Positions 1 through 53,876 of a stretch of DNA of 53,876 nt are shown one piece after another. Positions within the stretch are counted from its first letter, which is position 1, and the number at the start of each line of letters is the position of its first letter. The notes under the pieces were generated by a model. It worked only from the letters and a program-made list of their open reading frames with translations. It searched no databases and had not been told where the DNA came from. This DNA comes from an uncultured Paracoccaceae bacterium (GTDB lineage Bacteria > Pseudomonadota > Alphaproteobacteria > Rhodobacterales > Rhodobacteraceae): contig CANMPL010000013.1 in assembly GCA_947499715.1 (NCBI GenBank), positions 1-53,876 of the forward strand. The letters run 5' to 3'. Made by a program: the position numbers and the translations under genes.

Positions 1-181
1 CATCGCGAGCAGAAGGTCTAGTGAATGACATAGCCAACGCTCGCATGAGCAAGAAACGCCGAATGCGCTGGTCACCGAAAGGCGCGCATCGAGTGGCAAC
101 TGTCAGAGCCGCGGTCCTGGATGGAAGGCTTGGCAAAGGGCAGCTTCGTGCGGCTTGATCCCCACATTCTTTCCACTCCCC
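1..181 (+). mobile_element. Right end of an ISKra4-type insertion sequence, with transposase C-terminus
   Basis: An open frame enters from outside the window and ends with a TGA at 156-158. Its last 51 residues include the motif ARMSKKRRMRWSPKGAH followed by RVATVRAAVLDGRL, which resembles the C-terminus of ISKra4-family transposases (aligned from memory). About 22 bases at 160-181, just after the stop, match the left end of the ISKra4 copy at 11346-11367 in inverted orientation at 16 of 22 positions, so I take 181 as the outer edge of the element. The body of the element lies outside the window, to the left. A second copy sits at the right end in the opposite orientation. The family name is fairly secure. 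The exact edge is inferred from the two-copy comparison. Confidence 0.72.
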
Positions 182-210
182 AGTGACAGATGTAATCAAA
201 AGTTACAATT

Positions 211-236
211 GAGCGAGGCCTTGCGGGGCCCCGCTC
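211..236 (-). terminator. Probable terminator of the GntR/ferredoxin/Rieske operon
   Basis: Read on the minus strand this is a 10-bp stem, GAGCGGGGCC against GGCCTCGCTC with one G-T wobble, around a 6-base loop. It is followed by an AT-rich tail containing TTTT. It lies about 80 bases beyond the stop of the last gene of the minus-strand operon (GntR regulator), which is where a terminator would be expected. The T-run is short, so efficiency is uncertain. Confidence 0.55.
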
Positions 237-314
237 GCCACTCCTTTCGAAGGAATGCATCGGCACTTCCGAATCTCTGAAGAACGAGTGGCGACAAAAT
301 CGAGATAGCCCTTA

Positions 315-1019
315 TCAGTCGGTAAGCCTGAGATTGTTGATGTGCTCAGACAATCGGGATAACACCAATTGTCTGTCATGTTTTTCAAACGCTTCGATCA
401 TTCCGTTGTGCTGCTCTACAAGCAGGGTGAGGTTTGTGAACTCGATCTCATAGGCCCGAGCCAGTTGAAAATGCATGTGGTCGAATGACAGGCTCTGGTA
501 TTGGTCGCTGATAAACACGTTCTGCGCCAGATCAACCAGCGTCTGGTGAAAGGCGCCGTTTAGTCTGGCCCATTTGATCTTGGTGTTTTTCTTCTCGGAA
601 CAGGCAATTTTTCGCATCTTTTCGTTAAGACGACGCAGGCTCTTTATCTCCGCTTCCGTAACGTTATCGAATCCGAGTGAGACTGCGGATGTTTCGAACA
701 TCTCTCGAAATTGGACAAACTGCGCAAACTCTTCGGAGGTTGGCTTGGGGGCAACGAAGTAGCCGCGGTTGGGTTCCACCCGCACCAGCCGCGATGCCAG
801 AAGCCGGGCGAGCGCCTCGCGGACGGGGATCATGCTGACCCCGTATTCTTTGGCGATCTTGTTTACTCTGATATGCGCATCGGGTGGGTATTCACCGGTT
901 ACGATTGCGTCGCGGATCAGAACAACCAGACGATCGACCAGACTTCCTGCCTCAGAGAGCTTGTTCTTCGATGATGGCAAGCCGATTACCTCAGGTCTCA
1001 TATCAAACGCCTCACTCAT
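315..1019 (-). CDS. GntR-family transcriptional regulator (FadR/FCD type)
   Basis: A 234-residue protein. A winged-helix domain lies at about residues 28-95, with the family signature RDAIVTGEYPP followed by IAKEYGVSMIPVREALARL and the wing GYFV. A helical effector-binding domain of FCD type follows to the end. It is the last gene of a minus-strand operon, 21 bases after the ferredoxin stop, and probably regulates that operon in response to the substrate or an intermediate. FCD regulators usually bind short AT-rich palindromes. A perfect one lies in the divergent promoter region at 4570-4585, so autoregulation of both arms is likely but inferred. The effector cannot be read from sequence. Confidence 0.9.
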   Translation of the reverse strand: MSEAFDMRPEVIGLPSSKNKLSEAGSLVDRLVVLIRDAIVTGEYPPDAHIRVNKIAKEYGVSMIPVREALARLLASRLVRVEPNRGYFVAPKPTSEEFAQFVQFREMFETSAVSLGFDNVTEAEIKSLRRLNEKMRKIACSEKKNTKIKWARLNGAFHQTLVDLAQNVFISDQYQSLSFDHMHFQLARAYEIEFTNLTLLVEQHNGMIEAFEKHDRQLVLSRLSEHINNLRLTD

Positions 1020-1040
1020 ACTGCGAAAAGGCGGACAGTG

Positions 1041-1361
1041 TCATGCCTGCTCTTCCGGAATGTGGACATGAAGACCGTCGAGGTCTTCCGTGAGGCGGAT
1101 CTGACAACTCAGCCGTGAGGTTTCGTTCGACTCCCAAGCGAAATCAAGCATGTCGCTTTCCATGTCGTCCTTTGCCGGTATTCGATCGCGCCATTCCTCG
1201 CTGACGTAAACGTGGCATGTGGCACAGGCGCAAGACCCTCCGCATTCTGCGATGATGCCGGGCAGGTTATTGTCCCGCGCGACTTCCATGACGGTTTTGC
1301 CGACCTCGGCTTCGATGACATGTTCGGTCCCGTCATGGGACTGGAAGGTTACCTTTACCAT
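1041..1361 (-). CDS. [2Fe-2S] ferredoxin (adrenodoxin/putidaredoxin type)
   Basis: A 106-residue soluble electron carrier. Cluster ligands fit Cys40-x5-Cys46-x2-Cys49 (in CGGSCACATCHV) and Cys86 (LSCQI), the plant/adrenodoxin-like arrangement. An open frame runs further upstream, but the ATG at 1361 has a GGAGAG ribosome site a few bases before it and starts with the usual MVKVTF strand, so I place the start there. It follows the DmdA/GcvT-like gene by 43 bases and the Rieske oxygenase is one gene further upstream. It therefore most likely passes electrons to that oxygenase. No ferredoxin reductase is encoded nearby, so one must be shared from elsewhere. Confidence 0.92.
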   Translation of the reverse strand: MVKVTFQSHDGTEHVIEAEVGKTVMEVARDNNLPGIIAECGGSCACATCHVYVSEEWRDRIPAKDDMESDMLDFAWESNETSRLSCQIRLTEDLDGLHVHIPEEQA

Positions 1362-1404
1362 TATCTCTCCATTTGGATTGCCGATTGTGCCTTGTCTGCT
1401 GTGG

Positions 1405-2508
1405 CTATACAAATGGCAGGTCGCACAGTGTTCCCGGGATCAAACTTCCGTTTTTGCCAACGTCGATCGTATCTCCGATTGAGAAATCACGCGAAATCAG
1501 AACGAACCCGATGAAGCGTTCCAATTTCGGCGACCAGCCCCCATTGGTCATGCTGCCTATCTTTTTCCCGGCTGACATGACGTCGTACCAAACAGCGTGG
1601 CCGGGCCCGGGTGCAGAATCGTCCAGTATGACGCCCAACTGGTGACGTGCGACGCCATCTGCGTGGATCTGGCGGAGGACCTTGATACCAACGACATCAT
1701 CGCAAACATCGAGGTCCACATATCGGTCGAGCCGGACTTCGAAAGGGTTTGTCATGTCATCCGTGTCGCCGCCGTAGGACAAAAGGCCACTTTCGATGCG
1801 TTCAACCGGGTTGGGGTTGCCAGGACCAATGCCCCAGGGCTGCCCGGCCTCGCGCACGATGTTCCATAGATCGACACCACGGCTGCCATCCATCAAATAG
1901 AGTTCGAAACCACCTTGTTTCGAATACCCAGACCGCGCGATCTTCATTGGAATGTCAGAGACTTGCGCGTCCGCGAACCAAAAGAACTTTAACTCGCGAA
2001 CCCAGTCTCCGAAAATCGACGCAACCACATCTTCGGCATGAGGGCCCTGAACAGCCATCGGAGATACATCCGGTTCGAATATCTCAACATCAAGTCCACG
2101 CTCGGCCCCAATTGCACGCGCCCACATCAGAATATTGTTGTCAGCAATCGAAAACCAAAATTTGTCTTTGTCCAATTTGAGCAGAACCGGGTCGTTAATC
2201 AGCACACCCCGGTGATCACACATCGGGACATATTTTCCCTGCCCGATGAAGCAGTTCGAAATGTCCCGGACCGAAAGCAGCTGTGCGAGGTACGCCGCGT
2301 CTGGGCCCCGGAGTTCGACCTGACGCTGGACGCTCACGTCCCATTGGCTGACCTGACTGGTCAGACGTTTGTATTCCGCTGTGGGATCTCCGTAGGAGAC
2401 CGGCATAAGCATGGAGTTGTACGGTGAAAAGGCAGTGGCACCATCTTGGATGGTGGCCTCGTAAAATGGGGAAACACGCAGGCGGGTGTTGGATCCGATC
2501 TCAACCAT
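1405..2508 (-). CDS. GcvT/DmdA-family tetrahydrofolate-dependent methyltransferase
   Basis: A 367-residue protein of the aminomethyltransferase family. It resembles dimethylsulfoniopropionate demethylase (DmdA) over its whole length by memory alignment: YNSMLMPVSY near the N-terminus, YVPMCDHRGVLINDPV, FEPDVSPMAVQGPHAEDV, ARSGYSKQGGFELYL and ERIESGLLSYGGD all have counterparts. Proteins of this type move a methyl or methylene group from a substrate to tetrahydrofolate. The true substrate is not shown; DMSP, a methylated amine, or an O-methyl compound are all possible. The ATG at 2508 is the only in-frame start after a stop. It lies between the Rieske oxygenase and its ferredoxin, so demethylation is the likely theme. 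I do not assign the symbol dmdA because orthology cannot be judged here. Confidence 0.85.
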   Translation of the reverse strand: MVEIGSNTRLRVSPFYEATIQDGATAFSPYNSMLMPVSYGDPTAEYKRLTSQVSQWDVSVQRQVELRGPDAAYLAQLLSVRDISNCFIGQGKYVPMCDHRGVLINDPVLLKLDKDKFWFSIADNNILMWARAIGAERGLDVEIFEPDVSPMAVQGPHAEDVVASIFGDWVRELKFFWFADAQVSDIPMKIARSGYSKQGGFELYLMDGSRGVDLWNIVREAGQPWGIGPGNPNPVERIESGLLSYGGDTDDMTNPFEVRLDRYVDLDVCDDVVGIKVLRQIHADGVARHQLGVILDDSAPGPGHAVWYDVMSAGKKIGSMTNGGWSPKLERFIGFVLISRDFSIGDTIDVGKNGSLIPGTLCDLPFV

Positions 2509-2580
2509 TCGGCGTCACTCATGTATTTTGGCGCGGCCTGGCCTCACCATTTTTGTTGTATGAAACGGGCGCAGCGGCGT

Positions 2581-2601
2581 GCACACCGGGGTTTGGTGTG
2601 C
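2581..2601 (-). other. Intercistronic hairpin between Rieske oxygenase and GcvT-like genes
   Basis: A 7-bp perfect stem, GCACACC against GGTGTGC, around a 7-base loop. It sits in the 97-base gap that follows the Rieske stop, an unusually long gap for this otherwise compact operon. There is no T-run, so it is more likely a transcript-stability or partial attenuation element than a true terminator. Confidence 0.35.
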
Positions 2602-2605
2602 CTGT

Positions 2606-3691
2606 TCAGGCCGTGCGCTCAGCATCAAGTTTGCGTTTCAGGACCTGACGCACACGCACGCCTGCGCCATCGGCCCCAAGGTTGATCTCGGGAAAATCGA
2701 GCCCGCGCGGATCGTCGGAAACGAGGGCATAGATCTGTTGCAAAAGATCCTTGTCTTCGTTGAAAGCTTCCAGAATGTTCACCTTCGTTTTCTCCAAGAC
2801 CTCATCCGTCACGCCCGGCACATCAAAGGCGGCGGCAAAGAAGTAGTGCGTCTCGCCTCGTTTTCCCGGGGTCACAATATGCGCCCCTCGCACCACGTAA
2901 TCGACGCGCGCTCCGGGTTCCGCGCTGATGTCATGCACCTTCCAGTCAGAGAAAGAGACCGCGAGTGAAGGCATCCACCCCTTCTGCTCGCGTTTCACGA
3001 TCTTTCCGTCTTCGAACCCGAAGCCCGAGCAGAACAGGGGGGACAGTGGGGAGGGCGGAAAATCTTGCTCGTAAAACACAGTATCGCCCTCCATGCCGAC
3101 CTCTGGCGGGTTGTCCCAATCGTTTTGTTTGAAGGTTCCGGAATGCAGGAAAGCAATATGAGTCAAATCCAGTACGTTTTCCCGGATCAAGACCCAGTTT
3201 GCATCAACTTCCATATAGGCGGTAATGGCCGACCAATTCGGATCGGTCTGGTACGCCATATCAATCGGGTCATGGTCGATTTTGTCCGGGTTACCCATCC
3301 AGATCCACAGGAATCGACCCGCTTGGCGCAAGGGATAGCTTTGCACCTTGGCCGATGGGGGAATGCTTTTTTGAGTCGGTACCTTGGTGCAAACACCGTC
3401 TGATCCGAACGCCATCCCGTGATAAGGGCACACCAATTGATCCTCGATCACCTTTCCTCCAGACAGAGGGGCCCAGCGGTGGGGGCACCGGTTGTCTAGC
3501 GCCACCGGCGTGCCATCGGATAACCGATACATCACGACGGGCTTCTCCAGCAGCCAACGCGCGATTGGCTTTTCGGTGACCTCGTCCGCAAGGGCGGCGC
3601 ACCACCACATGTTGCGGGGGTAGTTGTCGTTGAGCATTCCGTTGGGAATGAGTTGAGCGCCCTTCGTCAGGCCACCTTGTTGGTCATTCAT
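2606..3691 (-). CDS. Rieske [2Fe-2S] oxygenase, vanillate O-demethylase (VanA)-like
   Basis: A 361-residue terminal oxygenase. The Rieske cluster ligands are Cys69/His71 (CPHR) and Cys88/His91 (CPYHG). The mononuclear iron region is ENVLDLTHIAFLH near residue 175, with the Asp and two His ligands typical of VanA-like ring-hydroxylating or demethylating oxygenases. Such enzymes insert one oxygen into a C-H bond, often on an N- or O-methyl group, releasing formaldehyde. The start overlaps the PanB-like stop as ATGA, with GGGAGG just before it, so the two are translationally coupled. Electrons probably come from the ferredoxin two genes downstream. The substrate is unknown; a methylated, TRAP-imported carboxylate is a reasonable guess. 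Confidence 0.9.
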   Translation of the reverse strand: MNDQQGGLTKGAQLIPNGMLNDNYPRNMWWCAALADEVTEKPIARWLLEKPVVMYRLSDGTPVALDNRCPHRWAPLSGGKVIEDQLVCPYHGMAFGSDGVCTKVPTQKSIPPSAKVQSYPLRQAGRFLWIWMGNPDKIDHDPIDMAYQTDPNWSAITAYMEVDANWVLIRENVLDLTHIAFLHSGTFKQNDWDNPPEVGMEGDTVFYEQDFPPSPLSPLFCSGFGFEDGKIVKREQKGWMPSLAVSFSDWKVHDISAEPGARVDYVVRGAHIVTPGKRGETHYFFAAAFDVPGVTDEVLEKTKVNILEAFNEDKDLLQQIYALVSDDPRGLDFPEINLGADGAGVRVRQVLKRKLDAERTA

Positions 3692-4542
3692 TTCGGGTCC
3701 TCCCTGAGTTTCTGGGCCAGACGCACCACTTCGTCTGGGTTCATCTTGTAGGAATGGTCTTGGTCGGGAAATGCGCCGGATCGAACGTCGCTTGCGTAGG
3801 CGGAGAACGCCTCCACTGCGATGTCGGCCATGTTGGCATAGCGCTTGGCGAACTTCGGTTTGAACGTGTCGAAGGCACCCAGCAGGTCGTAGCCGTTGAG
3901 CATCTGAGCAGTCCCGGCAGCACCTGCGCCAATCGCAAATGTGAAAATGTCAACGGCCTCATCGACCGCCTTTCCAACCTCATAAGGCATGGCTTCGATT
4001 TCAACGCCAACAGCGCCGGCCTCCTGAATTGCGCGGGCGTTGTCGATGATTTCCAACGCGGCTTCGGCCGTCCCGCCCTGCATCTTGAAGCCCCCGAATT
4101 GGTGGACGTAGTGGGGCAGTAGGCCAACATGGCTCATGATCGGGACGCCAGCATCGGCCACAGCCCTGATGATGTCGAACTTCTCGCGCCCCCCTTGCAG
4201 CTTCACCGCATCGGCTCCGCTTTCCTTCATTATTCGGACTGCGTTGGTGATCGCCATGTCAGGCGTGGCGTAGGATCCGTAAGGCATGGACACCAGGCAC
4301 ATGGTGTTGGGTGCGCCCCGACGGACGGCCTTCGTGTGTTCGATCATCTGATCGACGGTCACGGCCAAAGTGTTTTCGTGTCCATAGAGGGTCATGCCAA
4401 GGCTATCACCGACGCCTACGATATCCACACCGGCGCGTTCCGCCCAAGTGGCGGTCAATACTTCGCCAACCGCAACCATCACGAGACGCTCGCCAGCACG
4501 CTTTTTCTCTGCAAGCTCTGGGATGGTCAGTTTGCCGGACAT
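3688..4542 (-). CDS. PanB (ketopantoate hydroxymethyltransferase) homologue with altered metal site
   Basis: A 284-residue TIM-barrel protein clearly in the PanB family: GVGDSLGM, NTLAVTVD, VRRGAPN, HVGLLP, GGFKMQGG and IGAGA all match. PanB adds a hydroxymethyl group from methylene-tetrahydrofolate to 2-oxoisovalerate. Compared from memory with E. coli PanB, Asp45 is kept (Asp46 here), Asp84 becomes Ser85 and Glu114 becomes Gln116, while Lys112 is kept (Lys114). The usual TAYD segment near residue 25 is replaced by VAVGEV. This is probably not the housekeeping pantothenate enzyme. It is the first gene of an operon with a Rieske oxygenase and a folate methyltransferase, so a one-carbon transfer or retro-aldol role in catabolism fits. 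The substrate is unknown. Confidence 0.85.
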   Translation of the reverse strand: MSGKLTIPELAEKKRAGERLVMVAVGEVLTATWAERAGVDIVGVGDSLGMTLYGHENTLAVTVDQMIEHTKAVRRGAPNTMCLVSMPYGSYATPDMAITNAVRIMKESGADAVKLQGGREKFDIIRAVADAGVPIMSHVGLLPHYVHQFGGFKMQGGTAEAALEIIDNARAIQEAGAVGVEIEAMPYEVGKAVDEAVDIFTFAIGAGAAGTAQMLNGYDLLGAFDTFKPKFAKRYANMADIAVEAFSAYASDVRSGAFPDQDHSYKMNPDEVVRLAQKLREDPK

Positions 4543-4569
4543 GTGTCACTCCAAGATTCTACTTGCCAT

Positions 4570-4585
4570 ATATTATATATAATAT
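4570..4585. promoter_or_regulatory. Perfect 16-bp palindrome in the divergent promoter, candidate GntR operator
   Basis: The sequence ATATTATATATAATAT is its own reverse complement. It lies 28 bases upstream of the PanB-like start and 44 bases upstream of the oxidoreductase start, in a divergent intergenic region of fewer than 90 bases. FCD-type GntR regulators usually bind short AT-rich palindromes, and one is encoded at the end of the minus-strand operon. An overlap with a -10 box is also possible because of the AT content. Confidence 0.5.
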
Positions 4586-4629
4586 CTAATCTGCAAAGTG
4601 CATTTTGACACTCCATGGAAGGCAGCCGA

Positions 4630-7600
4630 ATGCCGAACGATCTGTCAGGCTTTCGAAAGACGAAGCTGAGCGACAAATATGATTTGTCGAAGCAGGACGT
4701 TTACCTGACTGGCACGCAGGCGTTGGTCCGCTTGTGTCTCATACAGGCAAAGATCGATAGCGATATAGGTGTTTGCACCGCAGGTTATGTCACTGGTTAC
4801 CGCGGCTCCCCTTTGGGCGGCCTCGATCAGCAATTCTCCTTGGCTACAAAGCAACTGTCCGAGGCCGGAGTGGTTTTTCAGCCGGGCTTGAATGAAGATT
4901 TGGCCGCCACGGCGATCTGGGGCACTCAGCAGGTCGCGATTCGAGGTGAGGGCACAAAGGAAGGTGTCTTCGCCCTTTGGTACGGCAAGGGCCCGGGTGT
5001 GGACAGATCGGGCGACGTTTTTCGGCACGGAAACCTTGCCGGAAGTGCGACGAAGGGCGGAGTCTTGGCTCTCCTTGGAGATGACCATACCTGCGAAAGC
5101 TCCACGACCTGCCACCAGAGCGAATACGCTCTGGTCGATGCAATGATGCCGGTCCTGAACCCGGCCAACATTGAAGAAATCATCGACTTCGGGCTGCACG
5201 GCTGGGCATTGAGCCGCTTTTCAGGGCTATGGGTCGGCCTGAAATGCGTGAAAGACAACGTGGAAAGCAGCGGCTCGGTGGCTTTGAAGCTCGATCGTGT
5301 GGCCCCTGTTTTACCCGATCTGCCCATGCCCGTTGGTGGTTTGAACATCCGTGCCGCGGATGATCGTCACGAACAGGAAAGACGGCTGCATCGCTACAAG
5401 CTGGACGCCGCCCGCGCCTATGCCCGCGCCAACCAGCTTGACCGCGTCGTTTGGCACGGCGGTGCAGCCCCAAAGATCGGGATTGTCAGCACTGGCAAAA
5501 GCTGGATGGACACCGCAAGCGCGCTTGAAAGTCTTGAGACCGATGAGGCGCACGCGGGAGGGATCGGACTGGCTACCTACAAAATTGGGATGGTTTGGCC
5601 GCTGGAGCCTGAAGGATTGAAAGCCTTTGCCGCGGGGCTCGACCTGTTGATCGTGATCGAGGAAAAGCGCGGCCTGATCGAGGGGCAGGCCCGCGAAATC
5701 CTCTATGGGCTTCTAGACGCGCCCGTCATCATCGGAAAACGGGATGAAACCGGCCAACGATTGTTCCCGGAAGAAGGTGCGCTGGATGCAGTGATGATTG
5801 CGCGCGCACTGGCTGAGCGCTTGCCCGGAATGGAAAACAAGGCCGCCGGTTTGAAGGTGTTGAGCGAGGATAGGATCGCCGATCTGAATGTTCGCCGGAC
5901 GCCCTACTTCTGTGCCGGATGTCCCCACAACAGCTCGACCAAACTGCCCGAGGACGCGCGCGGCTATGCCGGTATCGGGTGCCACTGGATGGCCCAGACC
6001 ATGGATCGCGCGACCGAAGGCTATACGCATATGGGCGGCGAGGGTGCGAACTGGATCGGCGAAGCGCCCTTTTCAAAGCGCAAGCATGTCTTTCAGAACC
6101 TCGGCGACGGGACCTACAACCATTCTGGCCTGATGGCCATTCGTGCGGCTGTCGCGACAGGCGTGAACATCACCTATAAGATCCTATACAATGATGCCGT
6201 TGCCATGACGGGTGGGCAAAGTCACGAAGGCGGGCTGCCACCCGCACAGATCTACGCAGAGACGCGCGGGGCGGGGGTCGCGGAAATTGCTCTGGTGTCG
6301 GACAGTCCTGCCGATGTGGACCTGACCGGCTTTCCCACTGCTACGCAAGTGCACCATCGCGATGCGGTGCAATCGGTCCAGTTGAAGTTGTCCAAAGTAA
6401 AAGGCGTCACGGTTCTGCTCTATCTGCAGACTTGCGCGACAGAACTGCGCCGCCGCCGCAAACGTGGTTTGGTGCCTGAGCCATCAAGGCGGGTCATGAT
6501 CAACCCTGAGGTCTGCGAGGGCTGTGGAGATTGCGGGGTTCAATCCAATTGCGTTGCCATTCTGCCGTTGGAGACGACGCTGGGCACCAAGCGCGCGATT
6601 GATCAATCCGCGTGCAACAAGGACTTCTCCTGTCTCAAAGGCTTTTGCCCCAGCTTCGTCACCGTAGAAGGTGGCACATTGCGCAAACCGAGCATGGTTG
6701 CGCATGAAGTTGGCGATTTGCCAATTCCGCAGCCCGTGCTGACGCTGGAACAACCCCGAAGTATCCTTTTAACGGGTGTTGGCGGTACCGGCGTCGTGAC
6801 GGTAGGTGCCCTTATTGGGATGGCGGCGCATCTGGAAGGCAAAGGCTGCGGGATCATCGATATGGCGGGGCTTGCGCAAAAGGGTGGCGCCGTTACTACC
6901 CATATCCGCTTGGCAAAAAGCCCTGAAGACATCAAGGCGATCCGTATTTCCCCAAGAAGTGCTGACCTGATGCTGGGCTGTGATGCGTTGACCGGGGCTG
7001 GAAGCGCGGCGCTGAGACTTCTGAAACCCGATGCGCATGTGGTGGCTAACACCTATGACATGATGCCCGGGGCGTTTGTGCGTGACCGTGATTTCACCTT
7101 GCCGGGAGCAGATGTTCAACTTCGCTTGCATGAAGCCGTTCCTGATCAGCAGGCACATTTGGTGGATGCAACCTCATTGGCCCGCCGGGTGCTGGGGGAC
7201 ACAATTGGCGCAAACCTGTTCGTGCTGGGTGCGGCATGGCAGCTGGGGCTGATCCCCTTGACAGAAGGTGCTATCGCCGAAGCTGTCCGGCTGAACGGCG
7301 TTGCCGTCGATTTAAACCTTTCGGCATTTCGTTGGGGGCGTGCATGGGTCGTCGACCCCGATCGTGTAAGCGCTGTCGCAGGCGCTTATCAAAGGCCGGT
7401 ATCCCAAAGCCTGGAAGACCTGATCGAAGACCGAAGCGCCCGCCTGACGGCCTATCAGAATAAAGCCTACGCGAACGAATATCGGAGTTTTCTCCGGGCG
7501 ATTGTGGACGTGGACGAGGCGCCAGATCAGCATATCGCGCGGGCCGTTGCTCGCAATCTGTACAGGCTGATGGCCTACAAAGACGAATACGAAGTCGCCC

Positions 7601-8058
7601 GTTTGATAACTGACGGCACATTCGACACTGAGATCGCGGACCAGTTCGAGGGCGAGGTGCGGATCTCGTATCACTTGGCACCGCCAATGCTGCCGGGGCT
7701 GGACCCTGGAACAGGGCGGCCGCGAAAGCGCCAGTTCGGATCATGGATCAAGCCGCTGATGTGGGTTCTGGCACGGCTAAAATGGCTTCGGGGCACATGG
7801 GCTGATCCGTTCGGATATGCCCAAGAGCGCAGGCAGGAGCGCGCGCTTGTCGACGCGTACCGCGACGCCATTGATACGGCACTGTCCTACTTGAGTGACG
7901 AAACCTACGAGACGATGCGCTCAATGGCGGAATTGCCGGACATGATCCGGGGCTTCGGCCCCGTCAAGCACACAACCATTCAACAATATGAAGCAAGGCG
8001 CGAGGCGCTGCTTGGCCAATTGCGATCCCCGCCAATGACAAAAAACGAAGCGGCTTAG
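4630..8058 (+). CDS. Fused 2-oxoacid (indolepyruvate-type) ferredoxin oxidoreductase
   Basis: A 1142-residue protein with alpha-, ferredoxin- and gamma-type parts joined in one chain, as in large alphaproteobacterial indolepyruvate ferredoxin oxidoreductases. The N-terminal pyrimidine-binding part has VTGYRGSPLGGLDQQ. The thiamine-diphosphate part is around residues 430-530 (GGEGANWIG, NLGDGTYNHSG). A cysteine-rich 4Fe-4S part has CEGCGDCGVQSNC and later CLKGFCPSF. The gamma part begins near TGVGGTGVVTVGAL. It oxidatively decarboxylates 2-oxoacids to acyl-CoA, reducing ferredoxin. I start at the ATG at 4630, because GGAAGG sits 7 bases before it; another ATG is at 4615. It is divergent from the demethylation operon and heads the TRAP genes, so it probably acts on the carbon skeleton produced there. 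Confidence 0.88.
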   Translation: MPNDLSGFRKTKLSDKYDLSKQDVYLTGTQALVRLCLIQAKIDSDIGVCTAGYVTGYRGSPLGGLDQQFSLATKQLSEAGVVFQPGLNEDLAATAIWGTQQVAIRGEGTKEGVFALWYGKGPGVDRSGDVFRHGNLAGSATKGGVLALLGDDHTCESSTTCHQSEYALVDAMMPVLNPANIEEIIDFGLHGWALSRFSGLWVGLKCVKDNVESSGSVALKLDRVAPVLPDLPMPVGGLNIRAADDRHEQERRLHRYKLDAARAYARANQLDRVVWHGGAAPKIGIVSTGKSWMDTASALESLETDEAHAGGIGLATYKIGMVWPLEPEGLKAFAAGLDLLIVIEEKRGLIEGQAREILYGLLDAPVIIGKRDETGQRLFPEEGALDAVMIARALAERLPGMENKAAGLKVLSEDRIADLNVRRTPYFCAGCPHNSSTKLPEDARGYAGIGCHWMAQTMDRATEGYTHMGGEGANWIGEAPFSKRKHVFQNLGDGTYNHSGLMAIRAAVATGVNITYKILYNDAVAMTGGQSHEGGLPPAQIYAETRGAGVAEIALVSDSPADVDLTGFPTATQVHHRDAVQSVQLKLSKVKGVTVLLYLQTCATELRRRRKRGLVPEPSRRVMINPEVCEGCGDCGVQSNCVAILPLETTLGTKRAIDQSACNKDFSCLKGFCPSFVTVEGGTLRKPSMVAHEVGDLPIPQPVLTLEQPRSILLTGVGGTGVVTVGALIGMAAHLEGKGCGIIDMAGLAQKGGAVTTHIRLAKSPEDIKAIRISPRSADLMLGCDALTGAGSAALRLLKPDAHVVANTYDMMPGAFVRDRDFTLPGADVQLRLHEAVPDQQAHLVDATSLARRVLGDTIGANLFVLGAAWQLGLIPLTEGAIAEAVRLNGVAVDLNLSAFRWGRAWVVDPDRVSAVAGAYQRPVSQSLEDLIEDRSARLTAYQNKAYANEYRSFLRAIVDVDEAPDQHIARAVARNLYRLMAYKDEYEVARLITDGTFDTEIADQFEGEVRISYHLAPPMLPGLDPGTGRPRKRQFGSWIKPLMWVLARLKWLRGTWADPFGYAQERRQERALVDAYRDAIDTALSYLSDETYETMRSMAELPDMIRGFGPVKHTTIQQYEARREALLGQLRSPPMTKNEAA

Positions 8059-8103
8059 GCACAGCGCAAAGCGCCGCAGGAGCCAATCAATGGGAGGGTA
8101 AGA

Positions 8104-8607
8104 ATGATCGATAGAGGCATAGACTGGCTCTCTGCCAGGCTGCTGGATCTGGCAGGCATATTGCTGATCCTGATGATGCTTCACATCTCGCTTGATGTGC
8201 TGCTGAAGGCTGTTTTTGACAATCCTATTCAAGGCACCTTGGAGGTCACGGCTTACTACTACATGGTCGGGGCGGTGCTGCTGCCCATTGCGGCAGTCGA
8301 AATGGCGCAGGCCTCTATTTCGGCGGATGTATTCTACAACCTGATGTCGCGTCGGATGAAGCTGGTCCTGATGGGCTTGATCTTGCTGCTCTGCGCACTG
8401 GTATATGGCGGATTGTGCCGGATCACGTGGCTCGACGCCCTGCGCGCCTTTGACCGCGGCGAATTCTCCATGGGCGGGGTCAGCATGTTGATCTGGCCGA
8501 GCCGTTTCGTCCTTCCGGTCAGCTTTGGCCTAGGATGCGTGGTCTGCGTTTGGCATCTGGGCGGCTTGATGCTGTCCAGTCGCGTGCGCAGCAAGCTCAT
8601 CGGGTAG
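8104..8607 (+). CDS. dctQ: TRAP transporter small membrane subunit (DctQ type)
   Basis: A 167-residue membrane protein with four predicted hydrophobic segments (about residues 12-35, 48-70, 85-108 and 130-152), the standard DctQ length and topology, including the PIQGTLEVTAYYYM segment. It is preceded by a GGGAGGG ribosome site. It lies 45 bases after the oxidoreductase gene and 7 bases before dctM. It pairs with DctM in a sodium- or proton-driven importer for organic acids captured by DctP. Confidence 0.88.
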   Translation: MIDRGIDWLSARLLDLAGILLILMMLHISLDVLLKAVFDNPIQGTLEVTAYYYMVGAVLLPIAAVEMAQASISADVFYNLMSRRMKLVLMGLILLLCALVYGGLCRITWLDALRAFDRGEFSMGGVSMLIWPSRFVLPVSFGLGCVVCVWHLGGLMLSSRVRSKLIG

Positions 8608-8614
8608 GGCCAGC

Positions 8615-9925
8615 ATGGATTTCATCCAAATCGCTTATCTGTCTATTGCCGCTCTGCTGGTTCTCATTGCGCTCAGGGTGCCAATTGGGATTGCTCTGAT
8701 CGCGGTATCCTTTTGCGGCATCTGGGGCAGTACATCCGCCGGTGCCGCTTGGGGCATGGTGCGGGCGGTGCCCTACAACTTCGTGGCCAATTGGGAATTC
8801 AGCGCTGTACCGATGTTCCTGCTGATGGGGTACATCGCTAGCAACGCGGGCCTGACCACTGCCATGTTCACGACAATGCGGCTGCTGTTGAACCGCGTTC
8901 CGGGCGGGCTTGCCTGTGCCACCGTTGGAGCCTCTTCGATGTTTGCCGCGGCATCGGGGTCCAGCATCGCCACATCGGCTGCCATGGCCCGAATTGCCAT
9001 CCCCGAGATGAACAAGGCCAAGTATGACCTGTCCCTTTCGACCGGCTGTGTGGCAAGTGCGGGTACACTTGGTTCCATGATCCCACCCTCCATCGCCATG
9101 GTGATTTTTGGCGTGTTCACCAACACCTCCATTGGCGCGCTTTTCATTGCTGGGATCATCCCGGGCCTTCTGTCAGCCATGATGTTCATCCTGATGATCG
9201 TCATCCGCGTGAAGTTGAAACCTGACCTGGCACCGCGTGATGCACGGACCGCGATCTGGACCCCGGAACTGCGCTCATCGCTGCTGGAAATCTGGCCGCT
9301 TCCCACACTTGTCTTCGCCGTGTTGGGCGGGATCTTTCTCGGCCTTATGACACCTACGGAGGCAGGTGCGGTCGGTGCGGCCTTCGCTACCTTGATCACC
9401 ATCATGCGCAAGCAGTTCTCGCTTTCGCTGATGCGCGATGCCGTGCGGGATGCCGCGATGGGCACTTGCACGATCTTCATCATTGCAACCGGTGCCAGCA
9501 TGTTCACCGCCTATATGGGTCTCAGTGGTCTGCCTGCAAATGTGGCCGATCTGTTCCTGACGACGGTTGAGAGCCCGATCGGGATCATCCTGATCATTGC
9601 GGTGGTCTGCCTGATCGGTGGCATGTTTCTCGATTCAATTGGTCTGATGCTGCTGACCCTGCCGTTCTTCCTGCCTGTCCTCGAAGGGGCCGGGATCAAT
9701 CTGCTGTGGTTTGGCATCATCATGGTCAAGCTACTGGAAATCGGCCTGATCACGCCGCCCGTTGGGCTCAATTGTTACGTAATCCAATCCGCGCTCGGAC
9801 GCAGCGTGCCGCTCTCCACGGTCTTCCGGGGCGCGGGTTGGTTCGTGGCAACCGACATGGTCACCCTCGGCCTTCTGGTCGCGTTCCCCGTTCTATCACT
9901 CTGGCTGCCCGCGTGGATGGTCTGA
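8615..9925 (+). CDS. dctM: TRAP transporter large permease (DctM type)
   Basis: A 436-residue, very hydrophobic protein with about twelve membrane segments, typical for DctM. Family motifs include VPMFLLMGYIASNAGL, the glycine/serine-rich SMFAAASGSSIATSAAMARIAIPEM and GTLGSMIPPSIAMVIFG, and the C-terminal ITPPVGLNCYV. It catalyses the transport step of the TRAP system. It follows dctQ by 7 bases and precedes dctP by 33, so the three form one unit with the oxidoreductase gene. Confidence 0.93.
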   Translation: MDFIQIAYLSIAALLVLIALRVPIGIALIAVSFCGIWGSTSAGAAWGMVRAVPYNFVANWEFSAVPMFLLMGYIASNAGLTTAMFTTMRLLLNRVPGGLACATVGASSMFAAASGSSIATSAAMARIAIPEMNKAKYDLSLSTGCVASAGTLGSMIPPSIAMVIFGVFTNTSIGALFIAGIIPGLLSAMMFILMIVIRVKLKPDLAPRDARTAIWTPELRSSLLEIWPLPTLVFAVLGGIFLGLMTPTEAGAVGAAFATLITIMRKQFSLSLMRDAVRDAAMGTCTIFIIATGASMFTAYMGLSGLPANVADLFLTTVESPIGIILIIAVVCLIGGMFLDSIGLMLLTLPFFLPVLEGAGINLLWFGIIMVKLLEIGLITPPVGLNCYVIQSALGRSVPLSTVFRGAGWFVATDMVTLGLLVAFPVLSLWLPAWMV

Positions 9926-9958
9926 GAATTGCACCTAATCAACAACAAGGAGGAAATC

Positions 9959-11086
9959 ATGTTGATCAATCGAAACGGTATCGCTGCCCTGTCAGCGGCC
10001 CTGGTGTTCGCGGGGCCGGTGGCCGCCGAATCCGTCATGTCAAGCTGGCTTGGCCCGACCCAACCGATCACGCAATATGCGCATGAAGAATGGGCGAGCG
10101 CAGTCAAAGAGGCCACAAGTGGCGAGGTCGATATACGCCTTGTCCTAGGCGGCGCCTTGATTCCGGCAAAAGCCACAACGCAAGGGATCGCGGATGGCGT
10201 TGCACAGATCGGTCTTGTTTCAGCGGCTTATACGCCGTCTGAACTGCCGGTCTCGAACGCACTGGGGGACATGGGGTTCGCAACACCAGATCCGATGATC
10301 CTTGCCCTTGCCTATGGCGACTTCATGATGAATGAACCGGCGGGCTACGACGAATGGCGCAACAACGGCGTGATCTATGGTGGTGCGCACTCCACCCCTT
10401 CGTATCACTATATCTGCCGCGAAGAGCTGCGCAGCGTTGCGGATTTCCAAGGTAAGCGCATTCGTCTTTTTGGTGGCGGCTGGGCGCGATTTGCCGAAGA
10501 GAAACTTGGTGCGATCAGCGTCAACATGACATTCGGGGAAATCTTCACGGGGCTGGAGCGTGGCGCGCTGGATTGCGTTGCGGCTGATCCGACTGTTCTG
10601 ACCAATGGACCTTCCATCAAGGAGCTTGTCAAAGGCTTCACCACCCTTCAGCTCAGCCCTTACTACACCAATGCCACATGGATATATAATCCCGACTTCT
10701 GGCAGGGGCTGAGTGACGCGCAGCGTCGAGCAATATTTGATGAATCTGCCCAGGCGCTTGCCCGGCTGCATATCAAATACGCCGAACAGGTCGACGCATC
10801 GCTGGCCGAAGCCAGCGCAGATGGCGTTGCCCTGATCGAATCGGCGGAACTGCAGGCCGCATATGACGAATGGGTCGCAGCCGATGCCGCAGCAATTCGC
10901 GAAATTGCGGCTGCCAAGTTCAGCATTGATGATCCGGAGGCGCTGTTCTCTACTTTCCAGACCTATATCGACAAATGGAACGGGCTGCTGGCTAGCATCG
11001 ATCGCAGCAATGAGGCGGAGCTTACCGATTTGATCAAGACCAACCTCTACGACAAGATCGACGTGTCGACTTATGGAATGAAGTGA
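9959..11086 (+). CDS. dctP: TRAP transporter periplasmic solute-binding protein (DctP type)
   Basis: A 375-residue protein with an N-terminal Sec signal peptide ending near AGPVAAES. The body has the DctP pattern: WASAVKEATSGEVDIRLVLGGAL, then the region FQGKRIRLFGGGWARFAEEKLGA that normally carries the substrate-carboxylate arginine (IRLFG), and GLERGALDCVAADP. A TTG lies upstream in frame, but AAGGAGG a few bases before the ATG at 9959 decides the start. It binds an organic acid in the periplasm. The presence of the carboxylate-binding arginine supports an acidic substrate but does not identify it. Confidence 0.92.
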   Translation: MLINRNGIAALSAALVFAGPVAAESVMSSWLGPTQPITQYAHEEWASAVKEATSGEVDIRLVLGGALIPAKATTQGIADGVAQIGLVSAAYTPSELPVSNALGDMGFATPDPMILALAYGDFMMNEPAGYDEWRNNGVIYGGAHSTPSYHYICREELRSVADFQGKRIRLFGGGWARFAEEKLGAISVNMTFGEIFTGLERGALDCVAADPTVLTNGPSIKELVKGFTTLQLSPYYTNATWIYNPDFWQGLSDAQRRAIFDESAQALARLHIKYAEQVDASLAEASADGVALIESAELQAAYDEWVAADAAAIREIAAAKFSIDDPEALFSTFQTYIDKWNGLLASIDRSNEAELTDLIKTNLYDKIDVSTYGMK

Positions 11087-11242
11087 ACCGGTGGTCGCAA
11101 CGGCAATTGTCTGCTGCGATCATCATGATCTGTGCTCGTGCCACCAGATGTGTTGGGCTTGGCGCGGGCGCATCACTTCTCTAGTCCCCAAGCATAGACC
11201 ACAACGACCAGCTTGAGAAACATGAGCGGGAGAGGCCTGACC

Positions 11243-11345
11243 ATGGCAAACTCGAAAAACCAACCGCCACGTGTCACTTCAAGCCATTGGGGAACTTTCG
11301 AAATTCTCACCTAGGGCAACAGGATCGTGGAAACACGGCCGTTCG
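11243..11345 (+). pseudogene. 5' stub of a molybdopterin oxidoreductase gene cut by ISKra4
   Basis: From the ATG at 11243, preceded by GGGAGAGG, the frame reads VTSSHWGTFEI, then one TAG stop, then GNRIVETRPF. This resembles the N-terminus of molybdopterin S/N-oxide reductase-type proteins, which begin with a (T/S)(S/A)HWG segment and reach a xRPF segment about 20 residues later. The frame breaks exactly where the ISKra4 left inverted repeat begins. No further part of the enzyme is found in the window, so the insertion was accompanied by a deletion. The identification rests on about 20 residues recalled by eye. Confidence 0.45.
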
Positions 11346-12395
11346 GGGGATTGGGCACTATTTGGGGGTGCCTGTGTATGTTGGTGATTCATTGAGAGGG
11401 GAATTGCCATGGAAGTGCGGATTATTGTCGAGACGACCTTTGAAAACGGAACTACAAAGAGGCATCGTCTCGGCCGTTTGTCCCGCTCGTTTCGAAGCAC
11501 GCAGCCTGAGGGGTTCGGGTTGTTGCTCGAAGATGCGAAGACGATCCTGGCGCAATTACAGACTGCGATCCTGATCGACCAGATTGAGGAAATTTCCGAA
11601 GCCAGCAGGGTCTGTCCGGACTGCGACGGGATCCGGGCCATACATGATTATCGGTCGCGCGTGCTCGACACGCTTTTTGGCAGGCTCCAGGTCAAGGTGC
11701 CTCGTATTCGCCGCTGCGCCTGCAAAGCAAAATCCGACGTTGTCTTGGGCGGACCGCATACACCTCTCGCTCACTTTTTTCCAGATCGGTCGACCCCCGA
11801 ACTGCGACGCCTTCAGGCCGAACTTGGGGCGCGTCATTCCTTCCGGGAAGCGGCGCGTATCCTGGAAACCTTCCTGCCTTGCGCCAAGCAGCTGAATACA
11901 TCGGTGCGGAACCGTCTTGGTAAAGTCGCCCGGGACAACGGATATAGTACGCAGACCGAGGCGGTCGTCTCGGCGGGTGCCGAACTTGCGCCTGAGTTGA
12001 CGGTTTTCGTGGACGGTGCGCATATACGATGCAGGCCAGAATACCAGAAGCGACACCTCGATGTTGCGGTGGGCAAGATCGAAAGCCTCGATAACTGCCG
12101 CCGCTTCGGCCTTGTTAAGCAGGCGGTGCTGTCACCCGCCTGCCAGCTTCGCCAGGACCTGAGGGCTCTAGGTTGGGATCAGAATCAAGCCGTCACCGTG
12201 ATTTCGGACGGGGAACCCGCATTGCTGAACCTGGTGCGCGGTGCCACCGGTGGAAAGGGCCGCCACATCCTCGACTGGTGGCATATCTCGATGCGTATTC
12301 AGCACGTCGAGAACGCGGTAAAAGGCCTGCTGCAGATTGGTGGCCTCTCCCGCATTCCAGTGCTGTTCGAGCGTCCGGCGGGCGGTATGACCTGA
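11346..12395 (+). mobile_element. Truncated ISKra4-family insertion sequence
   Basis: The left inverted repeat at 11346-11367 matches, at 16 of 22 positions, the reverse complement of the IS ends at 160-181 and 53696-53717. The transposase frame starts at 11409 and gives 328 residues: a zinc-finger-like CPDC and CACK region, then FVDGAHIRC and VISDGE (DDE-type aspartates), and DWWHISMRIQHVENAVKGLL. Full-length ISKra4 transposases are considerably longer, and this one stops soon after VLFERPAGG. It lacks the C-terminal region that appears at both ends of the window. The right end is lost, with the LysR gene beginning 100 bases later. It is not expected to transpose by itself. Confidence 0.85.
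11409..12395 (+). pseudogene. ISKra4-family transposase, 3'-truncated
   Basis: The N-terminal 328 residues of an ISKra4-family transposase. Visible features are a putative zinc-binding region (CPDC ... CACK at about residues 62-105), the two aspartate motifs VDGAHIRC and SDGEP, and the tryptophan-rich DWWH stretch. The reading frame is intact up to FERPAGG and then quickly meets a stop. The distal part, including the catalytic glutamate region and the basic C-terminus, is missing. Confidence 0.85.
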
Positions 12396-12494
12396 TCCAA
12401 TGCGTTCGTTGAATTGAGCTATTTGCAGATTTGGCTAACGACAGTGGCGGTTTCCCTCTTTAGTTACTATCTTGAGGACGGCTTGAATTAAGTA

Positions 12495-13391
12495 TTATGT
12501 TACGCTCGATCGCAGAATTGAGACAATATGGGCGACGAACAGTCTTGAGAGTGAGTTCCGCCCTGTGTTCTTCGGCCAAACTGCTTGAAGGCTGACTTTT
12601 GGCAATTGCCATTCGGTCAGCAGATCAATTAGTTCCCCTTCCGGTCTGGTTTCTATCAAAAGTCTAGGAAGCCGCGCGATGCCTACCCCCCGCAATGCGA
12701 GTGACAACGCCGCGTCACCGGAGTTTACAGAGACTTTGTGCCGCAAGTCCACTTTGGCCATCTTCTTGGGGTTTTGACGATGGCTCAGGACAAGAACGTT
12801 GGTCATGTCTAGGACCCCGATCGTCGTGTACTTGGTTAACTCTTGTGGTGTCGCCGGAACACCGAACTCCTTCAAGAAGGCTGGCGATGCACACAGCACA
12901 TCTTCGACGTCGACGAGCCTTTGGGCGATCAGTTCGCTATCTTGTAACGCACCCGCTCGAATTGCCAGATCATAACTATTCCTGATGATATCAACGCGTT
13001 CATCCTTAAAGTCCAAAAGCAATTCGATTTTTGGATAGAGTTCAAGGAATGCTGCAACATCGTCCATGAAGCGACCATGTTCGAGAGTGGCGGGTGCTGT
13101 GATCCGAAGAAGACCCTGCGGTTCCTTTTGATCTGCCTGCAAGAGATCCCGAGCACTTGCGCCGGCCTCCAAGACCTTGCGACCTTGTTCAAGCACGTCT
13201 TTGCCCGCGGCCGTCAGCGAGAGCTGCCGCGTGCTACGATATAGGAGTGCTACGCCGAAGCGCTCTTCGAGTTTTGAAACATGGTGGCTTACGACAGAAG
13301 GCGAGAGTTTCAAGCGATTGGCAGCTGCGCTGAATGATCCTGTTTCAGCGACCGTTGTAAAGACCGCCAGAGGGCGCAAAAGATCAAGCAT
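12495..13391 (-). CDS. LysR-family transcriptional regulator
   Basis: A 298-residue protein. The N-terminal helix-turn-helix (about residues 4-63) has FTTVAETGSFSAAANRL, SPSVVSHHVSKLEERFGV and LYRSTRQLSLTAAG, which are standard LysR features. The rest is the periplasmic-binding-like effector domain. An AGGGGA site precedes the start. It is transcribed away from the first of three metallo-beta-lactamase-fold genes, with a 103-base shared promoter region, so it most likely controls them. The effector is unknown. Confidence 0.95.
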   Translation of the reverse strand: MLDLLRPLAVFTTVAETGSFSAAANRLKLSPSVVSHHVSKLEERFGVALLYRSTRQLSLTAAGKDVLEQGRKVLEAGASARDLLQADQKEPQGLLRITAPATLEHGRFMDDVAAFLELYPKIELLLDFKDERVDIIRNSYDLAIRAGALQDSELIAQRLVDVEDVLCASPAFLKEFGVPATPQELTKYTTIGVLDMTNVLVLSHRQNPKKMAKVDLRHKVSVNSGDAALSLALRGVGIARLPRLLIETRPEGELIDLLTEWQLPKVSLQAVWPKNTGRNSLSRLFVAHIVSILRSSVT

Positions 13392-13435
13392 TTATTCCCC
13401 TAAATGATCGAAGAGTGAATTCAATTTATACCACA

Positions 13436-13449
13436 TTATGCACAAATAA
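13436..13449. promoter_or_regulatory. Possible LysR binding site
   Basis: TTAT-GCACAA-ATAA is an interrupted palindrome within the 103-base divergent region between the LysR gene and the first MBL-fold gene. It has the dyad character of LysR boxes, and no better dyad is visible there. It is AT-rich, so chance is possible. Confidence 0.3.
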
Positions 13450-13494
13450 CGAACGGCATATGCTGTGCAAGAGCCAACCCAAGAGGACACGACG

Positions 13495-14367
13495 ATGAGA
13501 ACGTTTATGCTGGCAGTATCTACCGCATTGTTGCTTGCGCAGGGAGCGGCGGCAGACGAAGTTCGGTCGACCGGAGCCGTCGTTCAGGTGCAAGACCTGG
13601 ACGGGATTATAGTGCATTCGTACACAGCACCCGATGAGATGTTCGCGATGACAACCTATGTCATCGAAAGCGTTAACGCCCTTGTTCTTATCGACGGGCA
13701 GATGTTCAGTCCGTTGGCAAACGATTATAGGGCCTATGCCGATAGCTTGGGCAAGCCGATTGATCGCTTGCTGCTCACTCATGGTCACCCAGATCACTAT
13801 CTTGGGCTTGTGGCATTTGCTGATATCGCTATCCACGCGCTGCCTTCAACCATCTCCGAAATCATGGAAACAGGCGAAGAGACCCGCGTAGCTCGACAGC
13901 AAATGATGGGCGACATTATTCCCAATAAAGTTGTGGTCCCGACGGAAAACATCGCGCTTGGCACGCAAGTAATTGACGGGGTGACTTATGAATTCGCATC
14001 GGTTCAAGGCGGTGAACATGACCCGATGTTGATCACCCGCCTGCCTGACTTCAATGTGATTTCGGTCGGTGATACGGCGATGAACAATATGCATCTTTTT
14101 CTGGCTGGCAACCCGGCAACATGGGTCGAGGTGCTGAGTGAGCTGGATAAAGATGACAGTTACACCATCGTTCTGCCGGGTCATGGCCTGCCTGGTGATC
14201 AAAGCATGTTTGCGGAAAGCATCGCGTACTTGAACAAAGCTAATGATCTGCTCGGCGCGTCCGAGACGGGTGACGAGTTCAAGGCTGGAATGCTTGAAGC
14301 CTACCCTGATCTGCCAGTCGAGGGTGCGATTGATTTCTTCCTCCCAGAACTATTTCCCAACGGCTAA
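13495..14367 (+). CDS. Exported metallo-beta-lactamase-fold hydrolase (copy 1, Sec signal)
   Basis: A 290-residue protein with a Sec-type signal peptide of about 20 residues ending AQGAAADE. The metal-binding motif is HGHPDH, with later candidate ligands His in GGEHDP, Asp in VGDTAM and His in LPGHGLPG. The ATG at 13495 is preceded by AAGAGGA; an upstream in-frame codon lacks one. It is the first of three consecutive homologous genes and is divergent from the LysR gene. It probably hydrolyses an ester, lactone or sulfate in the periplasm. I cannot name the substrate. Classical beta-lactamase activity is not supported. Confidence 0.85.
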   Translation: MRTFMLAVSTALLLAQGAAADEVRSTGAVVQVQDLDGIIVHSYTAPDEMFAMTTYVIESVNALVLIDGQMFSPLANDYRAYADSLGKPIDRLLLTHGHPDHYLGLVAFADIAIHALPSTISEIMETGEETRVARQQMMGDIIPNKVVVPTENIALGTQVIDGVTYEFASVQGGEHDPMLITRLPDFNVISVGDTAMNNMHLFLAGNPATWVEVLSELDKDDSYTIVLPGHGLPGDQSMFAESIAYLNKANDLLGASETGDEFKAGMLEAYPDLPVEGAIDFFLPELFPNG

Positions 14368-14394
14368 TTTTTATCGTCCTGCAAGGATATCATC

Positions 14395-15288
14395 ATGACT
14401 AAGACTTCTACCAACACCATAAACCGCCGCACTTTGCTCAAAGGCTCTGCCTTGACTATCGGAGCTGCAACACTGTTGCAAACTGCGCTGAAACCCACGG
14501 CAACACTTGCCCAAACAGGTGCACCCCTTGGAACGGTTCACAGCTTTGCAAAAGGCGGCATTGCCTTCCACACCTACGTGTCCCCGGCCGATGCGATCCA
14601 TGTAACTTCCCATGTCGTCGAATTTGAGGATCAGCTGTTGGTTGTCGATGCGACGATGATCCCTCCAACAGCGCAAGAGGTGTCAGCGCTGATTGAATCG
14701 ACAGGCAAACCGGTGGGCCAAGCAATCTTGAGCCATGAGCATCCTGATCACTGGGGCGGCGCTTCGTTTATCGAGGGCGTCACTTTCGATACACTGCCGC
14801 AAATCCGTGATGCTGTGACGTTGGAAGCAGCGAACGGCGATTTCCCTGAGCCGACCAATTTGCTTAGCGGTGGGGATGTTGTGATCGGTCAGACCCGAAT
14901 GTCGGGCGTCCAAGTTGAATTCCGGCACTATGAAGACACCGAAGCACCGCACATGGTCGTCGCTGTTCTGCCCGAACAGCGGGTCGCGATTGTGCAAGAC
15001 CTTGTCTACAACGGCGTCTTCTTTGCACCGGGTGTAGATCGGTCAAACTGGATCAGCACACTGGAAAACCTGCGTGACGATCCGGCTTTTGAAACACTAT
15101 TGGTTGGTCATGGTTTGCCAACAACCCGCGGCGAACTGGATACGGCCATTGCCTATATTCGCGTTCTGGATGAGGCCATGACAAAGGCCGCCACTCCCGA
15201 AGATGCCGTGGCACAAATCAAAGCGTCCTATCCGGGTTACGCCGGTGAGTTCCTGCTCTCGCTTATCCCTGAATACTGGGTCCGCTAA
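14395..15288 (+). CDS. Exported metallo-beta-lactamase-fold hydrolase (copy 2, Tat signal)
   Basis: A 297-residue protein whose N-terminus has a twin-arginine motif, INRRTLLKG, followed by a hydrophobic stretch, so it is probably exported folded with its metal. The metal motif is HEHPDH, with candidate further ligands His in EAPHMVV, Asp in VQDLVYN and His in LVGHGLPT. It starts 27 bases after copy 1 and shares the same LVxGHGLP and IAYI endings, so these are tandem paralogues. Its substrate is unknown. Confidence 0.85.
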   Translation: MTKTSTNTINRRTLLKGSALTIGAATLLQTALKPTATLAQTGAPLGTVHSFAKGGIAFHTYVSPADAIHVTSHVVEFEDQLLVVDATMIPPTAQEVSALIESTGKPVGQAILSHEHPDHWGGASFIEGVTFDTLPQIRDAVTLEAANGDFPEPTNLLSGGDVVIGQTRMSGVQVEFRHYEDTEAPHMVVAVLPEQRVAIVQDLVYNGVFFAPGVDRSNWISTLENLRDDPAFETLLVGHGLPTTRGELDTAIAYIRVLDEAMTKAATPEDAVAQIKASYPGYAGEFLLSLIPEYWVR

Positions 15289-15431
15289 GACGGATTGAAT
15301 GAACTCAACATCGGTGTGCTCCTAGGGTCCTGGTGGCTCATGATTAGGCAGACTTAATCACAAAAAACGCCAAAACCGCAGCTGCATGCAAGACCACTAA
15401 ACTGCTCATGACTTGGAAAAGGAGAATACAA

Positions 15432-16331
15432 ATGGAAGATACAATCATTAACCGCCGCGGCATGATCAAAGCCGCTGTCGGCGTCGGCGCCATCAGCACG
15501 GTCTTTGCTACAACTGGTCAAATTGCCCAAGCAGGGTCACACAGTGCGACACCAAAAGAGGGTCTGATCTCGATCCACAAACTTGGGCCAGTGACACTGC
15601 ATACCTACACCTCGCCAGAATACTCCGGCATGGTGAACAGCCATATTATTGAAACAGCAAACGAACTTCATCTGGTGGACACGCAATTCGTTCAGGCTCT
15701 AGCAATCGAATTCAAGGCCTATGCCGAAAGCCTCGGTAAGCCTATCAAGCGGATTTACCTATCCCACTCACACCCTGACCACCTTTTTGGTGCTGTTCAG
15801 TTCCCGGGTGTTGAATTTGTGACGTCAGATGAAGTACTGGCCGAAGCAAATACTGCCTTGGATGTTTATGCCGCGCGCAAAGAGGCATTGAGCGACACAA
15901 CCGAAGTTGTTCTGCCAACCGGGGGTTTGACACTCGGCACGACAACTTGGGACGGTGTCGAAGTTCAGATTGGACAGGTACTGGATGCAGAAGCAGCGGC
16001 TGAACTGACGATCCATATCCCTGAAGCAGGCCTCTATGTTGCTCAAGATTTGATCTACGCCAATGCACACACTTTCCCAATCAACAACAGCGCGAATTGG
16101 CTCGCCGCCCTTGAGGACATGCAACAGCTCGAAGGCATTAAAGTGTTTGGTTCTGGTCATGGTCTGCCGGGTGCACCGGGGCTCATTGATGACGCTATTG
16201 CCTACCTGAACTTCCAAAATCAGGCGATTGCGGACAATACAGATGGCGCAAGCGCCTCTGCAGCGATCTTGAAAAAGTATCCCGGATATGGCGCCCGCGA
16301 TGTCTTAAGCTTTCTTGACTATCGCTACTAA
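15432..16331 (+). CDS. Exported metallo-beta-lactamase-fold hydrolase (copy 3, Tat signal)
   Basis: A 299-residue paralogue of the two preceding genes. The N-terminus has a twin-arginine motif, INRRGMIKA, and then a hydrophobic segment. The metal motif is HSHPDH, with later Asp in AQDLIYAN and His in GSGHGLPG. By eye, where copy 2 has the middle ligand His (EAPHMVV) this protein reads AAAELTI, so that ligand may be missing or replaced by Glu. AAAGGAG before the ATG at 15432 sets the start. It is 143 bases after copy 2, so it may have its own promoter. Confidence 0.83.
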   Translation: MEDTIINRRGMIKAAVGVGAISTVFATTGQIAQAGSHSATPKEGLISIHKLGPVTLHTYTSPEYSGMVNSHIIETANELHLVDTQFVQALAIEFKAYAESLGKPIKRIYLSHSHPDHLFGAVQFPGVEFVTSDEVLAEANTALDVYAARKEALSDTTEVVLPTGGLTLGTTTWDGVEVQIGQVLDAEAAAELTIHIPEAGLYVAQDLIYANAHTFPINNSANWLAALEDMQQLEGIKVFGSGHGLPGAPGLIDDAIAYLNFQNQAIADNTDGASASAAILKKYPGYGARDVLSFLDYRY

Positions 16332-16349
16332 CACCCAATGAAGCTGCGC

Positions 16350-16382
16350 GGCTGGACAAGTACATTCACGTTCCGTCCAGCC
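16350..16382 (+). terminator. Hairpin after the MBL-fold genes
   Basis: An 8-bp perfect stem, GGCTGGAC against GTCCAGCC, around a 17-base loop, starting 19 bases after the stop of copy 3. It has no T-run, so it may only be a 3' transcript end stabiliser or a weak terminator. The rest of 16332-16506 shows nothing recognisable. Confidence 0.35.
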
Positions 16383-16506
16383 TCGTCAGTAATCCCGATG
16401 GATCTTTGGTTCTGACGAGAGGCGAAGTCGCTTCTATGCTTAACAACTCGCTAAAAATCAGTTGTATCTGGTGTCGGAACTGAAGGCCGCTAAGGTCAAT
16501 TCAAAC

Positions 16507-17324
16507 GGGACTGTTGCGTTAATTGGTAGGCTTTGCCAATTTTGCCCTTTTGAGGTGAAGCATGCCACGCAAGTCTCCATTTAAGCACCATCGTTTTCCA
16601 CAGGAGATCATTCTGTGCGCGGTGCGGTGGTATTTACGCTACCCGCTATCCTATCAAGACGTGGTCGATTTGCTCGCCGAGCGCGTGATTAACGTTGATC
16701 GATCAACCGTGTTTCGCTGGGTGCTCAAGTTTGGGCCTGAACTCACCAAACGCACAGAGAAACATCTGCGCCGCGCCAGCCTCGATTGGCACGTGGATGA
16801 AACCTACGTTCGTGTCGGCGGCAAATGGCGATACTCATGGCGCGCTGTCGATGCAAACGGCCAAATGGTGGACATCCGCCTCACCGCAAGACGCGATGTG
16901 AAAGCCGCCAAAGCCTTTCTCAACAATGCGATCGAGCGAGTCAGGCTCCTTCGCCCAGTCACAATCGTCACGGACAAAGCGCCGACCTATCGCGATGTCG
17001 TTCGTGAGATCAACCGTCGATGCGATCCGCATTTTAACAGCATCAAACACATCTCTCGTAAGTGGCGCAACAACCTGATCGAAAGCGATCATGCAGCGAT
17101 GAAGCGGCTCTTTGGCCATCGACAAAGCTTCCGATCATTGCGAACGGCCAAGACGACCCTGAGCGGTATTGAAACCATCCGAACCATCAAACGCGGACAT
17201 ATCCATAACAAGAAACATGGTGCTCAAGGCGAAATCGCGTTCATCCACCAGCTGTTCGAAGTTGCTTGATTTGAAAGGCCAACTAAGCAAAGTTCTGACC
17301 AACGAAAACTAACGCAACAGTCCC
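16507..17324 (+). mobile_element. IS6-family insertion sequence (IS26-like), apparently complete
   Basis: An 818-base element bounded by inverted repeats GGGACTGTTGCGTTA at the left and the matching TAACGCAACAGTCCC at the right. It carries a single full-length transposase. The 8-bp flanks are ATTCAAAC and TCTCAAAC, matching at the last six positions, so a target duplication of the usual IS6 length may have decayed or been altered by recombination. Confidence 0.9.
16562..17269 (+). CDS. IS6-family transposase
   Basis: A 235-residue transposase of normal IS6 length. The N-terminal helix-turn-helix contains SYQDVVDLLAERVINVDRSTVFRWV. The DDE residues are in HVDETYVRVGGKW, VTDKAPTY and NNLIESDHAAMKR. 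It is intact and probably active, moving by replicative cointegration as is known for the family. Such elements often bring neighbouring accessory blocks together. Confidence 0.95.
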   Translation: MPRKSPFKHHRFPQEIILCAVRWYLRYPLSYQDVVDLLAERVINVDRSTVFRWVLKFGPELTKRTEKHLRRASLDWHVDETYVRVGGKWRYSWRAVDANGQMVDIRLTARRDVKAAKAFLNNAIERVRLLRPVTIVTDKAPTYRDVVREINRRCDPHFNSIKHISRKWRNNLIESDHAAMKRLFGHRQSFRSLRTAKTTLSGIETIRTIKRGHIHNKKHGAQGEIAFIHQLFEVA

Positions 17325-17575
17325 TCTCAAACGCATACTCGGGCTGGGACGGCTCAGATTACGCGGACCATGCGGCGCAAGCGACGAATTCCTCCTCACC
17401 GCCACCGCCCAGTACCTCCGGAAAACGGCCAAGATCTTTCCTGCATCGCAGCAAACGCGAAAAGCCTGAGAAGAAAAGCGCTCGCACACCTTTCAAAACG
17501 CCACTTTCCGCTCCTGCAACACGTTGTTTTTCCACAGAATTGGCCGCTCTTCGCCTGCCGTTATCCGTTGAGCTT
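17325..17575. other. Unassigned stretch beside the IS6 element
   Basis: One plus-strand frame runs open through GWDGSDYADHAAQ into a proline/serine and then a lysine/arginine-rich segment (KREKPEKK), which could be the tail of a gene cut by the IS. Minus-strand frames are also partly open. I recognise no family and make no gene call. Confidence 0.25.
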
Positions 17576-20020
17576 TCAGGACGCTTTCACGTGAGTGTAT
17601 TGGTTCCGAAGGATCGCGCTTGCTTCGTCTCTTTGCATCGGTAAGCCGTCCACATAGCCTTGCAAGAAATCGACATCGCTGTTCAGCAGGCAGTCACGCT
17701 CAATTTCGGTTTCGGCGCCCTCTCCTGTGACCTGCATGCCAAGGGCGTGCCCCAATTCCGCAATGGCCCTGACGATGGCGCGTGTTTCCGGTGACTCCGG
17801 CATTTTGGACACAAAGGCGCGATCTACTTTGATCTTATCGACAGGGAATTTCTGCAAATAGCTGAGCGATGAATACCCCATCCCGAAATCATCCAAGGCA
17901 ATCGTGACGCCAAGCCCTTGGAGCGCTTCAATTTCCTGTCGGGCAACGATGCCATTGGCAAGGACCACCGTCTCAGTGATCTCAACTTCGATGGCGGACC
18001 CCGGGCAGCCGGTTTCGCGCAAACAATCGTTCACGAAGACATCGACCTGTGCACCAAAAAGTTTTGGCGAAAGGTTCACCGCAATCCGCCCTTCGAAGCC
18101 GGTATCCCGCCAAAGCTTTGCTGTCTGGCAGGCATAAATCATCATCTGGCGCGTCAGTTCAAAGATCAGCCCAGCCTCTTCGGCTACCGGAACAAACTCC
18201 GCCGGCGAGATCGTTCCAAGCGTGGCATGGTTCCAACGCGCAAGTGTCTCGAAACCGATGATTTGTCTTGTCTTAAGGTCAGTCTGCATCTGAAATACCG
18301 CTGAAATTTCACCTATCTCTAGCGCCTTGCGGAGTTCTGTTTCCAAAAGTGAGCTTCGCTTTGCGACGGCCTGAAGTCTTTCGTGAAACACTTCAACGCG
18401 CCCACGTCCGTTTCTTTTTGCTTCATATAGCGCGAGATCGGCACAGCGAATACCGTCTATCGCGCTGCCTTCGGACGGTTTGACGGTTGCTATGCCGATA
18501 CTTAGCCCGGTGTACAACGTCCGTCCGTCGACTTTTTGCGGGTGATCCAGCGACCCGATCAGATCTTGAGCAATTCTAAGAAGTGTCGAAGCGCCGTGAT
18601 TGCCTTTTGCCAAAATCGCAAATTCGTCGCCGCCAAGCCGTGCGGCTAGCAAATCCTTGCCGCGATGAGCATCAAATAATCGAGCGATATGTATCAGCAA
18701 TGAATCACCTACTGGGTGGCCCATGGTGTCATTGATCTGTTTGAACTGGTCCAGATCCGCAAGGAGGATCGTGGTTTCTAAGTTCTCTTCATCTATCCAA
18801 AGGCGCAGAGTTTCTTCCATCAATCGGCGGTTTGGCAAACCTGTAAGGCTGTCGTGTTCGGATAGATATCGGGCTCGGTTGGTCTGCCTGGCTTGTTCGG
18901 TATGATCTGTCGCGAGAATTACCGTTCCAAGATAAGCACCGTCTTCGTCCCGAATTGGGCCGCCCCGTACCAGAAGGTGAAGGTTATCGTCGTCCAAGCC
19001 CTGCGGAACCAAAGTCTCGAGTTGAAAATTTTCGTTGGTTTCAATAGCCGCGTCAATTTCTTTCGCTGCATCAGGCGAGAGCCATTGGTCGAATCTAAGC
19101 TCTTCTCCGACCGCTGAGCCAACAAAAAATTGCGTGGCCTTGGGGTTGCAAAAGACAACGCGGCCCTTGGTGCCTGACAACAGTACAGCATCATGTGTTG
19201 ATGCGAGCGCTCGGCGAATACGTCGCCGTTCGCGGCGCGCACTTTCGTTATTCTGCTTGCGAAGGTGGGCAACTTCGATCTCGTTGTCTTGCCATTGCGC
19301 CAAGGCGCGGGCCACCATTCCAAGCTCATCATTGCGGTCTGTTGCCGGAACGGTGTGGCCCAAGTCGCCGGTGCCGATCTTGGCGATACTGCGGGCCATC
19401 CCGGCAAGCGGACCGGCCAGTCGCGATAGAACGACAAAGAGGGTTGTTGCAATCAGCAGCAAAATAGTGCCCGAAATCAGAAGTTTCTGAAAAACCGCTT
19501 GCATCAAAGCCATGCGAACGCTGTCAGTGTTAACGGTGACGATCAATTCACCCAACACCTGTTTTTCTTCGCCGACATTATATTGAATCGCGTTCGAAAC
19601 AATGAGGTCGCTGCTCATTGGTGTGAACCAATCGGCGGTGCTTTCTGCTAAAACTGCTTGATCTGGGCCAACGATCTGGGCTTTTCCAATTGATCCATCA
19701 TTCAGCAATCCGACGATGATGTTTTCAACTTGGGGAATATCAAAATCCCAGAGCGGGAGGCTGAGCGATTCCCCGACAAGGTCCGTGACCATCCTTGTTT
19801 GAACCTCAAGCGCAGCACTGTAACTCGCACTAAGCTGATAAAAATCCAGGCCAACGCCAGCGGTTTCGATCAAAAAAATTGGAATGATGACCCCGATCAT
19901 CAGTCGCATTTTATAGGATGATAGCCAGCGGGTACGCATTTTCAGTCGATTGCGTCCGCAATCTGTAAAATTGGCCAGGGGGCCGTCTGTACGCGTTGTT
20001 TTGCAGGCATACACTGACAC
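17576..20020 (-). CDS. Membrane GGDEF-EAL protein (c-di-GMP synthesis/breakdown)
   Basis: Up to 814 residues. Order: a first membrane helix near residues 38-60, a periplasmic sensor region of about 110 residues, a second helix near 175-205, a HAMP linker, a PAS-like region with NPKATQFFVG, a GGDEF domain (RLGGDEFAIL) and an EAL domain. The EAL part has FETLARW, AVNLSPKLF, EITETV, DDFGMGYSS, DKIKVDR and GEGAET, so the catalytic residues seem present with ETL in place of EAL. Both activities are possible. The start may instead be the ATG at 19939, since neither has a clear ribosome site. It lies downstream, same strand, of a periplasmic binding protein, which may pass a signal to the sensor region. 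Confidence 0.92.
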   Translation of the reverse strand: MSVYACKTTRTDGPLANFTDCGRNRLKMRTRWLSSYKMRLMIGVIIPIFLIETAGVGLDFYQLSASYSAALEVQTRMVTDLVGESLSLPLWDFDIPQVENIIVGLLNDGSIGKAQIVGPDQAVLAESTADWFTPMSSDLIVSNAIQYNVGEEKQVLGELIVTVNTDSVRMALMQAVFQKLLISGTILLLIATTLFVVLSRLAGPLAGMARSIAKIGTGDLGHTVPATDRNDELGMVARALAQWQDNEIEVAHLRKQNNESARRERRRIRRALASTHDAVLLSGTKGRVVFCNPKATQFFVGSAVGEELRFDQWLSPDAAKEIDAAIETNENFQLETLVPQGLDDDNLHLLVRGGPIRDEDGAYLGTVILATDHTEQARQTNRARYLSEHDSLTGLPNRRLMEETLRLWIDEENLETTILLADLDQFKQINDTMGHPVGDSLLIHIARLFDAHRGKDLLAARLGGDEFAILAKGNHGASTLLRIAQDLIGSLDHPQKVDGRTLYTGLSIGIATVKPSEGSAIDGIRCADLALYEAKRNGRGRVEVFHERLQAVAKRSSLLETELRKALEIGEISAVFQMQTDLKTRQIIGFETLARWNHATLGTISPAEFVPVAEEAGLIFELTRQMMIYACQTAKLWRDTGFEGRIAVNLSPKLFGAQVDVFVNDCLRETGCPGSAIEVEITETVVLANGIVARQEIEALQGLGVTIALDDFGMGYSSLSYLQKFPVDKIKVDRAFVSKMPESPETRAIVRAIAELGHALGMQVTGEGAETEIERDCLLNSDVDFLQGYVDGLPMQRDEASAILRNQYTHVKAS

Positions 20021-20269
20021 TCATTGGATTCGCCAAGTTGCTTGCGCGGCTCTGAATTTAGATCTGTGGGCACCTCAATAACCTCTCATTTTGGAATTGA
20101 GATTGGGCATACGTGAGATGTATTAAGAAGCAGGTTCACTCAGCATCTATCCGGTGGAAAAAATCCTACTCTTCTATTAAATTTAAGTAAGTTGGTATGG
20201 CTGATCCCGCTTCTCTTGGTCGCCCGATGCCGGGTCGCCTACAGAATTTCGACCACTCGAAGTGACGCC

Positions 20270-21067
20270 TCATTGGCCCCAATTGAGGCGAATTCTGTCC
20301 AATGTGCCATTGCTCGCAATGATCGCGTAGCCAGCATCAAAGATCCTGACGGCTTCGGAACCGCCGCTTGACGTGTGTGCCGAAAGATACTCCGTCGCAA
20401 TTGAGATACGCCCCGCATTCCGTAACAAGCCAGTCATACCATGCTTGGATAATTCATAACTGGTCGGTACATCGTACCCGATGATCACATCTAGCCTGCC
20501 AGCTTGCAGCTTCCTAAAATTTTGAAGGGATGACTTCGTGGCAGAAATGCTGGCATCGAGTGAGGCGCTATTTTCAGACCACCAATCACCATAGGAATAG
20601 CCGTTACGTACGCCGATCCTTTGACCTTGCAGTGCGGTTGAAAGGGTCGCCATGTCGCCATCCCAATTGAATTCTGAGTCTGCCCCGACATAGACATTAA
20701 TTTCCATTGAATGAACTGGGTTTTCAGAAAAGACATATCCGGCGGCCATCCTGGTTTCCGTCTTCAGCGTTGGAAACAAGGCGCTGGTTCCGCCGTTTTC
20801 CAACATGTTCACGCCCCGGCTCCACGGGACAACGTTCAGCGAAACCGGCTCATCCATGGCATGAAAAGCTTCCCGAACGACGTCCCACGTATATCCACGA
20901 AGTGACGCAGAGTCAGCGCCCGGTTCAACCGCTTCCTGCAACACGGGGTCGGTTGGGCCGAATGTAAAGGGCTCGTAGTCAGTCAGTGTTGTGACTGTCA
21001 GCGTTGTGGCAAAAGTTGCAGTCGCCACAAGTGAAAGCCCAACGGAGGCAAAAAATCGATAGAACAT
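20270..21067 (-). CDS. Periplasmic solute-binding protein, SBP_bac_3-like
   Basis: A 265-residue protein with a signal peptide ending near TATFATT. The body fits the amino-acid-type binding protein fold: YEPFTFG, GYTWDVVREAFHAM, NVVPWSRGVNMLENG, IGVRNGYSYGDWW, LQAGRLDVIIGY. An open frame continues upstream, but AAAGGAA precedes the ATG at 21067. No permease or ATPase genes are adjacent. Instead a membrane GGDEF-EAL gene follows 249 bases downstream, so it may serve as a sensor rather than a transporter subunit. The ligand is unknown. Confidence 0.82.
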   Translation of the reverse strand: MFYRFFASVGLSLVATATFATTLTVTTLTDYEPFTFGPTDPVLQEAVEPGADSASLRGYTWDVVREAFHAMDEPVSLNVVPWSRGVNMLENGGTSALFPTLKTETRMAAGYVFSENPVHSMEINVYVGADSEFNWDGDMATLSTALQGQRIGVRNGYSYGDWWSENSASLDASISATKSSLQNFRKLQAGRLDVIIGYDVPTSYELSKHGMTGLLRNAGRISIATEYLSAHTSSGGSEAVRIFDAGYAIIASNGTLDRIRLNWGQ

Positions 21068-21500
21068 TTGGGTTCCTTTTTGAACAAATAATGCTTGGAT
21101 GCAGCCCAACGATCTTAGAAACCTTTGTCTCAGGAAACGCTTAATTCCCTGTTAACGGCGACAGCGGGATACAATGAGACTCGGCAGCAAAGGGTCAAGG
21201 AGTTAGGAACTTAGGTTTTGCCTTGTTCATCTTATTGTTTGAACAAGGTCGCGATGCCGATGACCTTGTGCCAAGTCGCTTTGATTCAGACGTTTGCAGC
21301 ACCCCTGTTTTTTGGAGCAATAGGCCCCAGCTGGACCTTGGTTGCGTCGCGGGATCCGGTTGCCGTTGACGGCAAAATGCCATCTCTCACGCAAACAATG
21401 CGAAAAATTCGGACATCGGCGCAGCGCCGACTGATGGTTGAAAGGAATGTATACCTATCGAGAGGCCGCGATAGGATTCCTCTGATCGTTCCTCTGCTTC
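21068..21500. other. Intergenic region with an inverted repeat
   Basis: No supported gene is seen here. It contains the promoter region of the binding protein, and a perfect 9-bp inverted repeat CCTTGTTCA / TGAACAAGG at 21221-21229 and 21240-21248. There is no T-run on either side, so I do not call it a terminator. Open frames across the region overlap the neighbouring gene and show no family features. Confidence 0.4.
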
Positions 21501-22562
21501 TTATTCCTCTGGCCTGATCTGGAAGCGGATACCGTCCGATTTGAAACCATGCAGCATCGGTCGGCCGGTGCCGGGGAGCACTTGCACATCGTAAAGCTCG
21601 GTAATTGGGCCCTCGAAACTCAGCTGGTGCTCGATATCGCCGGTCTTCAGGTTCACCACGGCCAAAGCTGTCTTGGCCGGCACGCCCTCTTGCGCGAGCC
21701 TTTTGTCCAATTGCAGGCCCGAGAAGCTGACCGTGTCCCTGGGCCGCGACAGGCCGATGATGGCGTAGTCGTCTATGAACGCCAGACCACGCGCGAAGCC
21801 GGGTAGAAAGCAGATCGGCTCGAACTTACCCTGTCCTTCGTCAATCACACCGAATTCCCCCGTCCCGGCCTGCAGGACGTAAAGCTCATTACGGTAAATG
21901 CGCGGGGAGTGGGGCATGGACAGGCCCGCGGCGACGACCTCGTTTGACGGGGTGTAAATCACCACGCCGCCGGTGTCGCGCCCGCTGCGCCAGCCGTCTA
22001 CGATATTGCTGGTCGAGACGCAGGTGGCATAGGCAAGTTTGCCGTCCTCAAAGGCCAGCCCGTTCAGGTGGCAGCGATCCTCTGCCGCGATACGGTCAAT
22101 GAATGGGGGGCGCCAAACGGGGCTGAAGCTGCCCCGCTCGGCCAGTGTCGCGATGCAGTTGAACCGCGTGGCGACAAAAGTGGGCTGGCCGTCCTGGTCG
22201 ATGTGAATGTCGTGGATGTCGATATCACCCGTCGTGTGGCCCGTCACAGGCACATACATCGCGTCATAGCCGTTTGAGATCTCACCGGGGTCAAGAAAGT
22301 TATCAAACTTCCATAGCTGGTAGAGCGTCCCGGCCCAGAGCGTGTTCTGCCCGACACCGAGCCCCATGGAGCGTTCGAATGTGCGTTCATAGATTGACAA
22401 CCCACCATTAGGTTTCGTGCCGATCAGAAAGATTTTTCCCGCCTGATAGGTCGACACCGCAAGGCTTGCGCCGGTGCTGGCCAGCCAACTGGCAAAGAGG
22501 CGGGAGGCCATGATCTCTACCTTGGGCTGCTGTTTGGGCCGCTCTAACAGGTCTTGCGTCAT
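21501..22562 (-). CDS. TIGR03032-family (DUF4915) protein
   Basis: A 353-residue protein. SLAVSTYQAGKIFLIG near residue 35, SIYERTFERSMGLGV, TLWAGTLYQLWKF, THDIH-like DIDIHDIHID, HLNGLAF and SMPHSPRIY match the TIGR03032 family, whose members are thought to form a beta-propeller. There is no signal peptide. AAAGGTG precedes the start. It directly follows, on the same strand and 68 bases away, a large FG-GAP/RTX protein, so the pair may be co-transcribed. The function is not known. Confidence 0.82.
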   Translation of the reverse strand: MTQDLLERPKQQPKVEIMASRLFASWLASTGASLAVSTYQAGKIFLIGTKPNGGLSIYERTFERSMGLGVGQNTLWAGTLYQLWKFDNFLDPGEISNGYDAMYVPVTGHTTGDIDIHDIHIDQDGQPTFVATRFNCIATLAERGSFSPVWRPPFIDRIAAEDRCHLNGLAFEDGKLAYATCVSTSNIVDGWRSGRDTGGVVIYTPSNEVVAAGLSMPHSPRIYRNELYVLQAGTGEFGVIDEGQGKFEPICFLPGFARGLAFIDDYAIIGLSRPRDTVSFSGLQLDKRLAQEGVPAKTALAVVNLKTGDIEHQLSFEGPITELYDVQVLPGTGRPMLHGFKSDGIRFQIRPEE

Positions 22563-22630
22563 GGGATCACCTTTCTGGAAGCATGCTTAGTTTTGGAAGG
22601 ATTTCGGTTGGGCAAAAATCTGGTGCATGG

Positions 22631-25354
22631 CTATTGCGCCCGCCCGTAGACCACATAAGCGGCGCCAGCATTACTCGCGCTCAGGTCGTTTCCTGACGAC
22701 CCGATAATCAAATCCGCGAGCCCGTCATCGTTGAAATCGCCACCGCCGCCCACGGCAAAAATGGCGTCTCCAGCCGCACCATTCATGACGAGACCGCCGA
22801 GACCTGTCGCGACGATATCGGACAGCTCAACCGTGGCCGTGTCCGTCTTGCCAAAAATGACATAGACCTCACCATCCGGGACTGCGTTACCGGCCTGGAT
22901 GATGATGTCGTCTAGCCCGTCGCCATTGACGTCGCCCGCGCCATCAACCGCGTAACCAAGGAAATCTCCGGCCGTGATCCCGTTGATCGCGAAACCACCG
23001 AAACCCGCATTGATGTCGGAGGCCTCAACGGCGTTGCCGTCTGCCTTGCCGAACACAACATAGCCGGCCCCGGAACTGGACCCGTTTGGATCAGCATTGT
23101 CGGCCGTTACGATGATATCATCAAGGCCATCGCCATTTACGTCTCCGGCAGCGGCGACAGCGTAGCCTAACTGATCACCAGCGGAGGCCCCATTGATCAC
23201 AAAGCCGCCGGTTCCTGCCTCGACATCCGCCAAATCGACGGTTGTGCCATCTGCTTTGCCAAAGACCACAAAACTTGCCCCCGAAGATGCCCCATTGGGG
23301 TCGTCGAGCGGCGCTGTCACAATGACATCATCAAGCCCGTCGCCATTCACGTCCCCCGCACCGCTCACACGGAAACCAGCACCGTCAAAATCGTCGACGC
23401 CAGATATGGCGAAACCGCCCGTTCCCGCTTTGATGGCGGATGCATCAACCGCGGTACCGTCCGCTTTGCCAAAGACCACGAAGGCGGACCCATTGGAGGT
23501 TGATCCCGTTGGCTGGTCGTCTTTGGCCCCTACAATCAGGTCATCCAGCCCGTCGCCATTCACGTCGCCTGCGGCGCTGACAGAGACCCCGAGAAGGTCG
23601 TAGCTGGTATCGCCATTGATGACAAATCCGCCTGTTCCGGCTTCAACATTCGACAGCTCGACCGCGGTGCTATCCGCTTTGCCGAAGACCACGAAAGCGG
23701 CCCCGGAGGCGGATCCATTGGGGTCGTCATATTGAGCACCAATGATCAGATCATCCAAACCGTCGCCATTCACGTCACCCGCAGAGCTAACGGATCGCCC
23801 AAGCATATCATCGGCTGAAACACCGTTGGTCACAAACCCGCCAACGCCCGCTTCGACATTTGAAAGCTCAACCGGGGTTGGCCCCGCCTTGCCGAAAACA
23901 ACAAAAGCCGCCCCGGATCTGCTACCATTCGGGTCATCATAAGGTGCGCTGATGATAATATCGTTGGTCCCGTCCCCATTGACATCGCCTGCATCGCTGA
24001 CATCCCACCCTGCATAGTCGGATGCCGAGATACCCTTGATGACAAAGCCACCATCACCATTGGCGACGTCGGAAAGCGCGATCGCAGAGATCACATCGCT
24101 ATCGCCATTCATCGTCAGCGTGACAGTGGCAAGGGCAGTGCCGCCAGCCCCATCATCGACCGTATAGGTAAAGGTGTCCGTGGCCGTTTCGCCGGTGTTG
24201 AGATAGTCGAACTTGCCGTTCGGGTCGTAGATAAAGCTTGTGGCGCTTGTCAGCGTGACCGCGCCAATCGTGTCGGTCGTGTCGAAAGAGGCGATGCTGA
24301 GTACAGTGCCTGTGTCGGAATCGATGTCATTTGCCACGACATTGATGGCGATCGTCGCATCCTCGCCCACGCTTGTCGCATCTGCCACGGCAGCGGGCGC
24401 GTCATTTGCCCCGCTCAGTGTGATCGTGACGCCCTGAGTCGTGCCATCTGGCGTTGTCGCCGTGAATACGTCGGTGACGGTCTGCCCGACGGCCAAGGCC
24501 TGGACCGCGGCCTGACTATTATCGGCGCTGAAGTTCCAAGTGCCATCCGTGGCGAGGTTGAAGCTGCCATAGGTACCGGTGGTGTCGGATTGGGCGACAA
24601 AGACAGCCTCCCCGGGGTTGGGGTCAGTGACGGTCAGGGTCCCGGTGGTGTCCAATGTCGCCGCCGCGTCTTCGGTCACCGCGCCAGTTTTTGTGCCGCC
24701 GATTGTGGCGTTCGCGAAATCGGTCACCCCGTCAATTGTGGCTGGCCTACCGAGCACCAAAATGCGGTCGACGAAATAGTCGCCATTTTCGTCGGGGCTA
24801 GACAGGCTCAACTCGGAGGAAATCACCCCCATCAATTGGACCTCCCGCCCCGTGCCATCAAGGATACGACTGTCCGTCCCGTCATCCGTCAGGGTCGGGG
24901 CGCTTGATAGCCCGGTCAGCTGGACGCGGTCACCGATGGACAGGTCCACGATGCTGTCGTCGCCCGCGCCAGCTGCGATGACAAACTGGTCGTTCCCGTC
25001 ACCACCAATCAGTGTGTCGGAATCGCCCCCCCCATCGAGCACATCATCGCCGTCGCCGCCCAGAAGCGTATCGGTCCCCGAGCCGCCATAAAGCATGTCA
25101 TCGCCGTCATCGCCGTCGATAAAGTCGTTGGGAAAGGTGGTATCTGTGGTTGCGTCCCCGCTGATCGTCCAGCCAAAAAGTATGTCGTTAGCAGTCGTCC
25201 CGACGACAGAGCCGTCATCAGCACCCGGATCAGAGGTTCCGCGCCCGTCCGGATCATCGTCATAGCGCTTGTTGCTTGAGTTATCCTCGGCCTCTTCAAA
25301 GAAGCCAAGAATTCCGACAAGACTTGCAAAAAGAATGAGTAACTCGAGTTCCAT
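22631..25354 (-). CDS. Large RTX / VCBS / seven-repeat FG-GAP (integrin-alpha-like) protein
   Basis: 907 residues, very acidic. A hydrophobic N-terminus (LELLILFASLVGILGFF) is followed by a short RTX calcium-binding block at about residues 80-120 (GGSGTDTLLGGDGDDVLDGG). Next comes a VCBS-like domain around 215-320, a cadherin-like domain with DDGAGGTALATVTLT around 320-420, and then seven repeats of about 60 residues each carrying DVNGDGxxD (the last DFNDDGLAD). Seven such FG-GAP repeats predict a complete seven-bladed propeller with calcium loops. Such proteins are exported and act in adhesion or at the cell surface. Type I secretion is suggested by the RTX block, but no secretion genes are in the window. 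The DNA of the repeats is itself near-repetitive. Confidence 0.88.
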   Translation of the reverse strand: MELELLILFASLVGILGFFEEAEDNSSNKRYDDDPDGRGTSDPGADDGSVVGTTANDILFGWTISGDATTDTTFPNDFIDGDDGDDMLYGGSGTDTLLGGDGDDVLDGGGDSDTLIGGDGNDQFVIAAGAGDDSIVDLSIGDRVQLTGLSSAPTLTDDGTDSRILDGTGREVQLMGVISSELSLSSPDENGDYFVDRILVLGRPATIDGVTDFANATIGGTKTGAVTEDAAATLDTTGTLTVTDPNPGEAVFVAQSDTTGTYGSFNLATDGTWNFSADNSQAAVQALAVGQTVTDVFTATTPDGTTQGVTITLSGANDAPAAVADATSVGEDATIAINVVANDIDSDTGTVLSIASFDTTDTIGAVTLTSATSFIYDPNGKFDYLNTGETATDTFTYTVDDGAGGTALATVTLTMNGDSDVISAIALSDVANGDGGFVIKGISASDYAGWDVSDAGDVNGDGTNDIIISAPYDDPNGSRSGAAFVVFGKAGPTPVELSNVEAGVGGFVTNGVSADDMLGRSVSSAGDVNGDGLDDLIIGAQYDDPNGSASGAAFVVFGKADSTAVELSNVEAGTGGFVINGDTSYDLLGVSVSAAGDVNGDGLDDLIVGAKDDQPTGSTSNGSAFVVFGKADGTAVDASAIKAGTGGFAISGVDDFDGAGFRVSGAGDVNGDGLDDVIVTAPLDDPNGASSGASFVVFGKADGTTVDLADVEAGTGGFVINGASAGDQLGYAVAAAGDVNGDGLDDIIVTADNADPNGSSSGAGYVVFGKADGNAVEASDINAGFGGFAINGITAGDFLGYAVDGAGDVNGDGLDDIIIQAGNAVPDGEVYVIFGKTDTATVELSDIVATGLGGLVMNGAAGDAIFAVGGGGDFNDDGLADLIIGSSGNDLSASNAGAAYVVYGRAQ

Positions 25355-25735
25355 ATCACGCCTAAAAAAGTGACTTTTCGAGCGTGTTTAATAGGACATG
25401 GTTAACAAATGATTTTTGTATTACGGCTAATTTTGGCTGGGTTGATCACGTTTATGCCGGTCCAAAAGCCTCAGCGGGTGACGTTGACTCAAATGAACGA
25501 GCTGTTCCTTTGGCAGTCTCGAGAAAATTTGGATCTCGGGCCGTTTCGGCGAAAATGACTATATTCAATGGCCGTTAATGAACCTACGCGCGCCCGCAGC
25601 GAAGGCCCGGATTCTGCATTAGGTGTTTTTGCCGCAGTTGCGAGGTCCCGCATACCCGCATCTAGAAGCCGTCGGAGTAAGAAATCCCCGACCGTAAGCG
25701 TCAGATGACGGCTCTGAGCCCATTATGGTAAAAGC
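25355..25735. other. Intergenic region without a supported gene
   Basis: About 380 bases between the RTX protein gene and the IS3-family element. It must hold the promoter of the RTX gene. One short open frame is present but has no family features or ribosome site. The sequence just left of the IS3 element does not continue the IS481 transposase found on its right side. Confidence 0.4.
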
Positions 25736-25763
25736 TGTGACCTGCCCCCCGAGGCTCCCTCAT

Positions 25764-26663
25764 TCATAACGAGAGTTTGCGGGTCTGGTTTTCATATTCT
25801 TCGTCGTCGGTTTGGGCAAGCGCGCCGGGTGCGGGCCCCTCAAATTGCTCAAGTGTCCGGCGCGCTTGTGCGGGTGTTTGGTTGCCGAGCGATGAATGCG
25901 GCCTGACGTTGTTGTAGTCGTATCGCCAGAGCGCCAGCTTGCGCCTTACATCCTCTAGGCTATCGAACATCTCCTCGTTTTGGAGCTCGTCGCGCAGGCT
26001 GCCGTTGAAACTCTCGATGAAGGCGTTCTGCTGTGGCTTGCCCGGATCGATGTAATGCCACTCGACGTCGTTCTCGTTCGCCCATTTCAGGATGGCACGA
26101 CTAGTGAACTCGGTCCCGTTGTCGCTGACAATGCTGGCCGGTCTGCCATAGACCCTGATAAGCGCATCCAGCTCCCGCGCGACTCTAGCCCCTGAGATGC
26201 TCGTGTCGGCCATCAGGCACAGGTTCTCACGGCAGCAATCATCGTTCACCGCCAGAATGCGGAACCGACGGGACGCCCCGAACGTGTCTGACAGGAAGTC
26301 CAGCGACCAACGTTCACCCGGTCTCAGCGCGTGAGGCATTGGTGTCCGCGATCCCCGCGCCCGTTTGCGGCCCCGTCGTCGCCTGACACCCAGCTTCTCA
26401 TCCGTGTAAAGGCGATAGAGCTTCTTGTGGTTCATGATCATCCCCCTGCGTTCCAGCATCACGCCAATTCGCCGATAGCCGAACCGGCGGCGCTTGGCAG
26501 CGACGGCCTTCATCTCTGCTCTGATCTCTGGATTGTCAGGCGGGCGTTCGCGCCTGACCGTCTTCGGGTCGACACCGAGAAGTCGGCAGGCCCGGCGCTG
26601 CGAGATGTCATGATCCCGCATCGCCCTGAGCGCTGCCTCTCGCCGCTCATTCGGTGTCGTCAA
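25764..26663 (-). CDS. IS3-family transposase, OrfB (integrase-like)
   Basis: A 299-residue catalytic part with the DDE integrase core: [21 protein letters not shown] and a glutamate in [17 protein letters not shown], plus the family ending [17 protein letters not shown]. The start overlaps the OrfA stop as ATGA. OrfB is normally made as a fusion with OrfA by ribosomal frameshifting. A GGGAAAG near the overlap is a possible slip site. Confidence 0.95.
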
Positions 26664-26923
26664 TTCTTTCCCAGCAGGCCCTTCAGAACAGCATTGTCCA
26701 GCATCGTATCGGCCAGTAGGCGCTTGAGCCTAGCGTTCTCGTCTTCCATTGCCCTCAGCTTGGCGACGTCGGACGCCTCCATGCCGCCATACTTCGATTT
26801 GTATTTGTAGAACGTGCCCTGGCTGAGGCCGTGCTTGCGGCACACCTCTGCCGTCGGCATCCCGGCTTCCTGTTCTTTGATCATCCCAATGATTTGGGGT
26901 TCCGTGAAACGGCTCTTTCGCAT
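26660..26923 (-). CDS. IS3-family transposase, OrfA (helix-turn-helix part)
   Basis: 87 residues with the DNA-binding helix-turn-helix ([37 protein letters not shown]) and the leucine-zipper-like [20 protein letters not shown]. This is the normal length for the IS407 group. It is directly coupled to OrfB. Confidence 0.95.
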
Positions 26924-26992
26924 TCGTTTGCGCCTTCAAAAGGTTGAGCAAACTCTACATCAGAACGAGGGAAGTTTCGGGGGGCAGGTCAC

Positions 26993-27274
26993 ACTGACAA
27001 TGGCCATGAGTTCCAAGCCAAATTCCATTGGCATGTCGAGGACAAGGGTATCCGACACGCCTACATCAAACGTGGAACGCCTCAGCTCAACGGAAAAGTC
27101 GAGCGCTCTCATCGGTCCGAACAGCAGGAATTCTATCAGCTCCTAAGCTACAAGGGTGACGTCGATCTTGAAGCCAAACTGGACGAATGGGAGCGGTTCT
27201 ACAACTTCGCAAGACCGCACGGCGCGCACAAGGGCCAGACCCCTTACGAAGCTCTCAGAGACAAGCTACAGTGA
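26993..27274 (+). pseudogene. C-terminal remnant of an IS481-family transposase
   Basis: The frame begins at the IS3 right end with TDNGHEFQAKFHWHV and runs through RGTPQLNGKVERSHRS and FYNFARPHGAHKGQTPYEAL to a TGA at 27272. These are the second aspartate and glutamate regions of IS481 transposases. The first two thirds are missing and are not found on the other side of the IS3 element. The 42 bases between this stop and the galT stop probably include the IS481 right end. Confidence 0.85.
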
Positions 27275-27316
27275 TCCAACAAGTGTCCCGCGGGTTCGTC
27301 TAGGTTACATGCCAAC

Positions 27317-28363
27317 TTAGAGCCCTCTTTCAGCGGTTTTGTAGTGTGACGCATCGACTGCTCTGAGCCGTTCAGCTGCCATCTCAGCAGTGAGATCGCG
27401 CTGAGCCTCAGCCAACAATTCGTAGCCAACCATGAACTTTCTAACGGTCGCAGATCGCATGAGAGGAGGGTAGAAATGAGCGTGAAGCTGCCAGTGCCTG
27501 TTGGCGAAACCGTTGAACGGAGCAGCATGCCATCCCATCGAATACGGAAATTCTGTCTCAAAGAGGTTGTCGTATCGCGTGCAGAGGAGTTTGAGGGCTT
27601 CTGACAATGATTTGCGTTGCGCTGACGTCAGGTCTGGCAGGCGTAGAACGGGTCGCTTTGGCAACAATAGTGTTTCAAAGGGCCAAGTGGCCCAAAACGG
27701 AACAACGGCGATCCAGTCTTTGTTTTCTACAACGGTTCGGGCTCCATCTCTTGCTTCGGAAAGAGCGTACTCCACCAACATGTTCCTGCCGGTTTTCTTA
27801 AGGTGTTGCGCTTGTGCCCGATCTTCCCGCTCGATTTCGTTTGGCAGGAAGTTTGATGCCCATATTTGCCCGTGCGGGTGAGGGTTTGAACACCCCATGA
27901 CTTCACCTTTGTTCTCGAATAACTGGACCCACTGAAAAGTTTTTCCTAATTCCTCAACTTGATCCGCCCACAGGTTCACGATCTGTCGAATGTTTGGCAC
28001 AGAGAGTTCAGGCAAGGTCAGATCATGACGCTCGGAAAAACAAATGACGCGCGCAGTGCCGGTAACCGGCTGCGTCTGAAACAGCCCATCATGACTCCCG
28101 CCCAAAACCGGTTCTTCAAGAAGGGCAGGGAAGTCATTTGTGAAGACAAACGGCCCTTTATAGTCCGGATTTTTGGCCCCAGTTACGCGGGTATTGCGAG
28201 CACACAAGTAGCAGCTGGCATCATGCATTGCCTTTTCGACCGTCGGAATGGCTTCGACCTTTCCTTGCCAAGGTCGTTCATTGCGATGGGGCGAGACCAG
28301 CACCCACTCCTGTTTCAAGAGATTGAAGCGTCTGTGGGGTGTTTCGAGAAAGTGGCCCGCCAT
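27317..28363 (-). CDS. galT: Galactose-1-phosphate uridylyltransferase
   Basis: A 348-residue enzyme of the Leloir pathway, exchanging galactose-1-phosphate and UDP-glucose. The active-site His-Pro-His is in NPHPHGQIW, zinc cysteines are in CYLCARN, and [17 protein letters not shown] and [11 protein letters not shown] are family segments. A slightly longer frame starts at 28375, but GAGGA before the ATG at 28363 decides the start. It follows a ROK regulator on the same strand, with a separate promoter region of about 370 bases between. There is no galE or galK in the window. It could accept a sugar phosphate released by the phosphodiesterase gene encoded on the other arm. Confidence 0.93.
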
Positions 28364-28386
28364 AAAATTCCTCATTCGTTACGTAT

Positions 28387-28407
28387 TTATACACATAAGG
28401 TGTATTA
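28387..28407. promoter_or_regulatory. Candidate operator in the galT promoter
   Basis: An interrupted dyad, TTATACAC-(5)-GTGTATTA, with 7 of 8 positions paired, lies 24 bases upstream of the galT start. The neighbouring ROK regulator is the obvious candidate ligand. The remaining part of 28364-28730 shows no gene I can support. Confidence 0.4.
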
Positions 28408-28730
28408 ATGGCAAATGAGTTTCTATGAATAAAGCAAGGGTCTGATCGCAAACGTTTCCAAATAACTTGAGTATCTTCAGTGCTTACGTATCCGATCGTC
28501 ACTGTGGGCCCGAACCAACTCAGGCACTTACAGTGTGCGTTAGCATGAGTCAGATCTTTGCGCCCCTTCAGGTCATGCACGCCTATGTTGGTTCGGATGT
28601 AGCCCGCCACGGCAACAGTGGTGCGGTAGGTGAATGATGAGATACCGGTCAAACGCTGTTCACGAATTCAGCAGTATAGGCGCCACCATTCGAGCGATCG
28701 GCCTCGACAGTCAGTGTGCTTAAAATGAAT

Positions 28731-29852
28731 TCACAGTAGGATGTTTTGTTTGATAGGCAATAAAGCGGCTCCATATGTCGCCGGATCGCCTTCGATTGAA
28801 GATTTCAGAAGATCTGGCCGCGCTGGCATGACTTCCGCGTCTTGGAGAGATTCAAATGGATTGCAGGCCTCAATCAATAGTTCCTGCAGACCTGCGGGTG
28901 CCTCACCACCAAAGACAACTGCCGACGGATCAAATGTTGCCGACAACGCGCGTACAGCTAGCTCGAGGAGTGGCTTTACCTCTCGCACCCACTCTCTAAC
29001 ACCCGGAATTTCCGGATCGAAATGCTCACTGAGTTCGCGAATTGAGGAAATCTTACTTCCCTTGGCTTGAATACGTTTCAGAAGTTCACCAAGAGCAGGT
29101 CGGCTCGATAGCTCATGAGCCATATAGAGAGAGCTGAGTTCGCCAGCATTGTTGTGCGCGCCTGAAAGGGGCTGTCCGTTAACGACGAGGCCTCCTCCAA
29201 AACCATAATTGAAAGAAAGGTAGCAAAAAGAGCGATGATCTCTGCCCGCACCAACAAGCGTTTCTGCTATCGCACCTGCGTTCGCGTTGTTCTCTATCCA
29301 AATAGGATATCCTAGCCCTTTAATTAGCAATTTAGATAGAGGCCTGCCTGTCCACTCATGCAACGGAGCGACTGACTTGAAAATGTCAGGCGCATTCAGG
29401 CGGTATCCGGTGATCGCGAAGCCAATGCCAACAATTTGGTCATGGTCAACACCATGCCGCCGGGCCAGTCTTGCCGCGGTTGACGCAATGTCCAGTATTG
29501 CAGCATCGCGGCTCGTCGGATCGGTTTCAACAAATACAGTCTCAACAATTTCACAGCCCAGATTGACAAGCGCCAGCCGGATCGCATCTGAGTTCAACGA
29601 AACCCCGAAGGCATATCCCCCATTTCTATTCAGTGTCAGACTGGGGCTCGGTTGGCCCGGGCCCTTGATCGTCCCCCGACTGGCGCTTACGAGGTGACGC
29701 GCGACCAAAGAGTCGACGATCCGATGTACTGATTGTTGCTTCCAATCTGTGTGACCGGTCAGCGCAGAGCGTGAAATGCCAGGATTACGATGGATGATGT
29801 CCAGAATCGTGCGTTCGCTTTCCGAGGCAATCCGACCCTTTTCATCCCGCAT
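28731..29852 (-). CDS. ROK-family transcriptional regulator (NagC/XylR-like)
   Basis: A 373-residue protein. The N-terminal winged helix (ILDIIHRNPGISRSALTG, QQSVHRIVDSLVARHLV) precedes the sugar-kinase-like ROK fold (VGIGFAITGY, WIENNANAGAIAE, FNYGFGGGLVVNGQ, NNAGELS). The ROK cysteine cluster that binds zinc is not present at the expected place after NAGELS. AAGGGAG precedes the start. It is divergent from an ABC transporter operon and upstream of galT, so it likely represses sugar or glycerol-phosphate uptake genes in response to a sugar. Confidence 0.9.
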   Translation of the reverse strand: MRDEKGRIASESERTILDIIHRNPGISRSALTGHTDWKQQSVHRIVDSLVARHLVSASRGTIKGPGQPSPSLTLNRNGGYAFGVSLNSDAIRLALVNLGCEIVETVFVETDPTSRDAAILDIASTAARLARRHGVDHDQIVGIGFAITGYRLNAPDIFKSVAPLHEWTGRPLSKLLIKGLGYPIWIENNANAGAIAETLVGAGRDHRSFCYLSFNYGFGGGLVVNGQPLSGAHNNAGELSSLYMAHELSSRPALGELLKRIQAKGSKISSIRELSEHFDPEIPGVREWVREVKPLLELAVRALSATFDPSAVVFGGEAPAGLQELLIEACNPFESLQDAEVMPARPDLLKSSIEGDPATYGAALLPIKQNILL

Positions 29853-30020
29853 GTTTTATAACTCCCTTCGATCTGTCAGTCACAATTTGCCCTCGAAATA
29901 GCAAATGAGGCAATTTCCTATCGCCAATATTTCTCAATGATTCAGGTGTTTCAGCCACTTCTTCATCTTCGCCCAAAAGATTTTGATAGTACAGATTGAT
30001 ATCACACGCTAGGTGTCGTA

Positions 30021-30045
30021 CATACTACACCATGTGAGTAGTATG
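30021..30045. promoter_or_regulatory. Candidate operator for the ABC transporter operon
   Basis: A perfect 8-bp inverted repeat, CATACTAC-(9)-GTAGTATG, followed immediately by a second dyad, GTTTG-AC-CAAAC, at 30046-30057. They lie 37-74 bases upstream of the TTG start of the ATPase gene, in the shared promoter region with the ROK gene. Confidence 0.45.
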
Positions 30046-30094
30046 GTTTGACCAAACATGTTTCGGACGTTCTGGTCACTAGGGGAGGAAAAAT

Positions 30095-31159
30095 TTGGCA
30101 AACATCGTGCTTTCGGATGTGACAAAGACATTCGGGAAATTCACCGCCGTTGATAAGGTTTCCGCAGAGATTAAAGATGGTGAGTTTGTCACTCTTCTTG
30201 GCCCGTCGGGGTGCGGAAAAACCACTCTGCTCAATCTCATCTCTGGATTTCTGATGCCAGATGGAGGTCGGATTGCCATTGATGACAAAGACGTTTCCGC
30301 TGTGCTGCCAGAAAAGAGAGACACGGCAATGTGTTTTCAGTCTTATGCTCTCTTCCCTCACCTCAGCGTTTACGAAAACCTCGCCTTTGGTTTGAAGCAA
30401 CTCAAATGGGACCGTACCAGAATTGCTAAGCGAATCGATGAGCTCTCTGCCCAACTTGATTTGACCGCCAATCTCAAGAAGTTGCCCAATCAGCTTTCCG
30501 GCGGACAGCAACAACGTGTTGCACTTGGTCGTGCTCTTGCCATTCGACCAGGTGTTATCCTTTTTGATGAGCCGCTCTCAAACCTCGACGCCAAGCTCCG
30601 GGAAAGCGTGCGCTTTGAGATCAGGAAAATTCAAACCGAAGCAAAACTGACAGCCATCTACGTCACCCACGATCAGACAGAAGCGCTTTCGATGTCGGAT
30701 CGTATTTTTGTAATGAATGCTGGTCATGTCGAGCAGTCTGGTTCACCGCTTGATATTTATAATGCGCCAGCAACCCGCTTTGTCGCAGACTTCATCGGTG
30801 CCGCGAATATCCTAGAAGGGGAGGTCACTGCGCAGATCGACTCCCAAACGTGGACCTTTAAGACTGAAGTTGGCGACTTGCAGGTCGTCAGTCAGATCGA
30901 GCCCGCGGCGAAGAATCATTACCTGTGCTGGCGCCCCGAGGACGCAATTGTATCAGCGGATGAAGTCCCGAAAGCAGAAAATGCCCTTGTTGGTTCTGTG
31001 AGCGAAACAGCCTTTCAAGGCGCCTTCACCGACATCTTCGTCAGCGTCAATGGTTTGCCTCAGCGCTTGCAGTCTCAAGGCGCATTTATTCCAAGTTCCA
31101 ATGATATAAACTTCGGCATTCCGGCTGAGAAGATCCGTATTCTGGAAGCCCGAAAATGA
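30095..31159 (+). CDS. ABC transporter ATPase (PotA/UgpC-type)
   Basis: A 354-residue ATPase. Walker A is GPSGCGKTT, the Q-loop region MCFQSYALFPHLSV, signature [15 protein letters not shown], Walker B ILFDEPLSNLDAK and switch histidine VTHDQTEA. A C-terminal TOBE-like regulatory domain follows from about residue 240. The start is a TTG with GGGGAGG before it; no better ATG is in frame. It overlaps the next permease gene as ATGA. Family members import polyamines, iron, glycerol-3-phosphate or sugars; the phosphodiesterase downstream favours a glycerophospho-compound. Confidence 0.92.
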   Translation: MANIVLSDVTKTFGKFTAVDKVSAEIKDGEFVTLLGPSGCGKTTLLNLISGFLMPDGGRIAIDDKDVSAVLPEKRDTAMCFQSYALFPHLSVYENLAFGLKQLKWDRTRIAKRIDELSAQLDLTANLKKLPNQLSGGQQQRVALGRALAIRPGVILFDEPLSNLDAKLRESVRFEIRKIQTEAKLTAIYVTHDQTEALSMSDRIFVMNAGHVEQSGSPLDIYNAPATRFVADFIGAANILEGEVTAQIDSQTWTFKTEVGDLQVVSQIEPAAKNHYLCWRPEDAIVSADEVPKAENALVGSVSETAFQGAFTDIFVSVNGLPQRLQSQGAFIPSSNDINFGIPAEKIRILEARK

Positions 31160-32007
31160 CGGCTCGTGAGTGGATAAAAATAGCGTTGCTACTAACGCCA
31201 GGAATTGGGCTGATCTTGTTCTTCGTCGGCTCTGTCATCTACGTTGCCATAGCACAATCTTTTGGCCTTTATAACCTTGCTGGCGAAAGCAAGCTTTCAC
31301 TCGAATTTTGGGAACTGCTCTCGGGAAAGAGGGTGTTTGCCCGCTCGATCGGCTACTCGTTCTTCATTGGTGTCACAAGCGCACTGCTGTCAGTTGCGCT
31401 CGCCTACCCCTTGGCATTGTGGCTACGCAAACCTTTTCGAGGCTCCTTGCTTATCGGAGCATTACTTAAGGCACCGTTGCTGGTTCACGGTCTTGTCGCA
31501 GCCTTCCTGTTCGTCAATATCATTGCATACCATGGTGTTGTGAATCAGTTCTTGCAGGCCATCGGTGTATTCGACGGGCCGCGAAGGCTTCAGAACGACG
31601 ACAAGGGCATTAGTGTCCTTATCCTACAAGTTTGGAAAAATATGCCATTTGCATTGCTCCTGCTGACAGGGGCTGTGCAGTCGATCAGCGATGATGTTTT
31701 GAATGCGGGGCGTGATCTTGGGGCAGGTTCGTTTGCTCGGTTTCGGCGCATAATCGCGCCTTTGAGTGTCTCCGCGATGCAGGCCGCTCTCGTTATTGTC
31801 TTCATTGGTGCGCTGGCTGACTTCTCGTTTCAGACAATTGTCGGACCGACCAACAAACAATCCCTCGCGCAGTATATGACATTTTTCTCTAGCAAAGGCC
31901 GGTGGAATGAAGCTGCGGTTGTTGGAGTGACCATGATGGGCTTGTCCCTGGTTGGTGCGTTGGGCCTCACGCTCGCGGCGAAGCTCGTATTTGGAGGGCG
32001 TAAGTAA
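31156..32007 (+). CDS. ABC transporter inner-membrane permease
   Basis: A 283-residue membrane protein with six predicted helices and the coupling EAA-like loop NAGRDLGAGSFARFRRIIAPL. It is of the PotB/UgpA-type. Its start overlaps the ATPase stop (ATGA), and its stop overlaps the next permease by one base (TAATG), so the three are translationally coupled. Confidence 0.9.
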   Translation: MTAREWIKIALLLTPGIGLILFFVGSVIYVAIAQSFGLYNLAGESKLSLEFWELLSGKRVFARSIGYSFFIGVTSALLSVALAYPLALWLRKPFRGSLLIGALLKAPLLVHGLVAAFLFVNIIAYHGVVNQFLQAIGVFDGPRRLQNDDKGISVLILQVWKNMPFALLLLTGAVQSISDDVLNAGRDLGAGSFARFRRIIAPLSVSAMQAALVIVFIGALADFSFQTIVGPTNKQSLAQYMTFFSSKGRWNEAAVVGVTMMGLSLVGALGLTLAAKLVFGGRK

Positions 32008-32834
32008 TGCATACGTCTACACTAAACCGCATCTTGCTTGTTTGCCTTGTAGCCGTTTGTGCGATTTGGCTGATCATACCATTCACAATGGCCATACTTT
32101 GGTCGCTTGTTGACCCGTCTGAGCCTTGGACGCCTGACAAGCTTTTTCCACCCGCGATGTCTTTGTACCGCTGGCAAAATATGTGGGAAAATTCGTCACT
32201 AAAATCAGCGCTATTTAATTCGTATACTCTTGCACCGCTGGCCGCCATTTTGACCCTCACGCTGGCAATTCCAACATCTTTCGCACTAGGTCGCTTGAAG
32301 TTTCCAGGGCGCGAATTCTTTAAGATGGTCGCTATCCTTCCGCTCGTTGTGCCAGGGTTTGTCCTTTCCATCTTTTTCTCATCATTGCTGTTTCAACTGG
32401 GGTTAACCGGCTCACGGTTTGCTGCCATCCTACTGGCGCACTCTGTGTTGTTCATGCCCTATGCAATCCGAATTATGACGGTTTCATTTGAGCAGGTTCG
32501 TGATGACCACGTCAACGCCGCTCGCGATCTAGGTGCATCAGCTTTGGAACGGTGGAGCGTTGCCTACCTTCCAGCGCTTAAACCTGGAATACTCGCGACC
32601 CTTCTTATCGTCTTCATACAATCAATCGAAGAATTCGCGATCGGGTTCATCATTGGCATACCCGATTTCGTCACTATCCCAACACTGCTTTACTCGCAGA
32701 TGGGCCAAGACTTTGTCCGCCCGAATGCAGCTGTGTTGGCTCTCATTCTCGTCGTTCCCAATGTCATTCTCTTGCTCATACTTGAGCGGCTCTTGAAGTC
32801 GGCCAATCCGGCCATGAGTTCGGGCAAAGGTTAG
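32007..32834 (+). CDS. ABC transporter inner-membrane permease
   Basis: A 275-residue membrane protein of PotC/UgpE type with six helices and the coupling loop NAARDLGASALERWSVAYLPAL. It forms the channel with the preceding permease. Confidence 0.9.
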   Translation: MHTSTLNRILLVCLVAVCAIWLIIPFTMAILWSLVDPSEPWTPDKLFPPAMSLYRWQNMWENSSLKSALFNSYTLAPLAAILTLTLAIPTSFALGRLKFPGREFFKMVAILPLVVPGFVLSIFFSSLLFQLGLTGSRFAAILLAHSVLFMPYAIRIMTVSFEQVRDDHVNAARDLGASALERWSVAYLPALKPGILATLLIVFIQSIEEFAIGFIIGIPDFVTIPTLLYSQMGQDFVRPNAAVLALILVVPNVILLLILERLLKSANPAMSSGKG

Positions 32835-32869
32835 GCGTGAATTTTTCAAACCAACGGAGGAGAACTACA

Positions 32870-33973
32870 ATGATTAAGAATATTTTGTCAGGTGTTGCGG
32901 CACTCGCAATATCTGCATCAGCAGTTGTTGCGGATGACCTATCTAGCATGTCATGGGACGACATCGTGGCCCAAGCCAAGGAAGAAGGCGAAGTTACGTT
33001 TGCCAACTGGTTCTTGCAGGATGAGCTTCGCGCGGCGATGGCAGCGTTCGAAGAAGAGTATGGCATCACTGTCAACATTCCAGAAGGCGACAATGCCGCG
33101 TTCAACAACAAGCTGCTTGCTGAAGCTGGAAATGAAACCGGTGACATCGACGTCTTCCCGCGGGGTTTCAACGACTTTGAAAATCTCGATCTGCCGGGGC
33201 TGTTCATCAAACTTGATGCGCTGCCAGCAGATGACGGCCGTGTAACTGAGCTGGTCGGTATCGACGGTCAAGGCTTTGCCGTTGCTTATTGGGGCAACCA
33301 AACAGGTATCTCATATGATCCTGCAAGGATTGCTGCCGAAGACCTACCGCAGACCCCCGAAGACTTTGCTGTTTTCTGGGCCGCAAATCCCGGCAAATTT
33401 GGATTCAACTATGAAAAAGGCGGTTCAGGTCCATCCTTTTACATGAACATGTTGGCCAACTTGACCGGTGTTGATTTGTCTGTTCCAGACGACAGTCCCG
33501 AGCGCATTGCGGCTCTTGAGCCTGGTTTCGAGTTCTTCCGTGAACACGCGGAAAACTACGTTATCACAGCGTCAAACGGCGATTCCATTACACGTGTCAG
33601 CGATGGCGAGCTTTGGATGGCACCGGGTTGGGAAGATCACGTGGCCGGTTTGCAAGTACGCGGTGAGATTCGCAAAGAGATTGAGTTTTATGTTCCAAGT
33701 ATGGGCATGAACGGCGGCGGAAATGGTGTGGCCATTCCTAAGAACGCTCCACACCCTGCAGCGGCATTGGTCTTCGTCAATTGGCTCACGTCTGCTGAAA
33801 CGCAATCAATGTTCAATGCAACTTTTGGCACTGCACCTATGCATGCCGAGGCGGATGATTCAGCTGCTCTCGTTCCAAACGAGCAGCGCGCTTACCGGCA
33901 GCCATGGGGCGCACAACCATTCCGCGGGACGATCGAAGAAGTATTCATCGAGACTGTTGTACAAGAGCGCTAA
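32870..33973 (+). CDS. ABC transporter periplasmic solute-binding protein
   Basis: A 367-residue protein with a signal peptide ending SASAVVADD. It has the PotD/AfuA-like extracellular binding fold (EGEVTFANWFLQDELRAAMAAF, NNKLLAEAGNETGDIDVF, GWEDHVAGL, HPAAALVFVNWLTS). GGAGGAG precedes the ATG at 32870, which is chosen over an upstream in-frame codon. It is followed by an intercistronic hairpin, which often allows more binding protein than downstream products. The ligand is not identified. Confidence 0.9.
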   Translation: MIKNILSGVAALAISASAVVADDLSSMSWDDIVAQAKEEGEVTFANWFLQDELRAAMAAFEEEYGITVNIPEGDNAAFNNKLLAEAGNETGDIDVFPRGFNDFENLDLPGLFIKLDALPADDGRVTELVGIDGQGFAVAYWGNQTGISYDPARIAAEDLPQTPEDFAVFWAANPGKFGFNYEKGGSGPSFYMNMLANLTGVDLSVPDDSPERIAALEPGFEFFREHAENYVITASNGDSITRVSDGELWMAPGWEDHVAGLQVRGEIRKEIEFYVPSMGMNGGGNGVAIPKNAPHPAAALVFVNWLTSAETQSMFNATFGTAPMHAEADDSAALVPNEQRAYRQPWGAQPFRGTIEEVFIETVVQER

Positions 33974-33995
33974 CCCACTCCTAAGCGCACTCGTT

Positions 33996-34031
33996 GGCCC
34001 GAGCGCCTCTACCTCCCGGAGCGTTCGGGCC
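33996..34031 (+). other. Intercistronic hairpin after the binding-protein gene
   Basis: Stem GGCCCGAGCGC against GCGTTCGGGCC (10 of 11 paired) around a 14-base loop, 22 bases after the binding-protein stop and before the phosphodiesterase gene. There is no T-run, so it most likely stabilises the upstream mRNA or partly attenuates downstream expression. Confidence 0.5.
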
Positions 34032-34063
34032 AGCATTCACATCTCTCAAGACTCAGGATTGAT

Positions 34064-34810
34064 ATGACTTTGCTTTCAGCAGTTATAGACTCACAACTTA
34101 TTTTACATCGAGGCGCGTCTGCGTACGCACCTGAGAACACACTTGAGGCCCTTCATCTTGCCGCTGACATGGGCGCGAGATGGATTGAGACCGATGTGCG
34201 AAACACGTCTGATGATCAACTCGTCATGATTCACGACGATTCAGTAAATCGCACGACGGACGGGGCAGGACGCGTTGCGCAACAAACGTTGCAAGCAATT
34301 CAGGACTACGACGCAGGCGGTTGGTTTTCAGGAAAACACCGTGGGTGCTTCATCCCAACAATGAAACAATATCTTGCTGTCACGCAAGAACGCGACCTCA
34401 GCCTCGTTTTGGAGTTGAAAGACGTAGCGGGCTGGGAAGAAAAACTGACCCATCTTGTGGCATCTGAAATCCGCGAGATATGGACATCTGATCCCGAAAG
34501 GCTGGTAATTTCTGCTTTCTCTGAAAGATGTTTGAAAGCTGCCAAACAGGTATTGCCTGAGTTTCCACGTTGTCTCGCCTTGACTGCGGTCCCAGAAGAC
34601 CCAGCCCAAAGGCTTGCAGATGTTGACGCCCAGATGATGCACCTACAACAGAGTTTCGCAGGACAGACCGAACTTGAACTCCTGTCCAACACCGGTATGG
34701 AATTTGGCTTTGCCACTGTGAACAATCCTGAACGAGCGCAGTTTCTTCTAGAGAACGGCGCATCGAGCATTCTCACAGACAAACCTGATTTGCTCGAAAC
34801 GAGCAAATAA
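34064..34810 (+). CDS. Glycerophosphodiester phosphodiesterase
   Basis: A 248-residue protein of the GDPD family. It has LHRGASAYAPENTLEA with the catalytic His-Arg, WIETDVRNTSDDQLVMIHDDSVNRTTDG with the metal-binding Glu-x-Asp and the second histidine, and the ending SILTDKPD. No signal peptide is seen, so it acts in the cytoplasm on imported glycerophosphodiesters, giving glycerol-3-phosphate and an alcohol. AGGA precedes the start. Its position after the ABC transporter genes mirrors ugpQ in E. coli, where the Ugp transporter supplies its substrate. Confidence 0.92.
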   Translation: MTLLSAVIDSQLILHRGASAYAPENTLEALHLAADMGARWIETDVRNTSDDQLVMIHDDSVNRTTDGAGRVAQQTLQAIQDYDAGGWFSGKHRGCFIPTMKQYLAVTQERDLSLVLELKDVAGWEEKLTHLVASEIREIWTSDPERLVISAFSERCLKAAKQVLPEFPRCLALTAVPEDPAQRLADVDAQMMHLQQSFAGQTELELLSNTGMEFGFATVNNPERAQFLLENGASSILTDKPDLLETSK

Positions 34811-34831
34811 TCGAGTAAGGATGGTGTCTAT

Positions 34832-35251
34832 ATGTCGAGGTCAAGCAATGTCGCTGATGCAACATCAGCGGCTGAACGCGACGCAGGGTTTTTTGCGACG
34901 AGCGAAGCCATGCGTCAGCGAACCACACCAATTCCCAAGGCAATTTTCTGTGGCGACGACTTGATCTGTATGGGTGCGATGGATCAAGCTAGAATGGCGG
35001 GGTTCATAGGCGAGAAGTCCTTAGGATTCATTAGGGTTAACGGCATGCAAATGGCTGGACGTGATAGCTATGGCATCACCTCAATCCGGCAGCCTCTAGA
35101 ATCTGTCGTCAGTTGTTCAGTAGAGCTCATGCTGTCCTTCTCGGATTGTGATGATCCGGGGAAACAGATCCGTCTTCTGCCTACAGACTTGATTGAACGC
35201 TGTTCCCTTCGTGCCTTCGTCGGAAAGATTGGTCAGGCTCTGACGATATGA
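34832..35251 (+). pseudogene. C-terminal half of a LacI-family regulator, no DNA-binding domain
   Basis: 139 residues matching the distal part of LacI effector-binding domains: SNVADATSAAERDAGFF, PKAIFCGDDLICMGAMDQARMAG, GITSIRQPLESVV, RLLPTDLIERCSLR. The first about 180 residues, including the helix-turn-helix, are absent. The upstream gene is complete and lies only 21 bases away, so a deletion removed the front. A weak AAGGA site precedes the ATG, and its stop overlaps the next start (ATGA), so it may still be translated. It could be a remnant or a small ligand-binding protein; I lean to a remnant. Confidence 0.65.
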
Positions 35252-36714
35252 ATATCAGCTCAAACACTCTGTATGTTTCTGATTTGGATTTCACTTTGCT
35301 GGAGGCTGATGCTTCATTGACTGACGCGGTCGCTGATCGGTTAAATCGTCTCATTGATGACGGGATTCTCTTCTCAATCGCGACCGCGCGCTCGGAACCG
35401 GCAATTCGGCATATAATGGCCAATGTTCGGTTCAATCTTCCAATCGTTGAAGGCAATGGATCGGTCATTCGTGACTTACAGACCGGCGCAGTCAGAAAGA
35501 GCTTTGGTATTGATCAGGATGCCGCCGCTGAAATCAGTGAGGTTTTTGGACGCGCAAAGAAATCGCCGGTTGTTGCAGGGCTTCGAGGTCGGTTTCAGCG
35601 AACCTACTCTCCGGCAGCTGACAACCCAGCTATGCAGAAGTTTCACAACGAAAAAGTAAGGATGCGTTTTCCAGACCTCTATAATGAGGTGTGGGATCCA
35701 AGCAGTAGGGTACATCAGCTCGACGATATCCTGCGTTTCACTTATCTCGGATCGAAAGATGAGATCGACGAACTGGTTGTCCCTATTTCCGCAATCTCCG
35801 ACACCATATTAGCCAACGTTTTCCGGGTCGATTATTGGAACTGCTGGGAACTGCTGATTACGGAGAAATCAGCCAATAAGGGCTCTGCCCTCGCGCATCT
35901 TAAGACCTTGGTCAGAGACGCAACCGGCAACCAAGACCTCAGCATGACCGTTTTTGGAGACGCTGCAAACGACGTTGGGATGTTTGAAGTTGCAGACAAA
36001 TCTATTGCTGTCGAAAACGCTGATGATGCCATCAAGGCCATGGCTCACGAGGTCATTGGAAGACATGATGAGCAGGCCGTTATTAACTACATTGAGCATT
36101 CCCAATTGGGCCAAAAGACGTTGAACTTCTACAACGCGAACGCTGATACTTATGCATCTCACTTGCCGTCCCCTTCTCGGGTGGCTGAGCGTGAGAAATT
36201 TGCAAATCGCTTACCGAAAAAAGCAGACGTGTTGGAAATTGGATGTGGCTCTGGACATGACGCTGAGTTCTTCAAGTTCTCTGGTTTCGAGGTAACCGCC
36301 CAAGACGGTTCATCGGAGCTGGCATCACTTGCAAGCGCCCGAATTGGGTTAGATGTCCTGGTGTGTGACTTCAAAGAGTTAGCGTTCGATAATCAATTTG
36401 ATGCTGTCTGGGCAGCAGCAGCTCTGCTCCATGTTCCAAGAGCTGATTTCATCAAGGTGATGCAGAACATTTTTCGTAGTCTGAGATCAGGAGGAACGAT
36501 CACCGCAAGCTTCAAGCAAAGCGAACATGACTGGACCGACAAATGGGGCCGCTTCTTTTGTGAGATGAATGCGGAACGGCTGAGAGCGTTGTTTTCTGAA
36601 GCTGGGTTCGAAGTTCACGATGTGCGGTCTGTTGATGGATATAGTCGGGACGGCATCGAGACGATCTGGCTTTGGATCGACGCAATGAAGCCTCTTGGAG
36701 TTTCAGCCCCATGA
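35248..36714 (+). CDS. HAD phosphatase fused to a SAM-dependent methyltransferase
   Basis: 488 residues in two domains. Residues 1 to about 275 form a Cof-type HAD hydrolase: motif I SDLDFTLL with the nucleophile Asp, SIATARSEPA, a lysine in SANKGSAL and motif IV FGDAANDVGM. Residues about 290-488 form a class I methyltransferase: NFYNANADTYA, VLEIGCGSGHDAEFF (the SAM site), the acidic AQDGSSE region and WAAAALLHVPR. Such a fusion is uncommon; the two domains may act in sequence or on the same small molecule. It overlaps both its neighbours by ATGA, so it is firmly in the operon. The substrate is unknown. Confidence 0.88.
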   Translation: MNISSNTLYVSDLDFTLLEADASLTDAVADRLNRLIDDGILFSIATARSEPAIRHIMANVRFNLPIVEGNGSVIRDLQTGAVRKSFGIDQDAAAEISEVFGRAKKSPVVAGLRGRFQRTYSPAADNPAMQKFHNEKVRMRFPDLYNEVWDPSSRVHQLDDILRFTYLGSKDEIDELVVPISAISDTILANVFRVDYWNCWELLITEKSANKGSALAHLKTLVRDATGNQDLSMTVFGDAANDVGMFEVADKSIAVENADDAIKAMAHEVIGRHDEQAVINYIEHSQLGQKTLNFYNANADTYASHLPSPSRVAEREKFANRLPKKADVLEIGCGSGHDAEFFKFSGFEVTAQDGSSELASLASARIGLDVLVCDFKELAFDNQFDAVWAAAALLHVPRADFIKVMQNIFRSLRSGGTITASFKQSEHDWTDKWGRFFCEMNAERLRALFSEAGFEVHDVRSVDGYSRDGIETIWLWIDAMKPLGVSAP

Positions 36715-38369
36715 CTGCCATCTTATTCCTATTACAGCTTTTTGGCGCGAGCTTTCTGTTGCTCTTCGCTGTTAAAACAGTTCGCAAAGGGGTCGAAGCC
36801 TCCTTCGCCGGTGAATTGCGAATGTTGTTGCAAGAAACCAATGGAGCGGCTCAATCGGCCTTCTCAGGTTTTCTTTTGGCGATCATGTTGCAAGGTGCGA
36901 CAGCAGTAATTCTGCTAACTTCTGGGATGGTGTCCGCAGGATTGGTCGGGCTGTCCGCTGGTTTGGCGGTTGCGATCGGCGCCGATGTTGGCTCGGCAGT
37001 GGTTGTCAGGCTTCTAACGTTCAACATCGAATGGCTCACCCCGCTCCTACTTTTGCTAGGGGGGTGGCTGTATTTGAGAATTGAGCACAACCGTCTCAAA
37101 GACATGGGGCGCGCATTAATCGGCATTGCGCTCATTTTGGTTTCACTGACAATGATCAGCGAAGCGGTAAGTCCGATCAGGCAATCTGATCTGCTTCCGG
37201 CCGTCTCTAAATACTTGGGTAACGATCTCATCTTGGCCTTCCTGGTTGGCGTGATCTTCACGTTACTCATTCATTCCAGCGTCGCATCCATACTGGTTTG
37301 CGTTACGCTCGTAAGTTCAGATGCGTTGCCATTTGATGCCGGCATGGCATTCATACTCGGCGCAAACGTTGGCAGCGCGTTGATCCCGGTCTGGCTCTTA
37401 CGATCTTCTGAGCGTAGCGAAAAGTTGCTTCCCCTGTTGAATTTAGGTGTCAGAACGCTTGCGGCCGTGCTGGCCATGATCTTGCTGATGTCCGCTGGTG
37501 ACACTTTTCCCGACATACCATGGGTTGAAGGGGCAGGGGGGATCATTCTTATCCACTTGGGTTTCAATGTATCCTTGTTGCCGGTTCTTTTTGCCTCTGA
37601 CTGGCTAGCCAACAACTTTGAGCGCTTATTCACTGGACCGGTTCCGACCGCTGAAGCCGATGGCCTTTTGATGAGGATTGGCGAAAATCAACAAGAAGAC
37701 ATCGATGTACGTGCCGCGATGCGGCGTGATGTTATCGCTCTCTTGGATTTAGTCAGCGCGATGATCTCAAAGATCGGGTTCCCTTTGGAACAACTTGAGG
37801 AGGTCGACGCGAAATCCATCGAAGAGCTGGAAGGTCAGACGAATACTCAGTTTAATTCCATCCGAACTTACTATGCCCGGATATCGAGTTCGGCCACCAT
37901 CAACACGAAGAAGTCCCACTTGCAGGAAATGCGGGCCTTATTGGAATATGCGATACGATTGGAACACTCAGGAAATGTCATGGTTCAACGCATTCTGCCC
38001 GCCGCGCAAATGATGCGTCGTACGCGACTGCAGTTCACAAGCAATGGTAATGAAGAACTTAAGGGCCTATGTGAGATGGCTCTGAGCAACACCTTCTTGG
38101 CATTTGAAGTGGTCTCAACTTGGCAAGCCGAAAAGTCTCGCGATCTCATCGAGCGAAAGGAGGAGTTCTCGCGCTTGGATAGCAGAAGCAGGAAGCGGCA
38201 TTTCAAGAGGATTTCTCAAGGCAACGCCACATCATTGGAGACAAGCGATCTACACTTGGATGTTGGGGCCGCTCTCAAAGAGATTAACAGCAAGATTTCA
38301 ACCATTGCCTATTCAGTTCTAGAGGGCAAAGGTCAGTTGGCAGCAAGCAGGCTGATTGATGAATCTTAA
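36711..38369 (+). CDS. Na/Pi cotransporter family protein with PhoU-like C-terminus
   Basis: 552 residues. The membrane part (about residues 1-300) has the two inverted Na/Pi-II repeats, but where the family has QSS this protein reads MLQGATAVILL; the second repeat has LIHSSVASILV. The C-terminal 230 residues are cytoplasmic and helical, like PhoU. ATG at 36711 overlaps the previous stop. In bacteria such proteins often export phosphate. Its position after phosphodiesterase and phosphatase genes fits removal of released phosphate. The changed motif may alter ion or substrate preference. Confidence 0.88.
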   Translation: MTAILFLLQLFGASFLLLFAVKTVRKGVEASFAGELRMLLQETNGAAQSAFSGFLLAIMLQGATAVILLTSGMVSAGLVGLSAGLAVAIGADVGSAVVVRLLTFNIEWLTPLLLLLGGWLYLRIEHNRLKDMGRALIGIALILVSLTMISEAVSPIRQSDLLPAVSKYLGNDLILAFLVGVIFTLLIHSSVASILVCVTLVSSDALPFDAGMAFILGANVGSALIPVWLLRSSERSEKLLPLLNLGVRTLAAVLAMILLMSAGDTFPDIPWVEGAGGIILIHLGFNVSLLPVLFASDWLANNFERLFTGPVPTAEADGLLMRIGENQQEDIDVRAAMRRDVIALLDLVSAMISKIGFPLEQLEEVDAKSIEELEGQTNTQFNSIRTYYARISSSATINTKKSHLQEMRALLEYAIRLEHSGNVMVQRILPAAQMMRRTRLQFTSNGNEELKGLCEMALSNTFLAFEVVSTWQAEKSRDLIERKEEFSRLDSRSRKRHFKRISQGNATSLETSDLHLDVGAALKEINSKISTIAYSVLEGKGQLAASRLIDES

Positions 38370-38790
38370 CAAAGAGTTTTCTGGCGCAAAGATTGCATTG
38401 CTCTGCGGTGATCAGGTCTTGGTGTATCTGAGGGATGATAAACCAAGTATTCCGTTTCCCAACAAATGGGATCTTGCAGGTGGAGGAAGGGAAGGCGACG
38501 AAACTCCCGAACAATGCGTCATGCGAGAGACATTTGAGGAGTTTGGCCTTAAAATTAGATCGTCGCGGATAGTGTGGAAACGGCGGTACGATAGCGCGAC
38601 GTTAGTTGGCGAGCACGCATATTTTATGGCTGCTAAAGTTACGGAAAGAGAATTAGCTGAGATCAAGTTTGGTGATGAGGGACAATTTTGGCAGTTGATG
38701 ACGACAAGTGAATTCATCAACCATCCTGATGCCATCCCTCAACTACAGGTTCGTTTAGCGGCTTATTTGAGTGAGGGTAGGAGGCAATGA
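38359..38790 (+). CDS. NUDIX hydrolase
   Basis: 143 residues with a canonical NUDIX box, from GGGREGDETPEQC to RETFEEFGL (G-x5-E-x7-REUxEExGU). It hydrolyses a nucleoside diphosphate linked to another group. Its ATG lies inside the end of the previous gene, and a TTG just upstream is less likely. The substrate may be a nucleotide sugar or damaged nucleotide; it cannot be chosen from sequence. Confidence 0.92.
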   Translation: MNLNKEFSGAKIALLCGDQVLVYLRDDKPSIPFPNKWDLAGGGREGDETPEQCVMRETFEEFGLKIRSSRIVWKRRYDSATLVGEHAYFMAAKVTERELAEIKFGDEGQFWQLMTTSEFINHPDAIPQLQVRLAAYLSEGRRQ

Positions 38791-39152
38791 CTGAAAAGGG
38801 ATTGCGTGATTTTCAAGCGCTCGTTCAAGACTGGATGATCGAGTGTTTTTGGCAGGAACGATCTAGTGATATTTTTGAACGAACCAGGCGTTTCCTTGAA
38901 GAATCTCTTGAGCTGATACAGTCTCTTGGGACAATCCAAGAGGAAGAACATCAGCCAGTCGACTATGTGTTCGCACGATCTGTTGGAGAACTCAATCAAG
39001 AACTCAGTGGTGTCATAGTTACGTTGGCTCCACTGTGTCATCCGTCGGGCCTTCGCATGGTCGAAGACTCAGAATCAGAACTCGATCGTATTTCATTGAC
39101 TGGGGTCATCGCGAAAATTCGTGCCATGCATTCTCGCAAGCCAAAAGACTGA
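38787..39152 (+). CDS. MazG-like nucleoside triphosphate pyrophosphohydrolase
   Basis: 121 residues of the all-alpha NTP-pyrophosphatase family. It has RTRRFLEESLELIQSLG with the metal-binding glutamates, then VDYVFARSVGELNQELSGVIVTLAPLC, matching short MazG-like proteins common in alphaproteobacteria and their phages. It overlaps the NUDIX gene by ATGA. With the NUDIX it suggests nucleotide housecleaning in this operon. Confidence 0.82.
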   Translation: MTEKGLRDFQALVQDWMIECFWQERSSDIFERTRRFLEESLELIQSLGTIQEEEHQPVDYVFARSVGELNQELSGVIVTLAPLCHPSGLRMVEDSESELDRISLTGVIAKIRAMHSRKPKD

Positions 39153-39230
39153 TGCCTTTGACGGTCATACCGTTTGAGTGGCGCTCCACAGTGCTGGAAG
39201 AACAAACACAACCAAAGTAGGAACCGCGTC

Positions 39231-39923
39231 TTGAAGAAGAACATTTTAATCATCGGAGGCTCCTCAGGTGTCGGCAGAAAACTGGCTGAACACTACGTTG
39301 CCGAGGGACACTCGGTCTGCATCACGGGGCGAAAAAACCCGCAGTTGTCTGGTACGCGTTTCCAAAGTCTTAACGTGACAGATCGATCAGGCGATTTGGC
39401 GCGTGACATTAATCGTCTTGTTCAGGAGTTTCCGGCCGTCAATACGCTGATCTATGCTGCGGGGTATCTCCAGCGGGGATATATTAACGACCTTAATGAC
39501 ACCGCTTTACAGACTATGGTCAATATCGGTCTTTTGGCGCCAATGATGTTAGTTCAGAGGCTCAAAGCAAATACCCGCGCACCCCTCAAAATCATGCTAA
39601 TCACATCGAGTTCCCAATATACACCCAGGGCGCTTGAACCTGCCTATTGCGCGACAAAATCTGGACTAGGAATGCTCGGGGCATCGCTTGTTCGAGATAG
39701 TGATATTGGAAAAGTGCTGGTAGTCGCGCCCTCTGGGATCAATACGCCTTTCTGGACGGGTACCGATGAAGATACCTCAACCATGCTGAATTCAGACTGG
39801 GTCGCAGATCAGATTGTGAGTTTGTCCAGCGGAGCCTTCAAATATAAATTTGCCAAACTGCTTCGCAAGCCAGCACGCACAGAAATCGTTGAGTGCATGG
39901 ACAACCACTTCCAACCAATTTGA
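39231..39923 (+). CDS. Short-chain dehydrogenase/reductase
   Basis: 230 residues with the Rossmann glycine motif IIGGSSGVGRKLA, a catalytic serine region ITSSSQYT and YCATK (Tyr and Lys). The open frame begins earlier, but the glycine motif normally sits within the first 15 residues, and TTG at 39231 with AGGAA 10 bases upstream fits. It is the last gene of the operon. The substrate is unknown. Confidence 0.88.
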   Translation: MKKNILIIGGSSGVGRKLAEHYVAEGHSVCITGRKNPQLSGTRFQSLNVTDRSGDLARDINRLVQEFPAVNTLIYAAGYLQRGYINDLNDTALQTMVNIGLLAPMMLVQRLKANTRAPLKIMLITSSSQYTPRALEPAYCATKSGLGMLGASLVRDSDIGKVLVVAPSGINTPFWTGTDEDTSTMLNSDWVADQIVSLSSGAFKYKFAKLLRKPARTEIVECMDNHFQPI

Positions 39924-40134
39924 TCAGTTATGCCGACGCTGGATGCTCACCTACCGTGCAGCATCTTGCCATTGTCGAAACTTCAGAGAGCCTGAGAAAC
40001 GGAGCTTAACCGCCAGTTTGTGAAGGACACTGGCCACGTAAGGCAAATAAGAAAGGTAATATCGTTTGCAAAATTTTATCCTGATAGCAGGGTGTTTTGG
40101 TGGCGGCAAATCAAGCTAGATCAATGAACTCGGG

Positions 40135-40586
40135 ATGCGCGGGCATTCCGTTGTAGAGGAGCCTGTCTGGGCATTTGACTTCGTGTACGACAAACTTAGC
40201 AATGGGCGCAGCTATAAGATGCTGACCGTTCTGGATGAGTACGACCGGCAAGCGCATGCCGTCACGGCACCCCGGAATACATTCGATCAGACAATGTCCC
40301 CGAGTTCGTCGCCGCGGCGATGCAGAACTGGTTGGTCAAGGTCAGTATCAAGCCGGTCCGCATCTATCCCGGATCACCTTGGGAAAATGGTTAAAACGAA
40401 CGATTCAATGGAACTCTGCGCAGGGAGGTTCTCAATGCCGAGTGGTTCACAACAACAAAGCAGGCTCAGATCGTCATCAGTCACTGGCTCAGGCAGTACA
40501 ATCACACACGCCCTCATCAGGCGCTCAACATGCGGCCACCAGTCCCCGAAACTATAATCAGAAATGGCCCAGAACTTGGGCGCTAG
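40135..40586 (+). pseudogene. Broken IS3-family transposase (OrfB remnant)
   Basis: The first frame reads VWAFDFVYDKLSNGRSYKMLTVLDEYDRQAHAVT and then is lost; a second frame reads PEYIRSDNVPEF and SPWENG, a TAA stop at 40392, then NERFNGTLRREVLNAEW, HTRPHQALNMRPPVPE to the TAG at 40584. An internal deletion of roughly 60-80 bases, a frame change, a stop and the loss of glycine in SDNG show it is dead. The other parts of 39924-40911 show nothing recognisable, apart from a weak hairpin just after the SDR gene. Confidence 0.85.
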
Positions 40587-40911
40587 ACGGACTATCCCCA
40601 AATCCAGGACTCTTCAGGAGAGCAGGTCAATAGACCTCATGGCTGAATACAGCCCCTCTAAGTTCACTATCTTCCGTTATCTTAGTGAAAACCAAGCCTG
40701 AGCTCCACTCAAGAACCCCGATCCGCGCTTAACGCCCTATTTTGCACCGAGCAGCAGTCGACCCCCAGCGGGTCATACAAGAGCCTTTTTTCGCGTAGTC
40801 TTTCCGTGCGCGGTGTTCTGTATGTAGTCCCAGACGCAAGAACGGACCGCATCGAGATTAAGTGGCTTTGAATAACGTCGACTCAAACTGAACCACAGCA
40901 TCATCGCCACA

Positions 40912-42282
40912 TCAACAATTGGGAACGTTGACCGCGAGGCCCCCTAGCGAGGTTTCTTTGTACTTCATGCTCATGTCGGCACCGGTTTCGCGCATTGTTG
41001 CAATTGCAGAGTCCAGCGGGACAACATGCGTGCCGTCTCCGCGAAGCGCCAAGGACGCGGCGGTGACAGCTTTCACGGCGCCCAAGCCGTTGCGTTCGAT
41101 GCAGGGAACCTGCACCAGACCCCTGATCGGATCGCAGGTCATGCCAAGGTGATGTTCAAGGGCAATTTCTGCTGCAGCCTCAACCTGACCCGGTGTGCCA
41201 CCCATGACCGCTGCGAGGCCGGCTGCGGCCATTGCACTGGCGGAGCCAACTTCGGCCTGGCACCCGCACTCAGCGCCGCTGATCGACGCGTTGAACTTAA
41301 TGATTCCGCCGATCGCCGCTGCGGTCAGGAGATACGTTTCGATATCGGCCGAAGTTGCCTCGGGAACGTGGTCGAACCAATAGCGCAAAGTGGCGGGGAC
41401 GACGCCAGCGGCACCATTGGTCGGCGCAGTTACCACTTGCCCCCCTGCTGCATTCTCTTCGTTGACCGCCATCGCATAGACGCTAATCCACTCCGTTACG
41501 ACGTGGCCGGCGGTTTGCCTCATGCCGCGTTCAGTACAGAGGCTTGTGTAGATGTCAGCGGCGCGACGCCTGACGTCCAACCCACCTGGGAGGACCCCAC
41601 GTGTCGATAGCCCGCGATCCATGCAAGTCTTCATTGAGGTCCAAATTTTGAAGAGCCCATCATCGAGTGCAGCCGGCGGGCAGCCCGCAAGTTCATTCGT
41701 ACGCTTAAGCTCAGCGATGCTCTGCCCCGAGATTTTGCACATCTCCAACAAGGCCTCTGCAGAGGTAAAAGGAAACGGCACATCGACTGTCTCGGTGGGC
41801 ACATTGGCTTGGAATTCGCTGAGGGTCTGCACAAATCCGCCGCCTATAGAAAGGTAGGTCTCTTTCAGCAAGTCAGATCCGTCAGCAGAAATTGCCGTGA
41901 GCTTCATCCGGTTCGCGTGGCCTTCGAAAGGTGCGTAAAAGTCAAATGAAAGGTCGGTATCCGGGTCGAAATGAACCGATCCAAAGCCCGGTGGGGCGAG
42001 CGTTCTTGTTGATTTGATGCTTTCCAGCGCAGACTGAGCGATTACAGGATTGTAGGTGTCGGGCGCGAAACCCGCAAGGCCAAGGATTGTCGCGCGGTCC
42101 GTTCCGTGTCCGACGCCCGTGAAGGCGAGGGAACCGTAAAGCGTTGCCTTTAGTCGCGCTGGAGCCATGTCTTGCGATCTTAGGTCATTCAGAAAACGCG
42201 CTGCCGCCACCATGGGTCCCATCGTATGGGAGGAGGATGGACCGATTCCAACCTTAAAAATATCAAAAACGCTTATGAACAT
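40912..42282 (-). CDS. sdaA: L-serine dehydratase (iron-sulfur, single-chain)
   Basis: A 456-residue [4Fe-4S] enzyme converting L-serine to pyruvate and ammonia. [19 protein letters not shown] starts the protein, and the cluster cysteines are in [13 protein letters not shown] and [19 protein letters not shown]. An open frame extends upstream to 42333 through the end of the LuxR gene; the family N-terminus fixes the start at 42282, 13 bases after the LuxR stop, so the two are co-transcribed. The neighbouring amino-acid transporter and SerB-like gene point to serine use as a carbon or nitrogen source. Confidence 0.95.
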
Positions 42283-42295
42283 CGGGTAAGTCTGG

Positions 42296-42934
42296 TCAGT
42301 CGGCGGACCAGCCGAGCGCATTCGCATGGGCAATGGCCTTTGTACGCGAGGTCGTTCCGAGTTCTTTTAGGATCGCAGAGACATGGGTCTTGATCGTGCT
42401 TTCTGACAGATCCAGTTCTCGGGCAATTTCCTTGTTGGAAAGCCCTACGCACATAAGCGACAGAACGTCGGATTGGCGCTCCGTCAAAGAAATTTCTTCG
42501 ATCGGCAATGACGTGGGCGCGGTTTCGCCTTTGTCTGCTTTCAGAAAACGTCTCGGCAAAAATATCTCCCCTTGCAGCATAAGGGGCACGGCATTCACGA
42601 GGATTTGTGGATCTGCTGACTTCGGGATGAACCCGTCAGCCCCGTTCGCCAAAGCGGCATTGATAACGTAATTCTCTTCGGTCCCCGAAATCATAGCGAC
42701 GGGTGTCCCCGGATGCGCTTGTTTCAATCTGGTCAATCCATCCATCGCGGCGGCATCAGGTAGTTTGACGTCCATCAACACCAGGTCAACGTCAGCGTGG
42801 TCATGTAGATAAGCCAGCGCCGTTGCGACTGTCTCTGCGCCCTCGACGCGCATATCAGAAAACGCGCTTTCCAGCAGGTTCTTTACGCCCGTGCGTATCA
42901 GATGATGATCGTCAACAATCAAAATGACGGACAT
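42296..42934 (-). CDS. NarL/FixJ-type response regulator
   Basis: 212 residues. The receiver domain has VDDHH, the phosphorylated aspartate in LVLMDVKLPDA near residue 55, and the switch Ser and conserved Lys (ISGTEE, PKSA). The C-terminal LuxR helix-turn-helix has LTERQSDVLSLMCVGLSNKEIARELDLSESTIKTHVSAIL. It is directly upstream of sdaA and within 10 kb of the histidine kinase gene, so it is its likely partner and sdaA a likely target. Confidence 0.95.
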   Translation of the reverse strand: MSVILIVDDHHLIRTGVKNLLESAFSDMRVEGAETVATALAYLHDHADVDLVLMDVKLPDAAAMDGLTRLKQAHPGTPVAMISGTEENYVINAALANGADGFIPKSADPQILVNAVPLMLQGEIFLPRRFLKADKGETAPTSLPIEEISLTERQSDVLSLMCVGLSNKEIARELDLSESTIKTHVSAILKELGTTSRTKAIAHANALGWSAD

Positions 42935-43059
42935 GCCACACGCCTTTTCAGATTTCGGTCTAACAATATTAGCAGATTACCTGCAGGACTGTTACTCTTG
43001 GGAAATTTTCCGAAATATTGGACTATCATGATCCTTGGAGAGTTAAGTTCGTGCCTCAT

Positions 43060-44688
43060 TTAAGTTCCGATCTTGGACGCAGTGTGGATGTGGTAGAAAA
43101 TTCTTGAAAAGTCCCGCAATAACTCATTGTGCAAAGCCGACGTGTTGACAGCTGAAACATCACGGGCCTCAAGGCGGGCGAAATGAGATGACCGGCTGTG
43201 ATCTACGAGCTTTTCCAGATCCTTGCGCAGCTTTTGGATTGTTTTTCTGACCTTATAGTCATTTTGCAGCGCGGTGGACAAGGCGACGTGCAGCCCGTTT
43301 CGAATGACTTCCAAAATCCCCAAAAGTTCAGCTTCGCCGTCTTCTGAAAACCTGTCCTGAGCATTTGAGGTGGTGCCAAATTGGTCGGCTGCATTCGCGA
43401 CAAGATCGGAGACATGCCAAAGGTTTGTCGTCAGAAGCAGCAAGTCCATTACGGTTTTGCTGTCCGCATCCGAAATCTCTTCGCGGCTTATTTCGGTCAA
43501 GAACAGTTTGACCTCTTCGGCGATCAACGTGACGCGCTCTTGATTGATGTAGACGATCTCAAGGTCTGCCGGGAGATTAGAAGAAATGCATTGCGTCAGA
43601 ATTGCAAGAGAACCCTCGATGCATTCGTTGATGCGATAGAGTTCCCGCGTCGTACTTGTCAGCGCCAAAGCCGGTGAGCTGAGAAGCTCGCGGTCCAGAT
43701 ACTTTGTTGTAGGTTCCACGCCCGGCGGAAGCGTGTTGGGGAAGAAATGTTCCATCAGCCGCGCGGCTGTTCCGACCCATGGCAAAAAGATCAGGGCGAC
43801 GAGGCAATTGAAGCCCATATGGGCATGCAGCATGATCTGCTGATTGTCCGAATACGGCGCCAGCTGTTCCACGATTATCGGCAAAAACGGCAATAGGATG
43901 ACCGTTGCGATGAGTTTGAAACACGCATTGCCAATAGCTGCGTGCTGCCCCTGTCCGCTAGCCTGAAGCGTGGCCAAGATCGGCGGCAAAGTCCCACCGA
44001 TATTGGCACCAAGCACCATGGCAAGCCCTGTCCCAAACGGGATCACGCCAGAGGCGGACATTGCGGCAATCAACAAAACGACGGCAAGGCTGGAATGGAC
44101 AAGCCACGTCAGAATGGCTGTAAGGAACACGGTCAGTAAGACCTCGCCTTCCAACGCAGCAAACACATATCCGAGAACTTCGGACTGTCGAAGCGGTTCA
44201 GATGAAGAGCGCAAGAGGCTGAGCGCCAAAAGAACGAGCCCTAGGCCCAACAATGCACGACCTATCTGGCGGCGGGCATATACGGATGAGCGCCCATGCA
44301 GCATGACACCGACAAAGATCGCGACATAAGCAATCCAGGTGGGATTGAACGAGAGAATTTGCGCCGCAATTGACGTCCCGATATCTGCGCCCAGCATGAC
44401 TGCGAGCGCCACCGTCGTCGTCACCAAACCCTTTGCCGCAAATGCGGATATGATCAGCGCGGTTGCCGTGCTGCTTTGCAGGACAACCGTGATACCAAGT
44501 CCCGCGACAAAAGACCGGACCCGTCCTGTCAAGGACTTGCCCAAAGCAACCCGCAACGATCCGCCAAAGGCCCGCATGACTCCGGTACGCACCAAACGAA
44601 TGCCCCAAAGCATCAACGCGACAGATCCTGCGATTTGCAATAATACTATTGTGCCGGAAATCGCCCCGTCTCCTTCTAATTGATGCAA
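43060..44688 (-). CDS. Na/Pi cotransporter family protein with PhoU-like C-terminus
   Basis: 542 residues with both family motifs intact: VVLQSSTATALII and LVHSSLAVVLLI. A PhoU-like helical cytoplasmic tail follows from about residue 340. It lies 3 bases after aapP and so is joined to the amino-acid transporter operon. The start is uncertain: the first codon is a TTG at 44688, and a strong AAGGAG inside the coding start would fit a slightly later, non-ATG start. A role in exporting phosphate released from phosphoserine is one reading; transport of another ion or an organic substrate is another. Confidence 0.88.
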   Translation of the reverse strand: MHQLEGDGAISGTIVLLQIAGSVALMLWGIRLVRTGVMRAFGGSLRVALGKSLTGRVRSFVAGLGITVVLQSSTATALIISAFAAKGLVTTTVALAVMLGADIGTSIAAQILSFNPTWIAYVAIFVGVMLHGRSSVYARRQIGRALLGLGLVLLALSLLRSSSEPLRQSEVLGYVFAALEGEVLLTVFLTAILTWLVHSSLAVVLLIAAMSASGVIPFGTGLAMVLGANIGGTLPPILATLQASGQGQHAAIGNACFKLIATVILLPFLPIIVEQLAPYSDNQQIMLHAHMGFNCLVALIFLPWVGTAARLMEHFFPNTLPPGVEPTTKYLDRELLSSPALALTSTTRELYRINECIEGSLAILTQCISSNLPADLEIVYINQERVTLIAEEVKLFLTEISREEISDADSKTVMDLLLLTTNLWHVSDLVANAADQFGTTSNAQDRFSEDGEAELLGILEVIRNGLHVALSTALQNDYKVRKTIQKLRKDLEKLVDHSRSSHFARLEARDVSAVNTSALHNELLRDFSRIFYHIHTASKIGT

Positions 44689-44691
44689 TCG

Positions 44692-45462
44692 TCAGTGTGG
44701 CAAGATTTGGCTGAGGAACTTCTGTGTCCGGTCGACCTTTGGGTTGTCAAAGAACGCGGCCGGCGCGTTCTCTTCGACGATCTCGCCTTCGTCCATAAAG
44801 ATCACTCGGTCTGCGACGGACCTTGCGAATGACATCTCGTGTGTAACGCACAGCATGGTCATTCCGGTCTCTGCCAGTTCGATCATCACGTCCAAAACCT
44901 CTTTGATCATTTCGGGATCAAGCGCAGAGGTGGGTTCGTCAAAGAGCATGATTGACGGGTTCATACAAAGCGATCTGGCAATGGCGACACGTTGTTGCTG
45001 ACCGCCCGAAAGCTGTCCGGGGTATTTATCCTTTTGCTCTGCGATGCCGACGCGCGTCAGGTATCGAATGGCCGTTTCTTCAGCCTCGGCCCTGGGCATG
45101 TTGCGTGCCCAAACAGGCGCAAAACACAAGTTGTCAAGGATTGTCATGTGCGGGAATAAATTGAACTGCTGGAAAACCATGCCAACTTCGCGACGGATAC
45201 TGGTAATGTTCTTCATATTCTTATCCAGCAAAGTGCCGTTGACCGTGATCTTGCCGTCTTGATGCTCCTCTAGATGGTTGATGCATCGGATCAAGGTTGA
45301 CTTGCCTGAACCGGACGGACCGCAGATGACGATCCGCTCTCCTTTGGCGACGGTTAAATCGATGTCCTTGAGGACATGAAAATCGCCGTACCATTTGTTG
45401 ACGTCTTGCATCTCGATGATGGTTTCGCCTTCGGCAATGCTGCTTTCAAGTTTGGGTGTCAT
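44692..45462 (-). CDS. aapP: General L-amino acid ABC transporter ATPase
   Basis: 256 residues. Walker [23 protein letters not shown], signature [15 protein letters not shown], Walker [16 protein letters not shown], and [22 protein letters not shown]. It is of the AapP/GlnQ type. It couples ATP hydrolysis to uptake by the two AapQ and AapM permeases, whose genes are just upstream. Confidence 0.93.
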
Positions 45463-45486
45463 TTCAGGCTCCTGCGGGATATTCTG

Positions 45487-46584
45487 TTAGGTATGGGCAT
45501 TCGGCCCACGCTGCTCGAGTTGCCGGCCATAAAGGCTTAGGCTGTAGCAGATCAGCCAATAAACGAAGGCTGCAAAAACGTAGGCTTCAGCTTGGAAGCC
45601 AAGCCAATCGGTGTCGAGCGCCGCACCCTTGATCATGCCAAGAAAATCGAGAAGGCCGACAATGATGACCAGCGAAGTATCCTTGAACAGCGCGATGCAA
45701 CGCCCGATCAACGGCGGCAGTACATGGCGCAGGGCCTGTGGGACGATGACGAAAGTGACTGTGTAGAGCGACGACACACCAAGCGACAGTGAAGCCTCGG
45801 ACTGGCCTTTTGGTATAGCTTGCAACCCGCCGCGTACGACCTCGGCCATGTAGGCTGACGAAAACAAGATCATGCCGATCTGGATGCGCAGCAGATTGTT
45901 GATCACCAGTTCTGGCGGAAGAAACAGCGGCATCATGACGGAGGCCATGAAAAGGATCGTGATGAGCGGCACGCCGCGCAGTAGCTCGATAAACGTCACA
46001 CAAAGCACTTTGATCGCGGGCGAACCATAGTGCCGCCCGAGCGCGAGCAGAATACCAAGCGGGATCGAGACGATCACGCCAACTAATGCCAGCATGATGC
46101 TGAGCATCAACCCGCCCCAGACGGATTGGTCAACCTCTTGCATCCCAAAGGCACCCCCAATCATCATGAGTGCAAAGATTGGCAAGATGGCCCAAGCGGC
46201 AATCAGGGTAACCCCGCGGATCCGATCTGTGTAGGTCAGCCCAGCGAGTACAAGCAAGGCCAACCCCGCCAAACCAGGGCGCCAAGACAGATCTTGCGGG
46301 TATACCCCGATCATCAGGACCTGAAACTTTTCGACGATAAAGGGCCAGCAGGCACCACCGTTCTGGCGGCAAACCTCATCATCGCCTGCGTAGGTCGCCG
46401 AAAGAAACAGCCACTGGATCAAGTTCGGCACGAATGACAAAAGCAGCGCCGTGATAAAGAGCGTGACAATGGTATCGAACCAACTTCCGAAAAGGTTGCT
46501 GCGCAACCAAGAAATCGCGGCGACCTGGCGCGTGGGTGCAGGGCGTGCTGGAGACGGTTGAAAGGAAGTCGTTGTGTCTTTCAT
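45487..46584 (-). CDS. aapM: General L-amino acid ABC transporter permease
   Basis: 365 residues with about eight membrane segments and the amino-acid permease loop LLRGVPLITILFMASVM and GGLQAIPKGQSEASLSLGVSSL. AGGTAGG precedes the ATG at 46584, which is chosen over an upstream frame start. It works with AapQ. Confidence 0.93.
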   Translation of the reverse strand: MKDTTTSFQPSPARPAPTRQVAAISWLRSNLFGSWFDTIVTLFITALLLSFVPNLIQWLFLSATYAGDDEVCRQNGGACWPFIVEKFQVLMIGVYPQDLSWRPGLAGLALLVLAGLTYTDRIRGVTLIAAWAILPIFALMMIGGAFGMQEVDQSVWGGLMLSIMLALVGVIVSIPLGILLALGRHYGSPAIKVLCVTFIELLRGVPLITILFMASVMMPLFLPPELVINNLLRIQIGMILFSSAYMAEVVRGGLQAIPKGQSEASLSLGVSSLYTVTFVIVPQALRHVLPPLIGRCIALFKDTSLVIIVGLLDFLGMIKGAALDTDWLGFQAEAYVFAAFVYWLICYSLSLYGRQLEQRGPNAHT

Positions 46585-46588
46585 GGTC

Positions 46589-47761
46589 CTACCTTTCAAC
46601 GATTTGGACACGTGCGTTCAGCACATTCATGGCAAGCGAAATGACAAGATTGATGGTCAGATAGACGGCCATCCACATTGCGATGATCTCGATCGCCTGA
46701 CCGTTCTGACCAATGATCGTGCCGCCGATTGAGACCATGTCCGGATACCCAATCGCGACCGCGAGCGAGCTGTTTTTGACAAGGCTGGCATAGTCATTTG
46801 TGGTCGCGGGAATAGTCACGCGCAGTGCTTGCGGCAGCAGAACTATCCGAGTGACAACCCCCTGCGAAACGCCAAGCGCATTGGCCGCTTCGATTTGTCC
46901 GGCGTGGACCGATTGAATGCCACTGCGGACGTTCTCGCCGATGAACGCAGCAGTATAGAGCATGAGCCCAATGAGGAGTGCAGCAAATTCAGGTTTCAGC
47001 GCCAGCCCGCCCTTGAAGTTAAAGCCTTTGTAGACGGGCATTTCGCTGCCGATGGGCCGATCTGTTGCAAGAAACGACAGCGCGCACAGCGTGCCCAGAA
47101 TAACAAGCCCGCCCCAAAAGCCGTGGACGGATCGCCCGGTGCGCAACTTGTAGGCACCGGCCCACCGCCAGAACGCGAAAGCCAATCCAAGCGCGACAAT
47201 TGACGCCGCCGCAAAGACGGCAAACCCGTCCTCGGCCAGAGGTCGCGGCAGATAAATCCCACGCTTCGAAATGTAATAGCCCTCAGCAATCGCGATGGCT
47301 TCGCGCGGATGCGGCAAGGACGCCAAAACGACTGTATAGACGAAAAAGAGTGTCAGAAGCAGGGGAAGATTGCGTAGCGTTTCGATATAGACCGTCGCGC
47401 ATTTGGCCAGAAGCCAATTGTTGGACACGCGCGAAACCCCAACGACGATGCCCAAGATTGTTGAGAGCACGATGGCAAGCGCTGAAACCAGAAGCGTATT
47501 CAAGACGCCGACCAAGAACGCGTAGCCGTAGCCGCGCGATGGATCGTAGTCGATCAGCGAGTCCCCGATGGGCAGCCCGGCCTCGTGCCACAGGAAAGCG
47601 AAACCGCTTTCGATCCCGCGAATTTCAAGGTTCTTCTGCGTATTCGCGAACAGCAGATACGCAACCCCGAGGACCGCGAAAAGGACACCTACCTGCAAGA
47701 TGAGAGAGCCAAGCGACTCTAAGGAAAACCCTGACTTGGGGTTTCGTTTTGTCGTGTTCAT
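46589..47761 (-). CDS. aapQ: General L-amino acid ABC transporter permease
   Basis: 390 residues with about eight membrane segments, the periplasmic region typical of AapQ around residues 150-180 and the coupling loop GQIEAANALGVSQGVVTRIVLLPQALR. It follows a hairpin after aapJ and directly precedes aapM (4 bases). Confidence 0.93.
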   Translation of the reverse strand: MNTTKRNPKSGFSLESLGSLILQVGVLFAVLGVAYLLFANTQKNLEIRGIESGFAFLWHEAGLPIGDSLIDYDPSRGYGYAFLVGVLNTLLVSALAIVLSTILGIVVGVSRVSNNWLLAKCATVYIETLRNLPLLLTLFFVYTVVLASLPHPREAIAIAEGYYISKRGIYLPRPLAEDGFAVFAAASIVALGLAFAFWRWAGAYKLRTGRSVHGFWGGLVILGTLCALSFLATDRPIGSEMPVYKGFNFKGGLALKPEFAALLIGLMLYTAAFIGENVRSGIQSVHAGQIEAANALGVSQGVVTRIVLLPQALRVTIPATTNDYASLVKNSSLAVAIGYPDMVSIGGTIIGQNGQAIEIIAMWMAVYLTINLVISLAMNVLNARVQIVER

Positions 47762-47784
47762 TTTGATTTGCCTTGATCAGTGTG

Positions 47785-47808
47785 GCGGTCGGCCCGAAGG
47801 CCGACCGC
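47785..47808 (-). other. Strong intercistronic stem-loop between aapJ and aapQ
   Basis: A perfect 10-bp stem, GCGGTCGGCC against GGCCGACCGC, around the tetraloop CGAA on the plus strand (TTCG on the transcript), in the 73 bases between the aapJ stop and aapQ start. There is no T-run. A UUCG tetraloop is unusually stable, so it probably protects the aapJ transcript and keeps binding protein in excess of the permeases. Confidence 0.7.
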
Positions 47809-47834
47809 GCCTGCTCGACTTGGGAGGGATGCGA

Positions 47835-48848
47835 TTAGCGGATCGGCATCGCGTAAAGCAGACCACCTTCGGTCCATTGCGCGTTCACACCGCGCTCTAG
47901 CCCCAAAGTTGACGTCAGATTGCGGTCGTAAATCTCGCCGTAATTGCCAACGGCGGACAATACGTCGACCATCCAACTAGTTTCCAAACCTATGAAACCG
48001 CCAGTGTCGCCCGAAGCGCCCAGCATACGCTGAACCGCTGGGTTGCCCGAATTGGCGGCCACGTCTGCGACATTGGCTTGCGTTACGCCGAGCTCTTCTG
48101 CGGTGATCAGGCCGTAAACAACCCAGGTCACGATATCTTTCCACTGGTTGTCACCATGGGCCACAAGCGGAGCAAGTGGTTCTTTGGAAATAACATCAGG
48201 AAGGATTGTGTGTTCGGACGGGTCGGCGAACCCGGCCCGGAACGCTGCGAGCTGGCTCGAGTCAGTAGTCAAGGCATCGCAACGACCAGAGGCATAGGCC
48301 TCAACCGCTTCGCGTTTGCCTTCAAAGACCACGGGTTCCAAAGTCAAGCCATTCGCGCGGGCGAAATCAGCAAGGTTCAATTCGGTTGTTGTGCCGGTCG
48401 TCAGGCAAACAGTCGCTTCATTCAACTCGGTGGCGCTGGAAATTCCCGCTGCCGCACTCGTCATGAAACCTTGGCCATCGTAAAACACGACTGCTGTGAA
48501 ATCGACGCCCTCGGCGCTGTCGCGTTTCATGGTCCAGGTGGTGGTGCGCGACGTCATGTCGACTTGGCCGCTCGACACAGCTAGGACTTTTTGCTTCGAG
48601 GCAAGTGGCACGAACCGTACGGCGTTGCTGTCGCCAAGAACGGCGGCCGCGACTGCACGGCAAATATCGGCGTCGAGCCCTTCCCAGAGCCCATCTGAAT
48701 TCGGATTGGAAAAGCCCGGCACGCCTTCGCTGACGCCGCAGGCCAGTTCACCCGCCGCCCGCACATCCTCTAGCGTTCCGGCGGTTGCGGTGCTGGCCCC
48801 AGCAAGTGTCGCTACCGCGACAGCGGCGATTTTGGTTGAGTTTCGCAT
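47835..48848 (-). CDS. aapJ: General L-amino acid ABC transporter periplasmic binding protein
   Basis: 337 residues with a signal peptide of about 23 residues ending STATAG. Family features are ELACGVSEGVPGFSNPNSDGLWEGLDADICRAVAAAVLG, SRTTTWTMKRD, NYGEIYDRNLT and the end GGLLYAMPI. An open frame runs upstream to 49016, but the signal peptide and a GGGAGAC site fix the start at 48848. Binds a range of amino acids; the exact range is unknown. Confidence 0.94.
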   Translation of the reverse strand: MRNSTKIAAVAVATLAGASTATAGTLEDVRAAGELACGVSEGVPGFSNPNSDGLWEGLDADICRAVAAAVLGDSNAVRFVPLASKQKVLAVSSGQVDMTSRTTTWTMKRDSAEGVDFTAVVFYDGQGFMTSAAAGISSATELNEATVCLTTGTTTELNLADFARANGLTLEPVVFEGKREAVEAYASGRCDALTTDSSQLAAFRAGFADPSEHTILPDVISKEPLAPLVAHGDNQWKDIVTWVVYGLITAEELGVTQANVADVAANSGNPAVQRMLGASGDTGGFIGLETSWMVDVLSAVGNYGEIYDRNLTSTLGLERGVNAQWTEGGLLYAMPIR

Positions 48849-49203
48849 TGTCGTCTCCCAGTTGTTTTGATGCCTAAACGGCACCTCATTATTGTCGGGC
48901 TTTGGCCCAGATATCCGACCGTCAAAATCCCACGGCCACTGGGCAAGGCTACGATTGGAAGGGGCGCATCGAACATTGGTCAGAGGGACCATCAGACCGA
49001 CAAAGGACGCGCCCAAGGGCGTTCATCATCGTTCAACCGGACTAGTCCGTTGGGATGAGGTTCGAAAAATTGCAGCAAAAACAGAAATTTGGACTCATCT
49101 AACTACATGAAAGACGGAGAGCGCGTCTGGTCCTTCTGACGTATTTGTCAAAGGCCGCTGCGCAGGCCATGGTTTTGCTGTGTCACGGAACAGGGCCAAA
49201 TTC
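48849..49203. promoter_or_regulatory. Divergent promoter region between aapJ and the SerB-like gene
   Basis: 355 bases with no supported gene. It must contain promoters for both arms. The clearest element is the palindrome at 49034-49053; a shorter dyad GGGC-TTT-GCCC sits near 48898. Confidence 0.5.
49034..49053. promoter_or_regulatory. Palindrome in the aap/serB-like divergent promoter, candidate LuxR operator
   Basis: The core CGGACTAGTCCG is a perfect 12-bp palindrome and its flanks CAAC and TTGG extend the dyad with a one-base slip. It is the best dyad in this intergenic region. The NarL/FixJ-type regulator encoded in the locus is the natural candidate to bind it. Confidence 0.45.
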
Positions 49204-50073
49204 ATGAGAAGTCAGCTCGTTGTGTTGGGTGAACCATCTGCCCAAGAAATTGAACAATTCGCGCGCGCGATTGAGAACGCGACGCAGGTCGAAGGAATTC
49301 GCCGGGAAGGCAATGCACTCACTTTGAACACAGATAAAGACAAGGTTGACCGTGCAACTATTCACCGGTTGGCCGAGGCCACGAACTTTGATGTCTGGAT
49401 CAAGGCACCAGAAGTTTTGCCGATCCGGTTGTTTGTGGCAGACATGGAAGCCACGATCATTCAGGACGAAATGTTGGACATCCTCGCGGATCAACGTGGG
49501 GTCGGCGACGAGGTTGCCCTAATCACCGCCCGTGCGATGGCCGGAGAGATCGACTTCGTACAGTCACTCATTGAAAGGACACGCCTTCTGGCCGGAACGC
49601 CAGCAGCTCAGCTTGAGGATCTTTGCGGTCGCATAAGATATACACCCGGTGCGCAGGTCCTGCTGACCGAGCTGCGCAAACGCAGTGTGAAATCGGTTCT
49701 TGTCACAGGTGGTTATGGGGTTTTCGCGCGAGCTGTTGTCGGGGACTGCGGGTTTGATGAAGTTGTTGCCAACGCACCGGTCCTGTCTGGTGGTGTTATG
49801 ACAGGCGAACTTGAACACCCGATTTGCGGCGCAGAGACCAAACGTAACGTTCTGTTAGAACAATGCGAACAACTTGGGATCGATCCAAGTGCCGCCTGCT
49901 GTATCGGGGACGGTGCCAATGATGTATTGATGCTGCAAACTTGTGGGTTTCCGGCAAGTTATGCAGGAAAGCCCGTCGTCCGGGAGGTTGTGGATTTGAA
50001 CATCACGCAAGGAGACCTGAGCACGCTTTTGCAGGCTCTTGATGCGCACAATCCTGAGGTCGTGCAGGCATGA
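49204..50073 (+). CDS. SerB-like HAD protein (phosphoserine phosphatase family) with altered motif I
   Basis: 289 residues. After an N-terminal ACT-like segment of about 75 residues comes the HAD core: motif I reads ADMEATII, with Asp80 kept but Glu82 in place of the second Asp of the family DxDxT. Motif II is VLVTGGYG, the conserved lysine is in ETKRNVL and motif IV is CIGDGANDVLML. SerB hydrolyses phosphoserine to serine. The second Asp is the acid/base, so activity may be reduced or changed. The ATG at 49204 has AGGG 8 bases upstream; a GTG at 49180 is the alternative. The stop overlaps the next start (ATGA). Confidence 0.82.
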   Translation: MRSQLVVLGEPSAQEIEQFARAIENATQVEGIRREGNALTLNTDKDKVDRATIHRLAEATNFDVWIKAPEVLPIRLFVADMEATIIQDEMLDILADQRGVGDEVALITARAMAGEIDFVQSLIERTRLLAGTPAAQLEDLCGRIRYTPGAQVLLTELRKRSVKSVLVTGGYGVFARAVVGDCGFDEVVANAPVLSGGVMTGELEHPICGAETKRNVLLEQCEQLGIDPSAACCIGDGANDVLMLQTCGFPASYAGKPVVREVVDLNITQGDLSTLLQALDAHNPEVVQA

Positions 50074-51065
50074 TACTCCGTTCCGTCCTTACGCTGGGTC
50101 TCATGATGCTCGGCTCTGCGTCGGCCCAGACAACTGGCGAAACCCTGTCTGCGGTCCAAAGCAGAGGGTATCTTGTCTGCGGTGTTGGCATTGACGATGT
50201 CGGGTTTGCGACCCGGCAAGCAGACGGTCGTTGGACAGGGTTTGACGTGGATTTCTGCCGCGCCGTTGCTGCGGCGGTTCTTGGCGATGCTGAGGCAGTG
50301 GAATTTGTGCCGCTTGATAGTCTGAACCGATTGAAGGTTCTTCAGGACGGCAAGGTCGATGTCCTGTTTCGGACCACCACCTATAACTTCACACGCGACG
50401 TGACCCTCGGTTTGGAATTTCCAGCCATCACATATTACGACACCCAAAAGGTGCTGGTTTTTGCCGATACAGGTGCGTCGCGTTTGGCGGATCTGGATGG
50501 GATGACGCTCTGTGCGAATTCGGGAACCACGAGTATCGACAATATCCGCATAGCGATTGATCGCGCTGGCATCGACGTCGACATTCTAGAGATCGCCTCG
50601 CAATCCGGGCGGTGGCGCGCATTTTTCGGGCGTGAGTGTGAAGCCGTGACAGCAGACGGCAGCGATCTGGCCGCGCGCGTTGCTAGCCAACCGCAGTACC
50701 GGTCCGACTTTAGCTTGCTTGAAGATGACGTATCGAATGAACCCTTGGGCGCGGTCGTACGCCAATCAGACACCGAATGGGTGCATATCGTGCGATGGGT
50801 TGTGAACCTGACAATTGCGGCGGAAGCCAAGGGCGTCGCTCAGAACAGCGATTTGGACCAGATTTCCGCGATGGGTCTGCCAAGCGGGGCCGCTCTTGAA
50901 CTGACCGACGAGTGGGCGGAGAGCGTCATCACCGAAGTCGGAAACTATGGTGAAATTTTTGAACGCAATCTGGGGACTGGCTCTGCACTGAAACTGCAAC
51001 GTGGATTGAATCGTCTTTGGTCTGATGGCGGGCTCATGTATCCATTGCCGATGCAGGCGCCGTGA
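50070..51065 (+). CDS. AapJ-like periplasmic amino-acid binding protein, probable sensor subunit
   Basis: 331 residues with a signal peptide ending GSASAQTT. It matches AapJ throughout: YLVCGVGIDDVGFATRQADGRWTGFDVDFCRAVAAAVLGDAEAVEFVPL, RTTTYNFTRD, EVGNYGEIFERNLG and an end of GGLMYPLPMQ. It has no transporter genes of its own and overlaps by a GTGA with the histidine kinase gene, so I infer that it binds a ligand and presents it to that kinase. The relation with the kinase resembles the known TorT/TorS pair in layout only. Confidence 0.85.
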   Translation: MILRSVLTLGLMMLGSASAQTTGETLSAVQSRGYLVCGVGIDDVGFATRQADGRWTGFDVDFCRAVAAAVLGDAEAVEFVPLDSLNRLKVLQDGKVDVLFRTTTYNFTRDVTLGLEFPAITYYDTQKVLVFADTGASRLADLDGMTLCANSGTTSIDNIRIAIDRAGIDVDILEIASQSGRWRAFFGRECEAVTADGSDLAARVASQPQYRSDFSLLEDDVSNEPLGAVVRQSDTEWVHIVRWVVNLTIAAEAKGVAQNSDLDQISAMGLPSGAALELTDEWAESVITEVGNYGEIFERNLGTGSALKLQRGLNRLWSDGGLMYPLPMQAP

Positions 51066-53200
51066 CAGGGTTGCTGCGTCGCCCCCATAGTGTTGGACGT
51101 ATTGTCTTTGTTTCGCTGCTTGCGATGTCATTAGGTGCCGCGACAATTGGGTTTGTGGCGGTCTTTGGCATCCAATCCTTCCGGCAAGAATTTGATCGCA
51201 TGATTGCCGTTGATCTCCCGCAAGCAACTGTTGCAACACGTCTGAATGCCGAGGTCTCGGGCCTGACCAACCTTGTCGGGCTGCTTTTGACCGCCGATTC
51301 CGAAATCACCCTTGGAACAATTCGCATACAAACTGGCGACCAGCTTGATGCCATCAACCGGCAAAAAGACTTGCTCCGCGACTTTGCCCTGAGGACAGGG
51401 GAATTTGCCGAAATCGACCAAAGCCTGAACGAACTGGTGCGCAATCTTGGTGCCTTGACCACGCTGAGCGTCAGACGGTTGCGTGCAGAGGAAGCGTCTA
51501 GGCGACTTGGGAACGAGCTTCGCACGATGGTCAGAGCTACACCGGGCAATGAAAGTTATCTTCTCTGGTATCTTGAATTAGAGGCGACCACGCGTCAAAG
51601 CCAGATTAATCAATCCGAAGAAGTATTGAAGCAGCTTGGCCTTGGGCAGACAGAACTCGGCCGAAACATCGTCCAACAGCGTCGTGCCTTGCTGGATATC
51701 GAAACTCTCACCCAAGGGCGGCTGACGCAACACACACAGCTTTCGGAGCGGCTGACCGACGCAACGCGGTTCATGTCATCGCGCCTTACGACCGATGCCA
51801 ATACACGCAGCGCATCCATTCGATCCCTCATCCAACGCAACCTCTATTTCATCCTCGCCTGTTTTCTGATTTTCGCGACCATCGGAGCATTCATTTATTC
51901 TTATCTCGACAAGAACGTGGTCGGGCGAATCCAGAATCTGACGCATAAGATGAACGATTATGAGGGTCGGCAATTTCCCGAAACACCCTCAGCCAATGAG
52001 ATCACGCGGATAGAGACATCATTTTCCAACATGGCCGCTGCTATATCGGAACGCGAAGCACGACTGGTCGCTTTGAGCGAAACCGCCACCGAGGCGCAGC
52101 GTGAGGCCGAAAAGGCAAATCTGTCAAAGTCAACTTTGCTGGCCGCGGCAAGCCACGACCTTCGCCAACCCGTTCATGCAATGGGCCTTCTTATTGGCGG
52201 CATAGATCGCGAAGGGCTGAGCGAAGCGTCGCGCGAAGCGGTGGATCACCTGGCGGACCTCACTCAGGAAACTGTTCGGCTGTTCAACTCGGTCCTCGAC
52301 CTCTCCAAACTCGAAGCAGGAACATTCATCGCGACATTGGAGCCGATCGAGCTTGGTGCAATCCTCTCACGCCTTGAATCCGATCTCAAACCAAGGGCGC
52401 TGAATGCCGACGCGGATCTGAAGTTTGCGCGCCTTCCAGGAGACACGTTCGTTAACGCCGACGAAGATGCCTTGTACCGCATCCTGAGCAACTTGATCGT
52501 GAACGCTATCGACTACGCAAATGGTGGCGACATAACTTTGTTGGTCGAAGAAAGTTCCGATTTTTTGACACTTGTCGTGTCGGACAATGGCCCGGGACTG
52601 GAACTAAAAGGAGACCACACACCAACCGATGCCTCATCTGCGCCCAATAGCTACGGGCTGGGTTTGTCGATCAGTTTTGCTTTGGCAACAGCCATGAAAA
52701 CGAAACTTTCCATTTCCACCTCTGACGGGCGCGGCGCGCGATTTGTCTTGCCATTGCAAAGATGCATCAAGGAAGGAAATCAAATACCAACAATGCCCGA
52801 TGATAGGCAGTCATTCGAACCTTTAGTTGGTTTAGAGGTTGTTTACCTTGAAGATGACCCTAACGTTAATCTGGCAACATCAGAAGGTTTGATGCGCCTT
52901 GGCTGCAGTGTTTCCAGTTGCCGGACCAGCAAAGAAGCGATTTGTGCGATTGAGCGCAAGCAAACGCCCTTTGTCCTGATTACCGACCTCGACCTCGGCC
53001 GCGGGTTTTCGTCGGACGGACTAATCGCTGGAGCCCTCGAAACTGTACCGCTTCTCACCGCGACCATCATCACAACAGCGACTTCACCGAAAGCCGCGCG
53101 TCATTGGGCTGGGGTCACAAACGTTCAGGTGCTAGAGAAGCCTTTCAAAATTGGTCGATTGGCAAGTCTGCTCCGTCATGTCGTGAAGGCAACGTCATGA
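51062..53200 (+). CDS. Hybrid sensor histidine kinase
   Basis: 712 residues. TM1 at about 14-37, a periplasmic helical sensor region of some 220 residues, TM2 at about 262-285, HAMP, the H-box AASHDLRQPVHAM with the phosphorylated histidine, an ATPase domain with NLIVNAIDYAN, VVSDNGPGL and SYGLGLSISFAL, and a C-terminal receiver with YLEDDPN and the aspartate in ITDLDLG. There is no Hpt domain. It starts with a GTG overlapping the stop of the binding-protein gene. The likely output is the LuxR response regulator at 42296. Confidence 0.92.
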   Translation: MTGLLRRPHSVGRIVFVSLLAMSLGAATIGFVAVFGIQSFRQEFDRMIAVDLPQATVATRLNAEVSGLTNLVGLLLTADSEITLGTIRIQTGDQLDAINRQKDLLRDFALRTGEFAEIDQSLNELVRNLGALTTLSVRRLRAEEASRRLGNELRTMVRATPGNESYLLWYLELEATTRQSQINQSEEVLKQLGLGQTELGRNIVQQRRALLDIETLTQGRLTQHTQLSERLTDATRFMSSRLTTDANTRSASIRSLIQRNLYFILACFLIFATIGAFIYSYLDKNVVGRIQNLTHKMNDYEGRQFPETPSANEITRIETSFSNMAAAISEREARLVALSETATEAQREAEKANLSKSTLLAAASHDLRQPVHAMGLLIGGIDREGLSEASREAVDHLADLTQETVRLFNSVLDLSKLEAGTFIATLEPIELGAILSRLESDLKPRALNADADLKFARLPGDTFVNADEDALYRILSNLIVNAIDYANGGDITLLVEESSDFLTLVVSDNGPGLELKGDHTPTDASSAPNSYGLGLSISFALATAMKTKLSISTSDGRGARFVLPLQRCIKEGNQIPTMPDDRQSFEPLVGLEVVYLEDDPNVNLATSEGLMRLGCSVSSCRTSKEAICAIERKQTPFVLITDLDLGRGFSSDGLIAGALETVPLLTATIITTATSPKAARHWAGVTNVQVLEKPFKIGRLASLLRHVVKATS

Positions 53201-53424
53201 ACTATTGGCATGGTGCTGTTAAGTCCCGGACGCTGGCTTCAAAAAGCTTAGATAAATCAGTTTGGGTTTGTGCCACTATTTCCTGGACTGTATCATTAAT
53301 CGCTAGATTGTACCTTTAATTCTGAGGCGGTTTGTTTGGCTTTGGTGCACCAATCGTCTGACAGGATTCACTGTATGAATCCAACGAGCTAGCTGGACGG
53401 GTTGAGCAGCTGGATCCCGACGGT

Positions 53425-53529
53425 CGTAAGACCACGAACTGGCCAGATCATAATGCGGCCCTGAAGCCACGTGGTTCGCAATCAACCGGTTTGATGCTGA
53501 CATGGCGTGGAAAGCAGACCATCAGGTGA
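53425..53529 (+). pseudogene. N-terminal remnant of an IS5-family transposase
   Basis: A short frame reads TNWPDHNAALKPRGS and then LTWRGKQT, resembling the start of IS5-type transposases (W-x-x-YNAALKRRGSL). No start codon or further part is seen. The remaining parts of 53201-53690 show nothing I recognise. Confidence 0.4.
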
Positions 53530-53695
53530 AAGGGGCCATCAACAGGCTTCGGAGAAGGTTTGTAGGCCTTAACGGGTCTTGAGTGGCCCGTGCCCGTCTT
53601 CAGCACCTTATGCCGACGACAAAAGACGTTTCCGGTCAGTATTCCGTATCGGGGTTCATCCGGGCCTTTGCATCTGATGATTGATAGTTGTCGCT

Positions 53696-53876
53696 GGGGA
53701 GTGGAAAGAATGTGGGGATCAAGCCGCGCGAAGCTGTCCTTTGCCAAGCCTTCCATCCAGGACTGCGGCCCTGACTGTTGCCACTCGGTGAGCACCTTGC
53801 GGTGACCAGCGCATTCGGCGTTTCTTGCTCATGCGAGCGTTGGCTATGTCATTCACTAGACCTTCTGCTCGCGATG
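53696..53876 (-). mobile_element. Right end of an ISKra4-type insertion sequence (second, inverted copy)
   Basis: The reverse complement of this segment matches window positions 1-181 with 9 differences, none in the first 77 bases. The transposase C-terminus ends with a stop at 53719-53721 and the inverted repeat lies at 53696-53717. Its body lies outside the window, to the right. Eight of the nine differences are silent. Confidence 0.72.

Follow-up and report, generated by a model that had tools for sequence, protein, structure and literature searches.

We identified ten genes in two divergent arms within the window (the whole 53,876-nucleotide stretch analysed here, from an uncultured Paracoccaceae bacterium) that may constitute a transferable cassette for sensing and using an acidic phospho-amino acid from outside the cell, O-phospho-L-serine being the likeliest candidate; we give this reading about an even chance. 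The core of the set was found at four loci in at least two families (f1 and f155). A more specific proposal is advanced tentatively, as somewhat less than an even bet: a dedicated, horizontally moving pathway that takes O-phosphoserine as both signal and source of carbon, nitrogen and phosphorus, with its own receptor and kinase, importer and phosphatase, and with deamination or phosphate disposal in some strains.

In the proposed mechanism, AapJ2 would bind the compound in the periplasm and deliver it to the hybrid kinase at its TorS-like sensor, and the kinase would phosphorylate the LuxR-type regulator. The regulator would act on the shared divergent promoter to turn on AapJQMP and, in the window strain, also the Na/Pi protein and SdaA. 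The cassette SerB would dephosphorylate imported phosphoserine, SdaA would deaminate the serine to pyruvate and ammonium, and the Na/Pi protein may let surplus phosphate out. The ligand and the set of regulated genes are those that we infer, phosphoserine being suggested mainly by SerB as a neighbour.

Organization of the Cassette

All ten open frames were confirmed in place, and searches with Pfam and TIGRFAM/NCBI-type profiles agreed with the two divergent arms and gene identities of the original prediction (Table 1). The overlaps described for the sensor arm were exact: ATGA between serB and aapJ2 (50070-50073) and GTGA between aapJ2 and the kinase gene (51062-51065). For aapJ, the ATG at 48848 is a more likely start than the listed TTG at 49016; sdaA more likely starts at the ATG at 42282, 13 bases past the stop of the regulator gene. 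Family searches found neither serA nor serC among the ten genes, and salvage thus fits better than biosynthesis.

Table 1. Features of the cassette and its divergent promoter in the window.
Feature	Position	Strand	Support or remark
sdaA, L-serine dehydratase (genome's second copy)	40912..42282	-	TIGR00720 582.7 bits, cut-off 345.1
LuxR/NarL-type response regulator	42296..42934	-	PF00072 + PF00196 (receiver + LuxR/GerE)
Na/Pi cotransporter-family protein, candidate phosphate exporter	43060..44688	-	PF02690 139.5 bits; NF037997 129.5 bits, cut-off 50
aapP, ABC transporter ATPase	44692..45462	-	PF00005 (ABC_tran)
aapM, permease	45487..46611	-	PF00528 (BPD_transp_1)
aapQ, permease	46589..47761	-	PF00528 (BPD_transp_1)
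aapJ, transport binding protein	47835..48848	-	SBP_bac_3
Divergent promoter region between arms (aapJ / serB), 331 bases	48849..49179	.	
Candidate regulator site GGTCAGAGGGACCA	48978..48991	+	Post hoc find
Second copy of candidate regulator site, one mismatch	49128..49141	-	
Second SerB, phosphoserine phosphatase-like HAD protein	49180..50073	+	TIGR00338 161.7 bits, cut-off 144.15
AapJ2, sensory binding protein without own permease genes	50070..51065	+	SBP_bac_3
Hybrid histidine kinase	51062..53200	+	HisKA + HATPase_c + C-terminal receiver; TorS-like periplasmic sensor ~residues 38-262

The importer has the AapJQMP composition of one SBP_bac_3 protein, two permeases and an ATPase. It is distinct from a separate housekeeping aap set (G000:C14), the two AapJ proteins being 52% identical. 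At positions 54, 56, 112, 115, 121 and others, the cassette AapJ departs from a residue that 27-30 of 30 housekeeping copies share. These pocket changes alone do not indicate phosphate, and the one at position 54 adds a Glu. The other sdaA copy of the genome lies at G000:C3.

Together, the Na/Pi protein and SdaA of the window fit both products of phosphoserine breakdown, provided that phosphate moves outward. YjbB is a member of the Na/Pi family; unlike it, the cassette protein is encoded within an importer operon. YjbB is reported, in an excerpt of the source, to promote phosphate export (PMC11389368).

In the divergent promoter, the candidate regulator site has one counterpart, with two mismatches, in the L123 promoter and none in that of L166. 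A 12-mer search of the four cassette promoters, allowing two mismatches, returned two overlapping AT-rich words common to all, and 12 shuffles gave 0 or 1. These words differ from the candidate site, and an operator common to all four promoters was set aside. Promoter and terminator scans returned no more than in shuffles.

Recurrence in Other Genomes

Four cassettes were found in all, at the window and at loci L033, L123 and L166. L033 (genome F11138) shares nine of the ten genes with the window, in the same order and orientation and with the same ATGA/GTGA overlaps. L123 and L166, from another family of the class, keep the AapJQMP importer, the second binding protein, the hybrid kinase, the LuxR-type regulator (also present in L033) and SerB; their serB lies downstream of aapP, whereas that of the window and L033 lies in the sensor arm. 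The aapP product is 92% identical to the window copy in L033 and 73% in both L123 and L166. The AapJ2 gene adjoins the kinase gene in all four cassettes (with a broken frame in L123), and aapJ diverges from the sensor arm in the other three as in the window. L033 was retrieved with SerB as bait and L123 and L166 with the kinase sensor, so that SerB, AapJQMP and the regulator at the latter two loci are unbiased finds.

Joint conservation of the two arms, whose failure had been set beforehand as grounds for refutation, was thus observed at L033, L123 and L166. The set recurs in L033 and also occurs in the other family of the class, but it is not family-wide, the kinase sensor being found in one of 394 sampled genomes of its own family, that of the window itself. 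The Na/Pi gene, also counted as part of the set, is shared by the window and L033 and missing from L123 and L166 (2/4). No match to sdaA was found in the L033, L123 and L166 cassettes (1/4), and its place in a shared set was abandoned; serine dehydratase is therefore an add-on. These two counts indicate that the core comprises a phosphatase, an importer and a sensor, not serine deamination.

The gene set is rare and apparently movable. By-eye reading placed transposase-like frames near the region, and the rarity of the cassette, like these frames, would suit a chance assembly of neighbours after transfer, with no circuit. This reading appears very improbable, given that nine genes are alike in L033, that the core persists rearranged in another family, and that the genes are tightly spaced and overlap. 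The cassette does not stand out by its base composition (GC 55.0% against 54.1% for the window). A plasmid collection held no match to the kinase sensor, and its SerB and AapJ matches were all less than 60% identical.

An Extra SerB Accompanies the Importer

The tie of SerB to the set was borne out by copy number. Among 14 genomes of two genera, two SerB copies were present in 3/3 cassette genomes and one in 11/11 tested cassette-free genomes (Fisher p 0.003, kinship ignored). F11138 likewise has a separate SerB outside the cassette. SerB goes with the importer: it is present in 4/4 AapJ2-kinase loci adjoining AapJQMP, in 0/7 AapJ-like and kinase pairs lacking AapQMP (L124, L167-L170, L173, L174), and in 0/7 ordinary AapJ loci (L126, L222-L227). 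The SerBs of L033, L123 and L166 scored 168.1, 219.7 and 220.7 against TIGR00338, placing all four cassette proteins over the cut-off.

These counts bear on the possibility, which we regard as unlikely though the leading alternative, that an ordinary amino acid (acidic, or serine) is sensed and imported, SerB and SdaA tuning the serine pool with no imported phospho-compound processed. AapJQMP does resemble an amino-acid importer, the Na/Pi gene is not universal, a related sensor pair at L168 adjoins genes resembling histidine use without SerB, and AatJQMP-AauSR is reported, in an excerpt of the source, to respond to glutamate and aspartate (PMC7386598). An ordinary ligand leaves unexplained, however, why an extra SerB accompanies the cassettes yet is absent from all 11 cassette-free congeners, and why a Na/Pi gene lies within the importer operon of two cassettes; the window would also both make and break down serine.

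The cassette SerB resembles characterized SerBs (HAD-IB; PDB 7qpl, 1f5s) in its nucleophile, Lys, metal-binding Asp pair and substrate Glu/Arg. It differs in being a second copy outside the serine pathway, in overlapping the sensor operon, and in a Glu variant (window and L033). E97 and R133 of the window SerB align with the Glu and Arg of 7qpl and are kept in related SerBs; from the alignment and general background, we take them to be equivalent to Glu20 and Arg56 of the published SerB. In SerB, Glu and Arg are described, in an excerpt of the source, as binding the amino and carboxyl groups of phosphoserine (PMC6321591). Motif I reads DMDAT in L123 and L166 and DMEAT in the window and L033, so that the latter two depart from DxDx(T/V), with Glu for the second Asp, the general acid/base. 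The same Glu occurs in the SerBs of L034, L065 and L070 and in the separate SerB of G651, and the notion of a dead enzyme was dropped for this reason.

The original prediction had SerB either acting on or monitoring phosphoserine; the role of mere monitor is disfavoured, since the substrate Glu and Arg are kept and the Asp-to-Glu change also occurs outside cassettes. A SerB with a regulatory instead of a catabolic role, monitoring phosphoserine inside the cell to adjust the kinase, is improbable. It would suit this role that serB of the window and of L033 overlaps the sensor genes and that the catalytic Asp is replaced, but in L123 and L166 the gene belongs to the transport arm and encodes a DMDAT motif, and Glu variants are found among non-cassette SerBs.

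In a tree of 81 of 87 SerB rows (rows of <=150 aa, of >=500 aa or with X, L065 among them, were dropped, and one G000 row appears twice), the window and L033 proteins formed a divergent clade with the DMEAT motif. This clade, and a PF03601 gene (a family that we take to be possible sulfur-anion exporters) adjoining the L033 cassette, would be compatible with another phospho-amino compound or look-alike as ligand, such as phosphothreonine, phosphoethanolamine or cysteate, on which SerB acts or towards which its specificity has drifted. We consider this doubtful, because the residues for the amino and carboxyl groups of serine are kept, the SdaA of the window points to serine, and the PF03601 gene lies on the opposite strand outside the shared block. 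Among 23 hand-chosen rows, the four cassette SerBs were united in 0% of 200 bootstrap trees, and an AU test did not reject their single origin (p 0.3); two independent recruitments, hinted at by the trees, are not claimed.

The Sensor Pair

Family searches of the kinase found HisKA and HATPase_c and no Hpt domain. They also found a receiver, for which the Pfam match is weak (E 3.6e-4), its 21.1 bits falling short of the 30.2 cut-off. The predicted model of the kinase sensor is modest (pLDDT 72, pTM 0.53). Of the six best PDB fold matches, five were to TorS (E 4e-3 to 4e-2, probability 0.99-1.00, TM-scores 0.28-0.54), and none of the 623 matches reached E 0.001 (best 4.2e-3). Scanned directly against Pfam, the window sensor matched no family; profile comparison linked it to the L168 protein, which itself passes the Pfam TorS_sensor_domain. 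The likeness to TorS, which comes from structure prediction and profile comparison, is consistent with the sensor role proposed for the binding protein and kinase. The L123 and L166 sensors are only ~25% identical to that of the window.

TorS, the TMAO sensor, is reviewed (in an excerpt) as an all-helical two-bundle sensor working with the periplasmic binding protein TorT (PMC8534201), and the resemblance suggests that the kinase probably receives its ligand from AapJ2. This contact is proposed, as is the pairing of kinase with regulator. As in the TorT-TorS arrangement, a binding-protein gene adjoins the kinase gene. TorT has a type I fold, and TorS-type kinases carry an Hpt domain too. AapJ2, in contrast, belongs to SBP_bac_3 (family 3 amino-acid binding proteins), the cassette kinase showed no Hpt, its regulator is of the LuxR type, and its supposed targets are importer and catabolic genes.

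Relation to Known Systems

The cassette is akin to AatJQMP-AauSR of Pseudomonas as well as to TorT-TorS. In AatJQMP-AauSR, an amino-acid ABC importer also adjoins a kinase and a regulator, which are reported to induce it, and the binding protein is needed for the full response (PMC7386598, in excerpt). The excerpt describes one binding protein for transport and perhaps sensing and names neither SerB nor Na/Pi, whereas the cassette has a second binding protein beside the kinase, SerB and sometimes Na/Pi. The cassette sensor is predicted to be all-helical, whereas AauS has been likened to DctB. The cassette regulator combines receiver and GerE domains (LuxR type), whereas AauR is reportedly an enhancer-binding protein, as the title of a paper has it.

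Phosphoserine uptake itself has been reported: E. coli PhnE, a Pho-regulon transporter, takes it up under low phosphate (review PMC4394545, in excerpt). That case and the role proposed here both bring free phosphoserine into the cell, but the cassette importer is unrelated to PhnE and would be served by a receptor, a regulator and a phosphatase of its own. PstS of SAR11 has been speculated, in an excerpt of the source, to bind phosphoserine (PMC12421899). In our searches of the open-access literature we found no system dedicated to sensing a phospho-amino acid as its ligand. If our reading is correct, some alphaproteobacteria would detect free phospho-amino acids and take them up intact as a nutrient through a dedicated inducible system, and the cassette would provide an importer for phosphoserine that has its own sensor, in contrast to Pho-regulated uptake by PhnE. 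Such an importer may serve where phosphoserine is fed to cells. The pair at L168, beside histidine-use-like genes, further hints at a broader class of amino-acid sensors, with an AapJ-like binding protein and a TorS-like kinase paired and encoded beside catabolic genes.

Conservation of the Cassette

The window is the entire contig C13 of genome G000 (44 contigs). All ten open frames of the original prediction were found, with gene identities that agree with our family searches, and the ATGA and GTGA overlaps of the sensor arm are exact in the sequence. With the sdaA start at ATG 42282, the regulator and sdaA are spaced by 13 bases; genes of the importer operon are closely spaced, with two exceptions: aapQ and aapJ lie 73 bases apart, and a gap of 125 bases precedes the regulator. 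G000 also carries second copies of sdaA and AapJQMP, and the cassette is a sensor joined to a set of second copies. Transposase-like frames were read by eye at four places (Table), one just outside the cassette; a Pfam search of its 40135-40557 portion gave no match.

Scanning genome contigs with the SerB-like protein yielded 138 confirmed loci, 80 of which were kept. In 79 of these, many of them short, SerB was the sole hit of the cassette-gene scan apart from scattered ones to ATPases, dehydrogenases or kinases. The remaining locus, L033 (Rhodobacteraceae bacterium F11138), has both arms, again divergent, with identities to the window of 75% (regulator), 72% (Na/Pi), 92% (AapP), 87% (AapM), 86% (AapQ) and 84% (AapJ) in one, and 54% (SerB), 72% (AapJ2) and 61% (kinase) in the other. 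The sensor-arm overlaps recur, sdaA is absent, and its place beyond the regulator is occupied by an aldehyde dehydrogenase gene and one for a PF03601 membrane protein.

The kinase sensor matched 1/6 genomes of the genus and 1/394 of the family, in both cases the window's own (F11138 lay outside the sample). In the class sample, 4 of 385 genomes had matches at E 1e-5, namely the window's own and those of L120 (G651), L121 (G523) and L122 (G452). An AapJ-like gene lies upstream of the kinase in L120 and L121, and in L122 the kinase adjoins what by eye is a binding protein of another kind. Within the order of G651, 37/61 genomes matched at E 1e-4, and only G651 (1e-158) and G823 (1e-116) did so strongly (next, 7e-15). 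In their loci, L123 and L166, AapJ2 and the kinase diverge from AapJ, AapQ, AapM, AapP, SerB and the regulator. The expected conservation of the two arms together thus held in L033, L123 and L166, but did not extend to sdaA in any of them or to Na/Pi in the L123 and L166 cassettes. In L123 the AapJ2 frame is cut short and the final 39 residues are matched in a different frame, owing to either a broken gene copy or a misassembly; L166 has an intact relative.

The surroundings of L123 (a dehydrogenase within a few genes of the cassette, taken by eye for serA) and L166 (FAD oxidoreductase, BKACE and aminotransferase genes) are unlike each other, which counts against the presence of SerB being owed to a serine-pathway locus. 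Because the baits were SerB for L033 and the kinase sensor for L123 and L166, the SerB, importer and regulator of the latter two are unbiased, as are all non-SerB genes of L033. Seven loci (L124, L167, L168, L169, L170, L173, L174) lack AapQMP but have a related kinase next to an AapJ-like protein, and none has a SerB match (0/7; L171 and L172, on contigs <4 kb, were left out); for L174 the kinase is the one matched in the scan of the order of G651. Seven ordinary AapJ loci (L126, L222-L227; L222 only 8.4 kb) gave no SerB, kinase or regulator match. SerB therefore accompanies importer and sensor jointly. The cassette is real, rare, functionally coherent and conserved across families, with a putative ligand and circuit.

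Coordinates of features in the window and comparison loci
Feature	Location
Transposase-like frames	11409-12395, 16562-17269, 25764-26663, 40135-40633
ABC importer, GDPD phosphodiesterase, HAD-methyltransferase fusion, another Na/Pi protein, NUDIX	30095-38790
Single frame joining HAD phosphatase (Hydrolase_3) and methyltransferase domains	35248-36714
PF03601 and aldehyde dehydrogenase genes	L033:1-2568
Interrupted AapJ2 frame of G651	L123:10093-11107
Tandem of two AapJ-like proteins upstream of related kinase	L124:9743-14286
AapJ-like gene divergent from TorS-like kinase	L167:7770-11104
AapJ-like gene divergent from TorS-like kinase	L168:8149-11508
AapJ-like gene divergent from TorS-like kinase	L173:9144-12460

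SerB and Binding Proteins

A second SerB above the cut-off lies elsewhere in the genomes of G000, F11138 (G778) and G651. Across two genera (incomplete G820 excluded), two SerBs occur in 3/3 cassette genomes and one in 11/11 lacking a strong sensor match. The separate SerBs of G651 and G823 have one and the same neighbour, by eye a miaA gene, indicating that the cassette SerB is the extra copy. The four cassette SerBs form two well-supported pairs in trees. The cassette SerB retains the nucleophile, lysine and metal-binding aspartates, and the residues aligned with those binding the serine amino and carboxyl groups (roles as described in an excerpt of PMC6321591). In the SerBs of the window and L033, Glu replaces the general acid/base Asp; since this change also occurs in SerBs outside cassettes, loss of activity is not to be inferred.

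The profile built from the four cassette AapJs scored 686 bits on G651 and 674 on G000; both proteins are themselves among its rows, so these top scores are owed in part to construction. With up to five candidates scored per genome, every other listed protein from the 385 genomes reached ≤453 bits, with none between. At positions 54, 56, 112, 115 and 121, among others (counted from the reading start at 48887), the cassette AapJ differs from the residue shared by 27-30 of 30 housekeeping copies. Position 100, which aligns with an arginine of the glutamate-binding protein 5eyf, is lysine in 4/4 cassette AapJs and arginine in 30/30 housekeeping copies and 4/4 sensors; this is compatible with an acidic side chain, short of proof.

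Kinase Sensor

The predicted sensor structure is all-helical, with confident middle helices and modest confidence as a whole (pLDDT 72). TorS entries were five of the best six matches in a PDB fold search, in which 0/623 fell below E 0.001. Profile comparison with the L168 kinase, whose sensor exceeds the Pfam TorS_sensor_domain cut-off, gave E 4.6e-13 over 318 columns at 21% identity, partly within the membrane-HAMP region. Scanned against Pfam, the window sensor matched no family; its relation to TorS is thus a likeness, not formal membership.

The L168 pair is flanked by urocanase and N-formylglutamate amidohydrolase (Pfam), suggesting that such AapJ-like/kinase pairs are a general amino-acid sensor set beside matching catabolic genes; the L167, L168 and L173 pairs are possibly a histidine-sensing version. 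Neighbours in L167 and L173, read by eye, are similar to those of L168.

Proposed Mechanism

The importer, dedicated SerB and dedicated binding-protein sensor together point to a serine-like amino acid bearing phosphate as the substrate. Intracellular dephosphorylation of the imported substrate would free phosphate, which would account for the Na/Pi gene in 2/4 cassettes; YjbB reportedly promotes the export of phosphate (excerpt of PMC11389368). In the window strain, SdaA would finish the route to pyruvate. The putative kinase-to-regulator link rests on co-occurrence in four cassettes and phosphorylation motifs in the window proteins.

The divergent promoters of the window and L033 each carry two copies of GGYCRRARGGACYA, one of the window copies having a mismatch; at ≤1 mismatch, neither has any further match, and two copies were reached in 3 and 0 of 100 shuffles. 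The L123 promoter has one site with two mismatches, and the L166 promoter none. Because it was spotted by eyeing an alignment, GGYCRRARGGACYA is a lead only, as a candidate regulator site.

In AatJQMP-AauSR, a kinase and regulator control an amino-acid importer, and the full response requires the binding protein (excerpt of PMC7386598); TorS has an all-helical sensor and a partner, TorT (excerpt of PMC8534201). Compared with these systems, the cassette joins both principles and adds a phosphatase as well as a separate binding protein for sensing. Uptake of phosphoserine as such is already on record: a review describes it for PhnE in E. coli, stimulated by low phosphate (PMC4394545).

The same contig bears a second organophosphate-type module, which includes a HAD-methyltransferase fusion (Table). 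That one contig has two importer operons, each with a Na/Pi gene and a phosphatase or phosphodiesterase, may constitute a theme.
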